From contig OX387185.1 of assembly GCA_947561395.2 (NCBI GenBank), positions 39,442,602 through 39,506,601 of the forward strand: 64,000 nucleotides of DNA, given 5' to 3'. Position numbers and translations under genes: made by a program. Each line of letters starts with the position of its first letter. Positions within the stretch are counted from its first letter, which is position 1. Below, in pieces: positions 1-64,000 of the stretch. This stretch comes from Buxus sempervirens. Lineage: Eukaryota; Streptophyta; Magnoliopsida; Buxales; Buxaceae. The notes under the pieces are model-generated. The model saw nothing but the letters and a program-made list of their open reading frames with translations, was not told the DNA's origin and did no database searches.

Positions 1-378
1 TAAACTTTTATTAACTTTGTTATTTATTTGCATAAGAAACCCCATTAGGAAACTTACTTATTTACTAAAACAACCCCACAAATTTTTAATTTGTCATTGG
101 TTACATGGCAGCCACCATAGCGTACATGTGGCTTCCATGTGGCATCCAATTTGGGTTTTGTAAAAATCCCCAAACTACCCTTTATTTCTTTTATTCATAA
201 CTTAGCCGTTTGAGATCCAATTTGAGCACAGTTTGGTGTATCGGAATCGGCTTAGAATTATCTTTATTATGGGCTTGTTATTTCAAAAAGATGGGTCTAT
301 TATAAAAACCTTGATTTACGTGCCCAAATATATACCGGTTTAAGATATGATTCTTGGGCAATTTTATGCTGCAAAAAT
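1..378. other. AT-rich sequence upstream of gag remnant
   Basis: AT-rich sequence with no supported coding content. It leads directly into the gypsy gag remnant, so it is probably leader or 5' internal sequence of that element. No LTR end, primer-binding site or target duplication could be placed here, so the true 5' end of the element is not visible. Confidence 0.4.
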
Positions 379-2157
379 GTGGTGCTGATAGAACCCGAAG
401 TAACCATGGTTGATCTTGCTCAGTTAAGACAACAACCAGGGGAATCGGCCGATAAATACATCACTCGATTTAAATATATGAAAAACAAATGCCAAATTCT
501 TTTACCAGAATCGGAATTTGCAAATCTAGCCTTAAACGAACTGCACTTTGAACTCCGAAAGAAGTTCGAAAGTGAACAATTCGAAGACTTATTTGAGTTG
601 TCAGCTAGAGCCGCCAAATATGAATGGCTGTTACAGGAAGACAACGAAAAGAAAGCCTCATCTTACGGGTCTTATGACAAGGACCCGAACTTTGAGTACG
701 GAGTGGTGGAAGTCGTGGGAAAGCAATCAATTACCTGTCCGATTCTTATCCAAAAAACCAAGCATACAGAAGATATAAAAGAAACAAATACTTTTAGCCG
801 AGGCGGACAAGGGGAAGATGCAGGTTGACACACAACCATTCCCTAAAGAGGTATCGGCGAATATGATCACCATTGGCTTGCCGAAACACACTCCGGCCGT
901 TAAAATCGACTTGGATGGATCCTCTTCAGAAAAGTGTGGAAAAAGAACACAACCGGTTCAAAACCAGGTGAACTTACGACCAAGAAACTATTGGAGGTAT
1001 CCACCCACACAAGACCGACCATGGCATCAGGAAAGAAGAGGTGAAATTTGGGGTGAATGGTGGCATAAGTCCAGGCGCGAACCCAGGATAGAAGAAAACA
1101 GAAAGCGAATCCTGACGCGACGATAACAAAGAAATTGACTTCGGCTTCTTCTGAATTCTTTTCCACTAAAGTTGCAACCACAAAGCGACCAGAAACGGTT
1201 GCTAAGTCCTCAGAAGATTCTTCCTTTACTCAGGATATATCCAAGCTTCCAGAGAAAATAGAAGTATCACCAGATCACCTTTGTCAAGAGTGCAACAAAA
1301 AGTGGTAACAGGATATCAACGTACTCAGCGCGACAAAGGGAAGCCCCTAAATTATAAAGATACACATCATACTCAGGGGGACAAGAGGCCACTTTACTTG
1401 ACTTCTGGAAGACAAGTGGGTTCGCCGACAAGGTCGGCGGCCACATATAGCTCAGCTTGGGAAAGCGGCTATATGACTTATGAACAATATATGATGGTAA
1501 ACAGGGCCAAACTCAGGATGGTAAAACCCCCTATTATTCGAGATGGTCACTGGAAGAAATTGATTTATCCTAAGTTTCCTTTCTACTCGCAGGGAAATGT
1601 CGCGGAATTGACCAGAACGCAAAAGCAACACTGGCAGCGACAACAAGCTAAAAGAAAATACCAAGAATAGAGCACTGGATCGTCCGAGCCATATTGGTCG
1701 TCTAGGTTTACCGCCAAAAGGCGCACCCCAAAACCACAAAAGCTCAAGAAGAGCCCGTTACCCAGTTCATCAGCTGCCCAGGATACTGCACCCGAACATA
1801 GTTCCAATGCAGTAAATTCAGTAACTGAAAGACTGGTGTCTGACGATGATCTGACGGACAACTTCACCGGAGGAGAACGAGAACAGTTGCTAGTTGAACA
1901 GTTGTTAACTGAATATAGCAGGATGTCGACTTCCTCCACGGTAGAAGTAACTGAGGAAATGATGCTCGAATCCCCGAAGGATGAGATTAGCGAATCACTG
2001 AGTCAGCCACCTTTGAGTGTTGATGCGTCAATAGCCGAGATTTGTTTCGGCCGAATGCCCCCAATACCACTCGATTGTCATATGGTCCTCACTTTACCTA
2101 TGACTTTCGGGCCGAGCATGGATTTACCACGGTTAGAAGAGATCAGTAAGGAGGGGG
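379..2157 (+). pseudogene. gag: gag region of Tat-type gypsy element
   Basis: The first ~100 codons match the retrotransposon gag domain: LRQQPGESADKYITRFKYMK followed by an amphipathic stretch ending AAKYEWLLQE. This part of gag normally forms the capsid of the virus-like particle. The rest is a charged, low-complexity stretch rich in Lys, Arg, Gln and Ser, as expected for the gag-protease linker. No CCHC zinc knuckle was seen. The region is broken and ends at the target duplication GGGGG of the insertion that starts at 2158. Confidence 0.85.
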
Positions 2158-4559
2158 TGTAACGCCCCGAACCTGGGTCAGTGCAAACCGGCACCCAACC
2201 CGAACCCGGATCGCTACTGTAACAACCCCAATTTAGTTCAACAACCAAATCCGAGGTGTTACTGGCCCATATCAAATACAACATCAATAACATACTAGAC
2301 CAAGGAATTCAAAATCCATTCTCTTATTATACTATCAGAGTTGCGGAAACAAGTATGTGCGGAAATGTAGTTCAAAATCCTCAACTGAACATAAAGCTTG
2401 ACCATCAATCAGTAATATCAAAGTCTGGTAAAATAACTGGGTACTATCTCTCTCATCTCTCAATACATCAACCCAATGAATAATAATAGTCCAATCAAAT
2501 GTACTAAGTCTATAGCATTAATCCACCTCAGACAAGATCTGGATAATAGTAATCCTCCGGTGAATACTCAGCTATCTCTCCCTGGAAGTCTAAGAGATCC
2601 CCCTCTCGCGTATCAGCTGAAAAAATGGAATAAAAGTAGGGTGAGATACGAATATCCCAGTAGGTAACACATGCATGATTAAACAGTTAATATGAGTAAA
2701 GTAACAGTTCATGCACGATTAAGCAACATCGACTAATCAGGCTCGCATAATCATTTATATCATTTGTGAACACAAAACAGCTTGATAAACAGTTCTAGAA
2801 ATGACTTTCAGCAAGTTTTAATATAAGAATCCCATAGTCAAATCAGTAACATAATTCACACAATGCCAGGATGTACTAAACAGTCACATCCGATCGATAT
2901 CCCAATCACATGCCTCCCGCATGTATACAATAATAATACCATGTGTTATGATTTCAGTGTCATTGTAGGACTCACAAAGATAGATAAACCTTTTGAGATG
3001 ATTCTCAATCAATTGCTATACCACTGTGTGACTTAGGAGCAATGCTACTAATGATACTCAAGTCCCATGCAACGCAGCTTAGACAAGAGCCATAGTCACT
3101 AACTTATTGCACACGTACCCATCAGAGTTGGCATGTACCACCAACATGCAGCACCAGAATCAATACATGGAGATGGTCGCTTATCCACATGTACAGGGAA
3201 TCACCAGCGGCTCACCGGGGTGTCCCTCCAGACATAGGACCTTCCCAGACAAACTAACTTGCAAAGGAAGCGCGTCGCATATAGGAGTAACTCAACCCAA
3301 ATGACATATCCCTCAGCTATATAGCCACGACTATGGATCCATAACCAGCTATGCCCACTGTCCGCGCGTCGGAAACGCGGCACGGGAAAATTCAGAGTCG
3401 CCACCACCTGATGGGGTACAGGCGGACACCTGGGTGCCTAAGTTCTTCTACTAAGGCTTGGTCTGCGGCTTGAGATTCTAAGTAGGTTCTCGGTTGCGGT
3501 CTGGGGAAGTCCGTAGACACCCCAGTCCACCCCGTCGAATGACGGGTCCCATAAGTTTCCCTGGTTTGAGTCAACTTAGTTGATCTCTCACTCACCCGAT
3601 GCCTAATCCAGCATTCAATTTTGGTTAAGCCTGGCGGGACCGCCAAAGTGGTGTGGATCCCTTTACTTGATTTTATCTTCTTATTATTGAATGAAGTGAG
3701 TCTGATTGGGTGGGCCCCGTTGGAAGGCCCACAGATCCCTTGGTGGGCTTGGTTGAGCCCACGTGTCCCTTGGTGGGCCTCAGTCTAGCCTGAGAGGCCC
3801 TTTGGGCTTTGGTTCAATTGAATTGATTTTACTTTAAGTTTAAGCTTGATTATTTAAGTGGATTTCCATGCCAAAGCGGGTCGGTATTGCTTTGTGGGCC
3901 CTTGAGCGGGCCCTACAGTTGTTTGCTAAATAATTTGAGATTTATCTTGCTTAAGTTTCCAAAGTGGGCCAGGATTTGGGCTTGGGGCCCTTTACCTGGG
4001 CTTGGGCTTGAAAGCCCAAGACTTCCTGAGTCAGGGTTTTGAAACCCTAACCTTAGTTGGTTAATGGGCTTGGTGGGCCCGATAGGCCCTGCCCTTGGTC
4101 TCGGCCAAATCACGACCTAATTTAAGCATGCATGCCCCACATAGGGCTTGGGTGGGCCTCAAGTGGTCCGGCCCGCCCAGCTCCTTTGATTATTTTATTT
4201 AAGCACAATTCAATGGTTCGGGCTGGGTGGGCCCCGTTGGAGGGCCCACTGGAAATCAAGTCAGACCGGGTGGTTCGGGTCCCATGTTGGGTTCCCGGGT
4301 GACCTAGAAACCCTATCGGTTCCTTTGGCTCGATTTAGGAATGCCACCCATACTTAGCAAAAGTAGGTTACATAATATAGGCCACAGAAACATATCAAAA
4401 TTAATACTTAGCAAGGAGAGGTTAGCTCATTATGCTGGGTCCCAAGGAACTAGTTGGACGCGCAGCGAACAAAGGGGGTGGGGGTGCGGGGGGCGAAGCC
4501 CCCGCGGTACAATAAAGGGTATTTTCGGAAATTTTCAAAAATACAGCAATTCGGCCTGT

Positions 4560-4830
4560 TTTAGGGGTATGCGCTCACTTCCTGAAGTGAGCGCCAGTAG
4601 GCGCTAAGAACCAGGCAAAATTTGGACCTGGCGCTCACTCAATACTAAGTGAGCGCGAGCTGGGCGGGAAGTGAGCGCGAGCTGGGCGCGAGATGGGCGC
4701 CAGAATTGCGCATGGTTTTAAGTGAGCGCGAGCTGAGCGCCAAGTGGGCGCCAGCTCGGCGGGTAGTGAAATAAAAGGGGCGCCTACTTCCTAAGTGAGC
4801 GCCAAGTGGGCGACTACTCACTGCGATTTT
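4560..4830. repeat. GC-rich GAGCGC subrepeats in solo LTR
   Basis: Short degenerate direct and inverted repeats of GTGAGCGC, GCGAGCTGGGCG and GTGGGCGCC. They contrast in base composition with the surrounding AT-rich DNA. The + strand copy of the family has only traces of this block (about 8965-9020 and 10060-10230), so it is a variable part of the LTR. Confidence 0.6.
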
Positions 4831-5490
4831 CAACTCTCTGTTATTTCGAGATGTCTATCTCTGGCCGATCTTTTTTGGCCTGTAATTGTTCCACTAGTCT
4901 CCTAATATGCCCAGAACACTTCCCAACTAGTTTTGGATTTAATCTAACCTAAGTTGTGAAGATCAAACATCCTTGCAAACCTGCAAATCCGAACACCCGA
5001 ACTCTAACAGAACATACAAGAAAGGGAACTGGGGGCTTTATCGGGATACAACAGAGAGGGAGAACTCATGGGGGAACATGCTCCCCCTTCGAATCAATCA
5101 AACAAATAATAGCAGTGAAGAACAAAAATGCTAGAAAACAGGATATCGCAATGAACTTATTTATTTTGGACAAGAGTTCGTCGGGAACATTACCTGGGTG
5201 TTTCAACACCTATCCGAAGTGGGTGGAGCCTCCTTGTGCGAGCAGCCACCGGAGCAACACCTCTCCCTGCCCACAGCAAGATCTCCTTAGGGTTTACCTC
5301 CTTCGGGCTTGATGAGGAAGAAGAGGAAGAGAGGAATGGGGGGTCTGGTTTTTTTCTTTAGGGAAGAGGATGGTCAAGACCACCTTCGAATGCCTCGGGC
5401 AAGAAAAAAATGTCCAACCTCAACTATCCGAACCCCAAAAATCTCTCAACCCAAAATCCGACCAACCCCTGTTAATGAAGGAGGTTGCTG

Positions 5491-5500
5491 TATTTATAGA
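5491..5500 (-). promoter_or_regulatory. LTR TATA box (minus strand)
   Basis: On the - strand TCTATAAATA, preceded by TTC and followed by CAGCAACC. The equivalent site in the opposite copy is CTATAAAAGC at 9041-9050. Conservation of position in both copies supports this as the LTR promoter. Confidence 0.5.
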
Positions 5501-5889
5501 AGAGGGTGGGGTCTCCGCCGACTTCGGCGCCCAGCTCGCGCCCACTTGCTGTCACTGGGCGCGAGCGACAAAATGATTAAAACATTAAATGCCGCCACGG
5601 GTTTGTTTTAAAAATCCGAAAATTAAGATATAGTCCCTGGGATATTTAGGTTTAATATTATTTTATTCAGATACTTTCAGATATTTTCAGATTGGTCCCT
5701 GGGATATTTTGAATGTTTGGATATTTACGGATTTGATCCCCGAGATATTTTCCTGCGCAACTCGCCACGTGTGCAGCTTTTTGCCACGTGCGCAGATTGC
5801 GGTTTTGCTGCTCGAGAATTTTGTCAGCTCAGATTTTCTTCATCTGGGCTCCGATCTGGGCAAACTCAGTTGTGTTAGAATCGTATCGG

Positions 5890-6400
5890 AGCCCTCTATC
5901 CAATGGCATAGGGGTAAGCACCTGGATCGGATTTTAGCAGAAAGTCAATTTTTGGCTTTGCTCAAGTTTGACCACCCGCCGAACCTTTATCCGGACTCCG
6001 ATTCCTGCAAACTCAGTTGCGTTGGAATCGTACCGAGATTCTCTATCCAATGATGTAAAGCAAGGCCTCTGGATCGGATTTTAGCAGAAAGTCAACTTTT
6101 GGCTTCGCCCAAGTTTGACCGCCCGCAGAACCTTCATCCGGACTCCGATTCCTGCAAACTCAGTTGCGTTGGAATCGTGTCGAGATTCTCTATCCAATGA
6201 TATAGAGCTAACCACTTGGCCCGGGGTCCGAGGAAAAGTCAACTTTAGGCTCCCCTTTAAGTTTGACTGCCCGCAGAACCCTCATCCGGACTCTGATTCC
6301 ACCAAACTCAGTTGCGTTGAAACCGTGTCGGGATCCTCTATCCATTGAGATAAAGCAAGGTGGCCAATTTTCTCTTGATCAAAAGGTCAATTTTTAATCC
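5890..6400. repeat. ~147-bp tandem repeat inside solo LTR
   Basis: The phrase CTCTATCCAATG recurs at about 5894, 6041, 6188 and 6336, a period of 147-148 bp. Each unit also carries CTCAGTTGCGTTGGAATCG and AGTTTGACC. About four units are present. The repeats sit upstream of the TATA box in LTR orientation, where U3 enhancer repeats usually lie. Confidence 0.8.
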
Positions 6401-7633
6401 CTCAGGGTTTGACTTTTCTGCTGTCTTTTATCACATTTTTTTCTTTTATTTGTTTTGATCAAAATTTGGGTGCTTACACCCACTAGACTCCAAAATTCCC
6501 TAAAGTATCATATTTCTATAAGGTTTGGTGCCTAGCGGCATACAATGGTTATATCTGTACATTTACTTCAATATTCGTTCATCTGAATTCTGAATTCTCT
6601 TTATAATGTATTCTGATTTATAATGCCATTTAGAGGTGGTCTGATAATCAAAGTGTAGTTAGGCTTTTCCAAAATCACATTTCTCAATTACCTTTGAAAC
6701 TTGGCAACTAATGTCCTAAATATCTCCCTAATTTATTTTTCTGTAAAACAGGGATTTAGATAGTTTATTTTGGTCTTAAAGTACCTTAATTAATCATTAA
6801 AATTGTCTAAAAACAGTTTAGAATTGAATTAGGTTCGAAATTATGAAAATCTGGAATTTCTGCTTAGAGTGCCTAGGATCGCTCAGGATCGCCCTAGCGG
6901 TCCCTAGTCAGCGGTAGTTCAATTTCGAGCACCCGCCGTCCATCGTCTCGCGGTCTCCGGTGTCCTAAATTTTTATAACTAGCGCCGATGATCGCCGAGT
7001 ACAGTCGAGGTCGGCGGTCATACAAAATCGAGCAGAAACAGTTCTAAATCATGATTTTTCTCGTCTAAACTCATTCTAATGTATTTATAACATGCTTATC
7101 TAGCTAAATACACCAATACATATAATAGAAACATGCGTTTGCGATTAAACGAAGGAAAATCCAATTTCTGAAAACAAAACGATGTCACCTACCTCTTATT
7201 CGTGCGTTCCTCTTCTTCTCTTCTGAACAGCAACACTCCAATCCCTCTACAGTTGCAAAGCACACTCAGAGCAAGGTAACCTGGTCTTCCTCCCTTCTTC
7301 TTCTTCTTCTCTTCTCGGTCGCTCAAACATTCGTCGCTTGCGGCTGAATAATACGATCGACAATACAAGGTATACAATTTAGGTTATTTTATACCTATAT
7401 ATACTTTCTGATCCCATGCATCTCCCATGCAAACTCTCCTATACACCTTGCCCAATTAGAATACATACCTCGATATCTCACGATCGGGCGGTCAGATCTG
7501 CATCTAATTCTGGATCTCCGCTAAATTGATCACCCCCTACAATAATAAAATATTTCCATCAATCACAACTCTCAGTAATATTATTTACTAATTTAATTTA
7601 TTATTTAAAGAAAATTAGGGGTTTTACAGGGGG

Positions 7634-7939
7634 ACCCAATAGCTTTGTATGTGATCGATCCATAACACCTTGAAGAAAAGGAAAAAAGATCAGAAACCGG
7701 CTGATAGTGACCAAATCAGCCCGGTTGAAGAGGTATGTTTTGCTAAACCATCCTTAGCCATGACTCAACATCTGAAACCTTTATTTACAAAGGCGTACAT
7801 GAACGGGATCCCTATCAATAGAATTCTAATTGATAATGGGGCGGCAGTAAATTTCATTCCAATCTCCACAATGAAGAAGCTAGGTAAGTCTTATTCGGAT
7901 TTAATTCCTTCCGAAATCACTATTACTAACTTTGCAAGA
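7634..7939 (+). pseudogene. Aspartic protease segment of the gypsy element
   Basis: Encodes GIPINRILIDNGAAVNFIP, the active-site region of a retropepsin (ILIDNGA in place of the common DTG or DSG), followed by a short stretch ending near ITNFA. It lies between two insertions. The rest of the protease region resumes at 14788. Broken fossil, no function inferred. Confidence 0.85.
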
Positions 7940-8299
7940 TGTAAAATCCCTAATTTTCTAAAAATTAAAAACTTATTATCGTAATGATTAAATTTAAAAT
8001 AATTAGTGATTTTGCAGAGAAAGGATATTTTGGATTAATTCGGAAATGTTGCTTGAGCCGGACGGGTTATTTAAAATTAAAAAGGTATGAGAAATTTCCA
8101 GAATTTTATTTAGTTGATTTATATGCTCAGATGAGGTGGCAAAAATATGTGATGCTAACTTTCATTGAGCTGCTGGTATAGGGAACTTGGTAGTGTGGCA
8201 TGTCAATGGTGTAAGCACCTCATTTTTGCGCTCCCAGAAAAGCCGGAAATGCAAACCCTGGACAGAAAGTCAAACCCTAAGTATCGAAAAGTTGACTTT

Positions 8300-8690
8300 T
8301 TGATCAAGTGATAATTGGCCACCTTACTTTATCTCAATTGATAGAGAATCCCGACGCGGTTCCAACGCAACTGAGTTTGCAGGAATCGGAGTCCGAATGA
8401 AGGTTCTGCAGGCCGGTCAAACTTGAGGGGAGCCGAAAGTTGACTTTCTGCTAAACCCCGATCCAAATGCTTACCCCTATGTCATTGGATAGAGAATCCC
8501 GACACGGTTCCAACGCAACCGAGTTTGCCGGAATCGGAGTCCGGATGAAGGTTCTGCAAGCCGGTCAAACTTGAGGGGAGCCGAAAGTTGACTTTCTGCT
8601 AAACCCCGATCCAGATGCTTACCCTTATGTCATTAAATAGAGGACTCTGATATGATTCTAATGCAACTGAGTTTGCCCAGATCGGAGTCC
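8300..8690. repeat. ~148-bp tandem repeat inside solo LTR
   Basis: ATAGAGAATCCCGAC or a variant recurs at about 8341, 8489 and 8637, a 148-bp period, with AACGCAAC and GGAATCGGAGTCCGGATG in the units. About three units are present, versus four in the sister LTR. Confidence 0.8.
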
Positions 8691-9040
8691 GGATGGAGAA
8701 GATATAAGCTGTTGAAGTTTCTGAACAGCAAAACCGGCAAACTGCACACGTGGTAAAAAGCTGCACACGTGACAAGTTGCGCAAGAAAATATCTTGGGGA
8801 TCAAATCCGTGAATATCCAAACGTACGAAATATCCCAGGGACCAAATCTGTGAATATCCCCGAATATCAGATTAAATAAAAAATATACAAGGTCTAAATC
8901 TGAAAAAACCGGATTTTCTGACAATTTAGCGGCCACATTAATGGTTTTTCAATCATTTTGCCACTCGCGCAAGCAAGGCGAGCGCAAAATGTGCTCGGCG
9001 CCAGCCAAGCGCCAACCCAGCTGATACCCTTTTTCCCCTT

Positions 9041-9050
9041 CTATAAAAGC
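9041..9050 (+). promoter_or_regulatory. LTR TATA box
   Basis: CTATAAAAGC lies just before a GC-rich transcribed-like stretch (CGCACCACACCTCGTGC). It matches the position of the minus-strand site at 5491-5500 in the sister LTR. Confidence 0.5.
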
Positions 9051-12000
9051 CGCACCACACCTCGTGCAAAGGGTTGGGAATTTTTTTAGGCGAGAGCTTT
9101 TCTTTGGTTGGCCTTGCTTCTGTTTCCCTTCCCTCCCTCGTTCGAGCTCCTTCACTTCTCATCCCTCCTTGCCTCTATAAACCCCAAGCACCTCACCCCG
9201 ATCGTGGGATTCTCTCTTCGTCTTCTCCGCTTCCACCAAAACGAGCGGAGGCTTGCTGCTGTTGGTGGTGTAAAAGGAAGAGAGCTCCAGCACTTTCATC
9301 TCAAGGAGGAGCCTCCACCTTGCACGAGAACTTACGGAACCTCAGGTATTGTTCCCCACCTACTCTTACTTCGCATATATAAATATGGGAGTTATCTAAG
9401 CATGCTACCAAATCTGTTTTTTTCTTTCCTTGTTATGACATGCATGCTCTTCTGTTTCGGGTAACGTGGAGGTCTCCAAGGGTAAGGGAGACCCCATGAA
9501 AAGAGGGGAAGCTTGGCCGTTCCACCTTAGGCCACCAAGGCCACCGTTCGGAGAGTTTTTGTGGATTATTCAATAAAGGGAGTCTGTTCCCTCGTTTGGG
9601 ATGTCTATTGTCCCCCCTGTAAATCCCCCTTCTACTTCCCTTCTCCGAATGTCCGTGTGCATGCACAGAGGTCTGGTAAAGGCATAGGTGCAAAATTTTG
9701 GTTTCCTTATTGCGTATGCAATATCTCTGTTTGTTATTGTTTTTCTTTTCATTTTGCTAGACTTGGCAACATGCTCCCCTAACCCCTGCCACCTGCTGTT
9801 TGCTTCTTGTGCGCCTGTGAGCATGCCCCCATCACCCCCCACTCCCCCTTGCAGCCGTTAGCCTGTATCTGTAGTTGTTTTTTTTATGTGGTCGAGCTTG
9901 GTTCTTTGGTAAAGAGATTTGGAGTCGTGTCTTGAAGTTGTTTAGATTAATTTCAAGTCAGTTTTAAGTGTCTTCTGGGAGTGTGAGGGACTCCGGGAAT
10001 GTGTTACAGAGACTGGAAACCAAGCCAGTCTTCAAGAAAAAGAAAAAACAGAGTATCGTATTTCGTCAAAGGTATGCGCTAAGCTCGCACCTAGATTGCG
10101 CTGAGCTCGTGCGGGGCGTTTTTGCGTCCACCGAGCCCGCGTCTTGCGCGCGCGCGAGGGCCTTTTTTGTTGATTTCCGGTTCCACCCGGCTTGTGCTGA
10201 CCTCACGCCTAGCCCCTAAGGTCAGCGCACCCTCTTAAAAAATGCCGAATTGCTTGTATTTTTTAAAACCCAACAGTGCCCTTTACCATACCGCAAGGGG
10301 CGAAACCCTATTGTTCTCCGCGTGTCCAACTCCCCAAGTCCCTCCCCTTGGACCCAGAATAGTGAGCCGATCTCCCCCAATAAATGTCATTTTTGTATAT
10401 TCTCTGTGATTTTTGCTGGATGTGGGTGGCATTCCCAAATCGAACCAAATGAACCAATAGGGTTTCCGGATCATCCGGAAACCCAATATGAGACTTGGAC
10501 CCCCGGTCCAATTTGATTTCCAGTGGGCCTTCCAACGGGGCCCACCAAGCCCAATAAACACAATGGAATGTATGCATGTAACCTAATCAAGATAAATGAA
10601 TTAATTGATCAATCCAGGCGGGCCAAATCCAAAGCGGCCCACCCGAACTTGTTTTGTGCAACATGATAGGTTTAAAATATGCGGTTTGGCCGAGACCAAG
10701 GGCGAGAGCCTATCGGGCCCGCCAAAGCCCACCAACTGAACCAAGGAAGGGTGCAAACCCTAACTTCCCGTGACTTGGGCTTTCAAGCCCGAATCAGGAC
10801 CACGGGCCCCAAGCCCAATGTCCAAACCATTTTCTGGCAGCCCAAAGGGCCTCCTAGGCTAGACAGAGGCCTACAAGGGCACATGGGCTCAACCAAGCCC
10901 ACCCCGGACACCGTGAGCCTTCCAACGGGGCCCACCACATCAGATTCAGTTCACCTAATTAAGCAAAGATAAAAGCAATTAAAGGGACCCACACCGCTCA
11001 GGTGGTCCCACTAGACTTAACCAAGTTACATGAAGGATTAGAAATCGGGTGAGAAAATAAGTGAGCTGACTCAAACCAGGATAAACCTAAGGGACCCGTC
11101 ACCCGACGGGGTGGACTGAGGTGTCTACGGACTTCCCCGGACCACAACCGAGACCCTACTTAGAATCTCAAAAGCCGCAGACCAAAGCCTTAATAGACAA
11201 GATTAGGCACCCAGGTGTCCGCCTACACCCCATCAGGCGGTGGCGACTCCGAATTTTCCCGTGCGGCGTTTCCGACGTGCGCACAAGTGGATCATGATTT
11301 AAGTTTGCCGTTGAACGGCAACTATAAATACCAACTGAAAATTAGCGCTGGTTTCATTTGGTAATCGAGCAATTGGAGAAGAGATCTCAGAGAGAAGAAG
11401 AGATCAGAAGCTTGTATTGGAGCTAAGTTGGAGGAATTCTGGTATGTGTAGAGCTCAAGTTCTGTTGATTAATCTTTGTTAGCAAGAGGTGAAGAATCCT
11501 TGGCGACTGCAATCAAATCAGATTAGAATTGGAGTTCTCGGCTAATCTGAGTTCGAAGTTCAGGTTAGATCATCTAAACTAAAAGCAAAATTTTAGAATT
11601 TTAATTTGAATTGAATGAGAAGATCAGATCGGATGAAATCTGATCTGGTGATGGTGGAAAAAAACTCAAATCAATGTTGAGCGTGGGAAATTGAAGTGCA
11701 AACTCAGAAGTTTTGCTGTTCAATTGAAGGCTCAGCAAATTGAATTCGGTATCTAGAGGTAAGTAGCACCATGTGATTTTGATTTAGACGAGTATCTTTG
11801 AATTCGGATTTAACACTGATCAACTATACTGCTGCACCTCTGTTTTACAAATTATTGACGATTAGAGCTTAAACAGTGGCAATTTGATTCATCTGATTTG
11901 AGAAGCATGTAATACTGTTATGTTAAAGGATTTGAAGTATGCTGAAGGGAAAATAGGGACGAAATTTCAGATCATTTTGTAAGAAAAACAAATTTTAACT

Positions 12001-13729
12001 TGTTCCTGTTGGAATATTGTTAGAAGCGACATGTTCAATATAGAGTTGGTTTCACGATTTACTTAAATCAAAACAGGTGTTAGAGGGTTAATTAAAGTAT
12101 TTGAATGTTGCTGAAAACTAGTTTGGAGTTAAAACAATAGGTTAGACTCAATGGAAGCATGGTTGCTACAATTGAGATTTGAAATTCTGGTAGGAGCGCC
12201 AAGTGGTGCTGGGTAGCGCCAACCTCTTCTAGAGGTCAGCGTCCAGCATGATTTTTGGTCTTTAAAAGGATTTGGTTCAGTTCTATTTTAGAGTTACTTT
12301 TTTGGAATTAATTGTGGGATTTAATCATGGGTAAATCAAGGTCCTTAGGGGAAAAACCATACGTGAGTGTAAGCTCCTGAGCGCCAACAAATGTTGACCC
12401 TAGCATGTTGGTGCTGGTCGCATAAAGGGCATAGAAGTCAATAAACTGAATAGAGTCATTGCTTAACTTTTCCACCACATCCAAGTTCGGCTATAGCTCC
12501 AACAGAAAAAGTGTGATTGTTTAAAAGTGATGGAAGACTTATTGGCACTGGTTACATACAATCAATAAAGGTCAGCGCTTAGTCCCACCTTACAGCCAAG
12601 TGTGTCTATTTCATTACAAGCAGCTTTTGTTGACTAAATGGCAAAAGCCTCCTCTAGGAGTTTCAATTTAGTGTTAACATTAGACTAAGGTGGAGTCTTT
12701 TGTTGTTGTGTTGCATTCAAATTCAAATGGATGCAAGGACATCAGTTAGAGGGTTAGGAAGGATATATAAATGTTTTAGAAGAGCAAATATAGGTTAGCT
12801 CTTATGGGTAAAAGATCTGCCGCAATGTGTAGCAAGGAATGGCTAGAGCGCCTAGGATTGCTAAACCTTGCTGAGTGGCGCCCAGCTCATGCTCTATATG
12901 ATTCGAACTTAAATTCTTAGTTCTAACAGTGGGTAAATAATTGTGGAGCTAACTAGGAATACTTAAGGGACTATTGGGAAATAAGAGAGGTTTGGTCTGA
13001 GAAATTAGTTCAGGTACTAAGGCTGAAAATCAGCAATCTATCTAGGTAAATAAGTGGAGTGTTTATGAGTTCTGGGATTTTCCATCTCTTATAATTTGTG
13101 ATTTGTAAAACTTATATGGAGGCATTATCTAAAGGATAAATGGGAGATGAAGAAGGGGAATTGGAGTGAAATATAGGTGCTGAAACTGGGGTATACTCAA
13201 GTATTAAGTATGGAAATCAGAAAAATATTGTGAGTAATGAGTTGGATGTTATAATGAAATCTGAACTTTTGTCTAGTCTCTATATTTTCCTTTTTGTAAA
13301 ACATATTAGGAAAGATCCTTTAAGGATACTTTATAAATGATAAAAAGGGATTGGAGTGCAATAATAAATGCTGGAATGAAAGTATTAAAGAGGGTTTAGA
13401 TGAAATAAGAGAGTTAAAGAAAGAGTTGAGAATATTAGACTAAATAAGAGTGAGTTAGAGTAATATTTAGGGGGAAAAGTTTCTGTTCGATTATAAAATA
13501 AATGTGTCAAATCTGAATTCAATAATACTACAAAACTTTGATATCTATATGCAGATTTGCCGGTTTAACCGAGATTTGGCAGTTTTACCAAATTTTGACT
13601 ATAAAAGGGGATTTTATGCACTATTGTGGAAAGGACCTTTAAAACAAATTATTTTGGAACAAATCTGATATTTGGAATTTTTCATATACTTGGAGGTTGT
13701 TCTTGTGAGTTGTGATGGCTTGGGTGTTA

Positions 13730-14170
13730 TCTTACCTCCATGTACTCGGGGATGCCCATGTACTTGGGATGGTGTTTACTCTGTGTACTCAGAGATGCCC
13801 GTGTGCTCGGGATGGCACGTTTTGAGTTTGGAACAAGTTGATATTATTGAGATCTCTGTTTTTGGGTTTAGCTCGAGTCTAGATGGCATAGCTCGGTGTG
13901 GATCCACATTTGTCAAGTTAAGAGCTAGGTAGTGGAATAGATTGTTTTCTTTGCTAGTTGTAATGCGTTGTTCACGGACGCGTTTCCACCGTGTACTCGA
14001 TGAGGCTTGACCATGTACTCGGCTGGCTGCGGCTATCCCTCATTTTATCGTGTACTCGGACTGTGACTAGATTAGTACATGCCAACTCATCACTGTACTG
14101 GATGGGTTCTCCCGCAATAAGACGATGATCGTATACTCGGCTTTGCACCTAAGCCGGGAGGTGGCATAGT
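13730..14170. repeat. Repeated TGTACTCGG motif in LTR insertion
   Basis: TGTACTCGG and close variants occur about eight times (near 13740, 13758, 13785, 13801, 13992, 14013, 14050 and 14132). Related LTR copies carry other short repeats in the corresponding region. Confidence 0.6.
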
Positions 14171-14787
14171 GAACTTCGGCATTACCTAGTCAAGGGCAGT
14201 CTTATTTCATGAGTCCACCGTGGACTTGTTTCTATGATTACACTTATGAATCGCTGTTATGCATTGATTGTTGATATTGCCTTTATCAGTATATATGTTG
14301 TATTTGGACTACTCGGATTGCTCTTAATGGTTGTTTATCGTTACCGATGCATGTTTTACTATTGAAGCATGTTTTAGAACTAATATAAATGTTTTGTGCA
14401 TGCATGTGCTACTCGCTGGGATATTCATATCTCATTCCGTTTTGATTTGTTTTGTTTTCAGATCCTGGTGAGGACGATATTCGTGGGGTTGAGCCAGACG
14501 CGGATTACCCCATGTATAGGGGAGAGGATTATTTTGTCGAGTGACTTTTGAGTTACATCTTAGTTGTTGTTTTCATTTGAGATAGTGAGTAACTTTTGAA
14601 TTGTAATTCTTTCAAATCCTTGTGGTTTGGTGATTGGGATATTTTAGCTAACTCTGATATTGTGATTGATGTTAATAAAATGAAATGTCATGTTTCTTAC
14701 ACTCTGATATAGATCCTGCGGTTTTGTTATCTAACTCTCGGGTATGAGTTATGGTTCCATTACGTAACCCTGATCCGCGGCATTACA

Positions 14788-15545
14788 CAGATAGTGTTAC
14801 AGGAACTAAAGGAATCCTCCCAATGGAACTAACGGTTGGGGCGCAACAATCTCTCACAGCATTCTTCGTGATTGAATCATCGGCCGGATACAACGCATTG
14901 CTGGGAAGAGATTGGATCCATTCGAATGGATGTGTACCATCTTCTTTGCACCAATCGTTGCTGTTTTGGAAAGATGGCAAAATCGAAGAGGTAAAAGCCG
15001 ACAAGCGGCCATTTGCCATAGATTCTAATGCCGCACATGCATCCCTTTTATGAAGAAAGGGTGAAACCAATTTCATTTAGTGGGTATGACAAGAACAGAC
15101 AACCGATCGCTTCAAGTTCGGTTATACTACAAACGGCGCAACAACGGCTCATAGAGGTAGCCGGAGTCGCCGAACTCAAAGAACTACCAAATGATGGTTG
15201 AACTATCATAAGTTGCAAAAGCCGTCTTGAGAAAGATGACAGCTTACATGCAAGAAGAAAAGGTGAGGAAATTGCAATAGGACCAGGAATGGCTAGGAAA
15301 CGGCGAGATAATGGTAAACTCGGCCGAATTCATCAATGAACAAGACGATTGTCAGCACCTTGTCAGCCGGTGGCAACTCCGGTATTCAATCTTTTAGGAG
15401 GCACGCACACGACATGTGCTCCCCGCCGTGCGATTTCACCACGCACAATGATGAAGGGATACAAGATTGGAATGAGATCACTCTCACCGATCTGCAAGAA
15501 ACGCTAGCCAAGCTATAAGACCTGAAGGTAGATACCCAAGATCCC
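14788..15545 (+). pseudogene. Protease C-terminal part and linker of gypsy pol
   Basis: Encodes the conserved gypsy stretch FFVIESSAGYNALLGRDWIH at the end of the retropepsin region, then a poorly conserved linker leading to reverse transcriptase. The sequence resumes directly after the right flank of the insertion ending at 14787. Broken fossil. Confidence 0.8.
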
Positions 15546-16448
15546 TTGGAAGAAGTTAACTTAGGGACAGAAACGGAACGAAAGCCTGTTTTCATAAGTA
15601 AGTTACTGCCACCCTTGGTCAGGCAAGAAATGAAACAGTTGTTGGCCGAATATTCGGATTGTTTTGCTTGGACTTACCAAGAGATTCCAGGATTGGATCG
15701 AAAAATGGTAGAACACAGGCTCCCTATCAAGCCAGAATTTAGACCATTCAGACAGCCTTCGAGGAGGATGGGTGACGATGTGATCTATAAAGTAAAAGTA
15801 GAAATAGAACGGCTTTTATCAGCCGGGTTCATTAGGCCAATACTGTACGCCGATTGGCTTTCAAATATTGTGCCTATAATCAAGAAGAATGGTCAAATTA
15901 GGGTGTGTATTGATTTCCGCAATCTGAATTCTGCAACACCCAAAGACGAGTACCCCATGCCAATCGCTGATCTTTTAGTGGATAATGCATCACGACATAA
16001 GTTTTTGTCATTTATGGACGGCCACTTCGGTTATAATCAAATTTTTATTGCCAAAGATGATGTAGCTAAAACGGCATTTTGTTGTCCTAGAGCATTAGGA
16101 ACTTATTGTTAGGTAATCATGCCCTTTGGGTTAAAAAATGCTGGTGCAACATATCAACAGGCAATGAACCTTATCTTCCATGATATGATCGGTCAAATAC
16201 TTGAGGTTTATATTGACGATGTGGTAATTAAATCTCAGACCGAAACAGATCATTTGCAACATTTAAGGCGGGTTTTTGAGCGACTTCAAAAATACAGTTT
16301 GAAGATGAACCCATTAAAATGTGCTTTTGGTGTATCGGTCGGAAACTTCCTAGGCTTTCTTGTACACCAAAGAGGAATAGAAGTTGACAAAAATAAGGTA
16401 AAGTCGGTCATAGAAGCCAAACCACCGGTCAATAAGAAGCAGCTATAA
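15546..16448 (+). pseudogene. Reverse transcriptase region of gypsy pol
   Basis: Shows the Ty3/gypsy RT blocks in order: a FRPFRQPSRRM entry motif, GFIRPI with a WLSNIVPIIKKNGQIRVCID block, FRNLN, FMDGHFGYNQI (the first catalytic Asp region), MPFGLKNAGATYQQAMN, and the YIDD catalytic box at 16209-16220 followed by VVIKSQTETDHLQHL. RT copies element RNA into DNA in the particle. The region is recognisable end to end but broken. Confidence 0.93.
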
Positions 16449-17389
16449 AGAGTGCTCGGCCAAGTAAATTTCTTGAGGATATTCATTTCAAACTTAGCCG
16501 GAAAGATCAATGTTCTATCTCCATTGTTAAGATAAAGGATACAGAAGAATTTATTTGGAATGAGGAACACCAAGCCGCTTTTGAAAGCATTAAGCAATAT
16601 TTGGCAACACCACCGGTCTTAGTGCCACCATCAAAAGAATGGCCACTAAAGCTTTACATAGCAGCTGTGAACGATTCAATCGGAGTCTTGCTTGCGCAAG
16701 AGAATGACCAGGGATTCGAACAGGCTATTTATTATCTTAGCAGATTCCTTTGTTCGGTGGAAGAAAGATACACTAATCTGGAGAAGTTGTGTCTTACACT
16801 TTACTATGCGGCTACCAAGTTATGACATTATCTCCTTTCGGCCAGAGAGATTTTTGTCATAGCAGCCACTGACGTGGTTAAGTATATGCTCACTCGAGCC
16901 ACGGTGAGTGGTAGACTCAAAAAATGGACTCTAACTCTGATGGAGTTTGACTTCAAATACGTACCACAGAAAGCGGTAAAAGGGCAAGCATTGGCCGATT
17001 TCTTGGCCGAGCACCCATCCAGTGTACAAGAGAAAGAACTTGACATCCCAGTGTTTCATGCCAATTTTTTCTATGCCGAGTTCCAGCCATGGACACTGGA
17101 ATTTGATGGTTCAAAAACAAATTTTGCTTCTGGAATCGGAGTAGTAATAACTTCACCGACCGGCGACAAGCACGAACATGCATTCCAGCTCGAAGAATTG
17201 TCTACAAATAATCAAGCGGAGTTTGAAGCTACGATTATAGGGTTGGAAATCTTATGGGAAATGGGTGCTCGAGCGGTCAATATTGTTGGGGATTCCCGGC
17301 TGGTTTTGAAGCAAATGGAGGGCATATATAACTACAATAGTGAGTCTTTAATACTCTTACTGCGAAGGGCGAGATTTTTGACCCAATAG
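16449..17389 (+). pseudogene. Paired RNase H domains of gypsy pol (Tat hallmark)
   Basis: The first RNase H (about 16601-16825) reads LYIAAVNDSIGVLLAQ with YYLSRFLCSVEERYTNLEKL, the usual Ty3/gypsy form. The second (about 17080-17370) reads LEFDGSKTNFASGIGVVI with NNQAEFEATIIGLE and VNIVGDSRLV, the archaeal-type RNase H with D, E and D residues in order. The extra domain is the main evidence for placing the element in the Tat lineage. Broken fossil. Confidence 0.88.
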
Positions 17390-17446
17390 TTCAATAGAAT
17401 TGAATTTGAACATCAGCCAAAGAAGGAAAATTACCAAGCTAATGAA

Positions 17447-18742
17447 TTGGCCCAGTTGGCATCCGGACTCAAGTTACGCGATCCAGTCAGAACAGTGACC
17501 GTGCAATCGCTCCCCAATTCCGAAAAAAGACCATTCTTGGTGGATTCACTTGCATGTTGTAATCAGACAATACGACAAGATTGGAGAGGTGAAATCTGGG
17601 AATATCTTAAAGATCCTACTGTAAAGACTAGCAGATCAACTAAAAGAAAAGCTGCCAATTATTTCATTTTGGGCGGCGAGCTATACAAAAAGAGTATCGA
17701 TGACATTCCATTCAGATGCGTCAACCCTACAGAAGCCATAATAGTAATGGCCGAAGTACTTGAAGGGGTCTGTGGCGCACACCAAACCGGAATCAAGATG
17801 CGATGGTTATTACGTCGGCATGGTTATTACTGGCCTTCAATCTTGAAGGATTGCCAAACGTTTGCCACAGAGCGTCAAGAATGTCAAAAACATGGACCCG
17901 TTCAAAGGGTACCGGCTTTCGAGTTGCAATCAATAATTAAACCATGGCCCTTCAGAGGATGGGCAATGGATTTAATTGGGAAGGTGTATCCTCCCTCATC
18001 TGGGCTACATAACTTCATCATAGTAGCTACCGATTACTTCACCAAATGGGTGGAAGCCAAACCTTTGAAAAAACAATCAGATGTGATCAAGTTTATCAGG
18101 AAACAGATAATTCACAGGTATGGCATCCCAGAGACCATTACGACCGATTCCGGCACCGTTTTCGTAGGAGAGGAAATGACTCAATTTGCCAAAACATATG
18201 GCATAAGAATGATTCAATCGATACCTTATTATGCACAGGCAAATGGACAGGCTGAAGCAACCAACAAAGTATTGAAGAATATTCTGAGGAAGATGATTGA
18301 AGATAAGCCAAGAAGTTGGCATAAACTTCTATCTGAAGCCTTGTGGGCATGTCATACGTCTTACAAGACGTCTATTGGGACTACCCCTTTTACCTTAACC
18401 TTCGGCCATGAGGCAGTTATTCCAGTGGAGATCACAGTCAAATCTTTAAGGGTGGCTATTCAAAATAATTTTACTCCTAAGGATTACACGGAAGCCATGT
18501 TAGTTGAGCTAGAAGACTTGGGAGAAATGAGGAGGTTAGCCCTAGACCGACAGATGGCACTTAAACAAAGAATTGCCAGATCTTATAACCGTCGAGTGAA
18601 ACACAAGTCATTTGCTCAAGGGGACCTAGTTTGGAAAACCCTTCTGCCAATAGGGAAAAAGGACTCCTTATACGGAAAGTGGTCACCTACATGGGAAGGA
18701 CCACTGCAAGCCAGCAAAGTATTGCCCAGGGGCATACCATAA
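17447..18742 (+). pseudogene. Integrase region of gypsy pol
   Basis: A long open stretch of 431 codons. It carries an N-terminal zinc-binding module (GAHQTGIKMRWLLRRHGYYW, then DCQTF and ECQKHG), the catalytic core with GWAMDLIG, TTDSGTVFVGEE and GQAEATNKVLKN (D, D, E residues), and a C-terminal part ending WSPTWEGPLQASKVL, a GPF/Y-like module. Integrase inserts element DNA into the genome. This stretch looks the best preserved of pol, but the element as a whole is broken. Confidence 0.9.
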
Positions 18743-19848
18743 ACAGTCGTTAGATGTCCAAGAAAAGAAGATTATCAATGGCCAGTTTTTGAAACGGTAT
18801 TTTCCCACTCTATGGGAAAGCCGCGAAATCGACAACCAACCTGAGGAAAATCAGGAATAAAATAATTACCTACTACTCGGTATCTGCAAGGCCAAATAAA
18901 TGGCATTTTCAAATCAAAGCGCCGACAGTATACGGTGCAGATTAGACTAAAATATAAGATCTCTTCGAGATCCGCTCAAGCCCATTGATCTTCCTCTAAA
19001 CATTTGGTCTATAAATACCAAAGGTAGTGCTCGCCATTTTCGTCAAGAAAAGGAAGCTGAGTGGTATGAAATGGCGAGTGATCAGAAGTTGACTACGGAC
19101 TCAGAAGATGATCGAGGAAGAAGAAGTCGACAAAGCCGATTAATTCGTAGGAATGGGCGGAATTGGAAAAGGCAGCTCTACTCTCGCTGACCCCATCATG
19201 GTAGGTCTTCTCCCACCGAGGTCTGTGCAGAGACGAGAGTTCTCCTCTCTGACCGACATTTACGCTGGTCGGATTATTTGCCATTCCTCCCTCTTTTTTC
19301 ATGTCCCTTTGATTAAATTGGCCCTCACTCACCCCATCCATGGGGGTATTGGCGTGTGGAGAAATTTCAGGGACATTCCGGCCCCGGCTGGATTATCTGG
19401 CCCTGGCTGGAATATTTAGCCTTGGTTGTATGAAAGAGCCAAAAGAGCTCGGCTTTGGTTGTATGAAAGATCAATGTTGAAATAAATACATTCTGATCGT
19501 TCTTATTTCAAGTTTTAGTCTTTCTGTAGCGAGCAGTTGATATAAAATAAAACGAGTATGTTATGCATCTAAAATATGCAAGAAACTATCGTTCAAATAA
19601 AGAAGCCGAGAAACCGGCTAAATAATAAGTTTAAAATGCCAAACACATGGCATTACCACCGAAAGTTAAATACCGAACAAACGGTATATTGTTTAAGGAA
19701 CTTACCCTTCAAACCAGGACTTAAATCGGGCATGATCATACTTCGCCCGTTCCAAAAGACATTGGAACTCAGCTCAGCGTGTCTCTACCTCCCGTTCATC
19801 CCCCATGTCCCTTTCCAAGCGATGTCGACCCGACTCTATCAGCACCTA
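18743..19848. other. Non-coding interval between integrase and antisense PMD units
   Basis: Contains a TATA-like CTATAAATAC at 19009-19018 followed by a possible short transcribed leader, and pyrimidine-rich stretches. It could belong to the 3' untranslated part or an LTR edge of the gypsy element. No end could be proved because no second LTR copy was found. No supported gene. Confidence 0.4.
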
Positions 19849-22466
19849 TCAAGCTTGAATGGATTCTCTAAGGCGTACTTCCTCGAACTTGAGCCGAGAT
19901 AATTCGTCCTGAGCAGCAACCGACAAACTGTTAGCAAGAGAGGATTGATCATGAGAATTGGCATGAAGAGTTCGCCTTAGATCTTCAATCTGACAATGAT
20001 GATTGAAAACCACACAGATTTCCCAATGAAAGTCGGAATGTCTCATCATGACAGAACGAAGAAAATCCATGGCTTTCCTCAACCGTGGTACAGCGCTATA
20101 AAATTCAAACATAGACATCAGCTGACCCTCGACCGTAGGATCCCTGCGAGAATTTGTCCCCATAGCTCAACCAAGCAACAATCAGATCTCATTCAGTTCA
20201 TCAGAAAGATCTTCAGGCCAGCGAAGAACAAGAGCTCGAAGTTCATCTCAACTATCAAAGTTAGGAAGAAATGTTGGACGAAGATAGTTAAATTCGGAAG
20301 AGTTAAAACAATGGTCTATCTCCGCAAACCATGATCTGACAAAGCCAAAACAAGTGCCAGGGAGATCACTAAGATCATCTTCGCCGACCGCGGGAATTTT
20401 TGGCTCAGAAGGTAATCCATCAGAAGGAGAATCCGATGAAGTATTGCTAGGGAGAGTGGAAGGACCAGCTTCATCAAGGCCAGGATAAGGAACAGGAGTG
20501 ACCTGCCTAAATGCGCTAGGCGAGGGATCAGCCAGGGCATTGACAGGATCAACTGAAGGACGTGATGGAGGGGTGGCATAATGAAATGAACGAGGAGGAG
20601 TCGGTATGGGAGACGACCGGCCGCTACTTCCAGAACCAATGGGGGGACCGTACTGAGGGCGAGATAAGTCAATATCTTCTTCCTCGTCCAAAGAATCGCC
20701 AACCACGGTGATATGCTCCCTCGGAAGCTGAACCCAAAACCGCATACTAGATCGAGTGGCATAAGGTCGGCTCCCGGATATCTCGCTAACCTTTTGCTTC
20801 TTCAGTGGCGATTTTTTGGATGTTGATCGACTCCGATTGGCAGTGACCTTAGATGGTTGCCTCCAGCAGGCAGTGACTGTCGGCATCGTTCGATCGTTCC
20901 TTTTCTTGCCTTTTGCACTGGACGACCGACGACCATCTGATAGACATTAAAAAACAGGTCAAACACGACCGAATACAGGAAAATAAATACACAAGGCGGT
21001 AAAAAAGAGTTACCTGAGTACCAAGCCTCATAAGACTCACGGAGATTCCCAATACGCACAACATCGGCCACGGTCGGCTGAAAAAGCGCAGTAGACGACT
21101 CCAGATTAAGCCTGACAAAGTCGGAATAAATTCGAGCCCATCTCCGAAATGAAGGTTCGGCCGAGGATTCCCGAGGAAGTGGATAGTTGCGGAAACGGTC
21201 GGAGAGATCACAGAACCGACTGGTAACTAACGACAAATAACTGGGATTGAGGACCGACCGAGAACCATCATTGGTAAAAGGGAATAGAACAAGGGGAATG
21301 CCTTGACCATATCCAAGCTGCCGACTAACAAAATGCGGCAGGTAAATTTCTACTCCTTCTCTTCTGGAAGTAGGAGGAGTATCCTCGTTATGCAAGCCAA
21401 AGGGAAGCTCCCGTGCAATGAGGTCACTAGCGATAGCACGTCAACGAGTCTCGGGAGAAGAATTGATGACAGCATAAAGAGGAGACCCATGAAATTGCTC
21501 CAAAAAAAAGCGATAAAATAAGGGCGGATGTTCTTCTTGTATACCCACAAGAAAGAAACGAAGAACAGCGTCAAAAGACAATCGCCTGGGTGTCGCAGTA
21601 AGCCAGCGACGACCAGCGTAGTAACAATCAGGAAAGGGATTATCTACAGCCTCACAGAAGAAGCCGGGGAAATATTCATAAAACCAAAATTGTAAAAACC
21701 AGAGAGGGCCACTAGCAATCCCTAATCAGCCGGAAGATAGATTATGCAAACCACGATAGACTTGGCTGAGAAAGAAAGGAGCGAAAGCCAAACTGCGACC
21801 TTCAACAAGGGCCACCGCAATACCAGCAAACTCCTTTACCATCTGAGCAGATGGGCCACAATAGAAAAAATGGCAGAAAAGGAACAGCAGGAAAGAACAA
21901 TGCTCTTGAAAAGGAGGAGGGATATCATCGTCTAAGATACACTTGGCACGAACAAAAGTGTCAAAAGCCGAAGAGGCATGGGTAGTACTAAAAACAGAAG
22001 ACCAAAAAAGAGATAGACGGTGATCTATCTCTTCCCCAAGAACCGAAAGACCGGTGATACAACAGACATCCAGAAGTGTGAGAGTCATGGGACCAGGATG
22101 GAAAGATAAGGTGTTGGAACCCTGACGCCAGAAGAAGGAAGCCACACCAAGCAAGATGGGGTCGAAAGAGATATAGAAGGTGGAGTAAAATATTATCTCC
22201 GCCAATCCAAGCCTAACCCAGGATTCCATGTAATAAGGACGAAACCTAGCTACCCACTTATTCCAATCATTAGAACGCTTCGGCCATGGACGGGGAAGCG
22301 TGATTAGGGAACCCCAGTTCACAACTTCATGGGTGCCGATTAAGTGATAAGAAGAACGCATGACAACAGGGGCGTCAACATTCTCTATATCAGTGCATGG
22401 ACCAAAAACAGGCCCATTTTCACCATCGGCAAACAGGTTCAAGTCATTAGGGTTTTCGTCCGCCAT
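19849..22466 (-). pseudogene. Antisense plant-mobile-domain unit 1
   Basis: Minus-strand coding-like unit starting MADENPNDLN at 22466. The N-terminal part matches the plant mobile domain: LPRPWPKRSNDWNKWVARF, a hydrophobic stretch, FHPGPMTLTLLDVCCITGL, then LAFAPFFLSQVYRGL. A Ser/Pro-rich low-complexity region follows (about 20300-20890), then a charged helical region at the C-terminal end (19849-20163). PMD domains occur in host proteins such as MAIN and MAIL1 and in plant transposons. Here the unit lies antisense and directly downstream of a Tat integrase, the position of the antisense ORF known in Tat-type elements, so it is probably element cargo. It is broken in several places. Whether introns explain some gaps cannot be told from sequence alone. 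Confidence 0.75.
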
Positions 22467-22893
22467 TGTCAATACCAGAAACGAGATAGAAGATACTTGC
22501 AGAGATGAAGAAGAAAGAAGCACAGTAGGGAGAACGTCTGCCGATAGAGAAAAGATTCATAATGATTCGAACTATCTGGAAGGACTTCGATAAGACAATT
22601 GTCTTCCCGAAAAAGGAATTGATGGGACGATTGCCTTCCCGAAGAAATCGAAATGACGGTTAGATATCTTCTCAATTAAAGCATTTCAAAAGTAAAGATC
22701 ATACGGACGAATCGATTTGAAAAGATGAATTTTGTCAAGAAAAGGGCCGATTCTTATGGCCATGACAATTGGCACATGGATTTCAAAAAAGATACAAATT
22801 CATTAAACACAATTACAATGGAATGCTTTCAATTTCAGAATACAAACGGTCAAAGGACTCTTGGGCAGACCGTTTTTCTTCTACCAGAGTGGA

Positions 22894-25815
22894 TCAAAGC
22901 AACAATGAATCCTGAGCCAATTCTATATCCGATTCCAGCTCACGGGCAATTTCGTTGCACTGACGGGTCTTTTCCTTCATGGTATCATCAGCAACTTCAT
23001 TAATACGGAGGAGTTCCTCCCGTTGATTTACAAGTTTAGATCTCTTAGACTGCAGCTCTGCAATCTGACGGTCAAGATCCGCAATATTACCATCAATGGT
23101 GCTCACGTGGTGGACCGTTTCAATATATTGATGATGACAAACCTCGCGTTCACTCTTCAGTTGTTGCAAAAGTTGATATCGGCCATTAACAGAATCAGCC
23201 GCATTGGTTATTTCATATATCTTGGCCGAATGATGGTCGAAAACAACTTTATCGGAATAAAGGAGAGAAAGTCAAGAGAACACCGATTTTACGTTAGAGG
23301 ACACCGAAGGAATATTCTGAAGCTCTGCTGCCAGTGCAATCACACGAGTAAGAGTCGCATCTGAAATTCCGACTATGCCTGGAGCCAGAAGGCGAATAAT
23401 CTCTGCATGAATACGTCTTGGAGATAAGGAGGAGGGATCAGGAGAACTGCCCGATCAGAAATTGGACCGAACATCATTTAACATTACACCCAATCACCCA
23501 CACCGATCATCAGAAAGAGACCCTGCATCAGGAACAAATTCCGGAGCAAGAGATGAACTGGTGCTCCCTACTTCAACGACCGCTTGCCTCGGCCGGTCAA
23601 CGCCTTCTCCCGCTCCCATGGCAGAAGAACCTGGGGGAATATCGGTCACAGCAGAAGGACCTGGAGGAATGTAAGTCCCAATAGAGGCAGTAGACGTAGT
23701 GGTTTCAACTATCGGAAGGACAACCTCCTGTTTATACCCAGGAGGCAGTTCTGGAGAAGAATCTCTTTCTGAAAAATCCTCACGAGGGGAAAAATGTTCC
23801 TGATCTTCAGGAAGTACTAAAGGAGCTTGGCACTACCAAGAGAATCCATTGGTTCGATAGGATCGACGAAGTCAGCCAGGCCCAAAGCAGACATAGGATC
23901 AACAACTAGATCCGAAAAAGATTCCATGACATTGGAAGAAAGAGTGACTGGGCCCGAGGAACTCGCAAACTAGAAAAACAGAGTGTTAAGAGAACAAACA
24001 AAAGAAGAAGAATGAACAATGAGAAACCTACGGGATTCAACACCTTTTGAGGGCGTCGTCGTAATGGAACGTCATCAGGGTCTTCATCTGGATCAATCAG
24101 GGATGCAGGACATTCTTGTAATAAAGCATCATCAGGTTCTTCGGCCAATTCCCTCGAAGGAGAAGTATAAGCTTCCAAAGCTAAAGAAGGAAGAGCCGGT
24201 GCTTCACCTATTGACCGAAAAACAGACTTAGTATCGAACAAATTAGAAACAAGGAGGAGGAGAATGTACCTTCTTGGATCGGTGCAGGCAAAGACTCAAG
24301 CAGACCCAATCTTTCAAGATAATAATCGGCCGAATGGCAGCATATTTCATTCCAGAAGGAACCCCACCATACATGAAAGTCAGAGTGGCAACTGGCATGA
24401 GAAGGAAGAAAGGGAAGACGAAAATCGACAGCAATTGCCCTATACCTCTCTTCCATTTGAGTAGCATCAGCGGCAGTGACAGACGGTCGTTCAATAGAAC
24501 GGGTATCAATGGTAAATAGACCCTCTACATTGAGGTAGGGTATCCTCTGTTCACAATGGAATTGCCGGCCTACACAATTCGGCAAGTAGACTTCGAATCC
24601 CAGTTTCTTGTTGATGGCCTTCACAGAATAATTCAAATTTCGAGCTAGCAAAAAGCTGGCCCAGATAAGATGCTGCGCATCGGTTATGTCATCCATCATA
24701 GAAAGGAAACCAAGAGCATTAGCAGAAATTTCGAAATGAGGAGTGGGGAAGTGCTGAAGTTCAAAAAAGAAACTAAAGCATTTGGAAAAAGAGAGGGCAG
24801 TAGAAGTCGCATCCAAACAGACATAACCACCAAACTCAGCAGGAGTAGGATTCGTTACCAGGGTATAAAACTTGGATGGAAAATAGTGGTAAGCCCAGAA
24901 TTGGAGAAACCACAACGGACCCCCAGGATTCTGAAGGGTGCCATGAATCAATTCTTGAAGCAAACGGTATAAGACCGACAAAAAATAGGGAGCAAGGGCG
25001 ACTTCATACTCCCCCAGAATAAGCTTGACCAGTGAATAGTATTCTCTGGTAACCGCTTGGGCTTTAGTGCAAAAGACGAAATTACAAAAGAAGTAAAGAA
25101 GGAAGTAGAAGTGTTCCACATCATCCTCGTATTCTGGAGGTTGGAACTTTGCGTAGTCCTTAATATAGGACCGATATGAGGTACGAATCATATCCACCTA
25201 TTGAGGTTTACTTCCTGACAATACAATCCCTTTCTACCGCGAGGATCCCTCCTTCTTAGAAGGTTTTGGCTCCTTCACTGGGGGTTGCTTCCTCTTCTTT
25301 AGCACCTCTTTTCCCTTCTCACCTACCTCCACCAAAGGTAAGTGCTGGTAAGCCTTGAGATCTGTCATACCGACCCGAATCTCATGCCCAGTCACGAAGA
25401 AGCCGGTAACGAAGCAAACGTCCATGACAGTGGGAGTCATCGGCCCGCAAGGGAAGTTGAAAGTATTGGTCTGGGCATTCCAGAATAAACTCATGGCGTA
25501 GAGAAGATCGCGATTCAAAGGAATCGGACGACAAGAAAATTGAATCATATCATAAATACCAGTTTTGCGCCAAGTGACTGCAAAACGCTCTTGCATTCGG
25601 CTGACCCAGGCTACCCATTCATAATAAACAGTCGGCCAACTCCGAAAACGGATAGATTGATTAAGACTTCTTCCATCAGTGAAAAGTAAGGGGCCCTTCA
25701 CTTTATCAGTCGGAGCATCCAAAGGAGCATCACGAGAACAAAGGAAAGGACTGACAGATAGCGAAACATCAAAAACTTCGACCGGAGAAGAGTAGTATAT
25801 AATAGTGCCCACCAT
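22894..25815 (-). pseudogene. Antisense plant-mobile-domain unit 2
   Basis: Second minus-strand unit with the same layout as 19849-22466. From MVGTIIYY at 25815 it shows FRSWPTVYYEWVAWVSRMQ, FPCGPMTPTVMDVCFVTGF and, further on, EHFYFLLYFFCNFVFC, ALAPYFLSVLYRLLQ and GPLWFLQFWAYHYFP, all typical of the plant mobile domain. An acidic low-complexity part follows (about 23906-24240). A coiled-coil-like end (22894-23169) has the heptad-like stretch IADLDRQIAELQSKRSKLVN. The two units start 3349 bp apart, so they are either a tandem duplication within one element or parts of two related elements. Broken in several places. Confidence 0.75.
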
Positions 25816-27092
25816 GGAAGGAAAAGGAGAAAGAAAAGACAATAGCTAAAAAAGACAAAGAAATGAAGAATATAGAATTTGGCTGCGATGTTTTATAAAC
25901 AAGCCGGAAGACGAAGCCCAAAGAGTCTCATCATTCTGATCGTGGGAAAGTGAAGCACCAATGTCCATAATCCCTATAATCACCAAAAAAGTAGATTCTA
26001 ATTATGGGCTTAATTATACAACCAGATAGTAAAATCTGGCTTTAAAATCCCAACCAAACACACCTTTTGGATTATGGAATCTGATTCTATTAGAATCCAA
26101 ATTCTATAATGCCCACCAAACACCCCCTAAGACTTATTAAGTTTGGGTTTGGGTTTGGGTCAGGCTTAATTTTAGGTCAGAAGTTGAGTTTGGATTGGGC
26201 TTGGGTTCTTGCTTCAAAACACGAAAAGCCCAAAGAGCCCGAACACAAAAAGAAACACATGAGTTACATCTAAGCATAACTACATCCAAAGAAGAAACCT
26301 ATGACTTATATCCATACATATATTTTTTATAACATCTTTTCTCTATTGTTTAAAGGGATTGGAGTTATTTTTACCCAACATTCCATGAAGAAAATTGCAC
26401 TACTATTTCGTTTTCTATATTAGTCTTCTAAAACCTTCAAGAGAGGTGATTGACCATGTTGAAGTGCAATCTATAATAACAATTTAATACATACCATAGG
26501 AATGACAAAGTTAATTAATCAAGTAGATTGTACTCACATACACAACTAGGAACGGTAAAATTTAATTAATAAAATAGAGTATCCTCACTTTTACATAAAC
26601 AAGACAAATATTTATATGAACCGATTTATATTAGGTAAAATACATTATCTATTGTAATATTGGGTTTTTCCTTTTTAAGATACTCATAGGAACACATGAA
26701 TTGTATTTTATCCTTTTAGATTTACATTTATTGAATAAATTTCTATCGTTGTTGCATCCTAGCTACTATTTTAGTTCATCAATTCTATTTTTGCTTAGTT
26801 ATAAAAGGATTTCAAATGCAATTATCTTAAGTGAACATTTAATTTGGGTTGGCCTAAACCCAGCCCGAACTCAAGAAAAAGTTTTAGGATTGGGTTTGGA
26901 CTCATGGTGTTTAGGTTTACCGAGTAATGTGAGTTTGGGCCAAGTAATTTTAGTTTTGGTTCATCCAGAACTCATAAAACCCCGGCCCAAGCCAGCCTAC
27001 TTACCGCTCAATTGCTAAAATGGTAGCCACCTGCGCTTACTTTACTATCTTGTCCTCATAACGCACACGTCGACGCCTCTGCGTCGCGTAGC
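25816..27092. other. Gene-free interval with MITE-like and GGGTTT-rich DNA
   Basis: About 25970-26130 is rich in CCAAACACACC/CCAAACACCCCC phrases, typical of the ends of small hAT- or Harbinger-like MITEs, but no complete TIR pair could be set. GGGTTTGGGTTTGGG near 26140 is a short imperfect repeat, not the plant telomere unit TTTAGGG. The rest is AT-rich with no supported gene. Confidence 0.4.
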
Positions 27093-28082
27093 CTTAATAA
27101 GATTTTGCAATTTCTTTTGAATTGGATTTTCCGGGCTTTAAGCGGAAGAAAAATATGGGGATTCCATCAGAAATGATTTTGATAAATTCTCAATTCTAAA
27201 CGCAGTACTCAACGTGATTGCTGCATTAAAGACCAACCCATAGGTATATATAGTTTACTTTCTTCACTTGAATCTATCGAATATTCTTTTGGATTTATTT
27301 TGATTCAACCTCTAGTGCAAGAAAATCATGGAAACCCCACTTGATTTTTCTCCGGATTTCAACCATTTTAAAGAATCCTATTGGTTATTACTCAAACATT
27401 AACAATCCATGGATTTTTTTTTTCTGTTTGCTATCACAATCAGAAGCAACCCCAAAATACCGAGAAATTAAAAATAAAACATTTATTTAGTTGAAAAGAA
27501 AAGAGAGAAAGAACATAAAAACAGAGAATACGGAGCCCCTGTTTTTGTAACTTTACGTAAATAACTAAGTTCACAAAACGTAATAGATCGAACTGAACCA
27601 AATTGTTCCAGATCTAATGCAACCGTTGAGTGTCTCTTAGTTTCACCTCTTGATATATATCTTCAATACGAAACCCAGTTCCTTTTACTCTGTAACAAAG
27701 AGAGGGAGAGAGTGAGAGATCAAAAAATGAGAAGACAAAAGAGGGCTAAGCGAGGCTCAATCTTGAAGATTGTACTGACCGAAACGATCAAGAGGAAGAG
27801 GAAGGGCAAACAATCGAAGCACGAGAAGGCTCTTTCCCCTTGTTAGTGAAACAGAGAGCTGAAAACGCCTGTTTCATATTACCCTTCAGAATTCGACCCC
27901 TTTTGGGAACGTAACGAGGAGTAACTCCAGCTCGTGCCGTCGCACAACGTCCGCCGTTCGTGGTAGCGGTGGCATTTCCTAATGTTGGAAAGCTCCGCCG
28001 ATTTGGGATGGTGGGGAAAGTTTGGTTCACTTGAGCCATGAAACCAGAAAGACAAGAAGGGCACAGCACCAAAAAAACTAGT
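27093..28082. repeat. Segmental duplication copy X
   Basis: About 1 kb homologous in the same orientation to 49275-50290. It includes a conserved block around ATGGGGATTCCATC (27148), the pyrimidine/purine-rich middle, and the small minus-strand gene at 27788-28039. Sequence homologous to the far upstream flank of copy Y reappears only at about 31150-31250, so copy X seems to have been split by about 3 kb of later DNA including the minisatellite. Confidence 0.8.
27788..28039 (-). CDS. Small conserved hypothetical protein, 83 aa (copy X)
   Basis: Intact ORF starting MAQVNQ at 28039. An upstream in-frame Met exists, but only MAQVNQ is shared with the paralogue at 49980-50252, so it is chosen as start. 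The protein is basic, with no signal peptide or membrane segment. The N-terminal part is Thr/Asn-rich. The C-terminal half is nearly identical between copies: a VPKRGxILKG motif, then KQAFSALCF and a Ser-rich end (PSRASIVCPSSSS). Length differs from the paralogue by seven residues, so net indels are in multiples of three, which suggests coding constraint. I do not recognise the family. Transcription was not shown, and a recent pseudogene pair cannot be excluded. Confidence 0.55.
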   Translation of the reverse strand: MAQVNQTFPTIPNRRSFPTLGNATATTNGGRCATARAGVTPRYVPKRGRILKGNMKQAFSALCFTNKGKEPSRASIVCPSSSS

Positions 28083-28715
28083 AAGTCCGGAAATACCTGC
28101 TCTACTTGAAGAGCAGGGAACACCACGCATACTTATTACGTCGGGAAATACCTGTAGGGGGAAACTACCTGGAAGTTGGTCTAGAGGTATAAACCAGCCG
28201 AAATGTATGAAATCTCAATAAATGTATAAAGTGCCAAGTCTTAGTAATCATGGGAACAAAAATATTAAGATATAGGAAAAAAAATGTAAGATTGAAAAAA
28301 ATCAATAGATCAAAAAAAAAAAAAAAAAAAAAGCCTAAAGCTTCCTTTATCCATAGTCATTGTGTCCTTCCTCTATCAAATATTAATCATTAATAGAATC
28401 CAAAACTTGAATTTGAAAGAAAAGGAAAAATTTACTCATGTAATCTTAATAACAAAGAAAATATAAATTAAAAAAACTAAGTATTTTTTTAGAAAGAAGC
28501 AATTAACTGGAACTAAAAAGCATATGTCACCAGTATTAATGTATGACTTCTACTCTCCTATTAATAACTGAAGATGTGTTATTCCTTGGGAACCTAAAAA
28601 CCACAAGATATTTATGAGAATATAATAGTATATAACAATTTTCCCAATTAATGAAAAGAAATGTATGTATGTAAATTTACTAATTATATATCGATAACAT
28701 AGTAATATATATATA
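28083..28715. other. Gene-free AT-rich interval with poly(A) tract
   Basis: Contains a duplicated phrase GGAAATACCTG (about 28087 and 28145) and a ~20-nt A tract near 28314. No supported gene. It separates the promoter side of the small gene at 27788-28039 from its homologous upstream sequence. Confidence 0.4.
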
Positions 28716-28875
28716 ACGAGCCGAGCTTTAACCGAGCCGAGCCTACTCAAGCTTGGCTCAAGCTCACTAAATTAACGAGCTCTATTTGTGGCTCAGGCTC
28801 GGCTCATGAGCCTAAAAATAGAGCCGAGCTGAGCCCAAGCTGAGGCCGAGCTAGCTCAGCTCGTTGACAGCCCTA
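28716..28875. repeat. GAGCCGAGC-type dispersed repeat
   Basis: Dense direct and inverted repeats of GAGCCGAGC, AGCTCGG and CTCAAGC, ending CTCGTTGACAGCCCTAA. This composition marks a common class of plant dispersed repeat, probably a DNA-transposon end. No complete TIR pair was found. Confidence 0.45.
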
Positions 28876-29790
28876 AGTTGGTCTATGAAAATTAAAATCA
28901 TTTACAATTTCTTAATCAAAGAAAGTCCTAGAAGAAAATCCTACAATTTGGTCTATGAAAATTTAAATTTATCAAAAACTAAATATATAATGGTTAATTG
29001 AGGAACATTATCTCATTATACCAAGGCTACAGGATTTTTTTTTTTTTTTTACTCAAGACGATTTCCACTTAAAACTTTAATAAAAATTTAAAAATATAAT
29101 TCATGGTATCAATGCTCTAGTGTAATTGAATAATGATTTGATTTACTACACCTTAATTTATTTTGCTTAATTTAAGTTTGGTTTTATGACTCATGTTTTA
29201 CATCCCTAAAACAGGACATCTAAAAAGATGTCTGTCCTTATCCTAAACGAGCCTAGTCAAACTTAACTTGAGAAATCCTCAAGATCAAATTGTTAAAATA
29301 TCAAGCTCATGTTCAGCTTAGACTTGTTAAAATATCTTAGTGTTTGAAGTAGAGAATTAAAATTAGATTGCAGCATTACAATTCTACAAATTTTCTAAAT
29401 TATGATTCTTTAAATTGTAATTATTCTGTTTGATTGCAATAAAAAAAAATTACGATTCTGAATTTCATGTAATTCAAATCCCAACATTTCTGAATTTCGG
29501 CAACTCAGGTCGTTGAGCTCAATTCAAGTCAAGACCTGATCGAGCTTTTCGGACATTATCTAAAAGCAGCGAGTGAAACGCGGAATATCTCCAACACAAA
29601 TTCGGACCGATTTCCTCAACGGCGTCGTTTTACGGCATGCATAAGTAAACGACGCCCGGAGATTTCGGTCCTTATAATCAATAATCGTGGGTTGTGACTC
29701 GTGGGTTGTGACTTTAGCAATGGACGTCAGCAGCGGACGTGAGACGTTTCCTCTTTGAGTAAATATCTTTAAAAATTCAAAAAATTATAA
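28876..29790. other. Gene-free interval; partial dispersed repeat shared with 41.7-42.1 kb
   Basis: About 29120-29350 resembles 41740-42060 and, in part, 49020-49140: shared phrases are AATGATTTGATTTA, AATTTATTTTGCTTAATTT and TTGTTAAAATATC. A homopolymer T run lies near 29036. No supported gene. Confidence 0.5.
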
Positions 29791-30465
29791 CTGGCATGGT
29801 GAGACTTGGACTTGTAACCAAGCATGATAAGACTTGTAATGGGGCATGGTAGGACTTGTAACCGAGCATAGTAGGACTTGTAATCGAGCATGGTGGGATT
29901 TGTAACAAGGCATGGTAAGACTTGTAATCAAGTATAGTGGGGCTTATAACGAGGCATGGTGAAACTTATAACCAGGCATGATAGGACTCGTAACGGGGTA
30001 TAGTGGGACTTGTAACCAGACATGATAGGACTTATAACCTGGTAGGATTTGTAATGGGGCATGGTAAGACTTGTAACCAGGCATTGTGGGACTTGTAACC
30101 GGGCATGGTAGGATTTGTAATCAGGCATTGTGGGACTTGTAACAAGGCATGGTAAGACTTATAACCAGGCATGGTGGGACTTGTAACGGGGCATGGTGGG
30201 ACTTGTAACTAGGCATTGTAGGACTTGTAACCAGGCATGATGAGACTTGTAACCACGCATGGTAAAACTTGTAACAAAGCATGATGGGACTTGTAACCAG
30301 GCATGATGAGACTTGTAACCACGCATGGTAGGACTTGTAACAAGGCATGGTGGGACTTATAACAAGGCATGATGGGACTTGTAACCAGACATGATGAGAC
30401 TTGTAACCACGCATAGTAGGACTTGTAACAAGGCATGGTGGAACTTGTAACCAGGCATAGTAGGA
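29791..30465 (+). repeat. 22-bp minisatellite, forward arm
   Basis: About 30 tandem copies of a 22-bp unit close to GGCATGGTGGGACTTGTAACCA with scattered substitutions (GGGG, AAGG and ACGC variants before the CATGG core). Peptide repeats in several frames result from the array and are not evidence of a gene. Confidence 0.95.
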
Positions 30466-30494
30466 AATGACGCGTGGATTATAATGGGGATTTT

Positions 30495-30702
30495 GGTTAC
30501 AAGTCCTGCCATGCCCGGTTACAAGTCCCACCATACCCCGATACAAGTCCCACCATGTCCGGTTACAAGTCCCACCATGCTCGGTTACAAGTCCCACCAT
30601 ACCTCATTACAAGTCCTACCATGCCAGGTTACAAGTTCAAGTACTACATACCAGGTTACAAGTCCCACCATGCCTGGTTACAAGTCCCACTATGCCCCGA
30701 TA
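30495..30702 (-). repeat. 22-bp minisatellite, inverted arm
   Basis: About nine to ten copies of the same 22-bp unit in reverse complement (GGTTACAAGTCCCACCATGC). About 30 bp of unrelated sequence separates it from the forward arm, so transcripts through both arms could fold into a long hairpin. Confidence 0.95.
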
Positions 30703-31326
30703 TGTTCAAGAGACACGTGGATACGTTCGTACAAATCAGTTTCCAGATTAATACAAAAAATTTTTTTTTTTTATAGTGCAGATTAATACAATTCTATTTT
30801 CTGTTTTTTCTGCACATAAAATAATAATAATTGTGAGATGCAGGTACACATTCCAAGAGACACGTGGGCTATTTATCCAAAAATTAAAAAAAATAAAAAG
30901 AGACGTGGATTTATTGTTGAGCTGCCGTGCTTTTTTTTTTTTTTTTTTTTTGCTAAAAAAACAAGAACGGAAAAATGATCACTAACGACAAAAAAGCAAA
31001 AATGGACGGAAGAGGCTCTCTATCGCGTGTATTACCTTTTGTGAAAAAATCTCATTAAGAATGTCCACGCGTCGTTTTCTTATAGACGCCGTAGAAGCGC
31101 CGTAGAAAGAAATCGGTTCCACAAATTCGCTCGCTTTCTGGATTTCATAGCACGAACATGTGTCATCATGGGTCCCGTAGTTTTGCTTCTGCAGCACATG
31201 CCGGATTTTGCTTTAACATTTTCAAATGAGAAAAAACCCTAAACAAAAATCTCCCAACTTAAACTCAAAACGAAGGATGAAAGAAATATAAAAACCTAAA
31301 AACTCAAAACAAAGATCCGAAGTAGA
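30703..31326. other. Gene-free interval with G-box phrases
   Basis: CAAGAGACACGTGG occurs twice (about 30706 and 30854), each with a CACGTG core. About 31150-31250 is homologous to 50470-50580, the upstream flank of the small gene copy Y. Homopolymer T runs are near 30761 and 30931. No supported gene. Confidence 0.5.
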
Positions 31327-32012
31327 GGTGGCAATGAGCCGGATTAATGTAAAGGGTTAACAGGTCAAGGCTCAATCCGAACCTACCCATTTAATAAACC
31401 AGTTGGAATGTCCCAACCCGTTCTAACCTACTTTAATCCACCAACCCATTTAAATATTTTAAATTATTAATAAAATTGAACATTGCTACAAGCCAAAAAT
31501 ACCAAAACAACAAACAACCTAGTGTTCTAAACACCCAAGTCCAAGCAAAGTTTATTTTTCAATTCATTCTAATGTCAAAGCATAATAAGACAATAATTCA
31601 ATAATCACAAATATATAACTAGATTAACATGAAGAAAAAGAATAAAAATATAACAAAAAAAAGTCTAAAAGACTTTACTTGCCATTAAAGCCTCAATTTA
31701 CATTATTAGAAGCTAAGAGATCTAAAATATTTATATGTATAAATTCTTCCTTAACTTCATCCTTTGTAATTTTTTATACTAAAAGAGCAAAGATTGAATA
31801 GCCACAATTATTATAATTATAATATTCTAGTACATGTAAATTATTTTCGGGTGTAATCGGGTCATTTCAAGTTGAGGGGTCAAACCCTAACCCGACCCAA
31901 TTATAATTGGGTTGAGAATTCGTGATCCAAACCCAACCCATGGGTTGAAGCAATCAACCCAAACCCGCCTTAGACCAAGCAGGTTGGTGGGTCACGGTTC
32001 ACAATTGCCACA
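31327..32012. mobile_element. Non-autonomous hAT-like element, low confidence
   Basis: The left edge GAGGTGGCAATGAGCC and right edge CACAATTGCCACA form a short inverted repeat (GTGGCAAT/ATTGCCAC). Just inside are complementary stretches about ACCCA/GGGTT repeats (AACCCAACCC at 31930, GGGTTAACAGG at 31356). No coding sequence. No clear 8-bp TSD. Confidence 0.45.
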
Positions 32013-32400
32013 TTTAAATTCCAAGGAACCTAAAATTCTGTTCCCAAGAAAAATATTTGATTTATCCTATTTTTTTTCATTGGTGATGAGAAAATTCCTA
32101 GCTCTTGTTTGGAACAAAAGAACACAAATCTATGTTATTAATAATGGGAAGAGGGGGGGAATATTCCCCCAGATTCTAACCTCACTTTTTTTCCCAACTA
32201 TTGTCCTCCCCAAATAAAGCAATCCCAAATTATAACTACCCACTACTCTTTCCGCTCAATTTAAACCCCTATTTATATGCTACAGTTAAGGGTGACGAGG
32301 AAGTGCAGTATCAACACGTCCCACCACTAGTTCATTTTAGTGGTAACCTTTTTCAATTTCTTCATGTAAGAAGGTAATTCATCTTTTTTTTTTTTTTTTT
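32013..32400. other. Gene-free interval
   Basis: AT-rich, ending in a homopolymer T run (about 32384-32400) directly against the next TIR element. Nothing else recognised. Confidence 0.4.
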
Positions 32401-32846
32401 GAGTAAATTGCACTTACCTCCCTTATGGTTTCTGATAACTGCAGATACCTCCCTTGAGGTTTCTGAAATGACGCTTACCTCCCTTCTATTTTCGTTGTCT
32501 ACTTCATATCCCTCCCTTTTGCACAAATTTTATTAAAATATGAATATGTTTTGACGAATTTACCCTTCTTTAGGTATAAAAAAGTATAAGATTTTGAGGT
32601 TTTTTTTATAATGATAAATAATTTTTAAAAGTTAAGACTTCTTAATAATTAATTTAAAAATTATGAGTGATTTTATTATTTAAAATTTTTAATTTTTCTT
32701 ATTTTTAATAAAAAAAATTGATAAAGGTTAAAATAGTGAAATTATATTTTATATGTCTTACAAGGGAGGTAAGTGTCATATAGGAAACCTCAAGGGAGGT
32801 ATTTAAAGTTGTCAGAAACCCTAAGGGAGGTAAATGTAATTTACTC
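32401..32846. mobile_element. Non-autonomous TIR transposon (MITE-like), 446 bp
   Basis: Terminal inverted repeats of about 85 bp at roughly 80% identity. Left begins GAGTAAATTGCACTTACCTC, and the right end read in reverse begins GAGTAAATTACATTTACCTC. Both TIRs contain repeated ACCTCCCTT blocks. The core is AT-rich and non-coding. The left flank is a T run, so the TSD cannot be read. The superfamily is not assigned. Confidence 0.8.
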
Positions 32847-33004
32847 TCTCTTTTTTTAGGTTGAAAAATATGAATATTTATATGATTAAACCAACTCTAC
32901 ATGTGAACATCCATAAAAATCCTCATAAAGAATATCCTTTAAGAACAGTGCTATCTTAAGCCAACAATAAGAAAAATTATCTAAATCCCAAAATTTGCAA
33001 ATCC

Positions 33005-33378
33005 GTCAGCAGCCCTAATGGCTTCCCTATAAATATGACAAAAAGAGATGAAAGCAAAAGATAAACTGATATCCTTAGTTTCCTGAAATACTCCATGGCG
33101 GCACTTTAAATTTTGCCACGTCAGAGGTCGAAATCTATTAGACCAACTCTATGCTGACTTGGCACATTCCGTCAAAAGCCCTAATCTTCCCTATAAATAT
33201 GACAAAAAGATATGAAAGCAAAAGATAAACTGATATCCTTAGTTTCCTGAATAAGATCTGCAATACTCCATGGCGGCACTTTAAATTTTGCCACTTCAGA
33301 GGTTGAAATCTATTGGACCAACTATATGCTGACTTGGCACATTCCGTCAACAGCCCTAATGGCTTCCCTATAAATATA
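33005..33378. repeat. Tandem repeat of ~170 bp, two and a fraction units
   Basis: Units start at 33005, 33171 and 33346 (partial) with GTCAGCAGCCCTAATGGC or variants. They share AAAGATAAACTGATATCCTT and CTCCATGGCGGCACTTTAAA. Part of the unit reappears inverted at about 36742-36808, so unit fragments flank the 33.4-36.7 kb block on both sides. Confidence 0.85.
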
Positions 33379-34007
33379 ATATATAATATGATATATTATA
33401 TTTATAACAAATTATAAAAAATAATGTATTATTTTTTATAATTTGATGTTATAATATATCAAGTTATATTTTAAAACATATAATATAATTTGACTTATAA
33501 TCTAACATTATTAGTTGTTTTAAAATAATTTGACATATATCAAATTATATGTTATAACACATGTAACATATAATATCAATTTATACGTTATATGTTATAG
33601 TTTGCTATAATATAATTTGACAAATAATGATATGCTATAATATTATAATATATCAAATTATATATTATAATTTGACATTATAACATATAATATCAACTTT
33701 ATTATATGCTACATCAATCATTTATGATTTATAACAATTATAAATTATTTTTTCCTATTTTTTGTCATTTTTATTTTTTTTTACTTTTAAAACTGGAGTA
33801 GATCGAACCGACTCCGAACCAACCGATACCGTTATAGACTAGACCGGTATCATTTTGGACCGAACCGGTACCAGCCGGTCCAAAGTCATCCAGTGAATCA
33901 AATGATCCTAGACCGAGGTCATCTGATCCCGATACCATCGTATTGTGGCAAAGCCGTGCCTCAGCTGGACCTACAGCCAAACATGTCCTCAAATTGGAAG
34001 AACTAAG
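33379..34007. repeat. AT-rich palindromic module with GC-richer end
   Basis: Dense ATAACATATAATAT and TAATTTGAC repeats, then a GC-richer part with ACCGGTAC phrases ending ACATGTCCTCAAATTGG. The same module, more complete, is at 42606-43468, and its last part is at about 49180-49235. It is a dispersed non-coding transposon family. This copy lacks the left end and was the target for the solo LTR at 34008. Confidence 0.75.
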
Positions 34008-36732
34008 TGTAACGCCCCGGATCCAGTTCAACAACCAAACCCGGAGTGTTAGTAAAAAAAGTGGGCCAGAACAAAACTAAATTTATTAGGAATTTAAAAT
34101 TTTTAATTTAATCAGAGTACAATCGGAAGCATAGCATAAATATTTCAATTAATACAAATTTAATTTACAATATCATGTTCTTTTCTCTGAAATAATTCTA
34201 GAAATTACAATCACAATTCTACCCAGGTGCTTACTACCCTAAACTTGACGATCTCTCCAATCATACCTAAAAAATAGGGGAAACCCGGAGTGAGATTTAC
34301 ATCTCAACAAGTTTCAAGGTGCATATAGTAAAACAGTCAATTTTAATGAAATAGTCATGAGGTATACCGATAAAACAAGGCAAAGGCAAATAAATCAAAT
34401 TCATTTAGACAATCCCAACATAAACGGTAAAATAAAAACAAACACCACGTGTGACATCACAGGACTCGTGAAGCAAGATAAGTCTTTGAAAATACACTCT
34501 TCATTCACTATGCCACCATGCGACTTATGAGCGAAACTAGTATAAATCCTCAAACCTGAATCTGAATCTAACGATAAGAGGCTTAGTCATCGACTTATTG
34601 CACACGAAACTCAAGTACCAACAACTAATATCTGAAATACGAAGTTCAGCATGTACCAACAGCATGCAGCCCTTGAATCAACACATGGAGATGGCCGCTA
34701 ATACTCACATACAAGGTACTCACCAGCAACTCAAATCTGAAATGAGACCCTACAAACATGAAGACCCCCTAATGCAAACTAACTTGCAAAAGAAGCGCAA
34801 ACGCAAATTTGGAATAATCAACCCAAAGGAAATACCCCTCCACTATCTAGCTTAGCCTATGGATCCATATACAGCTATGCTCGCTAGACACAACTCACAC
34901 GAATTACAATTTATACAATTTACAATTAATTTTACCAATTCATATGCACAATTCCATAACCTATAATCTCAATTATAATAATTTAAAAGCAATTATCATA
35001 TCTCATTCTCAAGTGATATACAAGTCTCAATCTCATTAACCAGAAATTAAACCCTTTTTAGAAAAACACATTCAAAACCACGAATAAATCTCCAAACTAG
35101 ATTCCATAAATAATTACGCACCCGAAACATAATTATTAAACGTTTAAACAGGTTTATAGTTCACATTCATGAGCAAAAATAAGATTCCTGTATCTTGACT
35201 AAAACTTCCCTAATTAACTACTTATTAAGATCCAAATTTCTATAGTTATAACCTAAGGTGTTAAGTTTTATAATTTCTGCTATCTTTCAATTCTAGCAGT
35301 TCACACAGACCTATATTGAAGCTTAAAAGTTGATTCTAATCCCCAAATTTATGTTTAACTTAATCTAATCCACTATTTCTATAACCTTGCCCTTTAAGAC
35401 ACCTATTTACATTTATCGTTCCAAATTATTAGTCTCAAGTCCAAATTAAATTCCGTCAGTTCCTACACTTCAATTTTACTCCAATATAAGGGTTACAATA
35501 ATTACATTGTTAGGAAAATTATTAAATATAAATTTAGACCTAAAATCCCAAAATTATTAAAACTGGCTTAGGTCGCTTGACATGGTCACTCAAGCGACCT
35601 GTTAAGCGCCCATAGAATTCCGGCAGATTTCCCAGATTTTACAATTTTCTGATTTTTGAGTTATTTCATTGATTTTAATTGTTCTAAATTTATTTGTTAT
35701 TGACCTATATCACATCTACAACCCTCTGAACTTACTTGTATCAGTTAATTACAAGCTTAAGGTTATCTTCAAAGATCAAACCTATGTTCAACAATACTTT
35801 CCTACTTTTTCTTCAAGATCATGAAAACTCATCGATGAAAAACAAACGTATCCATGAAACATGTTCTCGTCTAATCAAATCAATCAGAAATAAATCAAAA
35901 CTCGGAAAAATAGGCAATTCCTCCAGTTTTCAAGTGATTGATACTTGCCTTAACACGCAAAAATTCATTTTCTATTGAATCTGGAATTGAATCCGAATTT
36001 TTGTTATTTAGCGCACCATCCTACAACAGCTCCATTCTCTTGTGATCTTTCTATTTTCCTCTTTCTCTCTCCCTATACTTTCCAAACGTGGGAACTACCT
36101 TTTTCTCCTCCTTTTTTCCTATATAATTTGAATAGAAGAAACCCTAAACCTTCTCTAATGACTTGCTTCAATAGACTAACCTAATGGGAGTCCAATTAGG
36201 ATTTGAAAATCTTCTAATTAATTCCTTCTTTCTCTCATCCTTCTAACTTTCTTTTTAGTACCTTACCTATTAAGTCCCTTACTAAATAAACTCATACTTT
36301 TAATAAATTTTCGTCCATATTTTATATCTATTCCTAAATCTTCTCTAAACACCCTGTTAAATCACTTTTTCTCCAAATTAAGGCCACTAATTAATTATAA
36401 TTACTCAATTGCCCTTTTCCATTCTTTTTATGTTATAATTATTACTATTTAACTTCAAATCTAACCCAATAAATTTTAAATCTTCCATTTCCCAATTCTA
36501 TTAATTATTTAATGATTTAATTCATCAATTTGCCATTTTTGGAATTTACTAAAATACCCTTTTATTCTTTTAGATTGATCTCCTTTGAAAATTCTCTTTT
36601 ATTTAAAAATTATTATTTATTTAAATTATTAATCCTCTAATTTTTCACTCTTTTATTTCCACTTTATTCTTACCCTTATTTTATTTTATTTATTTATGCC
36701 TTAATTATTATCCAAAAATTTGGGGTCTTACA
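34008..36732 (+). mobile_element. Solo LTR of gypsy-type group, TSD CTAAG
   Basis: A 2725-bp element starting TGTAACGCCCCGG and ending GGGGTCTTACA, with a perfect 5-bp TSD CTAAG at 34003-34007 and 36733-36737. It shares termini and internal blocks with 2158-7628 (for example AGTTCAACAACCAAA near the left end and CTATGGATCCATA at 34858). No ORF has retroelement similarity. The perfect TSD with no internal region points to LTR-LTR recombination. It looks whole as an LTR. Confidence 0.85.
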
Positions 36733-37888
36733 CTAAGATTGTTGGAATGTGCAAAGTCAACATACAGTTGGTCCAATAGATTTCAACCTCTAATGTGGCA
36801 AAATTTATGGTTTCCTGTTAAAAGCGTCTTCTTTTTAGCCATGTGTATAACTCAAGACATTTTGGGCAAGTCCTCATTATGGAAGTGGACACTCTATCAC
36901 ATGATCGCAGCCACTTGTGCTTATTTTATTACTAGTAAATGTGAACGTGCATTGCACGTTGAGAATGATTTCATAGTTTGTGATTGTTGTGGTCCTCAAT
37001 ACAGCTCAAGTTTAAAATTTAAGAAACAAATTTTATAAATATATTAATTACTATTAGAAATTAAAATATTTCATATATTTTTTTTCGAATATATAAAGAG
37101 TTGCAACTTAATTTTATATATTTGAAAACACTAATGTTCATCTCTTTTCAAAAATTTACGAATATAAAAATTAATATAGTGTTTGAATATGAAAATTGTA
37201 TATACAGTAAAAATAAATATATTATTTAATTTAATACATTAAAATTGGTAACATTTTCACTTTTAGTTATTTGAATAATTCTCTCAGTGGTCCTCCTCTT
37301 TTTTGTATATTATTAACAATATCACTTATAATTATTTGACTAAATATCTTTCTTTCTTGAGGATTTATGATTGAAGTATGATAAATATGTTACTATTTTT
37401 TATTATTTAATATAAGAAACCTATTTGTAAAAATTAAAATTATTTTTTCTCTTTTCTTGAAAATTTATTTGGGGACTCTAAATATAAAAAAACATTTTGT
37501 GTTTTTTTTTCTAATTTAATCTCATTGATAAGGATTTTGAATAATATGAGGATTCAATTTTTGCTTTGATCCATTAATATGTTAATTAATTAGAAAATTA
37601 AATATAAAGATCTTTATAGTGAAAATAAAATAAAAATTATATTGCATGTACAACAAACTATTATTATGAGTACAACAATATAAAATAATAATGAATAGTA
37701 CCTATCCCTTTTTTTCTTTCATTCCAAAACAGATAAATTTTTTCTTACAAAAATAATATCAAAATTAGACAAAATTCCAAAAAAAAGGTAATAAATTCCC
37801 TCTTTCGTGCTCCAATCATATGGGACTCTAAAGGGATAAAGATTTAAATAAAAATATTACGAAATATAAAATTTGATAGAGTTATAAA
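36733..37888. other. Gene-free AT-rich interval
   Basis: The first ~75 bp contain the inverted fragment of the 33005-33378 repeat. About 36800-36935 resembles 43500-43600 (AAGCGTCTTCTTTTT, AAGACATTTT.GGCAAGTC). The rest is very AT-rich with nothing recognised. Confidence 0.5.
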
Positions 37889-38248
37889 GGAATCGGATCC
37901 TCTAAGGTCGGGGCTCGTAAAACCCTCAACCTGTAACCACTCCTTCAACGACACGTCACATACTTTTTGCTGTGCCAAACCACGTCGGCAAACGAAATTT
38001 TCCGACGAACGGCGTTAACGTTTACCGGATATATTTATATTTTATTAAGGCGCGACAGTCGATGGCTGTGCCTCGACTGTCGCGCCCTCTCTTCCTCTCC
38101 GTCATTTGTCTCTTCCCCAATTGCTTCTCTCTCTCGACTGTTTCTCTTCCTCAAACACACAACTCGACTGCTTCTTTCTCTCTAACCAGCCACTTCTATT
38201 CGAGATGGTGGGAAGCTAAGAGATCTGAAGAAGAGGATGTGCTTCGTA
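37889..38248 (+). repeat. Left TIR of MULE-like element
   Basis: Contains a near-perfect hairpin GGCGCGACAGTCGA (38049-38062) paired with TCGACTGTCGCGCC (38073-38086), CT-rich tracts and AACGTTTACCGGATATATTT. Open frames in both TIRs are similar because the DNA is duplicated and are not taken as genes. Confidence 0.85.
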
Positions 38249-38660
38249 AGGTAAGAGATCTAAAGAAGACACAAACTACTTATGCTAAATTGGCACTATA
38301 ATGTGCAACCGGATCTCATATATTTGAAGCCATTCCATTTCAAGGTTTTGAACAAGAAAAAAAATATTCAGTTGTATAAATCCGTTTAGGATGGGTATAA
38401 CATAAATTCAGGTAAAAAAGGGAATTTTAGATTCCCAACTAATTGACTTACAAAAGAGAGTGATATACACAAAAACAATTCGAGAAGATATAGGTAATAG
38501 CAAGGGCTATCAATATGAGAAGATATGCGATTCCTTGATCAATGGCGTGGCCTTTTCAATAGCACATACAAAAACCCCACTCAGTATCAATCAATTACAT
38601 AACTCTCAAACACAATTAAACCATTTTTTTTTCTGCAAATAGAAAAAAACAAGCTCTGTT

Positions 38661-39993
38661 ATTCACTTTGTTAGTGTAGGGCTAATTCGAATTGACCTTG
38701 TCCTTAAATAAATCGTCAACTCATCTCTGCTGAATTTCAAATTCAGAGCCTCGTCCCTGCTAATCTGATACACATTCATCAGCACCTCCACTGGTTGTCC
38801 CCTGAAGGTCGAGGTTCTTTAACGCGGGTTGACTATGGCATTGTCTTTGGTCTTGAACGCGATGTATTCGGAGCCATTGTCGCCTGCTCGGATCACCACA
38901 GCAAAGTTCTGTGAAACAACCACCAGCTAACCCTCAATGAGTTCGCCGTCGAAAACCGGCTTATCGTAGTTTCCGACTATCTGAGCGTAGCCTCTTCCGC
39001 TAATAGCGTACAAGATACTGTGTGCATTCATGTGCCACTGAGGTGCAACAATGGCGTTCTGCACAAATTAAGAACCGATATGATGAGATTTTGAGGTGAT
39101 TTTGAATGAATAACGATAATAAACACAAATTGAATTAATTTCTCTGTATATCATACGCTGTAGAGAAATCCTCTTTCAGCACTGAGTTGAAGATTGTTGA
39201 GGATTGGTAGCTTTTGGCTGTTCAGAGTGGTGATCCGCCTAGCTTGTGGGCTGAAGATGTCTGCACGTTTAGGGTTTCCGACGTTCTCTCGAAGCCTCGT
39301 ATTGCAAATAGTCTCCTCCAAGCCATTGGTTCGCACCAGTTGCTCGCCTTGCCGTTCCGGTTCTAATGATTCCGGCATTTGTATTTGAAGCCCTTCCTCA
39401 ACTAGAACGATTTCGCCTCGGTTATCCTGACGGCCTTGTAATTTGGTTGATGTATCCCTGCTCACACGGAAAGCCTCCATTAATGTCTCCACTCTGATGC
39501 CACTGAGAATACTGTTTGTTGAGCATTGTGGAGCAGTTGGTCGTTTCTCACAATCCCTGAGACCCTGTTGATCCTGGCGGCCACCGGCAAGCTGGAATTT
39601 CTGCAATTCATATGACCACAAATAACACAAAAGAGAGCGATTGTTAAGTTGTAACCCAACAACAGTTACTGGAAATCAAAATGCTTCTCGGGGTCTTCTT
39701 ACTCTAAGGTTCCGATCGAGTTGATTGATATCGTTACTTGTGTCATGGACAGCGACTACTTCCAGCGGTTCATCTCCATCATTGTAGCACCAATGCACCA
39801 CTCCGGCCGGGAAGGCAATGACGTCTCCTTCTCAGATGCGCCGAAGCTTCTGATTCTGATCCCTGAAACTTTGTTGTCCTCCTCTTGGGATTGTTGGAAT
39901 GACTGGTAGGTTTCAAGGCACCCAGGGATGATAAATCCAATGACACCCCGTCACAGAAAGATGATACCACATCAGGTCTCGGCCATGGAAGCA
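38661..39993 (-). pseudogene. 11S globulin (legumin-type) pseudogene fragment
   Basis: 11S globulins are cupin seed storage proteins of protein storage vacuoles, cut at an Asn-Gly bond into acidic and basic chains. The minus strand shows, in order: GVIGFIIPGC (first cupin), [30 protein letters not shown], the processing site TNGLEETICNTRLRENVG near 39320, RITTLNSQKLPILNNLQLS, QWHMNAHSILYAISGRG (second cupin), and VYQISRDEALNLKFSRDE near the C-terminus. Two introns are visible with GT..AG borders (39601-39712 and 39059-39156), so genomic DNA was captured. It is broken: the N-terminal part before the first cupin is missing at the TIR junction, there is a frameshift in the first exon between the IPGC and FRDQNQ parts, and stops interrupt the RI.EGD, LIEG.LVV and NPR.RTS positions. 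Not functional as a storage protein. Confidence 0.9.
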
Positions 39994-40367
39994 TACGAAG
40001 CACATCCTCTTCTTTAGATCTCTTAGCTTCCCACCATCTCGAATAGAAGTGGCTGGTTAGAGAGAGAGAAGCAGTCGAGTTGTGTGTTTGAGGAAGAGAA
40101 ACAGTCGAGAGAGAGAAGCAGTTGGAGAGAGGAGTAGTTGGGGAAGAGACAAATGACGGAGAGGAAGAGAGGGCGCAACAGTCGAGGCGCAGCCATCGAC
40201 TGTCGCGCCTTAATAAAATATAAATATATCCGGTAAACGTTAACGCCGTTCGTCGGCAAATTTCGTTTGGCAACGTGTTTTGGCACAGCAAAAGTATGTG
40301 ACGCATCGTTGAAGGAGTGGTTACAAGTTGAGGGTTTTACGAGCCCGACCTTAGAAGATCCAATTCC
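39994..40367 (-). repeat. Right TIR of MULE-like element
   Basis: Inverted copy of 37889-38248. It differs by a few substitutions and a ~14-bp longer CT-rich tract. The inner border abuts the 11S globulin fragment. Confidence 0.85.
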
Positions 40368-40690
40368 TTTCTTTTTTGTCATGTACTTCCCATTGCATTT
40401 CTCCGATCCCTTTTTTTTCATGTGCTCCCAACCCAACCCCTTAATTATTTTGGCCATTGGATGGCCGGAATCCGGCAAATCAAGATAATAAACTAAGCGC
40501 ATGAGGCTGCGTTCAGCGGTGCAGAATGAGGACTTGTCAAAACTGTCCTAAGTTATAATTGCAAATCCTACTATAATTGCAAATGTTATCTAACAATTAA
40601 GCGACGTTAATTAATAACGTAGTAGGACTTTTTTTTTTCTTATCTTAAATTTTCTTATTAATAATAATTATTGGTTATTGCATTTATAAG
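40368..40690. other. Gene-free interval
   Basis: No coding or repeat structure recognised apart from AT-rich runs near 40630-40680. Confidence 0.4.
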
Positions 40691-40888
40691 GAATGAGATC
40701 CTCTACAGTTGAGTCCATTTACGGGGCTCAACCGTATCCAATGGTTGCTTGCCAAGTAGGCAAGCAACCATTCTTTCTCCTGCATGGGAAAACGAGAAAG
40801 TGATTTGCACTCTCTTCTGCATGAAGGATGGTTGCTCATTGGATGTGGTTGAGCCCATTTACGGGCTCAACCATAGAGGATCTCATTC
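40691..40888. mobile_element. 198-bp MITE with GATCCTCTA termini
   Basis: Terminal inverted repeats GAATGAGATCCTCTA at both ends, followed on each side by TTGAG.CC..TTACGGG. The core holds a perfect 13-bp stem ATGGTTGCTTGCC / GGCAAGCAACCAT (40741-40771) with a 5-nt loop. The termini resemble the outer ends of the MULE-like element 320 bp away. No TSD read with confidence. Confidence 0.7.
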
Positions 40889-40999
40889 AAAAAAAAAACG
40901 AGTGGGGTTTGGGATTCGAGGCATACATGACCAAAAGAAAAAAACAAAAGGGCAGGGGGCGGTGGCGGGTGCGTGGTTGTTGACCACGGTTTGATGATA

Positions 41000-41473
41000 G
41001 GGAAAATTAATTTTTGGTAGAGCTTTATCAAAATATTTAATATTTAGTCAGTAAATTTTTAAGTTTTAATTTTTACTGTACCTTCGTCAAAATAAGTACT
41101 TTTTAGTATCATTTCACTGTCACGGATAAATTCTTCCAAAAATACCCGTATACAACTTACATCCGGGACTTGTACAAGCAATAAATTGATTTGAACAATC
41201 CATTTTAGACTTGTACAAACAATAAAATGACTTGTACAAGTCAATAAATTAGCTTGTACAAGTCAATAAAATGACTTGTACCTTGAATGAGTGACTTGTA
41301 CAAGTCATTTGGATGAGTGATGTAAGGGCAGTATTGGAATAGTTGATTTGTAATAGTGAAATGACACTAAAAATTAATTATTTTGATAAAGGTACAGTAA
41401 AAGCTAAAATTCAAATCGTTGCTTACTAAATCTTAAATATTTTGATAAAACACTACTAAAAATTAATTTCCCC
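41000..41473. mobile_element. MITE with ~120-bp TIRs and palindromic core
   Basis: Left end GGGAAATTAATTTTT-like and right end its reverse complement. Inverted similarity extends ~120 bp (TTTTACTGTACC, ATCAAAATA, TCATTTCACT on both sides). The core repeats the palindrome ACTTGTACAAGT several times (41160-41310). No coding sequence. Confidence 0.75.
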
Positions 41474-42605
41474 TTCAGGGACAGTTTTACTTGTCTCCGT
41501 GAAAGAACATGGTTACCTTGTCGCCGACAGCAGCCCATTGGTGCTAGCTCAGCTGGACCTGGGTTCAACCTGGGTTTATACAGGGAACATATTTTAATTT
41601 TAATTATCTATTGATTATCCTTTTTATTTTTATGAACCAGATAGTATAATAATAATAAATAAAAAAAGTAATTTGTACCTTATTTAATATTTGTTTAGAT
41701 TTTAAATTTGCAATAATTATAACATTGATTCGTTTATCTAATGCAATTAAGTAATGATTTGATTTATAATCTACACATCAATTTATTTTGCTTAATTTCT
41801 ATGTAAAGTATTGTTTTAGGGCTTGTGGTGACATCACTAAAACCAGAACCAACATGATCTAAACATGTCCAGGGTTTGCTTCTGATCTAGTTGGATCTAA
41901 CCTAAACCTGCCTAGCCAAGCTAGCTTAACTCAGGCTCGCAAAGTTTGAGAAAGGCTCAGTCTCAACTTGTTAAAAGTTTTAATTGGGATTGCTAAAATA
42001 TCTCAAGTTCAACTCAACTCGTTAAAGCTCAACTTTGTGCATAAAGTCTAAAGTATAGAGCATTTTAAAGTGTGACATATATAAAATTAAAGCTTGTAAT
42101 AGCACCCTACTCTTGATTATGAGTAAATCAAAATGATTAAAAAATTCATAAAGATATGTGGGATCCACCAGTTATGGTTTTTTAATCATCAAAGGCCAAT
42201 CAAAACCCGGTTGCAAGATACAGTTGGCAATTGAGATCCTGCAGAGCCTCTATCTTCACCTCTATTTGGAGCCTCCATAGGATCGTACCATGTGTATTAA
42301 AAAACCGCCTGAATGGTATTACTGTAAGTTTTTAATTACACCACGTACAATCCTATGAAAAGCTCCAAATAAGGGTGTCTATAGAGGCTCCATAGGCTGT
42401 GAACACAGTTGGAGGCTTTTGTTGCAAGCTTAAAAAGGTGTAGGCTTGGACCAAGCGAAGGTTATCCACTGACCCGGCCCAGAGCCAGTCAAAAAAAAAT
42501 TGTTTGAAAGGAGAAATACAGAAAGAAGTAGCTAAGGAATGCACTTCTAGGTGAAAAATAATGTAAAAATGTAGCCGTATTGCATGGTTTTCTAGACCAG
42601 GACCA
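41474..42605. other. Gene-free interval with dispersed repeat
   Basis: 41740-42060 resembles 29120-29350 and part of 49020-49140. Near 41544, TAGCTCAGCTGG followed by GGTTCAACC resembles tRNA-type A and B boxes, but the spacing is too short. Otherwise unremarkable. Confidence 0.45.
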
Positions 42606-43468
42606 AGGACCTGTTTGGCCTGATCCCAGTACAAATTGTACTACATCGGCCGGTTCGAGGCGATCCGGGAAAAAAAAACGAAAAAAATGGGTTGTTTATG
42701 GGTCGGATGATTCCGGTCCATCCATAGCCGGCCCACTTTTAAAATTCAAAAAAACTTAAAAAATGACAAAATATATATAAAAAAAAAAAAGGAAAATTCA
42801 TTTATAATGGTTAGAAATTATAAATGATTAATATAACATATAATAAAATTGATATTGTATGTTGTATGTCAAAATATAAGATATAATATGATATGTTATA
42901 ATTATAACAAATAATGTGTTATTTTTTTATAATTTGATGTTATAACATATCAAGTTATATTTTATAACATATAATATAATTTGACTTACAATTTAACGTT
43001 ATTAGTTGTTTTAAAATAATTTGACATATATCAAATTATATGTTATAACACATGTAACATATAATATCAATTTAAATGTTATATGTTATAGTTTGTTATA
43101 ATATAATTTGACAAATAATGACATGCTATAATATTATAACATATCAAGTTATATATTATAATTTGACATTATAACATACAATATCAACTTTATTATATGT
43201 TATATTAATCATTTATGATTTATAACAATTATAAATGATTTTTTCCTTCTTCTTTTTTTTGTTTTGTTTTTTTTTTTTTTTTAACTTTTCAAACTGGATC
43301 AAAGCGGATCGACTCCGGACCGGCCGGTACTGTTCTGGACCGGACCGGTACCAGCCAGTCCAAAGTCATCCGTTGAATCGGATGATCCTGGACCAGGGTC
43401 ATCTGATCCTAGTACCATCGTATTGTGCGAAGCCGTGCCTCAGAAAGACCTGCAACCAAACATGTCCT
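42606..43468. mobile_element. Non-autonomous TIR element with AT-rich palindromic core
   Basis: Short TIR AGGACCTGTTTGG (left) versus AGGACATGTTTGG (right, reversed), and both subterminal regions carry GGATCA/GATCC and CCGGTCC phrases in inverted order. The ~400-bp core is nearly all ATAACATATAATAT-type sequence. A less complete copy is at 33379-34007. Confidence 0.6.
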
Positions 43469-43627
43469 CAAATTGCAAGAACTGAGATTGATGGAACGAA
43501 ATTTATGGTTTTCTGTCAAAAGCGTCTTCTTTTTCTCCACGTGTATAAGTCAAGACATTTTAGGCAAGTCACTTGTGCATATTTTATTATGACAAGCAAA
43601 ACGCCATTGCAACACGTCCTGTGTCTT

Positions 43628-43765
43628 CATTTGCATTCCCGGTTGTATGAGAAGCGAAGATCTTCAACTTCAGATTCTTAGAAGCCCTTAATAAGGCATT
43701 TGCATTCCCGGTTGTATGAGAAGCGAAGATCTTCAACTTCAGATTCTTAGAAGCCCTTAATAAGG
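43628..43765. repeat. Perfect 69-bp tandem duplication
   Basis: Units 43628-43696 and 43697-43765 are identical, from CATTTGCATTCCCGG to CCCTTAATAAGG. Identity points to very recent duplication. It lies about 60 bp upstream of the conserved ATGGGGATTCCATC block of copy Z. Confidence 0.95.
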
Positions 43766-44019
43766 TTTTTCATTCTCTGTTGAATTGATTATTTCGGGGC
43801 TTTACAGTTTACGCAGAAGAAAATTATGGGGATTCCATCACCAGAAGAGGGAATTGCTTCTGATCGCTTCTCGATCCTTCTGAAGAAGAGAAAATTCTCA
43901 ATTCTAAACGCTGTACTCAAGGTGATTGATCCATTAGAGCCCAACTCATAGTTACATATACTGTTTTCTCTTCACTTAAATCTATCTGATATTCCTTTGG
44001 ATTTATTTTGATTCAATCT

Positions 44020-44762
44020 TGACAGTGTTTGAGAAAACCACCACAATCAATGGTGGAGACGAAAGTGCCTGCCTCCATGAGAACGATTAGAAGAGGTTTG
44101 TGTGGCAGTGAAAGCAGCAGCAGAGACTGGAGTATGCTCAAGGGATTTTTGAAAGATATCAAAACTTTCAGCCTTGGCAACAAGATATCGAAATGGTGGC
44201 AGTGAAGGGCCATTTGAGTGGTGGAAAAACTAGAGAACTCTGGTCCTAAACCTCTTAAAAACCAATGGGATTTATCTGTAGCATCAACTGGACGGCCTAT
44301 GGCAGAGAGTTGATCACACAATGCCTTGAAGGAACGAGAATAGTCAGTGACACTTCTGGTACCTCTTTTGATTAATTGCAGGTCGTCTTTAAGCCTAAGC
44401 TCTCTTGATTTAGAGCTATGGCTGAAAGATTTCTCTAGAGCAAGCCAAACCTCAAGAGAGGTGTTACACCCAACAACTTCAGCTAATGCTTCTTCTGAGA
44501 GAGAAGAAAGAAGAAGGCTGAGTATGCAACAATCTTGAAGCTTCCATTCATGAAACTTCGGGTTGGGGTTTGAAGAAGATTCGGTAGAAACTGTAGGAGG
44601 AGGTGGGATGATTGAGCCATCAACAAACCCAATAAACTCTTGACATTCAAGGAGAGGAAGAAGTTGGCTTTTCCAAAGAAGAAAGTTAGAGGAAAATAAC
44701 TTCACTGTAACCATGTGTACCATGGTGTTGAATGAAAGAGATGAAGACGAATCAGAAGCCAT
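44020..44762 (-). pseudogene. gag: Copia gag remnant
   Basis: Minus-strand ORF starting MASDSSSSLSF at 44762. It matches the plant Copia gag domain: NFLLWKSQLLPLLECQEFIG, LLSSLSEEALAEVVG, SLEVWLALEKSFSHSSKSR, GTRSVTDYSRSFKALCDQL and FLRGLGPEFSSF. The C-terminal zinc knuckle is not present. It is part of the fossil described at 44020-44997. Confidence 0.9.
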
Positions 44763-44792
44763 AAGGATCGGGTGGGAATTAAACCTCTACAG

Positions 44793-44804
44793 GCTCCGAT
44801 ACCA
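44793..44804 (-). other. Copia primer-binding site
   Basis: TGGTATCGGAGC on the - strand, immediately internal to the 5' LTR and close to the consensus TGGTATCAGAGC complementary to the 3' end of initiator-Met tRNA. Confidence 0.85.
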
Positions 44805-45313
44805 TGACAGTGTTTGAGAAAACCACCACAATCAATGGTGGAGACGATTGTGATTATTATAGAAAACAGAGTTTACAAAATTACATGATACCATATCTGT
44901 ACAGGAATCAAGAATAGAAAGTAAATTACAAATGGTAACAATTACAAAGGGAAACAATATATTACGTAATCAAGGATGATCATGCGAATCCTCAACAAAT
45001 CTCTAGTGCAAGCAAATCATGTAAACCCCACTTGATTTTTCTCGGGATTTCAACCATTTTAATGAATCATATTTGTTATTACGCACACATTAACAATCCA
45101 TCCATACCCATTTCGGGTTTTTACTTGAATTTTCTTTTTTTTCTGTTTATTGCCATGCTTTGGTAACGAGTTTGTTTGTAATAAAAAATGAATATATATA
45201 TATTCTACTCATTATAATAAATATCAAATTATTATTTATTCCCTTAAGCTGTAGTGTTCATCATAATAAAAATCTATTTAAATTACTATTTTTGCTATGT
45301 TTATGTGGAATAA

Positions 45314-45548
45314 CCAAACGCACAGAATGGTTATGTTAATAGGTTAAAAAAGGCTTTTTAAAGAGCCATAAACGCTCCTTGTTTTATTGTATTGGATAAT
45401 AAAATGTTTTAAACTTTTGTTAGACAATACCAAACACAAGGAAATGGTTATGTTAGGAGGTAAAAAGGCTTTATAAAGAGCCCTAAACCCTCTTTTATTT
45501 TCTTTCCACTGGACTATCAATCGTTTTATACTTTCATTGGACAGTGAC
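45314..45548. repeat. Diverged ~117-bp tandem repeat
   Basis: Two units (about 45314-45430 and 45431-45548) share CAAACnCA, TGGTTATGTTA, AAAAAGGCTTT and TAAAGAGCC. No coding role supported. Confidence 0.7.
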
Positions 45549-45906
45549 TTTCTTCTTCTTTTAATCGTTTTCAAAATATAAATTTTATATATATATCTAA
45601 TGGTCAGGTTTGATATATAAATAAAAGCAGCATGGAAATAGTTGCATTAATTTATTTTGATTTACTTGTAAATAAAAGAAAGAAAACCGTTGAGAAAGAG
45701 AGATTTTTTTTTTTTTTTTAAATTTTAGCAGAAGACTATGGTTTGTGGAAGAATTCCGTATATATAGGAGGGAAGGGATTTTTTTTATTTTATTTTTTTG
45801 CTGGAGAGGGTTTCCACTTCAAACTTTCTAAAACCCTAGATTTGATGATGTTTAGGGGAAAATGAAAACTAGCAAAAAAAACATTTTCCAAATTGAAGGA
45901 AAATCT

Positions 45907-45951
45907 GCGGAAAATAACTTCCGCCAAAATTCAGCGGAAGTTATTTTCCGC
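45907..45951. repeat. Perfect 18-bp hairpin
   Basis: GCGGAAAATAACTTCCGC (45907-45924), a 9-nt loop, and its exact reverse complement at 45934-45951. It lies just upstream of a CT-rich stretch that looks like a plant 5' untranslated exon. Confidence 0.9.
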
Positions 45952-48900
45952 CAGGGAATTACGAACATAGCTCTCGTTTTTCAAGTTTTTTTCCCTCCTC
46001 GACTTCGACTCTCTTCTTCCTCCTCCTAGTCACCACGAACGACTTCGACGAAGATATCTTGGGGAGCCTCGTGTTTTCTTCTTCTTCCTAGGGCACGACG
46101 AAGGTAGCTCAGGAGCCTCGTGTTTTCTTCCTCCTCCTGGGGCACGTCGAAATCGGAGCCTCGCGTTCCTCCCTCCTTCTTATAGCTTTTCCTGCACATC
46201 ACTCGCTCGTGTAGTTAAAGACCACCTGAAATCGGAGTCTTTGTTCGTCAATCGAGAGTGGCGGATTTCTCAATTTCATTGCAGAACCCTCTTGCAGCAG
46301 GTAAGCTCCTTTCTCTTTTTATCTTTCTAAAACCCTAGATTTGATGATATTATGGCTTTCCAGATATAAGTGTTCCTGAGAAACACAAATTTTGACTGTC
46401 TTTGTTTCTTTTTGGACTTGAAATGATTATGATGTGGAATTTCTTGTTTAAGGCGTAGGGTAAAGGGGGATTAGTGCCAAGAGTTTATCAATTTCTCTTG
46501 CCATGTTTGTATCTATTTCCATTGATAGGATGCACTAGAACCCCCGTATCTGTTTGATCGGCTGATCTGTAACCAATCGATATTTCTAATTGGCATTTTA
46601 GTACTCTGTCCTGTTGTTCACTACAGGTGGTGGTTCTCTATGTTGCATTTATAATACCTGCCATGGTTGTTCTATATATTCGGAAGACTTGAGCTTTGGC
46701 TCTGATTTCATAGCCTGGGCTTTCTATCTATTGATACGTACATGGTTTGATGAATGTAAAGAGTCAAAAACAAGAATTTGTTTGATTTTGAACTTTTAGG
46801 AATGATGAAATACAACAGTCTAACATAGAACAATTTAAATCTTTTTACTCCATCTGTTATGGTTGTGTCATCATCCCTTTTGCAATCTTGTGTACATCTA
46901 GCTATGGATCTAAGTGGGTTGATCTCACTCTGAAAATTTTTCAGACATTAAAAATCTTTGATACTTTTATTTTCACAGAAAAACTCTGTAGATTAACCAA
47001 GCATGCTCTGCTTTCTATGCTTCCAACCCCAATAGCAAGAACATAAAGTTGAGGGCTGATTGTAAAGAATCTTAACTGTTGTTTCCTTTTAGTCCTTGTG
47101 TCTAACTTTGGTTTGTGTGATGAAAGCAAGATGGTGAAACAAAATGGTACTGGGTTCTGGTTGTGCTTAAGAATGCAAGGTAGTAAACTTGTTGGGTACG
47201 TAATTATTATGATGTTACCATGAAAACATTGTGATGTCCTGTTCTGAATGGAGACTCTTTGCAAAAACCATTTTAACCCTCAAAGAATAGAGGAATCAAA
47301 TCTAGTGTAGACAAGTTCCAACATGGCCTTTACAAAACTAATTCAGTTGTTCATAAGAATTACTATAATGAGATATAATTTCAAAACTAATTCAGTTTTT
47401 CACAAGTAAAAGACTTGTGAAGGCATGGTCAACAGAATCCTATCCAGTCCTCCTTTAGTAATGGGATATTGGAAATAATTTGCCAATGAGCACAGTCTTG
47501 TCTCTCTGAAATATGCAATTCATTAGTTTCTTCTCCTGTGGATTATACTTCTCATGTGTTAGTCTGATCTGCCTCTTTAATTCTCTGGTTTCTACTTTGT
47601 TTTCAATGAGTTGAAATAAAAAATAAACTACATTCACAAAAAGCCCAATATAATAAAATGCCACAAAAACAGCATTCAATTGAAAATTTTCAATGGAACC
47701 AGAAAACCCAGATTTTGCATATACATGTGTTCATCTTTTAACATTTCAGAACAGCTTTTCTTCCACCAATCTAATGTTCACAAGTCTTTCAAGCAACTCC
47801 ATGGAGATGGCCTGACTCTTTTAACATTTCACAGCCAATGCATGCCTGTTTTCCTTTGAAGACAGTTTCTATGTATCTTTTACATACATTGAACTTGGAA
47901 AGTGATTTCTTTTTCTGTTTCAGGACTCTAGTCAAACCATATGAAACGCATGGGTGTGGGAAAGGTTTCATACCACATGGGATTGATGGGCCCAAGTATC
48001 AAACCCGAATTGGGTCACAGAGCTGAGAGATTCTTATCCTTGACAATGACCACTGTTTAGGTCTTCCACTAGGCCTTAATCAATTATTTATTGGTGTGCT
48101 CAATGAGAACTCAGGTCTGATTATTCCAAATGTCAAATGCATGAATGGGCTTTGTACTTTTTGACTGGTGGGCTCATTTGACTTTTTTAACGAAAATGAA
48201 AAGTTAGCAAGGTCATTTATTGCAAAAGGGGAAAATGGTCATAAAAGATGATTGATAAAGTTTCAAAATGAGATTTGTCAGAATGAAGCTAGTGCTAGTT
48301 TAGACTAGGTTTTGGTTTATATACGTCTTGACTTATTTCTTTTTATAATATTTTAAATACTTCTTGTTTTTATATTTACATTTGGTTGACTATAGTTTGA
48401 ATATGTGTTAGTCATGGATTTTAGAGATTTCATGCTCTTTTATGCTTTGAGACTTATTTCTTTTATTTAAAATTGTTGGTTTTTATCTTTTGCAGTTTAT
48501 TAGTGTTTACTCTGATAAAGACTATCTCTTTTGTTGAGAAGAATCCACATGTAATTAGTTGGCAATTTCTTTTACTTGTATTGGTTCACTTTGAAAGGTT
48601 CTTATACTACCACCACCTTTTAACAAGATAACAATAGTATGCAATTCGAGTATGCCATCCACCTTATGTATCATGGATGATAAGACCCTTATCCATCGCA
48701 TATCCAACTTGCTGGGGCTAGATAAGAATTGTTTGTATAAGAGGGTAGAAACGCAATGGAAGCAAAGGATTTAAAATTCGCATGAAAAGTAAGTGCTCAA
48801 GCCATTTTAGTTCCTAAGGGAGGTGTTTTTAGTTGCATTTGTATAACAAAAGAAAAAAGAATAATTCTAAAACATTTTTCATGTTACATCCAAACACTTG

Positions 48901-49150
48901 GAAAATTTTCTTCAGGAAAATTTTTCCACCGGAAAATATTTTACGTTGAAACAAACAAAGCCGTAATTTATAATTCTATAACCCAATATCAATTCTCGAT
49001 TTGAATTGTAAGCGCAATTCTTGCTATCAAACATGCTATAGGTTCAACTCAACTCAAAGCTCAACTTTGTCATAAAGCGTAAATATAGAAGATTGTATAA
49101 ATGTAACATATATAAAAATAAAAGACAATTAAATTTTTAGATAAAAAAAT
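45952..49150. other. Gene-poor interval with possible untranslated first exon
   Basis: About 45990-46310 is CT-rich with ACGACGAAG and CTCGTGTTTTC direct repeats, and ends in GCAGCAG/GTAAGCTC, a good plant splice donor. TTTTTCTGTTTCAG at about 47922 is a good acceptor, followed by a short frame (LVKPYETHGCGKGFIPHG) that I do not recognise. This may be a decayed or non-coding transcription unit. 48880-48965 is rich in GGAAAATTTT phrases like a transposon end. No supported CDS. Confidence 0.35.
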
Positions 49151-49274
49151 AATAGAGATCGAGTAGAAGTGTGATGGAGCCGTGCCAGCCTCAGCTATAC
49201 CTGCAGTCAAACATGCCCTCAAATTGGAAGAACTGGGATCGTTAGATGTGCCAAGTCAGCATACAGTTGGTCCA
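49151..49274. repeat. Partial copy of the 33.4/42.6 kb TIR-element end
   Basis: Contains ACATGCCCTCAAATTGGAAG and GTGCCAAGTCAGCATACAGT, matching the right end of the AT-rich module and the flanking repeat at about 33320 and 36755. Confidence 0.6.
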
Positions 49275-50290
49275 CTAATGTTTTAATAAGATTTTGCAAT
49301 TTGTTTTGAATTGATTCTTCCGGGCTTTAAGCAGAAGAAAAATATGGGGATTCCATCAGAAATGATTTTGATCGCTTCTCCTTCTGAAGAACAGAAAATT
49401 CTCAATTCTAAACGCAATACTCAACGTGATTGCTGCATTAAAGACCAACCCATAGTTATATATAGTTTTCTTTCTTCACTTAAATCTATCCAATAATCTT
49501 TTGGATTTATTTTGATTCGACCTCTAGTGCAAGAAAATCATGGAAACCATTTTAAAGAATGTTATTGGTTATTACTCAAACATTAACAACTAATAGATTT
49601 TATTTTTATTTTTCTGTTTGTTATCACAATCAGAATCAACCCCAAAATACTGAGAGATTAAAAAAAAACATTTATTTAGTTGGAAAGAAAGGAGAGAAGA
49701 ACATAACAACAGAGAATACGGAGCCCCTGTTTTTGCAACTTACGTGAATAACTAAATTCACAAACATAATAGATCGAACTGAACCCCATTGTACCAGATT
49801 TAATGCAACAGTTGAGTGCCTTTTCATTTCACCTCTTGATATATATCTTCAATACGAAACCCAGTTCCTTTTACTCTGTAACAAAGAGAGGCAGAGAGTG
49901 AGAAATCAAAAAATAAGAAGACAAAAGAGGGCTAAGCGAAGTTTGATTTCGATCGTGAAGATTGTACTGACCGAAACGATCAAGAGGAAGAGGATGGGCA
50001 AACAATCGAAGCACGAGAAGGCTCTTTCCCCTTCTTAGTGAAACAGAGAGCTGAAAACGCCTGTTTCAGAATACCCTTCAGAATTTGACCCCTTTTGGGT
50101 ACGTGTCGAGGAGACAGTCCAGCTCGTGCCGTCCCACATCGTCCGCCGTTCGTGGTTGTGGTGGCGTCGGCGGCGGCGGCAGCGTATCCGAATGTTCGAA
50201 AGCTACGCCGATTTGGGGTGGTGGTGGGGGCAGTTTGATTCACTTGAGCCATGAAACCAGAAGGCCAGGAAAGACACAGCACCGACTAGT
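49275..50290. repeat. Segmental duplication copy Y
   Basis: Matches 27093-28082 in the same orientation throughout, including the ATGGGGATTCCATC block (49344) and the minus-strand small gene at 49980-50252. Its flank at 50290-50660 is uninterrupted, unlike copy X. Confidence 0.85.
49980..50252 (-). CDS. Small conserved hypothetical protein, 90 aa (copy Y)
   Basis: Intact ORF starting MAQVNQ at 50252, the start shared with the paralogue at 27788-28039. The N-terminal half is Thr/Ala-rich, including an Ala run (AAAAADATTTT) from a GGC-type repeat. The C-terminal half holds VPKRGQILKG, KQAFSALCF, KGKEPSRASIVCPSSSS. The protein is basic, has no membrane segment, and its family was not recognised. 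The upstream side (50253-50660) is continuous, with a CT/GA-rich leader, so this copy is the more likely to be expressed. Preservation of both frames despite indels is the main support for a real gene. Confidence 0.6.
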   Translation of the reverse strand: MAQVNQTAPTTTPNRRSFRTFGYAAAAADATTTTNGGRCGTARAGLSPRHVPKRGQILKGILKQAFSALCFTKKGKEPSRASIVCPSSSS

Positions 50291-50412
50291 AATCTTAATC
50301 TCTAAAGAGCAACGATCAGAGACGAGGAAGATCTCTCTGTCACGTCCCTTTTAAGAACTTCTCAATTTTTTTTCTTTATCTTTTTTTATTTTTTGTTTTT
50401 TGTTTTTATCCG

Positions 50413-50660
50413 ACAATATGTTCTAAGAAGGTGGCAACGTGTCCTGATGTGAAGAGGTAACCAAAGTATCGCCATGGGTCCCACAGTTTGCTTTTGGAGT
50501 AACGATTCGGATTCGGATTCGTTGGATTCAACGAAAAAGGATGCAGTTTTCTTTTAACATTTTCAAAAGAAACGCAGAAAAAACGAGTCAATATGTTCTA
50601 AGAAGCCGGCCACGTGTCCTGATGAGAAGAGGTAATCATGTATCGTCATGGTTCCACCGT
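50413..50660. repeat. Tandem duplication upstream of small gene
   Basis: CAATATGTTCTAAGAAG..GGC.ACGTGTCCTGATG.GAAGAGGTAA occurs at about 50416 and 50591, period about 175 bp. Both carry an ACGTG core and lie 160-400 bp upstream of the 49980-50252 gene, so they may act in its promoter. This is inference. Confidence 0.7.
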
Positions 50661-52868
50661 AACCGGTTGGTTAAGAACTTGAGATAAGATTTATAACTAG
50701 TTGTTTTACCAGTGCTAAGCACACGAACATTTTTTTTTTAAATAACATATAATTAAATAGTTATATTTAATTATAATAATTATTTTGTAATAGCTTCTAC
50801 TAATAAATGATGTAAAATTTATGATTTATTAAGATTCAACTTTAAAATATTAAAAGATTTTTGGTATGTTATACAAATTTAAATTAGATTATTTAAATAA
50901 TTTTATATTACGTTTTTAACAAATATTCTAGTGACTTATGATCATAAATAAGAAAGAGAATTTTTATAATATGGTTTATGTTATAATTCTATATAAAATG
51001 AAAAAAAAATTTAATATTCTCTCTTGAAGCTTTAACACTTTTTTGTGTTTAAAATTATTATATCTTGTTTGGATATATGGCTTTTCTTTATTATTTACAT
51101 TATTATATTAAAATTATCATGCTTAGTTACTAGGTATAGACTTTTATGATGTTACATTATTATATCTTGTTAACACCCCACCATCATCGTCGCCATTGCC
51201 ACCCCAACCACCGCAACCACGATACCTCCACCACCACACCCCCACCCACCATTTTATTAGAATGTATTTATCCTTTATTCCTATTTCTCATCTCATCTAA
51301 ACATTGGAACTTTTCTTTCCACCATCGCTGTTGTTTATACTTTTTAGCATATATATTATTTTTCTTTTTTCATGTACATATATATTATTTGTCTTTTTTA
51401 AGGATAATAAAATTGTTTGTAAAAATGAAAGTATGTTTTCATATTTATTTATTATTAATTATACTTAAATTGGGAATTCGGGATTCTAAGCATTTTATTT
51501 TTTGTTTTTCTCTACATGATTTATTATTGTAGTAGGATAACTATATTATTATTGTTTCTTCTTTTTCTTTAAGATAAGGAAATTATTTCTAAAATTTAAA
51601 TTTTTTTTCCTAAGATTTGTTCCAATTGAGGCTCAAATTGATTTACTTGTAAAATTAAAATATTTTTTAAGACTAAGAAAATTATTGTGTGGCTATTAGT
51701 AAATGCATTAAGTCACGATTAAATTATAATATTATAGGATAACCTTATTATTATCTTATAATATTTAAGTCAAGTTTAAAATATATTATTATTATGATTT
51801 TATTGGACAATCTCGTTTTGATTATTAAATTAAGATATTTTGATATTAGTGCTAATTAAGTCACGGAACTAATAAAAAAATAATATAACAGCCTTTTAAT
51901 TTCATAATTTACTATTATTAATTAGATTCTTCTCACAATTATTTTTTGTTCTAGTCACAATTTTATTTTGATATTGGTTTTATTATGATAATCTTAATTT
52001 GATTTTTAAGACAATTTTATTTTGATTATTAAATTAGGATAGTTTGATATTATCTGCTAATCAATAAAATGAAAAAAAAAACTCTTAATAAGAGATGGTT
52101 TTAACGATCTATTACTTTTACCAATTATTTGTCCTTTCAGTAGTTATATATATATATATATCAAAATGGATGTAGATATGTTTTCTACATTTCATATAGT
52201 ATTTATCTTATTACATATTATTAATTGATATATTCTATTTAAAAATATATTTTTTAATACCACGAGATGAACCCTTGCCTGTTACAAACCCAATAAGATC
52301 AGGTTTGGGTTTTCGAAATCCCGCTCCATTACCACCTCGATGACCCCATCTCCAAAATGAAGCAAAAAGCGAAGATTAAGTAAAAGTTAGATATATTAAA
52401 TAGGTAGACTTTGAGTTCCAAGTAGTGTAACAGAAGTAGAAGCGAAAATTAAAATATGTGATCCCAATAAATGAAAGATGAAAATTAAGCACTTAAGCAT
52501 TTTGTTTAAATTACTCATTATTAAATAATTTAAAATAGTCATTTATTCAGTGTACTTGCCTTTCAATGGGTTGTAAGTAAAATTATTCCTTTCTCGACAG
52601 TACCCATGTAACAACGGGTGTAAGTAAAACTATCCCCAAGAATGCCTTCCAAGATCCATTCCCTCAGTCAGCCTCCTAATGCCTGGTGAAGACGGCTCTC
52701 AGTGTTACTGAACATGGTGGTAATGTGGATAGGGAGTGTCCACATGAAGGGGAGAAGCTGGGTTTTTTCGGCTAGATGTATATTAGATTTACATAAGTAA
52801 CTAATATAATATTAAGTAATATTACTTAGTTACATATTAAGAAACTAATAATAATAGTAATAATAATA

Positions 52869-52905
<37 letters not shown>

Positions 52906-53169
52906 GAAACTAATATTACTTAGTTTCTTATTAAGTAATTAAGACTAGATATTCATAAAATTTTTAAACAGAAATATCTCATTTAAAAGAAAATTATCTT
53001 ATATTACCTAACTAATATTTGATATTGAGATAATTATTAAACAAAAATATCTCATATTAATTAAATATTAAAAATATTGCTTATTTATGATTTTTAAGTT
53101 TCATTAAAATATATCTAATTATTAAGAGTACGATTAAAATATCTCTAATATTAGATATATTTCTAATGG
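50661..53169. other. Gene-free AT-rich interval
   Basis: Very AT-rich with TA runs (52146-52160) and an (AAT)n microsatellite at 52847-52905. A His/Thr-rich open frame at 51146-51532 has no domain and reflects CCA-rich DNA. No supported gene. Confidence 0.5.
52847..52905. repeat. (AAT)n microsatellite
   Basis: About 19 units of AAT with a few TAG interruptions. Confidence 0.95.
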
Positions 53170-53690
53170 CACTACTAAATTTTGGTGAATTAGTTGCGAA
53201 ATATTACCCGCGACTTCATGAAAGCGCCAGTAATTTTGGATATAGGGGCGCTCTCCTTCCGAGTGGCCAAAAACCCGTGTACATGACGTTTGAGGGACTT
53301 ATACAGCGGCACTTATTTGAGAAAGCGCCATAAATAATTTTAGGTTTTTTAAATCGAGCTACAGTTCTCCACTTCTCCTTGTTCTTCGCTTCGTTCTTAT
53401 TCACGCGTTACATCTCGACCTCCTTGCACGTAGCTCAGGATGCAGAGGATTCGGCAATAAAGGAGGGGATGAAGCGATCGTCAGTTCTAGATCTGTTAAA
53501 GAGGTAAAAAAAATGAATTCTATGGAAATAGATTGGGATCTTTGGGAAAATAGAGCGCAGAAGGAAGATCGATCAGCATAAAAAACAGAGATTTGGTTGA
53601 TCGGGTGGAGGAGGTGATCTCTCATGGATCCAGAGAAAAACAGAGGTGATCTTCAAGATTCAAAGGCCTTGAAGTTCTCCACTTCTCCTT

Positions 53691-53736
<46 letters not shown>

Positions 53737-56586
53737 TTCTCTTGGCTGATGCATACGAGATGGCGCTATGATGGGGAATTGGTTATTGAGAGCTTATTCA
53801 TCGTCCAAGATTGGCCTTTCCAAATCTGAAGCATAGAGAAGGAACCGCATCTTGCATAGCTTGAAAGCTAGAAATTCTAAGAACTCTAACCATTCTACTG
53901 CATACAGATCCTCTCTTTCCCGTTCTCATTTTTAGGTATTTCATCTTCTGATTTTCTAGAGACGCTTTTGCTGGCAAACACTAAAACATCAGGCTTCATC
54001 TTTCTTCATGTTCTTGTTAGGTTTAACCGTAGTTCACATATGCAGGTGCATTCTGGAGTTTGCGTCTAGTCAGTCTACCAAGCGGATCCCAAGGCAGATT
54101 ACTAATCAGGCACGTCATGTATACTTGCCTTGATTGCTTTTCATCCTTTGCAGTAGCATAGTGACTGATCGATCTCTGTTTTGTGTTTTTATTGAGTTTT
54201 TTCAAACCCACACAGACATGGAATGAACGACAAGCAACGAAACCTAATAGTCAACGACGGCAAAAAAGAAGGTTAAGCCTCAAAACCTACTAGTGGTCCA
54301 GTCGGTCTCAATATGTATCCAAATTATATCAGAGCAGATCCTTTCTTCAATGCCTTCTAATATTCTATACAATAGTTTAGGGTTTTTATTTTCAGCTAAA
54401 ACCAACTCTATTTCACTGAACTATCAATCTCCAAATCGACTCGAATGACGAGGACAAGAAACAAGAACATACAAGCCAAGCTGGTGAGAGTCTCCTCTCT
54501 TTTCGTTTCCATTCCCTGGCATTTTCATGGATTTCTTCACAAGTATATGCAATTCTTCGTCTATGTTGATTTTTCTCCCAACTTGTAGATTTATCAGAGT
54601 CTATCAATAAAAGCCACCATGATTACTTCAAGAAGTTGGTGCACTTTATGTTATTGTTGTATCCAAAGTGACGATGATGGAAACCTTCAGATTCGAGTAG
54701 ATCGTTTGATTTATTAATTGGGGCAAGATGGTTTCGTTGCATGCAATAACCAAATCAGATTGTTTAATAGTCGCTGCCGAAACATATAATTGATTAATTA
54801 TGCCCCAAAAAAAGGGCTTTCTCATGTGTTTTTATGGTTTTGTTTAATTAGATTAATAGTTTAGATTTATGGGTCATTACTATGAATGTGTTTGGGATTT
54901 CTTGGTAGGTCCTAGTGCTTCATCAGTTGGAGTTGGTGCATTCATGGAGCATGGACCATTTAAACCATAGGGAGAGATTTTGATCAAACTGGAATAAAGG
55001 TACCAACTTAACCTCTATCTTTTTGTTCTCTCTATACATCAATGGTGTTCATCTTATTGGTAACCATGAAGTAATTAAAGAGAATTGATTTTATATTCTA
55101 ATTTAACTGAATTGTAGAAGCAAACATGTTATATGTGGATTTGTGAGAACACTTCAATTTTACTTCAGTTCTCATTGTTATTTTGTTTTCTGGTTATGTT
55201 TCCTGTGCGAACTCTCATGAATCATTCTTTCTATGAGAACTGATGGCTGTTGAAGAAGCAGTTATTGTAAATGGGATAGGAAAAAACACTGAAAAGGTTG
55301 AGCTCCATTTTTTCGACAGATTACTAGTGGGCTATCCAGTATTATTTGGAACCACTTTGAATGTGTTTAGGTTGATCAAAATGTTCCTAGAGCAACATTG
55401 AACATTTCAGATTCACCATTGCTACTAATTCCATTCATCTCTAATTAGCAACATTGTCAACTTATTTGCTTCATCTTTTTCCCTTTTCCCATTCATCTCT
55501 AATTAGCAATGCATGTCCCTTTACAGTAGGGATAGACACTTTTTATATTCTGTATATTTCAACAGAATGGTCAGGCATTCATTTAATTCGACAAAATGGA
55601 AAATAGCGGTTAAACATTAATTGATCTTCTTTAGTTCTTTACATTTAATCCTTTCGCTCATTTCTATCTTGCAGGTGATGCTGAAAATGAGGAGCAAACA
55701 TGTAGCTGGGAACCTCACCAAAAAGAAAAAGAGTGAGTTTTGTCTTTTGCTCTTTACCGTCTATTATAGTCTCTCATGTGAACATAAAGAGGACATGGCA
55801 ATAATAAAGTGTTAAAGGGGTTGTTAGTGGCTGTTTGAATTTATCTCTTTTGTTGAACTGCAGATGTTCAAACATTGTTCCCAATGGATTAGAAAGCACT
55901 AACTAGAAGCATCCATTAGAATTGCAGACAATAAGAACTACGACATTTTATTGCTGATAAAAATCAAAAGCACTCTGTGATCTGGAAACAAACTGTCTAA
56001 GAGAAAACGATTACCTTCCGAAGCCAAAGGGATGTTAGATGAGGAAAGGCCTAAGTCGGGATCAAGCTGAAACAGAGGGAAACAGGGTAGTGATGAGGTT
56101 TATATCCCCTAATGGGTATCTATGAGGACCAATGACAGAGAGTTACAGGTGGCTGTTGATTTGGGCTGGAAAGGGGCTCCTATTAGGTCGTGTAAGTGTT
56201 GATCCTGTAGTGTTAAAATATGCCCCAAAAAAAAGTGTTTTTAAATGTATATATTAATTAAAAATATATAAAGGCGATTAACTTTCTGTTTTGTTCGTAA
56301 TTAGAACTGAATTAACGTCAAGGGAAGATGTGGGAGCGCTGGACCATTTTTTTTTAAAAAATAAAAAAATATAATTACCGGCGGTCATAGAGAAAACAAG
56401 TTAGCGCCAGTAAAGTCAATTTTTATTACCGGTGCTTCTAAAAACGCCGCTTAAAGCGCCGCAGATACAATCTGCGATGCTTGCTTTAGTGGGATTTGTG
56501 GAAACGCCAGCAAATGAATCAGCGGCGGTTTATTATTTTTACCGACGGTTTAAAAACCGCTGGTAAAAATGAATTTGTTAGTAGTG
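53170..56586. mobile_element. Non-autonomous CACTA (En/Spm) transposon, 3417 bp
   Basis: Begins CACTACTAAATTTTGG and ends (reversed) CACTACTAACAAATTC, flanked by 3-bp TSDs TGG (53167-53169 and 56587-56589). Subterminal regions carry repeated GCGCC, AGCGCCAGTAA and CCGGCGGT motifs in both orientations, as expected for transposase-binding repeats. No transposase or TNP domain was seen. The interior is AT-rich, with a (CT)n tract and a duplicated CCCATTCATCTCTAATTAGC phrase (about 55430 and 55488). Ends and TSD are intact, so it could move only with a transposase supplied elsewhere. Confidence 0.92.
53693..53734. repeat. (CT)n microsatellite
   Basis: About 20 uninterrupted CT units inside the CACTA element. 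Confidence 0.95.
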
Positions 56587-58225
56587 TGGTTAAGAAATAA
56601 GATTTCTATATCATATTTTGAATTAAGTTTTAGATTCCTAATTGAATATTACATTCCTAATTTCGTTGTAGAAATATTATATTAGACATATTTATTATGT
56701 TTTAGATTCCTTATTAAAGATATGTCATATTTTTATATCTTTATCTTTATCTTCAAGTATATCTTTATCATAACATGTATCTTAACATTCTATGTGAGAC
56801 CCAAAAGGGCATGTCCACGTGGAGTTTATATATATATATATATATTAATTAGATTTAGAAAAGATAACGATTAATGAGATAATTTTAATTTAGTTAAAGA
56901 TAATATTAATTAAGTTAAACATGAGAAAAAAAATTAAATATTATATATTTTAGAAAAGTATTGATTTTAAATAAATAATTTTGATGTGGGGCCCGAAATG
57001 GCCATTGGAGAAAGAAAAGGGTGTCCGCGTGGAGGGGAGAGAAGGTGATGTTGTTTAAATAAGTGCTTATTTGAGCTTATGGGTAAGTACTTACCCATAA
57101 GAAAAAGAGAAAGAGGACCCGTAAAGAGAAGCCACTCTCAAATGCTTCTCCTTCCTCTATTTCAATAAGCCTTCTCGATAGAGCTCCTAATTCTAATTGG
57201 AATCAGATCACGCAGACAAGAAACGCAAGAAGAAGGCTCACCGAGAATCGGAATAAAGTGCCTTCTTTGTTCCCGTTTCTCTCTTTTGGATGATTCTCCT
57301 GAAGTTTGGGTTCGGTCTTTGTTCTCGGAATAAGACAGAGAGTGAAAAAAGCGTTCCAAGTTGTTTCCCTTTTATGCATTCTATGAGTCTCTTGTTCGGT
57401 GGAAGAGGATCGGTGTTCGGTTGGAGAATCACTCAAAAGAAGAGACGATCAGTTAGCTTTCCGGTTTTCATCGGGGCTTCCGTTTGTCACATCATGCATG
57501 ATTACTGCGAAGCTCTTTTTTTCGTTTTTCCACCTTTTTTGTCAAGTCATTTATGCACCTCCGAACCCGGGTTCCAAATTTTGGGAAAGAAAATTTTCAA
57601 TTAATATTTCTCATGAAATATAGAAATTTCAATAAATTAAGGAAACAAATCAGAAATTTTAGAGGGGGTTCTCATAAAATATAGAAATTTCAATAAATTG
57701 TGAGGACAAACTAGAAATTTTAGAGGGAACAAAACATAAATTTTAATTAAAACATATAAAAAATATATTTTTTTTAATTAAAAAATAAAAGCTAGAGGGG
57801 TTCCCCTAACTTCTATGTGGCTCTGCCATTGCATTTATGTATTTCTTTTTGTTATTTTATTTTTGTACTTATATTCGCATTTTCTTGTTGTTGGATGTTA
57901 AACTTCCCTAATTTGAGATGGGATTTTGGAATGTTTGTGTTTGATTTGATTGCTCCTAGAATTTCCGTTTTTTTTTTTTTATTCATTTCAAATTGAGCTG
58001 GTGGGTGAGTCGCTTTTTATCAGAAAGCTTTTGTTTCGGGTAATTTGTTTCTTCAATGTAATTTCTTTATTGCAGTGGGAGATTTGTTATGGAGACTCAA
58101 TATTTTATCAAGTCCAAATTTCAAATAATTTACTACTAAAGTGTATTGCATCCTTTTTACTGCAACACCTTTTTCTGTGTGGATATACAATTTCCTTTAA
58201 TATATATTCAGTATCCCTGTGTAGA
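56587..58225. other. Gene-free interval
   Basis: 57100-57620 is richer in GC, with overlapping short frames on both strands and no recognised domain. It could be an old untranslated exon or a fragment of an unrecognised gene. AAATATAGAAATTTCAATAAATT is duplicated near 57615 and 57677. The rest is AT-rich. Confidence 0.35.
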
Positions 58226-58421
58226 GATGAAATCGTCTACCGCAAGACTGTGTAGCAGACATTTGCAACTACATGAGATGTTGTCACGTGCAACATCTCA
58301 CGGCCTATGTTTTTCAAGATAAAAGTGTATTTTCACATTGATAAATGTAAAAAAACACAAACCGTATCTCACGGAGGCTGCAAATGTCTACCACACAGTC
58401 TTGCAGCAGATGATTTCAATC
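58226..58421. mobile_element. ~196-bp MITE
   Basis: TIRs of about 45-50 bp: left TGAAATCGTCTACCGCAAGA and right, reversed, TGAAATCATCTGCTGCAAGA, both continuing CTGTGTnGnAGACATTTGCA. The core includes GAGAT.. /..ATCTCACGG inverted phrases. No coding sequence. Confidence 0.75.
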
Positions 58422-60211
58422 CTCCTATATAGACATGGCAAAATAATAAAAAATTTAATATATTTGAAATTTCGAAAAAGGTGAAACGATTCAATTCGGC
58501 TACAGTTTCAAGAATATAAAAATTAAACGGTTTTGATTTTATAATTAGTAAACCTTAGCATTTACGATTCAGTTATGGTTTTCATTGGAAATTTACCCGT
58601 TGCCATGCCTAACACCGAAGTTACCGAACCCACCTCGTATGAACTCTCTGAAATTTTGAGCATAGACGAACCTTATTATTAATGGTATCTCTAAAGAAAT
58701 CAAGAACCCTAATAAGGAAAGAGACAGAGGGGAAAAAAAGTAAGTAGTTAGTAGATCCGGAATAGGACTAGCCCGTAATAGCGGCAGGCAAAGGAGCAGC
58801 AGAAAGTTGAGGATGATGTGACCCCACTGCCAGTCGCCATCACCTTATTAAGGAAGGCTATTGGTGGTGATTTGACTGAAATATGAGACAAATGGAAAAT
58901 CGAGAAGAACAACGTTTTAGATTTCAATGACCACTTGCAGTTTCTTTTCAAATCTACTTACTTAGAAAGCATTTATAATGTAATAACGAATAATAAATAC
59001 TTAGAAAGCATTAATATTTTCCTTTTAGCGCTTTGATCTACTTATGTAGTTTTAGTTCTGTTGGAAACATTAACAATGTAAGATCAAATTTCAAATCATC
59101 ACAATGTTGAATGTACTATAGACAGATATGAGCTTTTTCTCTTCTCCATTTTTGCATACTGATAATACTTACTAAAGCATCCAGATCCAAGAAGGTTCAG
59201 GCTCACGCATCAAACAACATTTGGAAGACGACATTTGAAGAGCTGGAATGAATACCCTCTCCTCCATGGCCCGTTAGTCAGGTACTTATTAAGAGATCTT
59301 TAGAAGACTTTCTGGTCATTGTAGGAGTGAGGTACTTATCTAAGGGCAATGGAGATCATCATTTTGCAGCCTTTGTCATATCTGATGAAATCGATTAATT
59401 AGTCATAAAGCTGAGATATCCAAATGGAAAGCAATTTTGAAGGGAAGATGTATGATCCATTGAGATGATCCTCAGTATTTATCAGCTATACTGTTTTAAT
59501 ATGATCAAATTCAACAACCCCATAAGACAGACATGTACAGAAGAAGAAGGGTCTACAGTCCATTGATGATTCCTGTAGTGTATAGGAAGATACTTGGAGA
59601 GTTTTTTTTTTTTTTAGCTCATTTGTATGTTCCATACGAGACATATACGAGTACCTGGAGCTTTAAATGGTCTTTATTGTAGTTTATTTTGTTCTTTCAT
59701 TTATTATGTTAGAAGCTAAGCTATTCATAAGCCAGAATTAAATTTTCCTCATGCCCCACCTGGTTACTAGAATAAATTAATTAAATGTTTTTCTTTATGA
59801 CTTTAAGTAAAGATTTTCTTGATAAATGGATTTATTTTGTAAGATGCACTTATTTTTGTTTTTTATTCCTTGTCAGAACTTATTTTTAGCATTTTTTTTC
59901 CTTTTTTTTTTTTAGTTTTTGTTTTTGTATGGATCTAAATAAAAGACAAGGCTTTGATATGGTTAATTTGGATAAAATGAAAAGGTAAGTGCTTTAATGC
60001 ATATGTTTACCAAACACTTTCCTTTACTAAAAAGCTCCATCTATCTTATCAAGTGCTTAAATGCATATGTTTACCCAACACCATTTTTTTACAACTATAG
60101 ATAAGTATTTAAATAAGTCAACTTATCTTTTAAGTACTTATCTATAAGCACTAGCAATCCCAAACGACACCTTAGGTTGACAGCTTGCATCCCAAAGGGC
60201 CCCACCATAAC

Positions 60212-60255
<44 letters not shown>

Positions 60256-61025
60256 GCTCTCTCCATCTGTCACCTCTCTCTCTCTCTCTCTCTTTCTCTC
60301 TCCACTAGTTGTTCATTCACATGACATAGCAGAATGTAAATAAAGCAAGATCAAGAAAGATGGTGCAACATTGTTCTTCAGTGTAATCTCTGCAATTTGG
60401 TACCCTTTTGGTCGTTCTGATTACCCTTAGAATTACATAGTAATTTGCACACGTTCTAACGATTTTTTGGAGGAGAACCCCACATATACTACATGCTTCT
60501 AAGTTTCTTTCAAAGTAGTTGATGAGAAGATAATGGATTTTGATGTTTTCAATCATGTCAATAAGAGTTTCTTGCTAGGGTTTGAGCAAGTAGCCGGAAA
60601 AATGAGTATAGGAAGACAAAGGAGGCAATGAAGATTGACTAATCTTGCAGCTTATCGAGCTTCCAATCTAGCCATGAACTTTATTCCATATTTCTATATA
60701 CGATTTTGTTCTTAGGACTTCCCTATATTCCTCGCGGACGTTTAACTTGCCCCCCCAAGTTACTAACTTGTTCTAGTGCAGATCCACCTAAGAAACCGCA
60801 AAGTTCCACATAAAAAATCTGTTCTAAAATTCATTGATTTGCAGCTAAAATCTCCATTAAAAATACTAAAGGAAAAGAAAACCATAACCCATTCCATTTA
60901 AAAAGCTCAAACTAATTAATTCATAAGCCTGATCATCTGGTTGGGCTGGCTTGGATAAAGATCATATCACTTATGTGTGACCTCTGACCCAGCCTGAGCC
61001 CGCCCAAGCTTGCCCAATGATCAGT
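58422..61025. other. Gene-free interval with (CT)n microsatellite
   Basis: 59990-60175 has TAAGTACTTATC/GCACTTA phrases and ends CCCAAACGACACC, typical of a small hAT-like MITE, but limits are uncertain. A (CT)n tract lies at 60215-60302. No supported gene. Confidence 0.45.
60215..60302. repeat. (CT)n microsatellite, interrupted
   Basis: Two CT blocks separated by about 25 bp of mixed sequence. Confidence 0.9.
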
Positions 61026-62626
61026 TGTAGCACCTCGAATCCAAATATATTCCTCATGAATAATACAAACCCGAAGTGCTAGCTCTGTGGCCCGAAACAA
61101 AATAAAAATCCAAAATTTATAATAATTCCATATCAGAGTACGCCAAATTTAAAACAACTTTCTAATATTTCAATAATAGTGGAAGACTTCAAAATAACTC
61201 TCAATTGTATATACATCAGATCTGAATATGTAAAGACAACTAACAACTCTCAACTCACTCTTATAATGACAATGTACAATTTAAACTAAAAGTCAACCTA
61301 AACAATTAACCAACAATTAATCAAGAATAGTAATTCCACAAAGTACAAGGCATTGTTCTAAACCAACAGCTATACTCTCAATAATCCCCACTGTTCGTCC
61401 TTTCCAAGCATATCTGAAAACAAAACATTAAAAACACGGGGTGAGATATAAAATCCCAGTAAGTAGCAACATTCATGAATAAAACAGTCCATGTTGCTAT
61501 CTTTCAAAATACAATTCATGAGGTATAATAATAACAATAAATCCAGCTAATCAAAATTCATAGGTAATAATCAATTAACGAATATTTTCCAAAACAATTC
61601 AAATCCAAACCATATAGTCAATCTCATCATGAGAATCAATCTAAGCCAAACAGTTGTGACATCACAGGAATCATGAAATATGACCATTTTGAAAGGTCAA
61701 GATCTAGTCCCAACAAATCCAGTCTAAAAACATGCTACAACATATCCGGCCATATCATCACCCTCATGGTGGAAATATAAGAAACATCATCCTCATGGTG
61801 GAAATATAGTAGACCTCACCCTCATGGTGGAAGTGGAATTGTTGCAGCTCATCCCTCATGGAAGGCCTCTCCATCATAGAGGAAATGCATAAAGGACATG
61901 GACTTAATCCTAACAAAAATAGACAAACTTCACTACTAGCTAAACTATGGATCCATAACAAGCTAATCCCGCTAAGATACAAATAAAATCAAAACATATG
62001 ATCCTCATTACCAAAACATAGGTGTAATGCCCTCATGACAAAATAATCAGAATTTACAGCCCTCATGGCCAATTATAAATAAACATGACCCTCATGGTCA
62101 AATCAAATTTAATAGTGCCATCTTGGTAAACCACTCCTTCATGGAGATAAATTCATGCTTATTGCCCTCATGACAAAGATACACTCCATCATGGAGGAAA
62201 TTAATATGTAGAAAATATCTCCATCATGGAGAAAACCAATGTTCATTAAAACTGTCAAATCCAAGAAATATGCTCAATCTACCTAAAACCATAGGAAAAC
62301 ATTTTCTTACTGTTCCAAAACTTAAAAAATCTTTAAAACATAATTTAACAAGTATTGAAACCAACCAATTCACAAACGAATCAAATCTAAAGTCAAATTC
62401 CCTCTTGGAACCAAAACAAAAGCTATTTTAGTAGAACGTACCCAAAATCTTGTATAATTTTTATAAAATCATCCAGCCACTAAAAATCACTCATAAACGC
62501 CCAAATCTTATTTTCACATGTGTTGGATTTGATCAAAAATCATTTTATAGTTAAAATCTAGGTATTTTCCCAAAATTTAGAAATCTGGCTTGGGCGCTCA
62601 ATGTTGCTTTCGAGCCACATCCCAGG
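61026..62626 (+). mobile_element. Partial gypsy-type LTR (fourth member of group)
   Basis: Starts TGTAGCACCTCGAATCC and shares GTGGCCCGAAACAAAAT-, CAGTAAGTAGCAA- and CTATGGATCCATAACAAGCTA-type blocks with 34008-36732 and 2158-7628. No right end before 62627, where a Copia LTR begins, so this LTR is either interrupted there or continues beyond the window. It carries its own expanded CCTCATGG repeats. Confidence 0.65.
61758..62235. repeat. CCTCATGG-type subrepeats
   Basis: CCCTCATGG, CTCCATCATGGAGG and variants occur about a dozen times, several as local palindromes (CTCCATCATGGAG). They lie in the part of the LTR where relatives carry other short repeats. Confidence 0.8.
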
Positions 62627-63410
62627 TGTCTTGGGTTTCTGAGATTTCTAAATCTCAGGGCCCTTTCTCTATGTTATTGAACACACACAATTAACAAAAC
62701 AATAAAGAGACACAAGTATTATACAAGGAAACCCTAGATTTCCATCTAGGTAAAACCTCGGGTCCTTTTTAGGAAGACCACGCTTGAAGAATCAATCCAC
62801 TATGAAAAGATTAATACATGAGTGTTAGATCTACAATAAATCACATTTAAAATAAACCTCACTCTTAGTTGATTCCACAACCAATCAATCCACAGCTCTT
62901 GATCTTCCAATCTTCTTGGCAGCTCCAAGAATTCACAACCACTCCTTGAATGTCTCCAGGTTGTGAATTCAAATCTGTTCCAGATCTGAATTTGCTGATC
63001 TTCAAAGCTTTCTCAGCCCTTGAAGCAACCCATCAGCATCACCTCACTTCTCTCACGAGTTCCTCTCTTTCACCCAAGATTCACTCGTTCAAAAGCCCTT
63101 CTTTCTGTCTCAAGATCACCTTTTATCTCTGAGTTGACAGCTCCTCTAACCACCTGAGAATAACCTCTTCCCAAAAATTCCAACAACCTAACAGAATATA
63201 TCAGAGGTAGTTTTCAACCTCATATTCTGTTATAGTTGTAGCTACACCAGGTTACTATTAAACTTGTATGTAACAACTTAAAACAACATCAAGATCAGAT
63301 CTAATCATCTTTTCTTCACTTACCTGCAACTCAACACTTAAACGAACTTTATTAGAATTAATGACACTTTGTCATCCAATTGTCATAAAGGAAAAGAAAT
63401 TTTCCCAACA
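62627..63410 (-). repeat. Copia 3' LTR
   Basis: Bounded by TG at 62627 and CA at 63409-63410. The left border is less certain because the partner LTR is not in the window. The right border is fixed by the adjoining polypurine tract. Confidence 0.7.
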
Positions 63411-63424
63411 ATCTCCCCCTTGAC
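63411..63424 (-). other. Copia polypurine tract
   Basis: On the - strand TCAAGGGGGAGAT directly precedes the LTR start TGTTGGG. It primes plus-strand DNA synthesis in LTR elements. Confidence 0.8.
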
Positions 63425-64000
63425 AATTGCATGACAAAACCTTACAAGAGAATATATGAAAGAATACAATGAACAAATATATTCAGTTGTATGCATAGAG
63501 ATTGAACTCATAAAAATAAAAATAAAAATCAAATTCAATTCAGCATCAGCATCAAGCTAGAATCTACAACATCCACATCAACAAAAATGGAAACATTCAC
63601 AACCACATTACCTTAGTAACAGTCCATATCACAACAGTAGCATCTAAGATAAGTAAACTAAAAGAAATCAGTATACAAGTTAAAGATCAGTGCATCAGGA
63701 TTGTTTATTGTAAAGATTGTTTATCATATCATCTCCCCCTTTAGGAACATCTCCCCCTCAAGTCAAGTCCACCTCTCCATCAGCTCTAGCAGTAACACTT
63801 CGTCAGCTCCCCCTCAAGATAGCTCCCCCTCAAGACAAATGCTATTACAAGTACTATTCTCCCCCTTTTGTCATGCAAGGACTCAATAGATACAAGTGCT
63901 TAACAAGACAAATCATATCAAGTTTAATGCAAGATGTAAGTACAATATTCTTTGATTAAAAAGAAACAAAACTATGAGGATAAATTCCACTCATCGAATG

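Follow-up and report, generated by a model that had tools for sequence, protein, structure and literature searches.

Two intron-containing genes, A and B, each encoding a plant mobile domain (PMD; Pfam PF10536), lie in tandem and antisense behind the integrase of a decayed Tat-type Ty3/gypsy element in Buxus sempervirens, and the pair is old, duplicated accessory cargo of one Tat-type lineage. In plants, the PMD is a protein domain associated with the silencing of transposons; here it occurs in two antisense genes of one retrotransposon. The window analyzed comprised 64,000 nucleotides (OX387185.1:39,442,602-39,506,601), and a genome of 676 Mb was searched for relatives. We regard it as almost certain that the antisense-pair anatomy is real and that the coding sequences of A and B evolved as proteins under purifying selection. 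The data further suggest that both genes have been kept by selection in many copies and that the element uses A and B as a pair.

Architecture of the antisense pair

In the window, the host element extends back to gag across two nested inserts, its polypurine tract and 3' LTR are missing, and the copy taken alone has no LTRs (Table 1). Its RT piece scores 20.4 bits in the profile search, below the RT cut-off, and the copy is dead, with stops in pol and in four exons of the two antisense genes. A first-pass annotation of the sequence had proposed two tandem antisense PMD units behind a Tat integrase, to be checked by a profile search, and this was borne out: the integrase lies on the + strand, and both units match PF10536 above the Pfam cut-off of 34.9 bits. 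Unit A does so in the piece 21726-22556(-) (60.9 bits, E 1.6e-16), with only 11.6 bits in a second piece (20802-21440(-)), and unit B in the pieces 24208-25197(-) (62.6 bits, E 4.9e-17) and 25234-25845(-) (50.2 bits, E 2.9e-13). Intact relatives reach E 9.1e-31 for A and 1.4e-31 for B.

Table 1. Features of the host element and of genes A and B in the window; stops are counted against the reading frames of relatives.
Feature	Position	Strand	Remarks
gag	391-1105	+	5' part of element spans 391..2153
Protease	1377-2153	+	additional pieces: 7633-7943, 14781-15201
pol pieces (RT, RNase H/RVT_3, integrase)	15519..18742	+	profile matches; five stops
Interval from the end of pol to the stop of unit A	18908..19704		conserved, p 0.18
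Unit A exon 2	19702..20936	-	P/S/T-rich part and coiled-coil-like tail; six stops
Unit A intron	20937..21013	-	GT..AG, phase 1, just behind PMD
Unit A exon 1	21014..22466	-	start codon to splice donor; holds PMD; two stops
Spacer, B stop to A start	22467..22812	-	conserved
Unit B exon 3	22813..23969	-	P/S/T-rich part and coiled-coil-like tail; four stops
Unit B intron 2	23970..24043	-	GT..AG, phase 0
Unit B exon 2	24044..24207	-	
Unit B intron 1	24208..24269	-	GT..AG, phase 1, just behind PMD
Unit B exon 1	24270..25815	-	start codon to splice donor; holds PMD; two stops
Remaining 3' end of element	25815..25952	+	polypurine tract and 3' LTR absent
TATA-like site before unit B	25890..25899	-	putative function

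The proposed separation of 3349 bp is exactly the distance between the start codons of A (22466) and B (25815), and the two units are clearly diverged, as had been noted, with 29% identity. The end of A had been placed at 19849, but the unit runs on to 19702; two units had been recognized, and their introns, one in A and two in B, had been missed. The splice sites persist even in old copies: those of the A intron are kept in 6/6 aligned copies (and, by eye, in L033 and L049), those of B intron 1 in 4/4 (by eye also in L049, L050, L051 and L054) and those of B intron 2 in 5/5 (by eye also in L050, L051 and L054).

The layout ascribed to each unit, a PMD followed by a low-complexity region and a coiled-coil-like tail, holds in intact relatives. 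There the fraction of P+S+T is 0.37 in residues 1-200 of A exon 2 and 0.35 in residues 1-170 of B exon 3, compared with 0.20-0.22 in the PMD exons, and the best heptad window of the charged tail beats 199/200 shuffles in B and 190/200 in A (PMD exons as controls, 152/200 and 131/200). Basic, NLS-like stretches occur in exon 2 of A and exon 1 of B; exon 1 of A and exons 2 and 3 of B yielded no such motif. AlphaFold returned poor models of the A and B PMD exons (pLDDT 47.6 and 44.1), none of the 41 Foldseek matches to the A model reached E <=0.001, a PDB sequence search gave no match at E 1, and viral contigs yielded one pattern match and no relative.

Regulatory candidates are found in front of both genes. 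The conserved spacer between the B stop and the A start (p 0.24; four-fold sites of A exon 1, 0.45) is a possible promoter of A, and the site before B reads, by eye, TATAAA also in C4, C12 and L055 and CATAAA in C9. On the other side of A, the conserved stretch behind pol gave no convincing coding signal in a six-frame test and no Rfam match. A third antisense ORF (144-166 aa) between pol and A was considered and dropped: the one tested had no Pfam match, the region gave no clear coding signal, and C9 has no ORF of at least 110 aa between pol and A.

Genome-wide recurrence and selective constraint

The A/B stretch is more than a chance arrangement, because it recurs at 83-90% identity in at least 11 other places in the genome, with nearly all of its 5967 bp covered (29/543 candidates scored). 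In the best-described copy, C4, a single 16.6-kb element bounded by LTRs of 1088 bp (99.54% identical) and flanked by a 5-bp target duplication has both genes behind pol and ahead of the 3' LTR, A nearer to pol and B nearer to the LTR; C4 is the only copy checked for a target duplication. Its sense order is gag-protease-RT-RNase H-RVT_3-integrase, followed by antisense A and B; the protease match is weak and below the Pfam cut-off. C4, C9, C12 and C6 each have an antisense ORF in the region from pol to the 3' LTR.

Among 74 A and 76 B matches scored, 59 same-strand A-B pairs were identified, spread over 14 contigs; 56 of them are spaced by 3236-3361 bp, and in 33 of the 59 both PMD exons are stop-free. 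The first-pass annotation had described the window pair correctly and missed its family-wide distribution, and the absence of antisense units from other copies, which it had allowed for, was not what the genome contains. Four older loci, whose PMD exons are 49-71% identical, carry the same tandem in the same order. The remaining 32 matches (15 A and 17 B) are unpaired, and four of each were checked. A partner was present at six of these eight loci, in pieces at five of the six, while the other two are deletion derivatives that have lost the PMD of A; one copy has B fused to A. Some inserted copies therefore no longer have the full pair of genes, as A's PMD losses and the B-A fusion indicate. 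True single-unit copies in this lineage were rejected as an explanation, since the unpaired matches, judged from the eight loci checked, largely reflect decay and the cap that the search set on scoring.

The comparison of Ka/Ks between copies, which had been suggested for the two PMD cores, gave low values in both: 0.09-0.18 for A exon 1 (21 comparisons; wrong frames at least 1.23) and 0.13-0.25 for B exon 1 (10 comparisons; wrong frames at least 1.05), which is why A and B are taken to be proteins under purifying selection. Values were 0.17-0.36 for A exon 2 (14 comparisons) and 0.29-0.59 for B exon 3 (14 comparisons; wrong frames down to 0.42), the least constrained of these exons; B exon 2 gave an uninformative range (0.21-2.52), and pol gave 0.05-0.15 in 6 comparisons.

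Probable origin and possible function of the pair

Judged from the sequences, A and B probably go back to a single spliced antisense PMD gene that was duplicated within the element. In a midpoint-rooted tree they form separate, sister-like clades, and sequences resembling A or B group with one another, away from L018 and two further Tat PMD families; the long-branched family L001/L002 does not separate from A and B. Together with the LTR pair of C4 and the 59 genomic pairs, this favors cargo duplication within one element among the three origins originally considered. That two host PMD genes were instead captured separately, with their introns, seems unlikely: the presence of introns, the mere 29% identity between A and B and a tree sampled without host genic PMDs would fit such a history, whereas the grouping described above (L001/L002 remaining unseparated), the common layout and the phase-1 intron that closely follows the PMD in each gene, at aligned positions about 13 residues apart, speak for a common ancestor. 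Capture as a recent event is not supported, because the pair is already present at the four older loci, where PMD exons are 49-71% identical; an ancient capture of a host PMD gene may have preceded the duplication. The third origin, two overlapping or nested Tat elements lying side by side with one antisense unit each, could be suspected from a window copy that holds nested inserts and has no LTRs of its own, but it is ruled out for practical purposes by the LTR-bounded copies: C4 has both units inside one LTR pair with a target duplication, and the dispersed pairs keep a near-constant spacing.

With respect to function, we propose that A and B act as a nuclear pair against host silencing. The antisense genes run against the genomic RNA, and their introns would for that reason escape removal during retrotransposition, so that the element can multiply and A and B still remain spliced. 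Each gene probably has its own promoter, at the TATA-like site before B and in the conserved spacer before A. Both proteins would be imported into the nucleus and act there as partners, perhaps joined through their tails, and may engage or mimic the host PMD complex MAIN-MAIL1-PP7L, thereby weakening silencing of the element. MAIN and MAIL1 are described as interacting with each other and with PP7L (PMC7156037), and counter-silencing has been proposed as an action of PMDs made by transposable elements (PMC8616336). As the function of A and B, counter-silencing is a tentative assignment; the explanation as a whole, joining anatomy, selection, internal duplication and a nuclear pair directed against silencing, we hold to be slightly short of an even chance.

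Selection on A and B is compatible with any protein role of benefit to the element, and it is quite possible, though not probable, that the two are replication accessory proteins, acting for instance in nuclear import of the pre-integration complex or in the choice of integration sites, with no action on host silencing. The antisense ORFs of related elements have been suggested to be retrovirus-like accessory factors, and that of Grande is described as nuclear (PMC7264820). By itself, an accessory role leaves both the choice of a host-silencing domain and the presence of two genes unexplained, although neither point is strong. Very unlikely, in our estimate, is a function residing in antisense transcription itself, with the element kept in check by double-stranded RNA from convergent transcripts and the proteins being incidental. 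The conserved 0.8-kb stretch, which gave no clear coding signal, occupies the place at which sense and antisense transcripts would converge, and tea PMD genes are reported to yield phased siRNAs (PMC10673657), but frame-specific selection on both PMD exons and the conserved splice sites demonstrate that the proteins are important; antisense transcription could have a role in addition to them. A stronger version of the counter-silencing proposal, which we consider rather unlikely, is that the lineage encodes its own two-protein PMD complex, in which A and B, derived from one duplicated antisense gene, would be obligate nuclear partners, a mimic of or antagonist to MAIN-MAIL1, kept as a spliced module of two genes because their antisense orientation would shelter the introns from retrotransposition.

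Comparison with known elements and host PMD proteins

The domain order, the target duplication (C4) and the antisense ORF placed after pol and before the 3' LTR are those of Ogre/Retand elements of the Tat lineage. The additional RNase H of this lineage, placed between RNase H and integrase in Ogre elements (Neumann et al., 2019, PMC6317226), is represented in C4 by RVT_3 (614-732), between RT_RNaseH (459-562) and rve (896-991). As to the intron-like gap of Ogre between the gag-protease and RT ORFs, C4 has gag and protease in ORFs of their own, with an overlap of about 40 bp between the protease ORF and the RT ORF; no tRNA was identified for the site behind its 5' LTR. Elements of this kind are already known to carry antisense PMD ORFs, and 57% of the Ogre elements of Neumann et al. 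(2019) carry an extra ORF with pfam10536. These share with our elements, which are likened to them by domain content, the Tat lineage, the extra RNase H and the PMD ORF; a tandem pair, introns in the extra ORF and selection tests are not mentioned in the available portion of that paper.

Retand elements likewise have a long region with antisense ORFs between pol and the 3' LTR, and 104 antisense ORFs in 63 clusters indicate that more than one per element occurs (Vicient, 2025, PMC11963269). Their domain is TRP28 (PF04195), with PMD not among the domains given in the part of that report available to us, whereas Pfam scans of the A and B pieces from the window and from intact relatives detected PMD and no PF04195, setting the present elements apart from Retand with an antisense TRP28 ORF. 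Gene23 of Grande, as summarized in a review (PMC7264820), also lies antisense in the interval from pol to the 3' LTR, has a promoter of its own and encodes a nuclear protein, but it is a single gene with no database similarity reported there, and hence not reported as a PMD protein. Within the same genome, Tat groups II and III resemble our lineage in that their pol includes RVT_3 and has an antisense PMD ORF behind it; unlike A and B, they show one PMD in the stretches fetched, and the ORF continues behind it without an intron break (985 aa in group II; 720 aa, then 150 + 133 aa in the same frame, in group III).

No report of a tandem, diverged, spliced antisense PMD pair was found in the literature covered, two key papers lying outside that coverage. 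PMDs encoded only by Gypsy elements form two clades, PMD-A1 and PMD-A2 (Ikeda et al., 2017, PMC5418596); these are Gypsy-borne like A and B, and pairing within one element is not mentioned in the accessible text of that study. If the obligate two-protein complex outlined above were real, the two clades might, among flowering plants at large, each represent one half of such modules. A 2020 review calls for a search for antisense and spliced transcripts in elements of this type (PMC7264820). Here, two paralogues of one element, with splice sites conserved and selection acting in a frame-specific way, supply evidence at the genome level for antisense genes that are spliced, encode proteins and persist as a pair.

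A functional parallel may lie in the host. MAIN and MAIL1 are two interacting PMD paralogues described as acting together in silencing (Nicolau et al., 2020, PMC7156037), and A and B are likewise two PMD paralogues, although MAIN and MAIL1 belong to the genic PMD-C group, are not borne by LTR elements and were compared here by description rather than by sequence. Because the host silencing PMD proteins also pair, the published idea that PMD proteins of transposable elements act against silencing becomes testable with two defined genes.

Gene layout within a single LTR-bounded element

The first-pass annotation had described two antisense plant mobile domain (PMD) units behind a Tat-type pol, and profile searches bear this out: PF10536 exceeds its curated cut-off in unit A (pol side) and in unit B (LTR side), preceded on the plus strand by reverse transcriptase (RT; a piece below its cut-off), RVT_3/RNase H, and integrase matches in Pfam. 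The start codons, at 22466 (A) and 25815 (B), lie 3349 bp apart, and intact relatives keep the order of PMD, P/S/T-rich part, and coiled-coil-like tail. When the highest-scoring heptad window was compared with shuffles, that of the B tail exceeded 199 of 200 (152 of 200 for the B PMD exon, used for comparison), and that of the A tail 190 of 200 (131 of 200 for the A PMD exon). Both A exon 2 and B exon 1 contain basic stretches; structure prediction for the units gave no usable models.

An arrangement of two overlapping elements, raised earlier as one option, fails on copy C4 of the same genome, which holds A and B within one LTR pair (see table), with a GTAAC target duplication and a purine tract; two Tat elements side by side are thereby ruled out. 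C4 comprises gag, protease, RT, RNase H, RVT_3, and integrase, then antisense A and B, then the 3' LTR. C4, C9, C12, and the C6 copies align collinearly with the window, which is 86-89% identical to C4 in pol pieces and 74% in the region behind pol. LTR matches also occur in C9, whose 3' LTR is interrupted, and in C12.

The window copy is dead. Read in the relatives' frames, its A exon 1 is broken by two stops, A exon 2 by six, B exon 1 by two, B exon 3 by four, and pol by five. Similarity to L055, a close relative (92% over 359 bp), runs to 25952, beyond which L055 continues into a polypurine tract and LTR, and the window into different sequence. Large inverted repeats pair 3355-3808 with 10839-11290 and 5559-6207 with 8327-8970, which suggests that related elements may have inserted in opposite directions, flanking a 0.3-kb Tat fragment. 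A partly inverted array of 22-bp tandem repeats (29742-30719) resembles the inverted array flanking the C12 element (L027 1690-3205).

Coordinates of features of the window element and of the LTRs of copy C4
Feature	Location	Coordinates	Remark
gag	window	391-1105	further left than the units
Protease pieces	window	1377-2153; 7633-7943; from 14781	
Inserts breaking the element	window	about 2145-7632; 7944-14793	
LTRs	C4	42304703-42305790; 42320223-42321310	1088 bp each, 99.54% identical

Splicing and selection

Conserved splice sites and reading frames argue for A and B being spliced genes. Unit A is interrupted once, directly after the PMD, by a predicted GT..AG intron of phase 1; unit B likewise has one of phase 1 after its PMD, and a second, of phase 0, further on. 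Splice sites are conserved in all aligned copies (A, 6/6; B intron 1, 4/4; B intron 2, 5/5). Among old loci, inspected by eye, L049, L050, L051, and L054 show B intron 1, and all of these but L049 show both B intron 2 sites; L049 also shows the A intron. A further copy with the A intron is L033. Over its first 64 codons, A exon 2 evolves in a protein-like manner (Ka/Ks 0.11-0.33, 17 comparisons, intervals partly wide), and in a C6 copy the first ~110 codons of this exon lack an in-frame ATG, which together argue for its joining to exon 1. In LTR replication the copied RNA is the strand opposite to the antisense genes, so their introns would survive retrotransposition.

Constraint is strongest in pol, followed by the PMD exons and then the tails. 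Nei-Gojobori Ka/Ks among the window, C3, C4, C9, C12, and two C6 copies was 0.05-0.15 for pol (6 comparisons); for the PMD cores, compared across copies of this genome as proposed earlier, it was 0.09-0.18 in A exon 1 (21 comparisons; wrong frames at least 1.23) and 0.13-0.25 in B exon 1 (10; wrong frames at least 1.05). The tail exons gave 0.17-0.36 for A exon 2 (14; wrong frames 0.86-1.6) and 0.29-0.59 for B exon 3 (14; wrong frames 0.42-1.55); B exon 2 was uninformative (0.21-2.52, 12 comparisons). Ks varies along C3, with low values in B exon 2 and high ones in A exon 1, so recombination between subfamilies is likely. As a check on Ks, four-fold sites between the window and C9 gave p of 0.45 (A exon 1), 0.44 (B exon 1), 0.30 (B exon 3), and 0.34 (pol). 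In the same comparison, p fell below four-fold sites in the spacer between B and A (0.24) and, relative to pol, in the 0.8-kb stretch from the pol end to unit A (18908-19704; 0.18), and was 0.43 in the region before B. A six-frame analysis of the 0.8-kb stretch revealed no convincing coding signal, and Rfam gave no match. A TATA-like site precedes B in the window, C4, C12, and L055 (CATAAA in C9); we infer that these stretches and this site may have control-region functions.

Distribution and origin of the pair

Other copies carry antisense units as well, which makes the two-unit arrangement a family trait: at least 59 A-B pairs, on the same strand and in the correct order, occur across 14 contigs of this genome (one species; 676.5 Mb, 247 contigs), spaced 3236-3361 bp apart in 56 of the 59 and wider in three, with both PMD exons stop-free in 33. 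All genome-search counts are lower bounds, as only the best candidates were scored. The PMD family has at least 117 matches (best of 8447 candidates) and none in 14 control genomes; the A protein has at least 74 (43 stop-free; best of 1194) and the B protein at least 76 (59 stop-free; best of 2029). The 5967-bp stretch recurs nearly full length in at least 11 further places at 83-90% identity (29 of 543 candidates scored), besides partial copies. A younger family with the pair has at least 21 copies including the query (24 of 553 scored). The query spans 6418 bp, starting at unit A and ending in the region before B, and all of this length is covered by the other 20 copies at 96-98% identity. 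Eight of 32 unpaired hits were inspected: the partner was present in six (in pieces in five), and two were deletion derivatives. At L034 (1756-3851), the N-terminal part of B is fused to A in one open frame of 691 aa, apparently by deletion of the intervening stretch.

As described earlier, the units are diverged from each other: their PMD exons share 29% identity across 478 columns (E 1e-51), and the tails show no significant blastp match. In a midpoint-rooted tree of 27 PMD rows, with host genic PMDs left out, A-like and B-like sequences fall into separate clades (support 100/100 and 96/99), and Tat families II and III with L018 are set apart (100/98); the placement of the long-branched L001/L002 family among A and B is not settled by this tree. 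The L001-L005 family (96-99% identical over 3.0-3.5 kb) scores highest of all for the PMD genome-wide, and one member tested matches DUF1985 below the cut-off. Four old loci carry both units in the same order, and their PMD exons share 49-71% identity with A or B (in L050, A is only partial since the stretch ends). In families II and III (L008/L036 and L011/L035), pol includes RVT_3 and is followed, behind integrase, by one antisense PMD ORF, of 985 aa in II and of 720 aa followed by 150 and 133 aa in the same frame in III, with no intron break seen; no second PMD was found within 4.4 and 3.6 kb beyond the ORF, stretches that end before the 3' LTRs. The intron behind the PMD thus looks like a derived trait common to A and B, its aligned positions in the two being offset by about 13 residues, and this favours duplication of a single spliced gene within the element. 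Of the origins first considered, cargo duplication is therefore preferred, within the limits of the tree's rooting and sampling.

Possible function and relation to known elements

We tentatively favour a nuclear pair of A and B proteins that would act on silencing, although we rate this as somewhat less likely than not, a role as replication accessory proteins being an equal rival. Published work offers parallels for the silencing proposal: the host silencing proteins MAIN and MAIL1 are reported to bind one another as well as PP7L (Nicolau 2020, PMC7156037), PMD heterodimers have been suggested (Ikeda 2017, PMC5418596), and a counter-silencing strategy has been suggested for transposable-element PMDs (review PMC8616336). 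Gene23 of the related element Grande is likewise antisense, with a nuclear product and its own promoter, and a search for antisense and spliced transcripts was called for in the same paper (Vicient and Casacuberta 2020, PMC7264820).

In the literature searched, in part, no tandem, diverged, spliced PMD pair was found, and earlier notice is possible in the 2011 extra-ORF survey or the gene23 paper, which lay outside the search. PMD-A1 and PMD-A2 are described from Gypsy elements only (Ikeda 2017, PMC5418596), and it was already known that extra ORFs in Tat elements can encode a PMD, from 57% of Ogre elements (PMC6317226) and from PMC9289625; as far as these sources extend, what is new here is the tandem, diverged, spliced pair.
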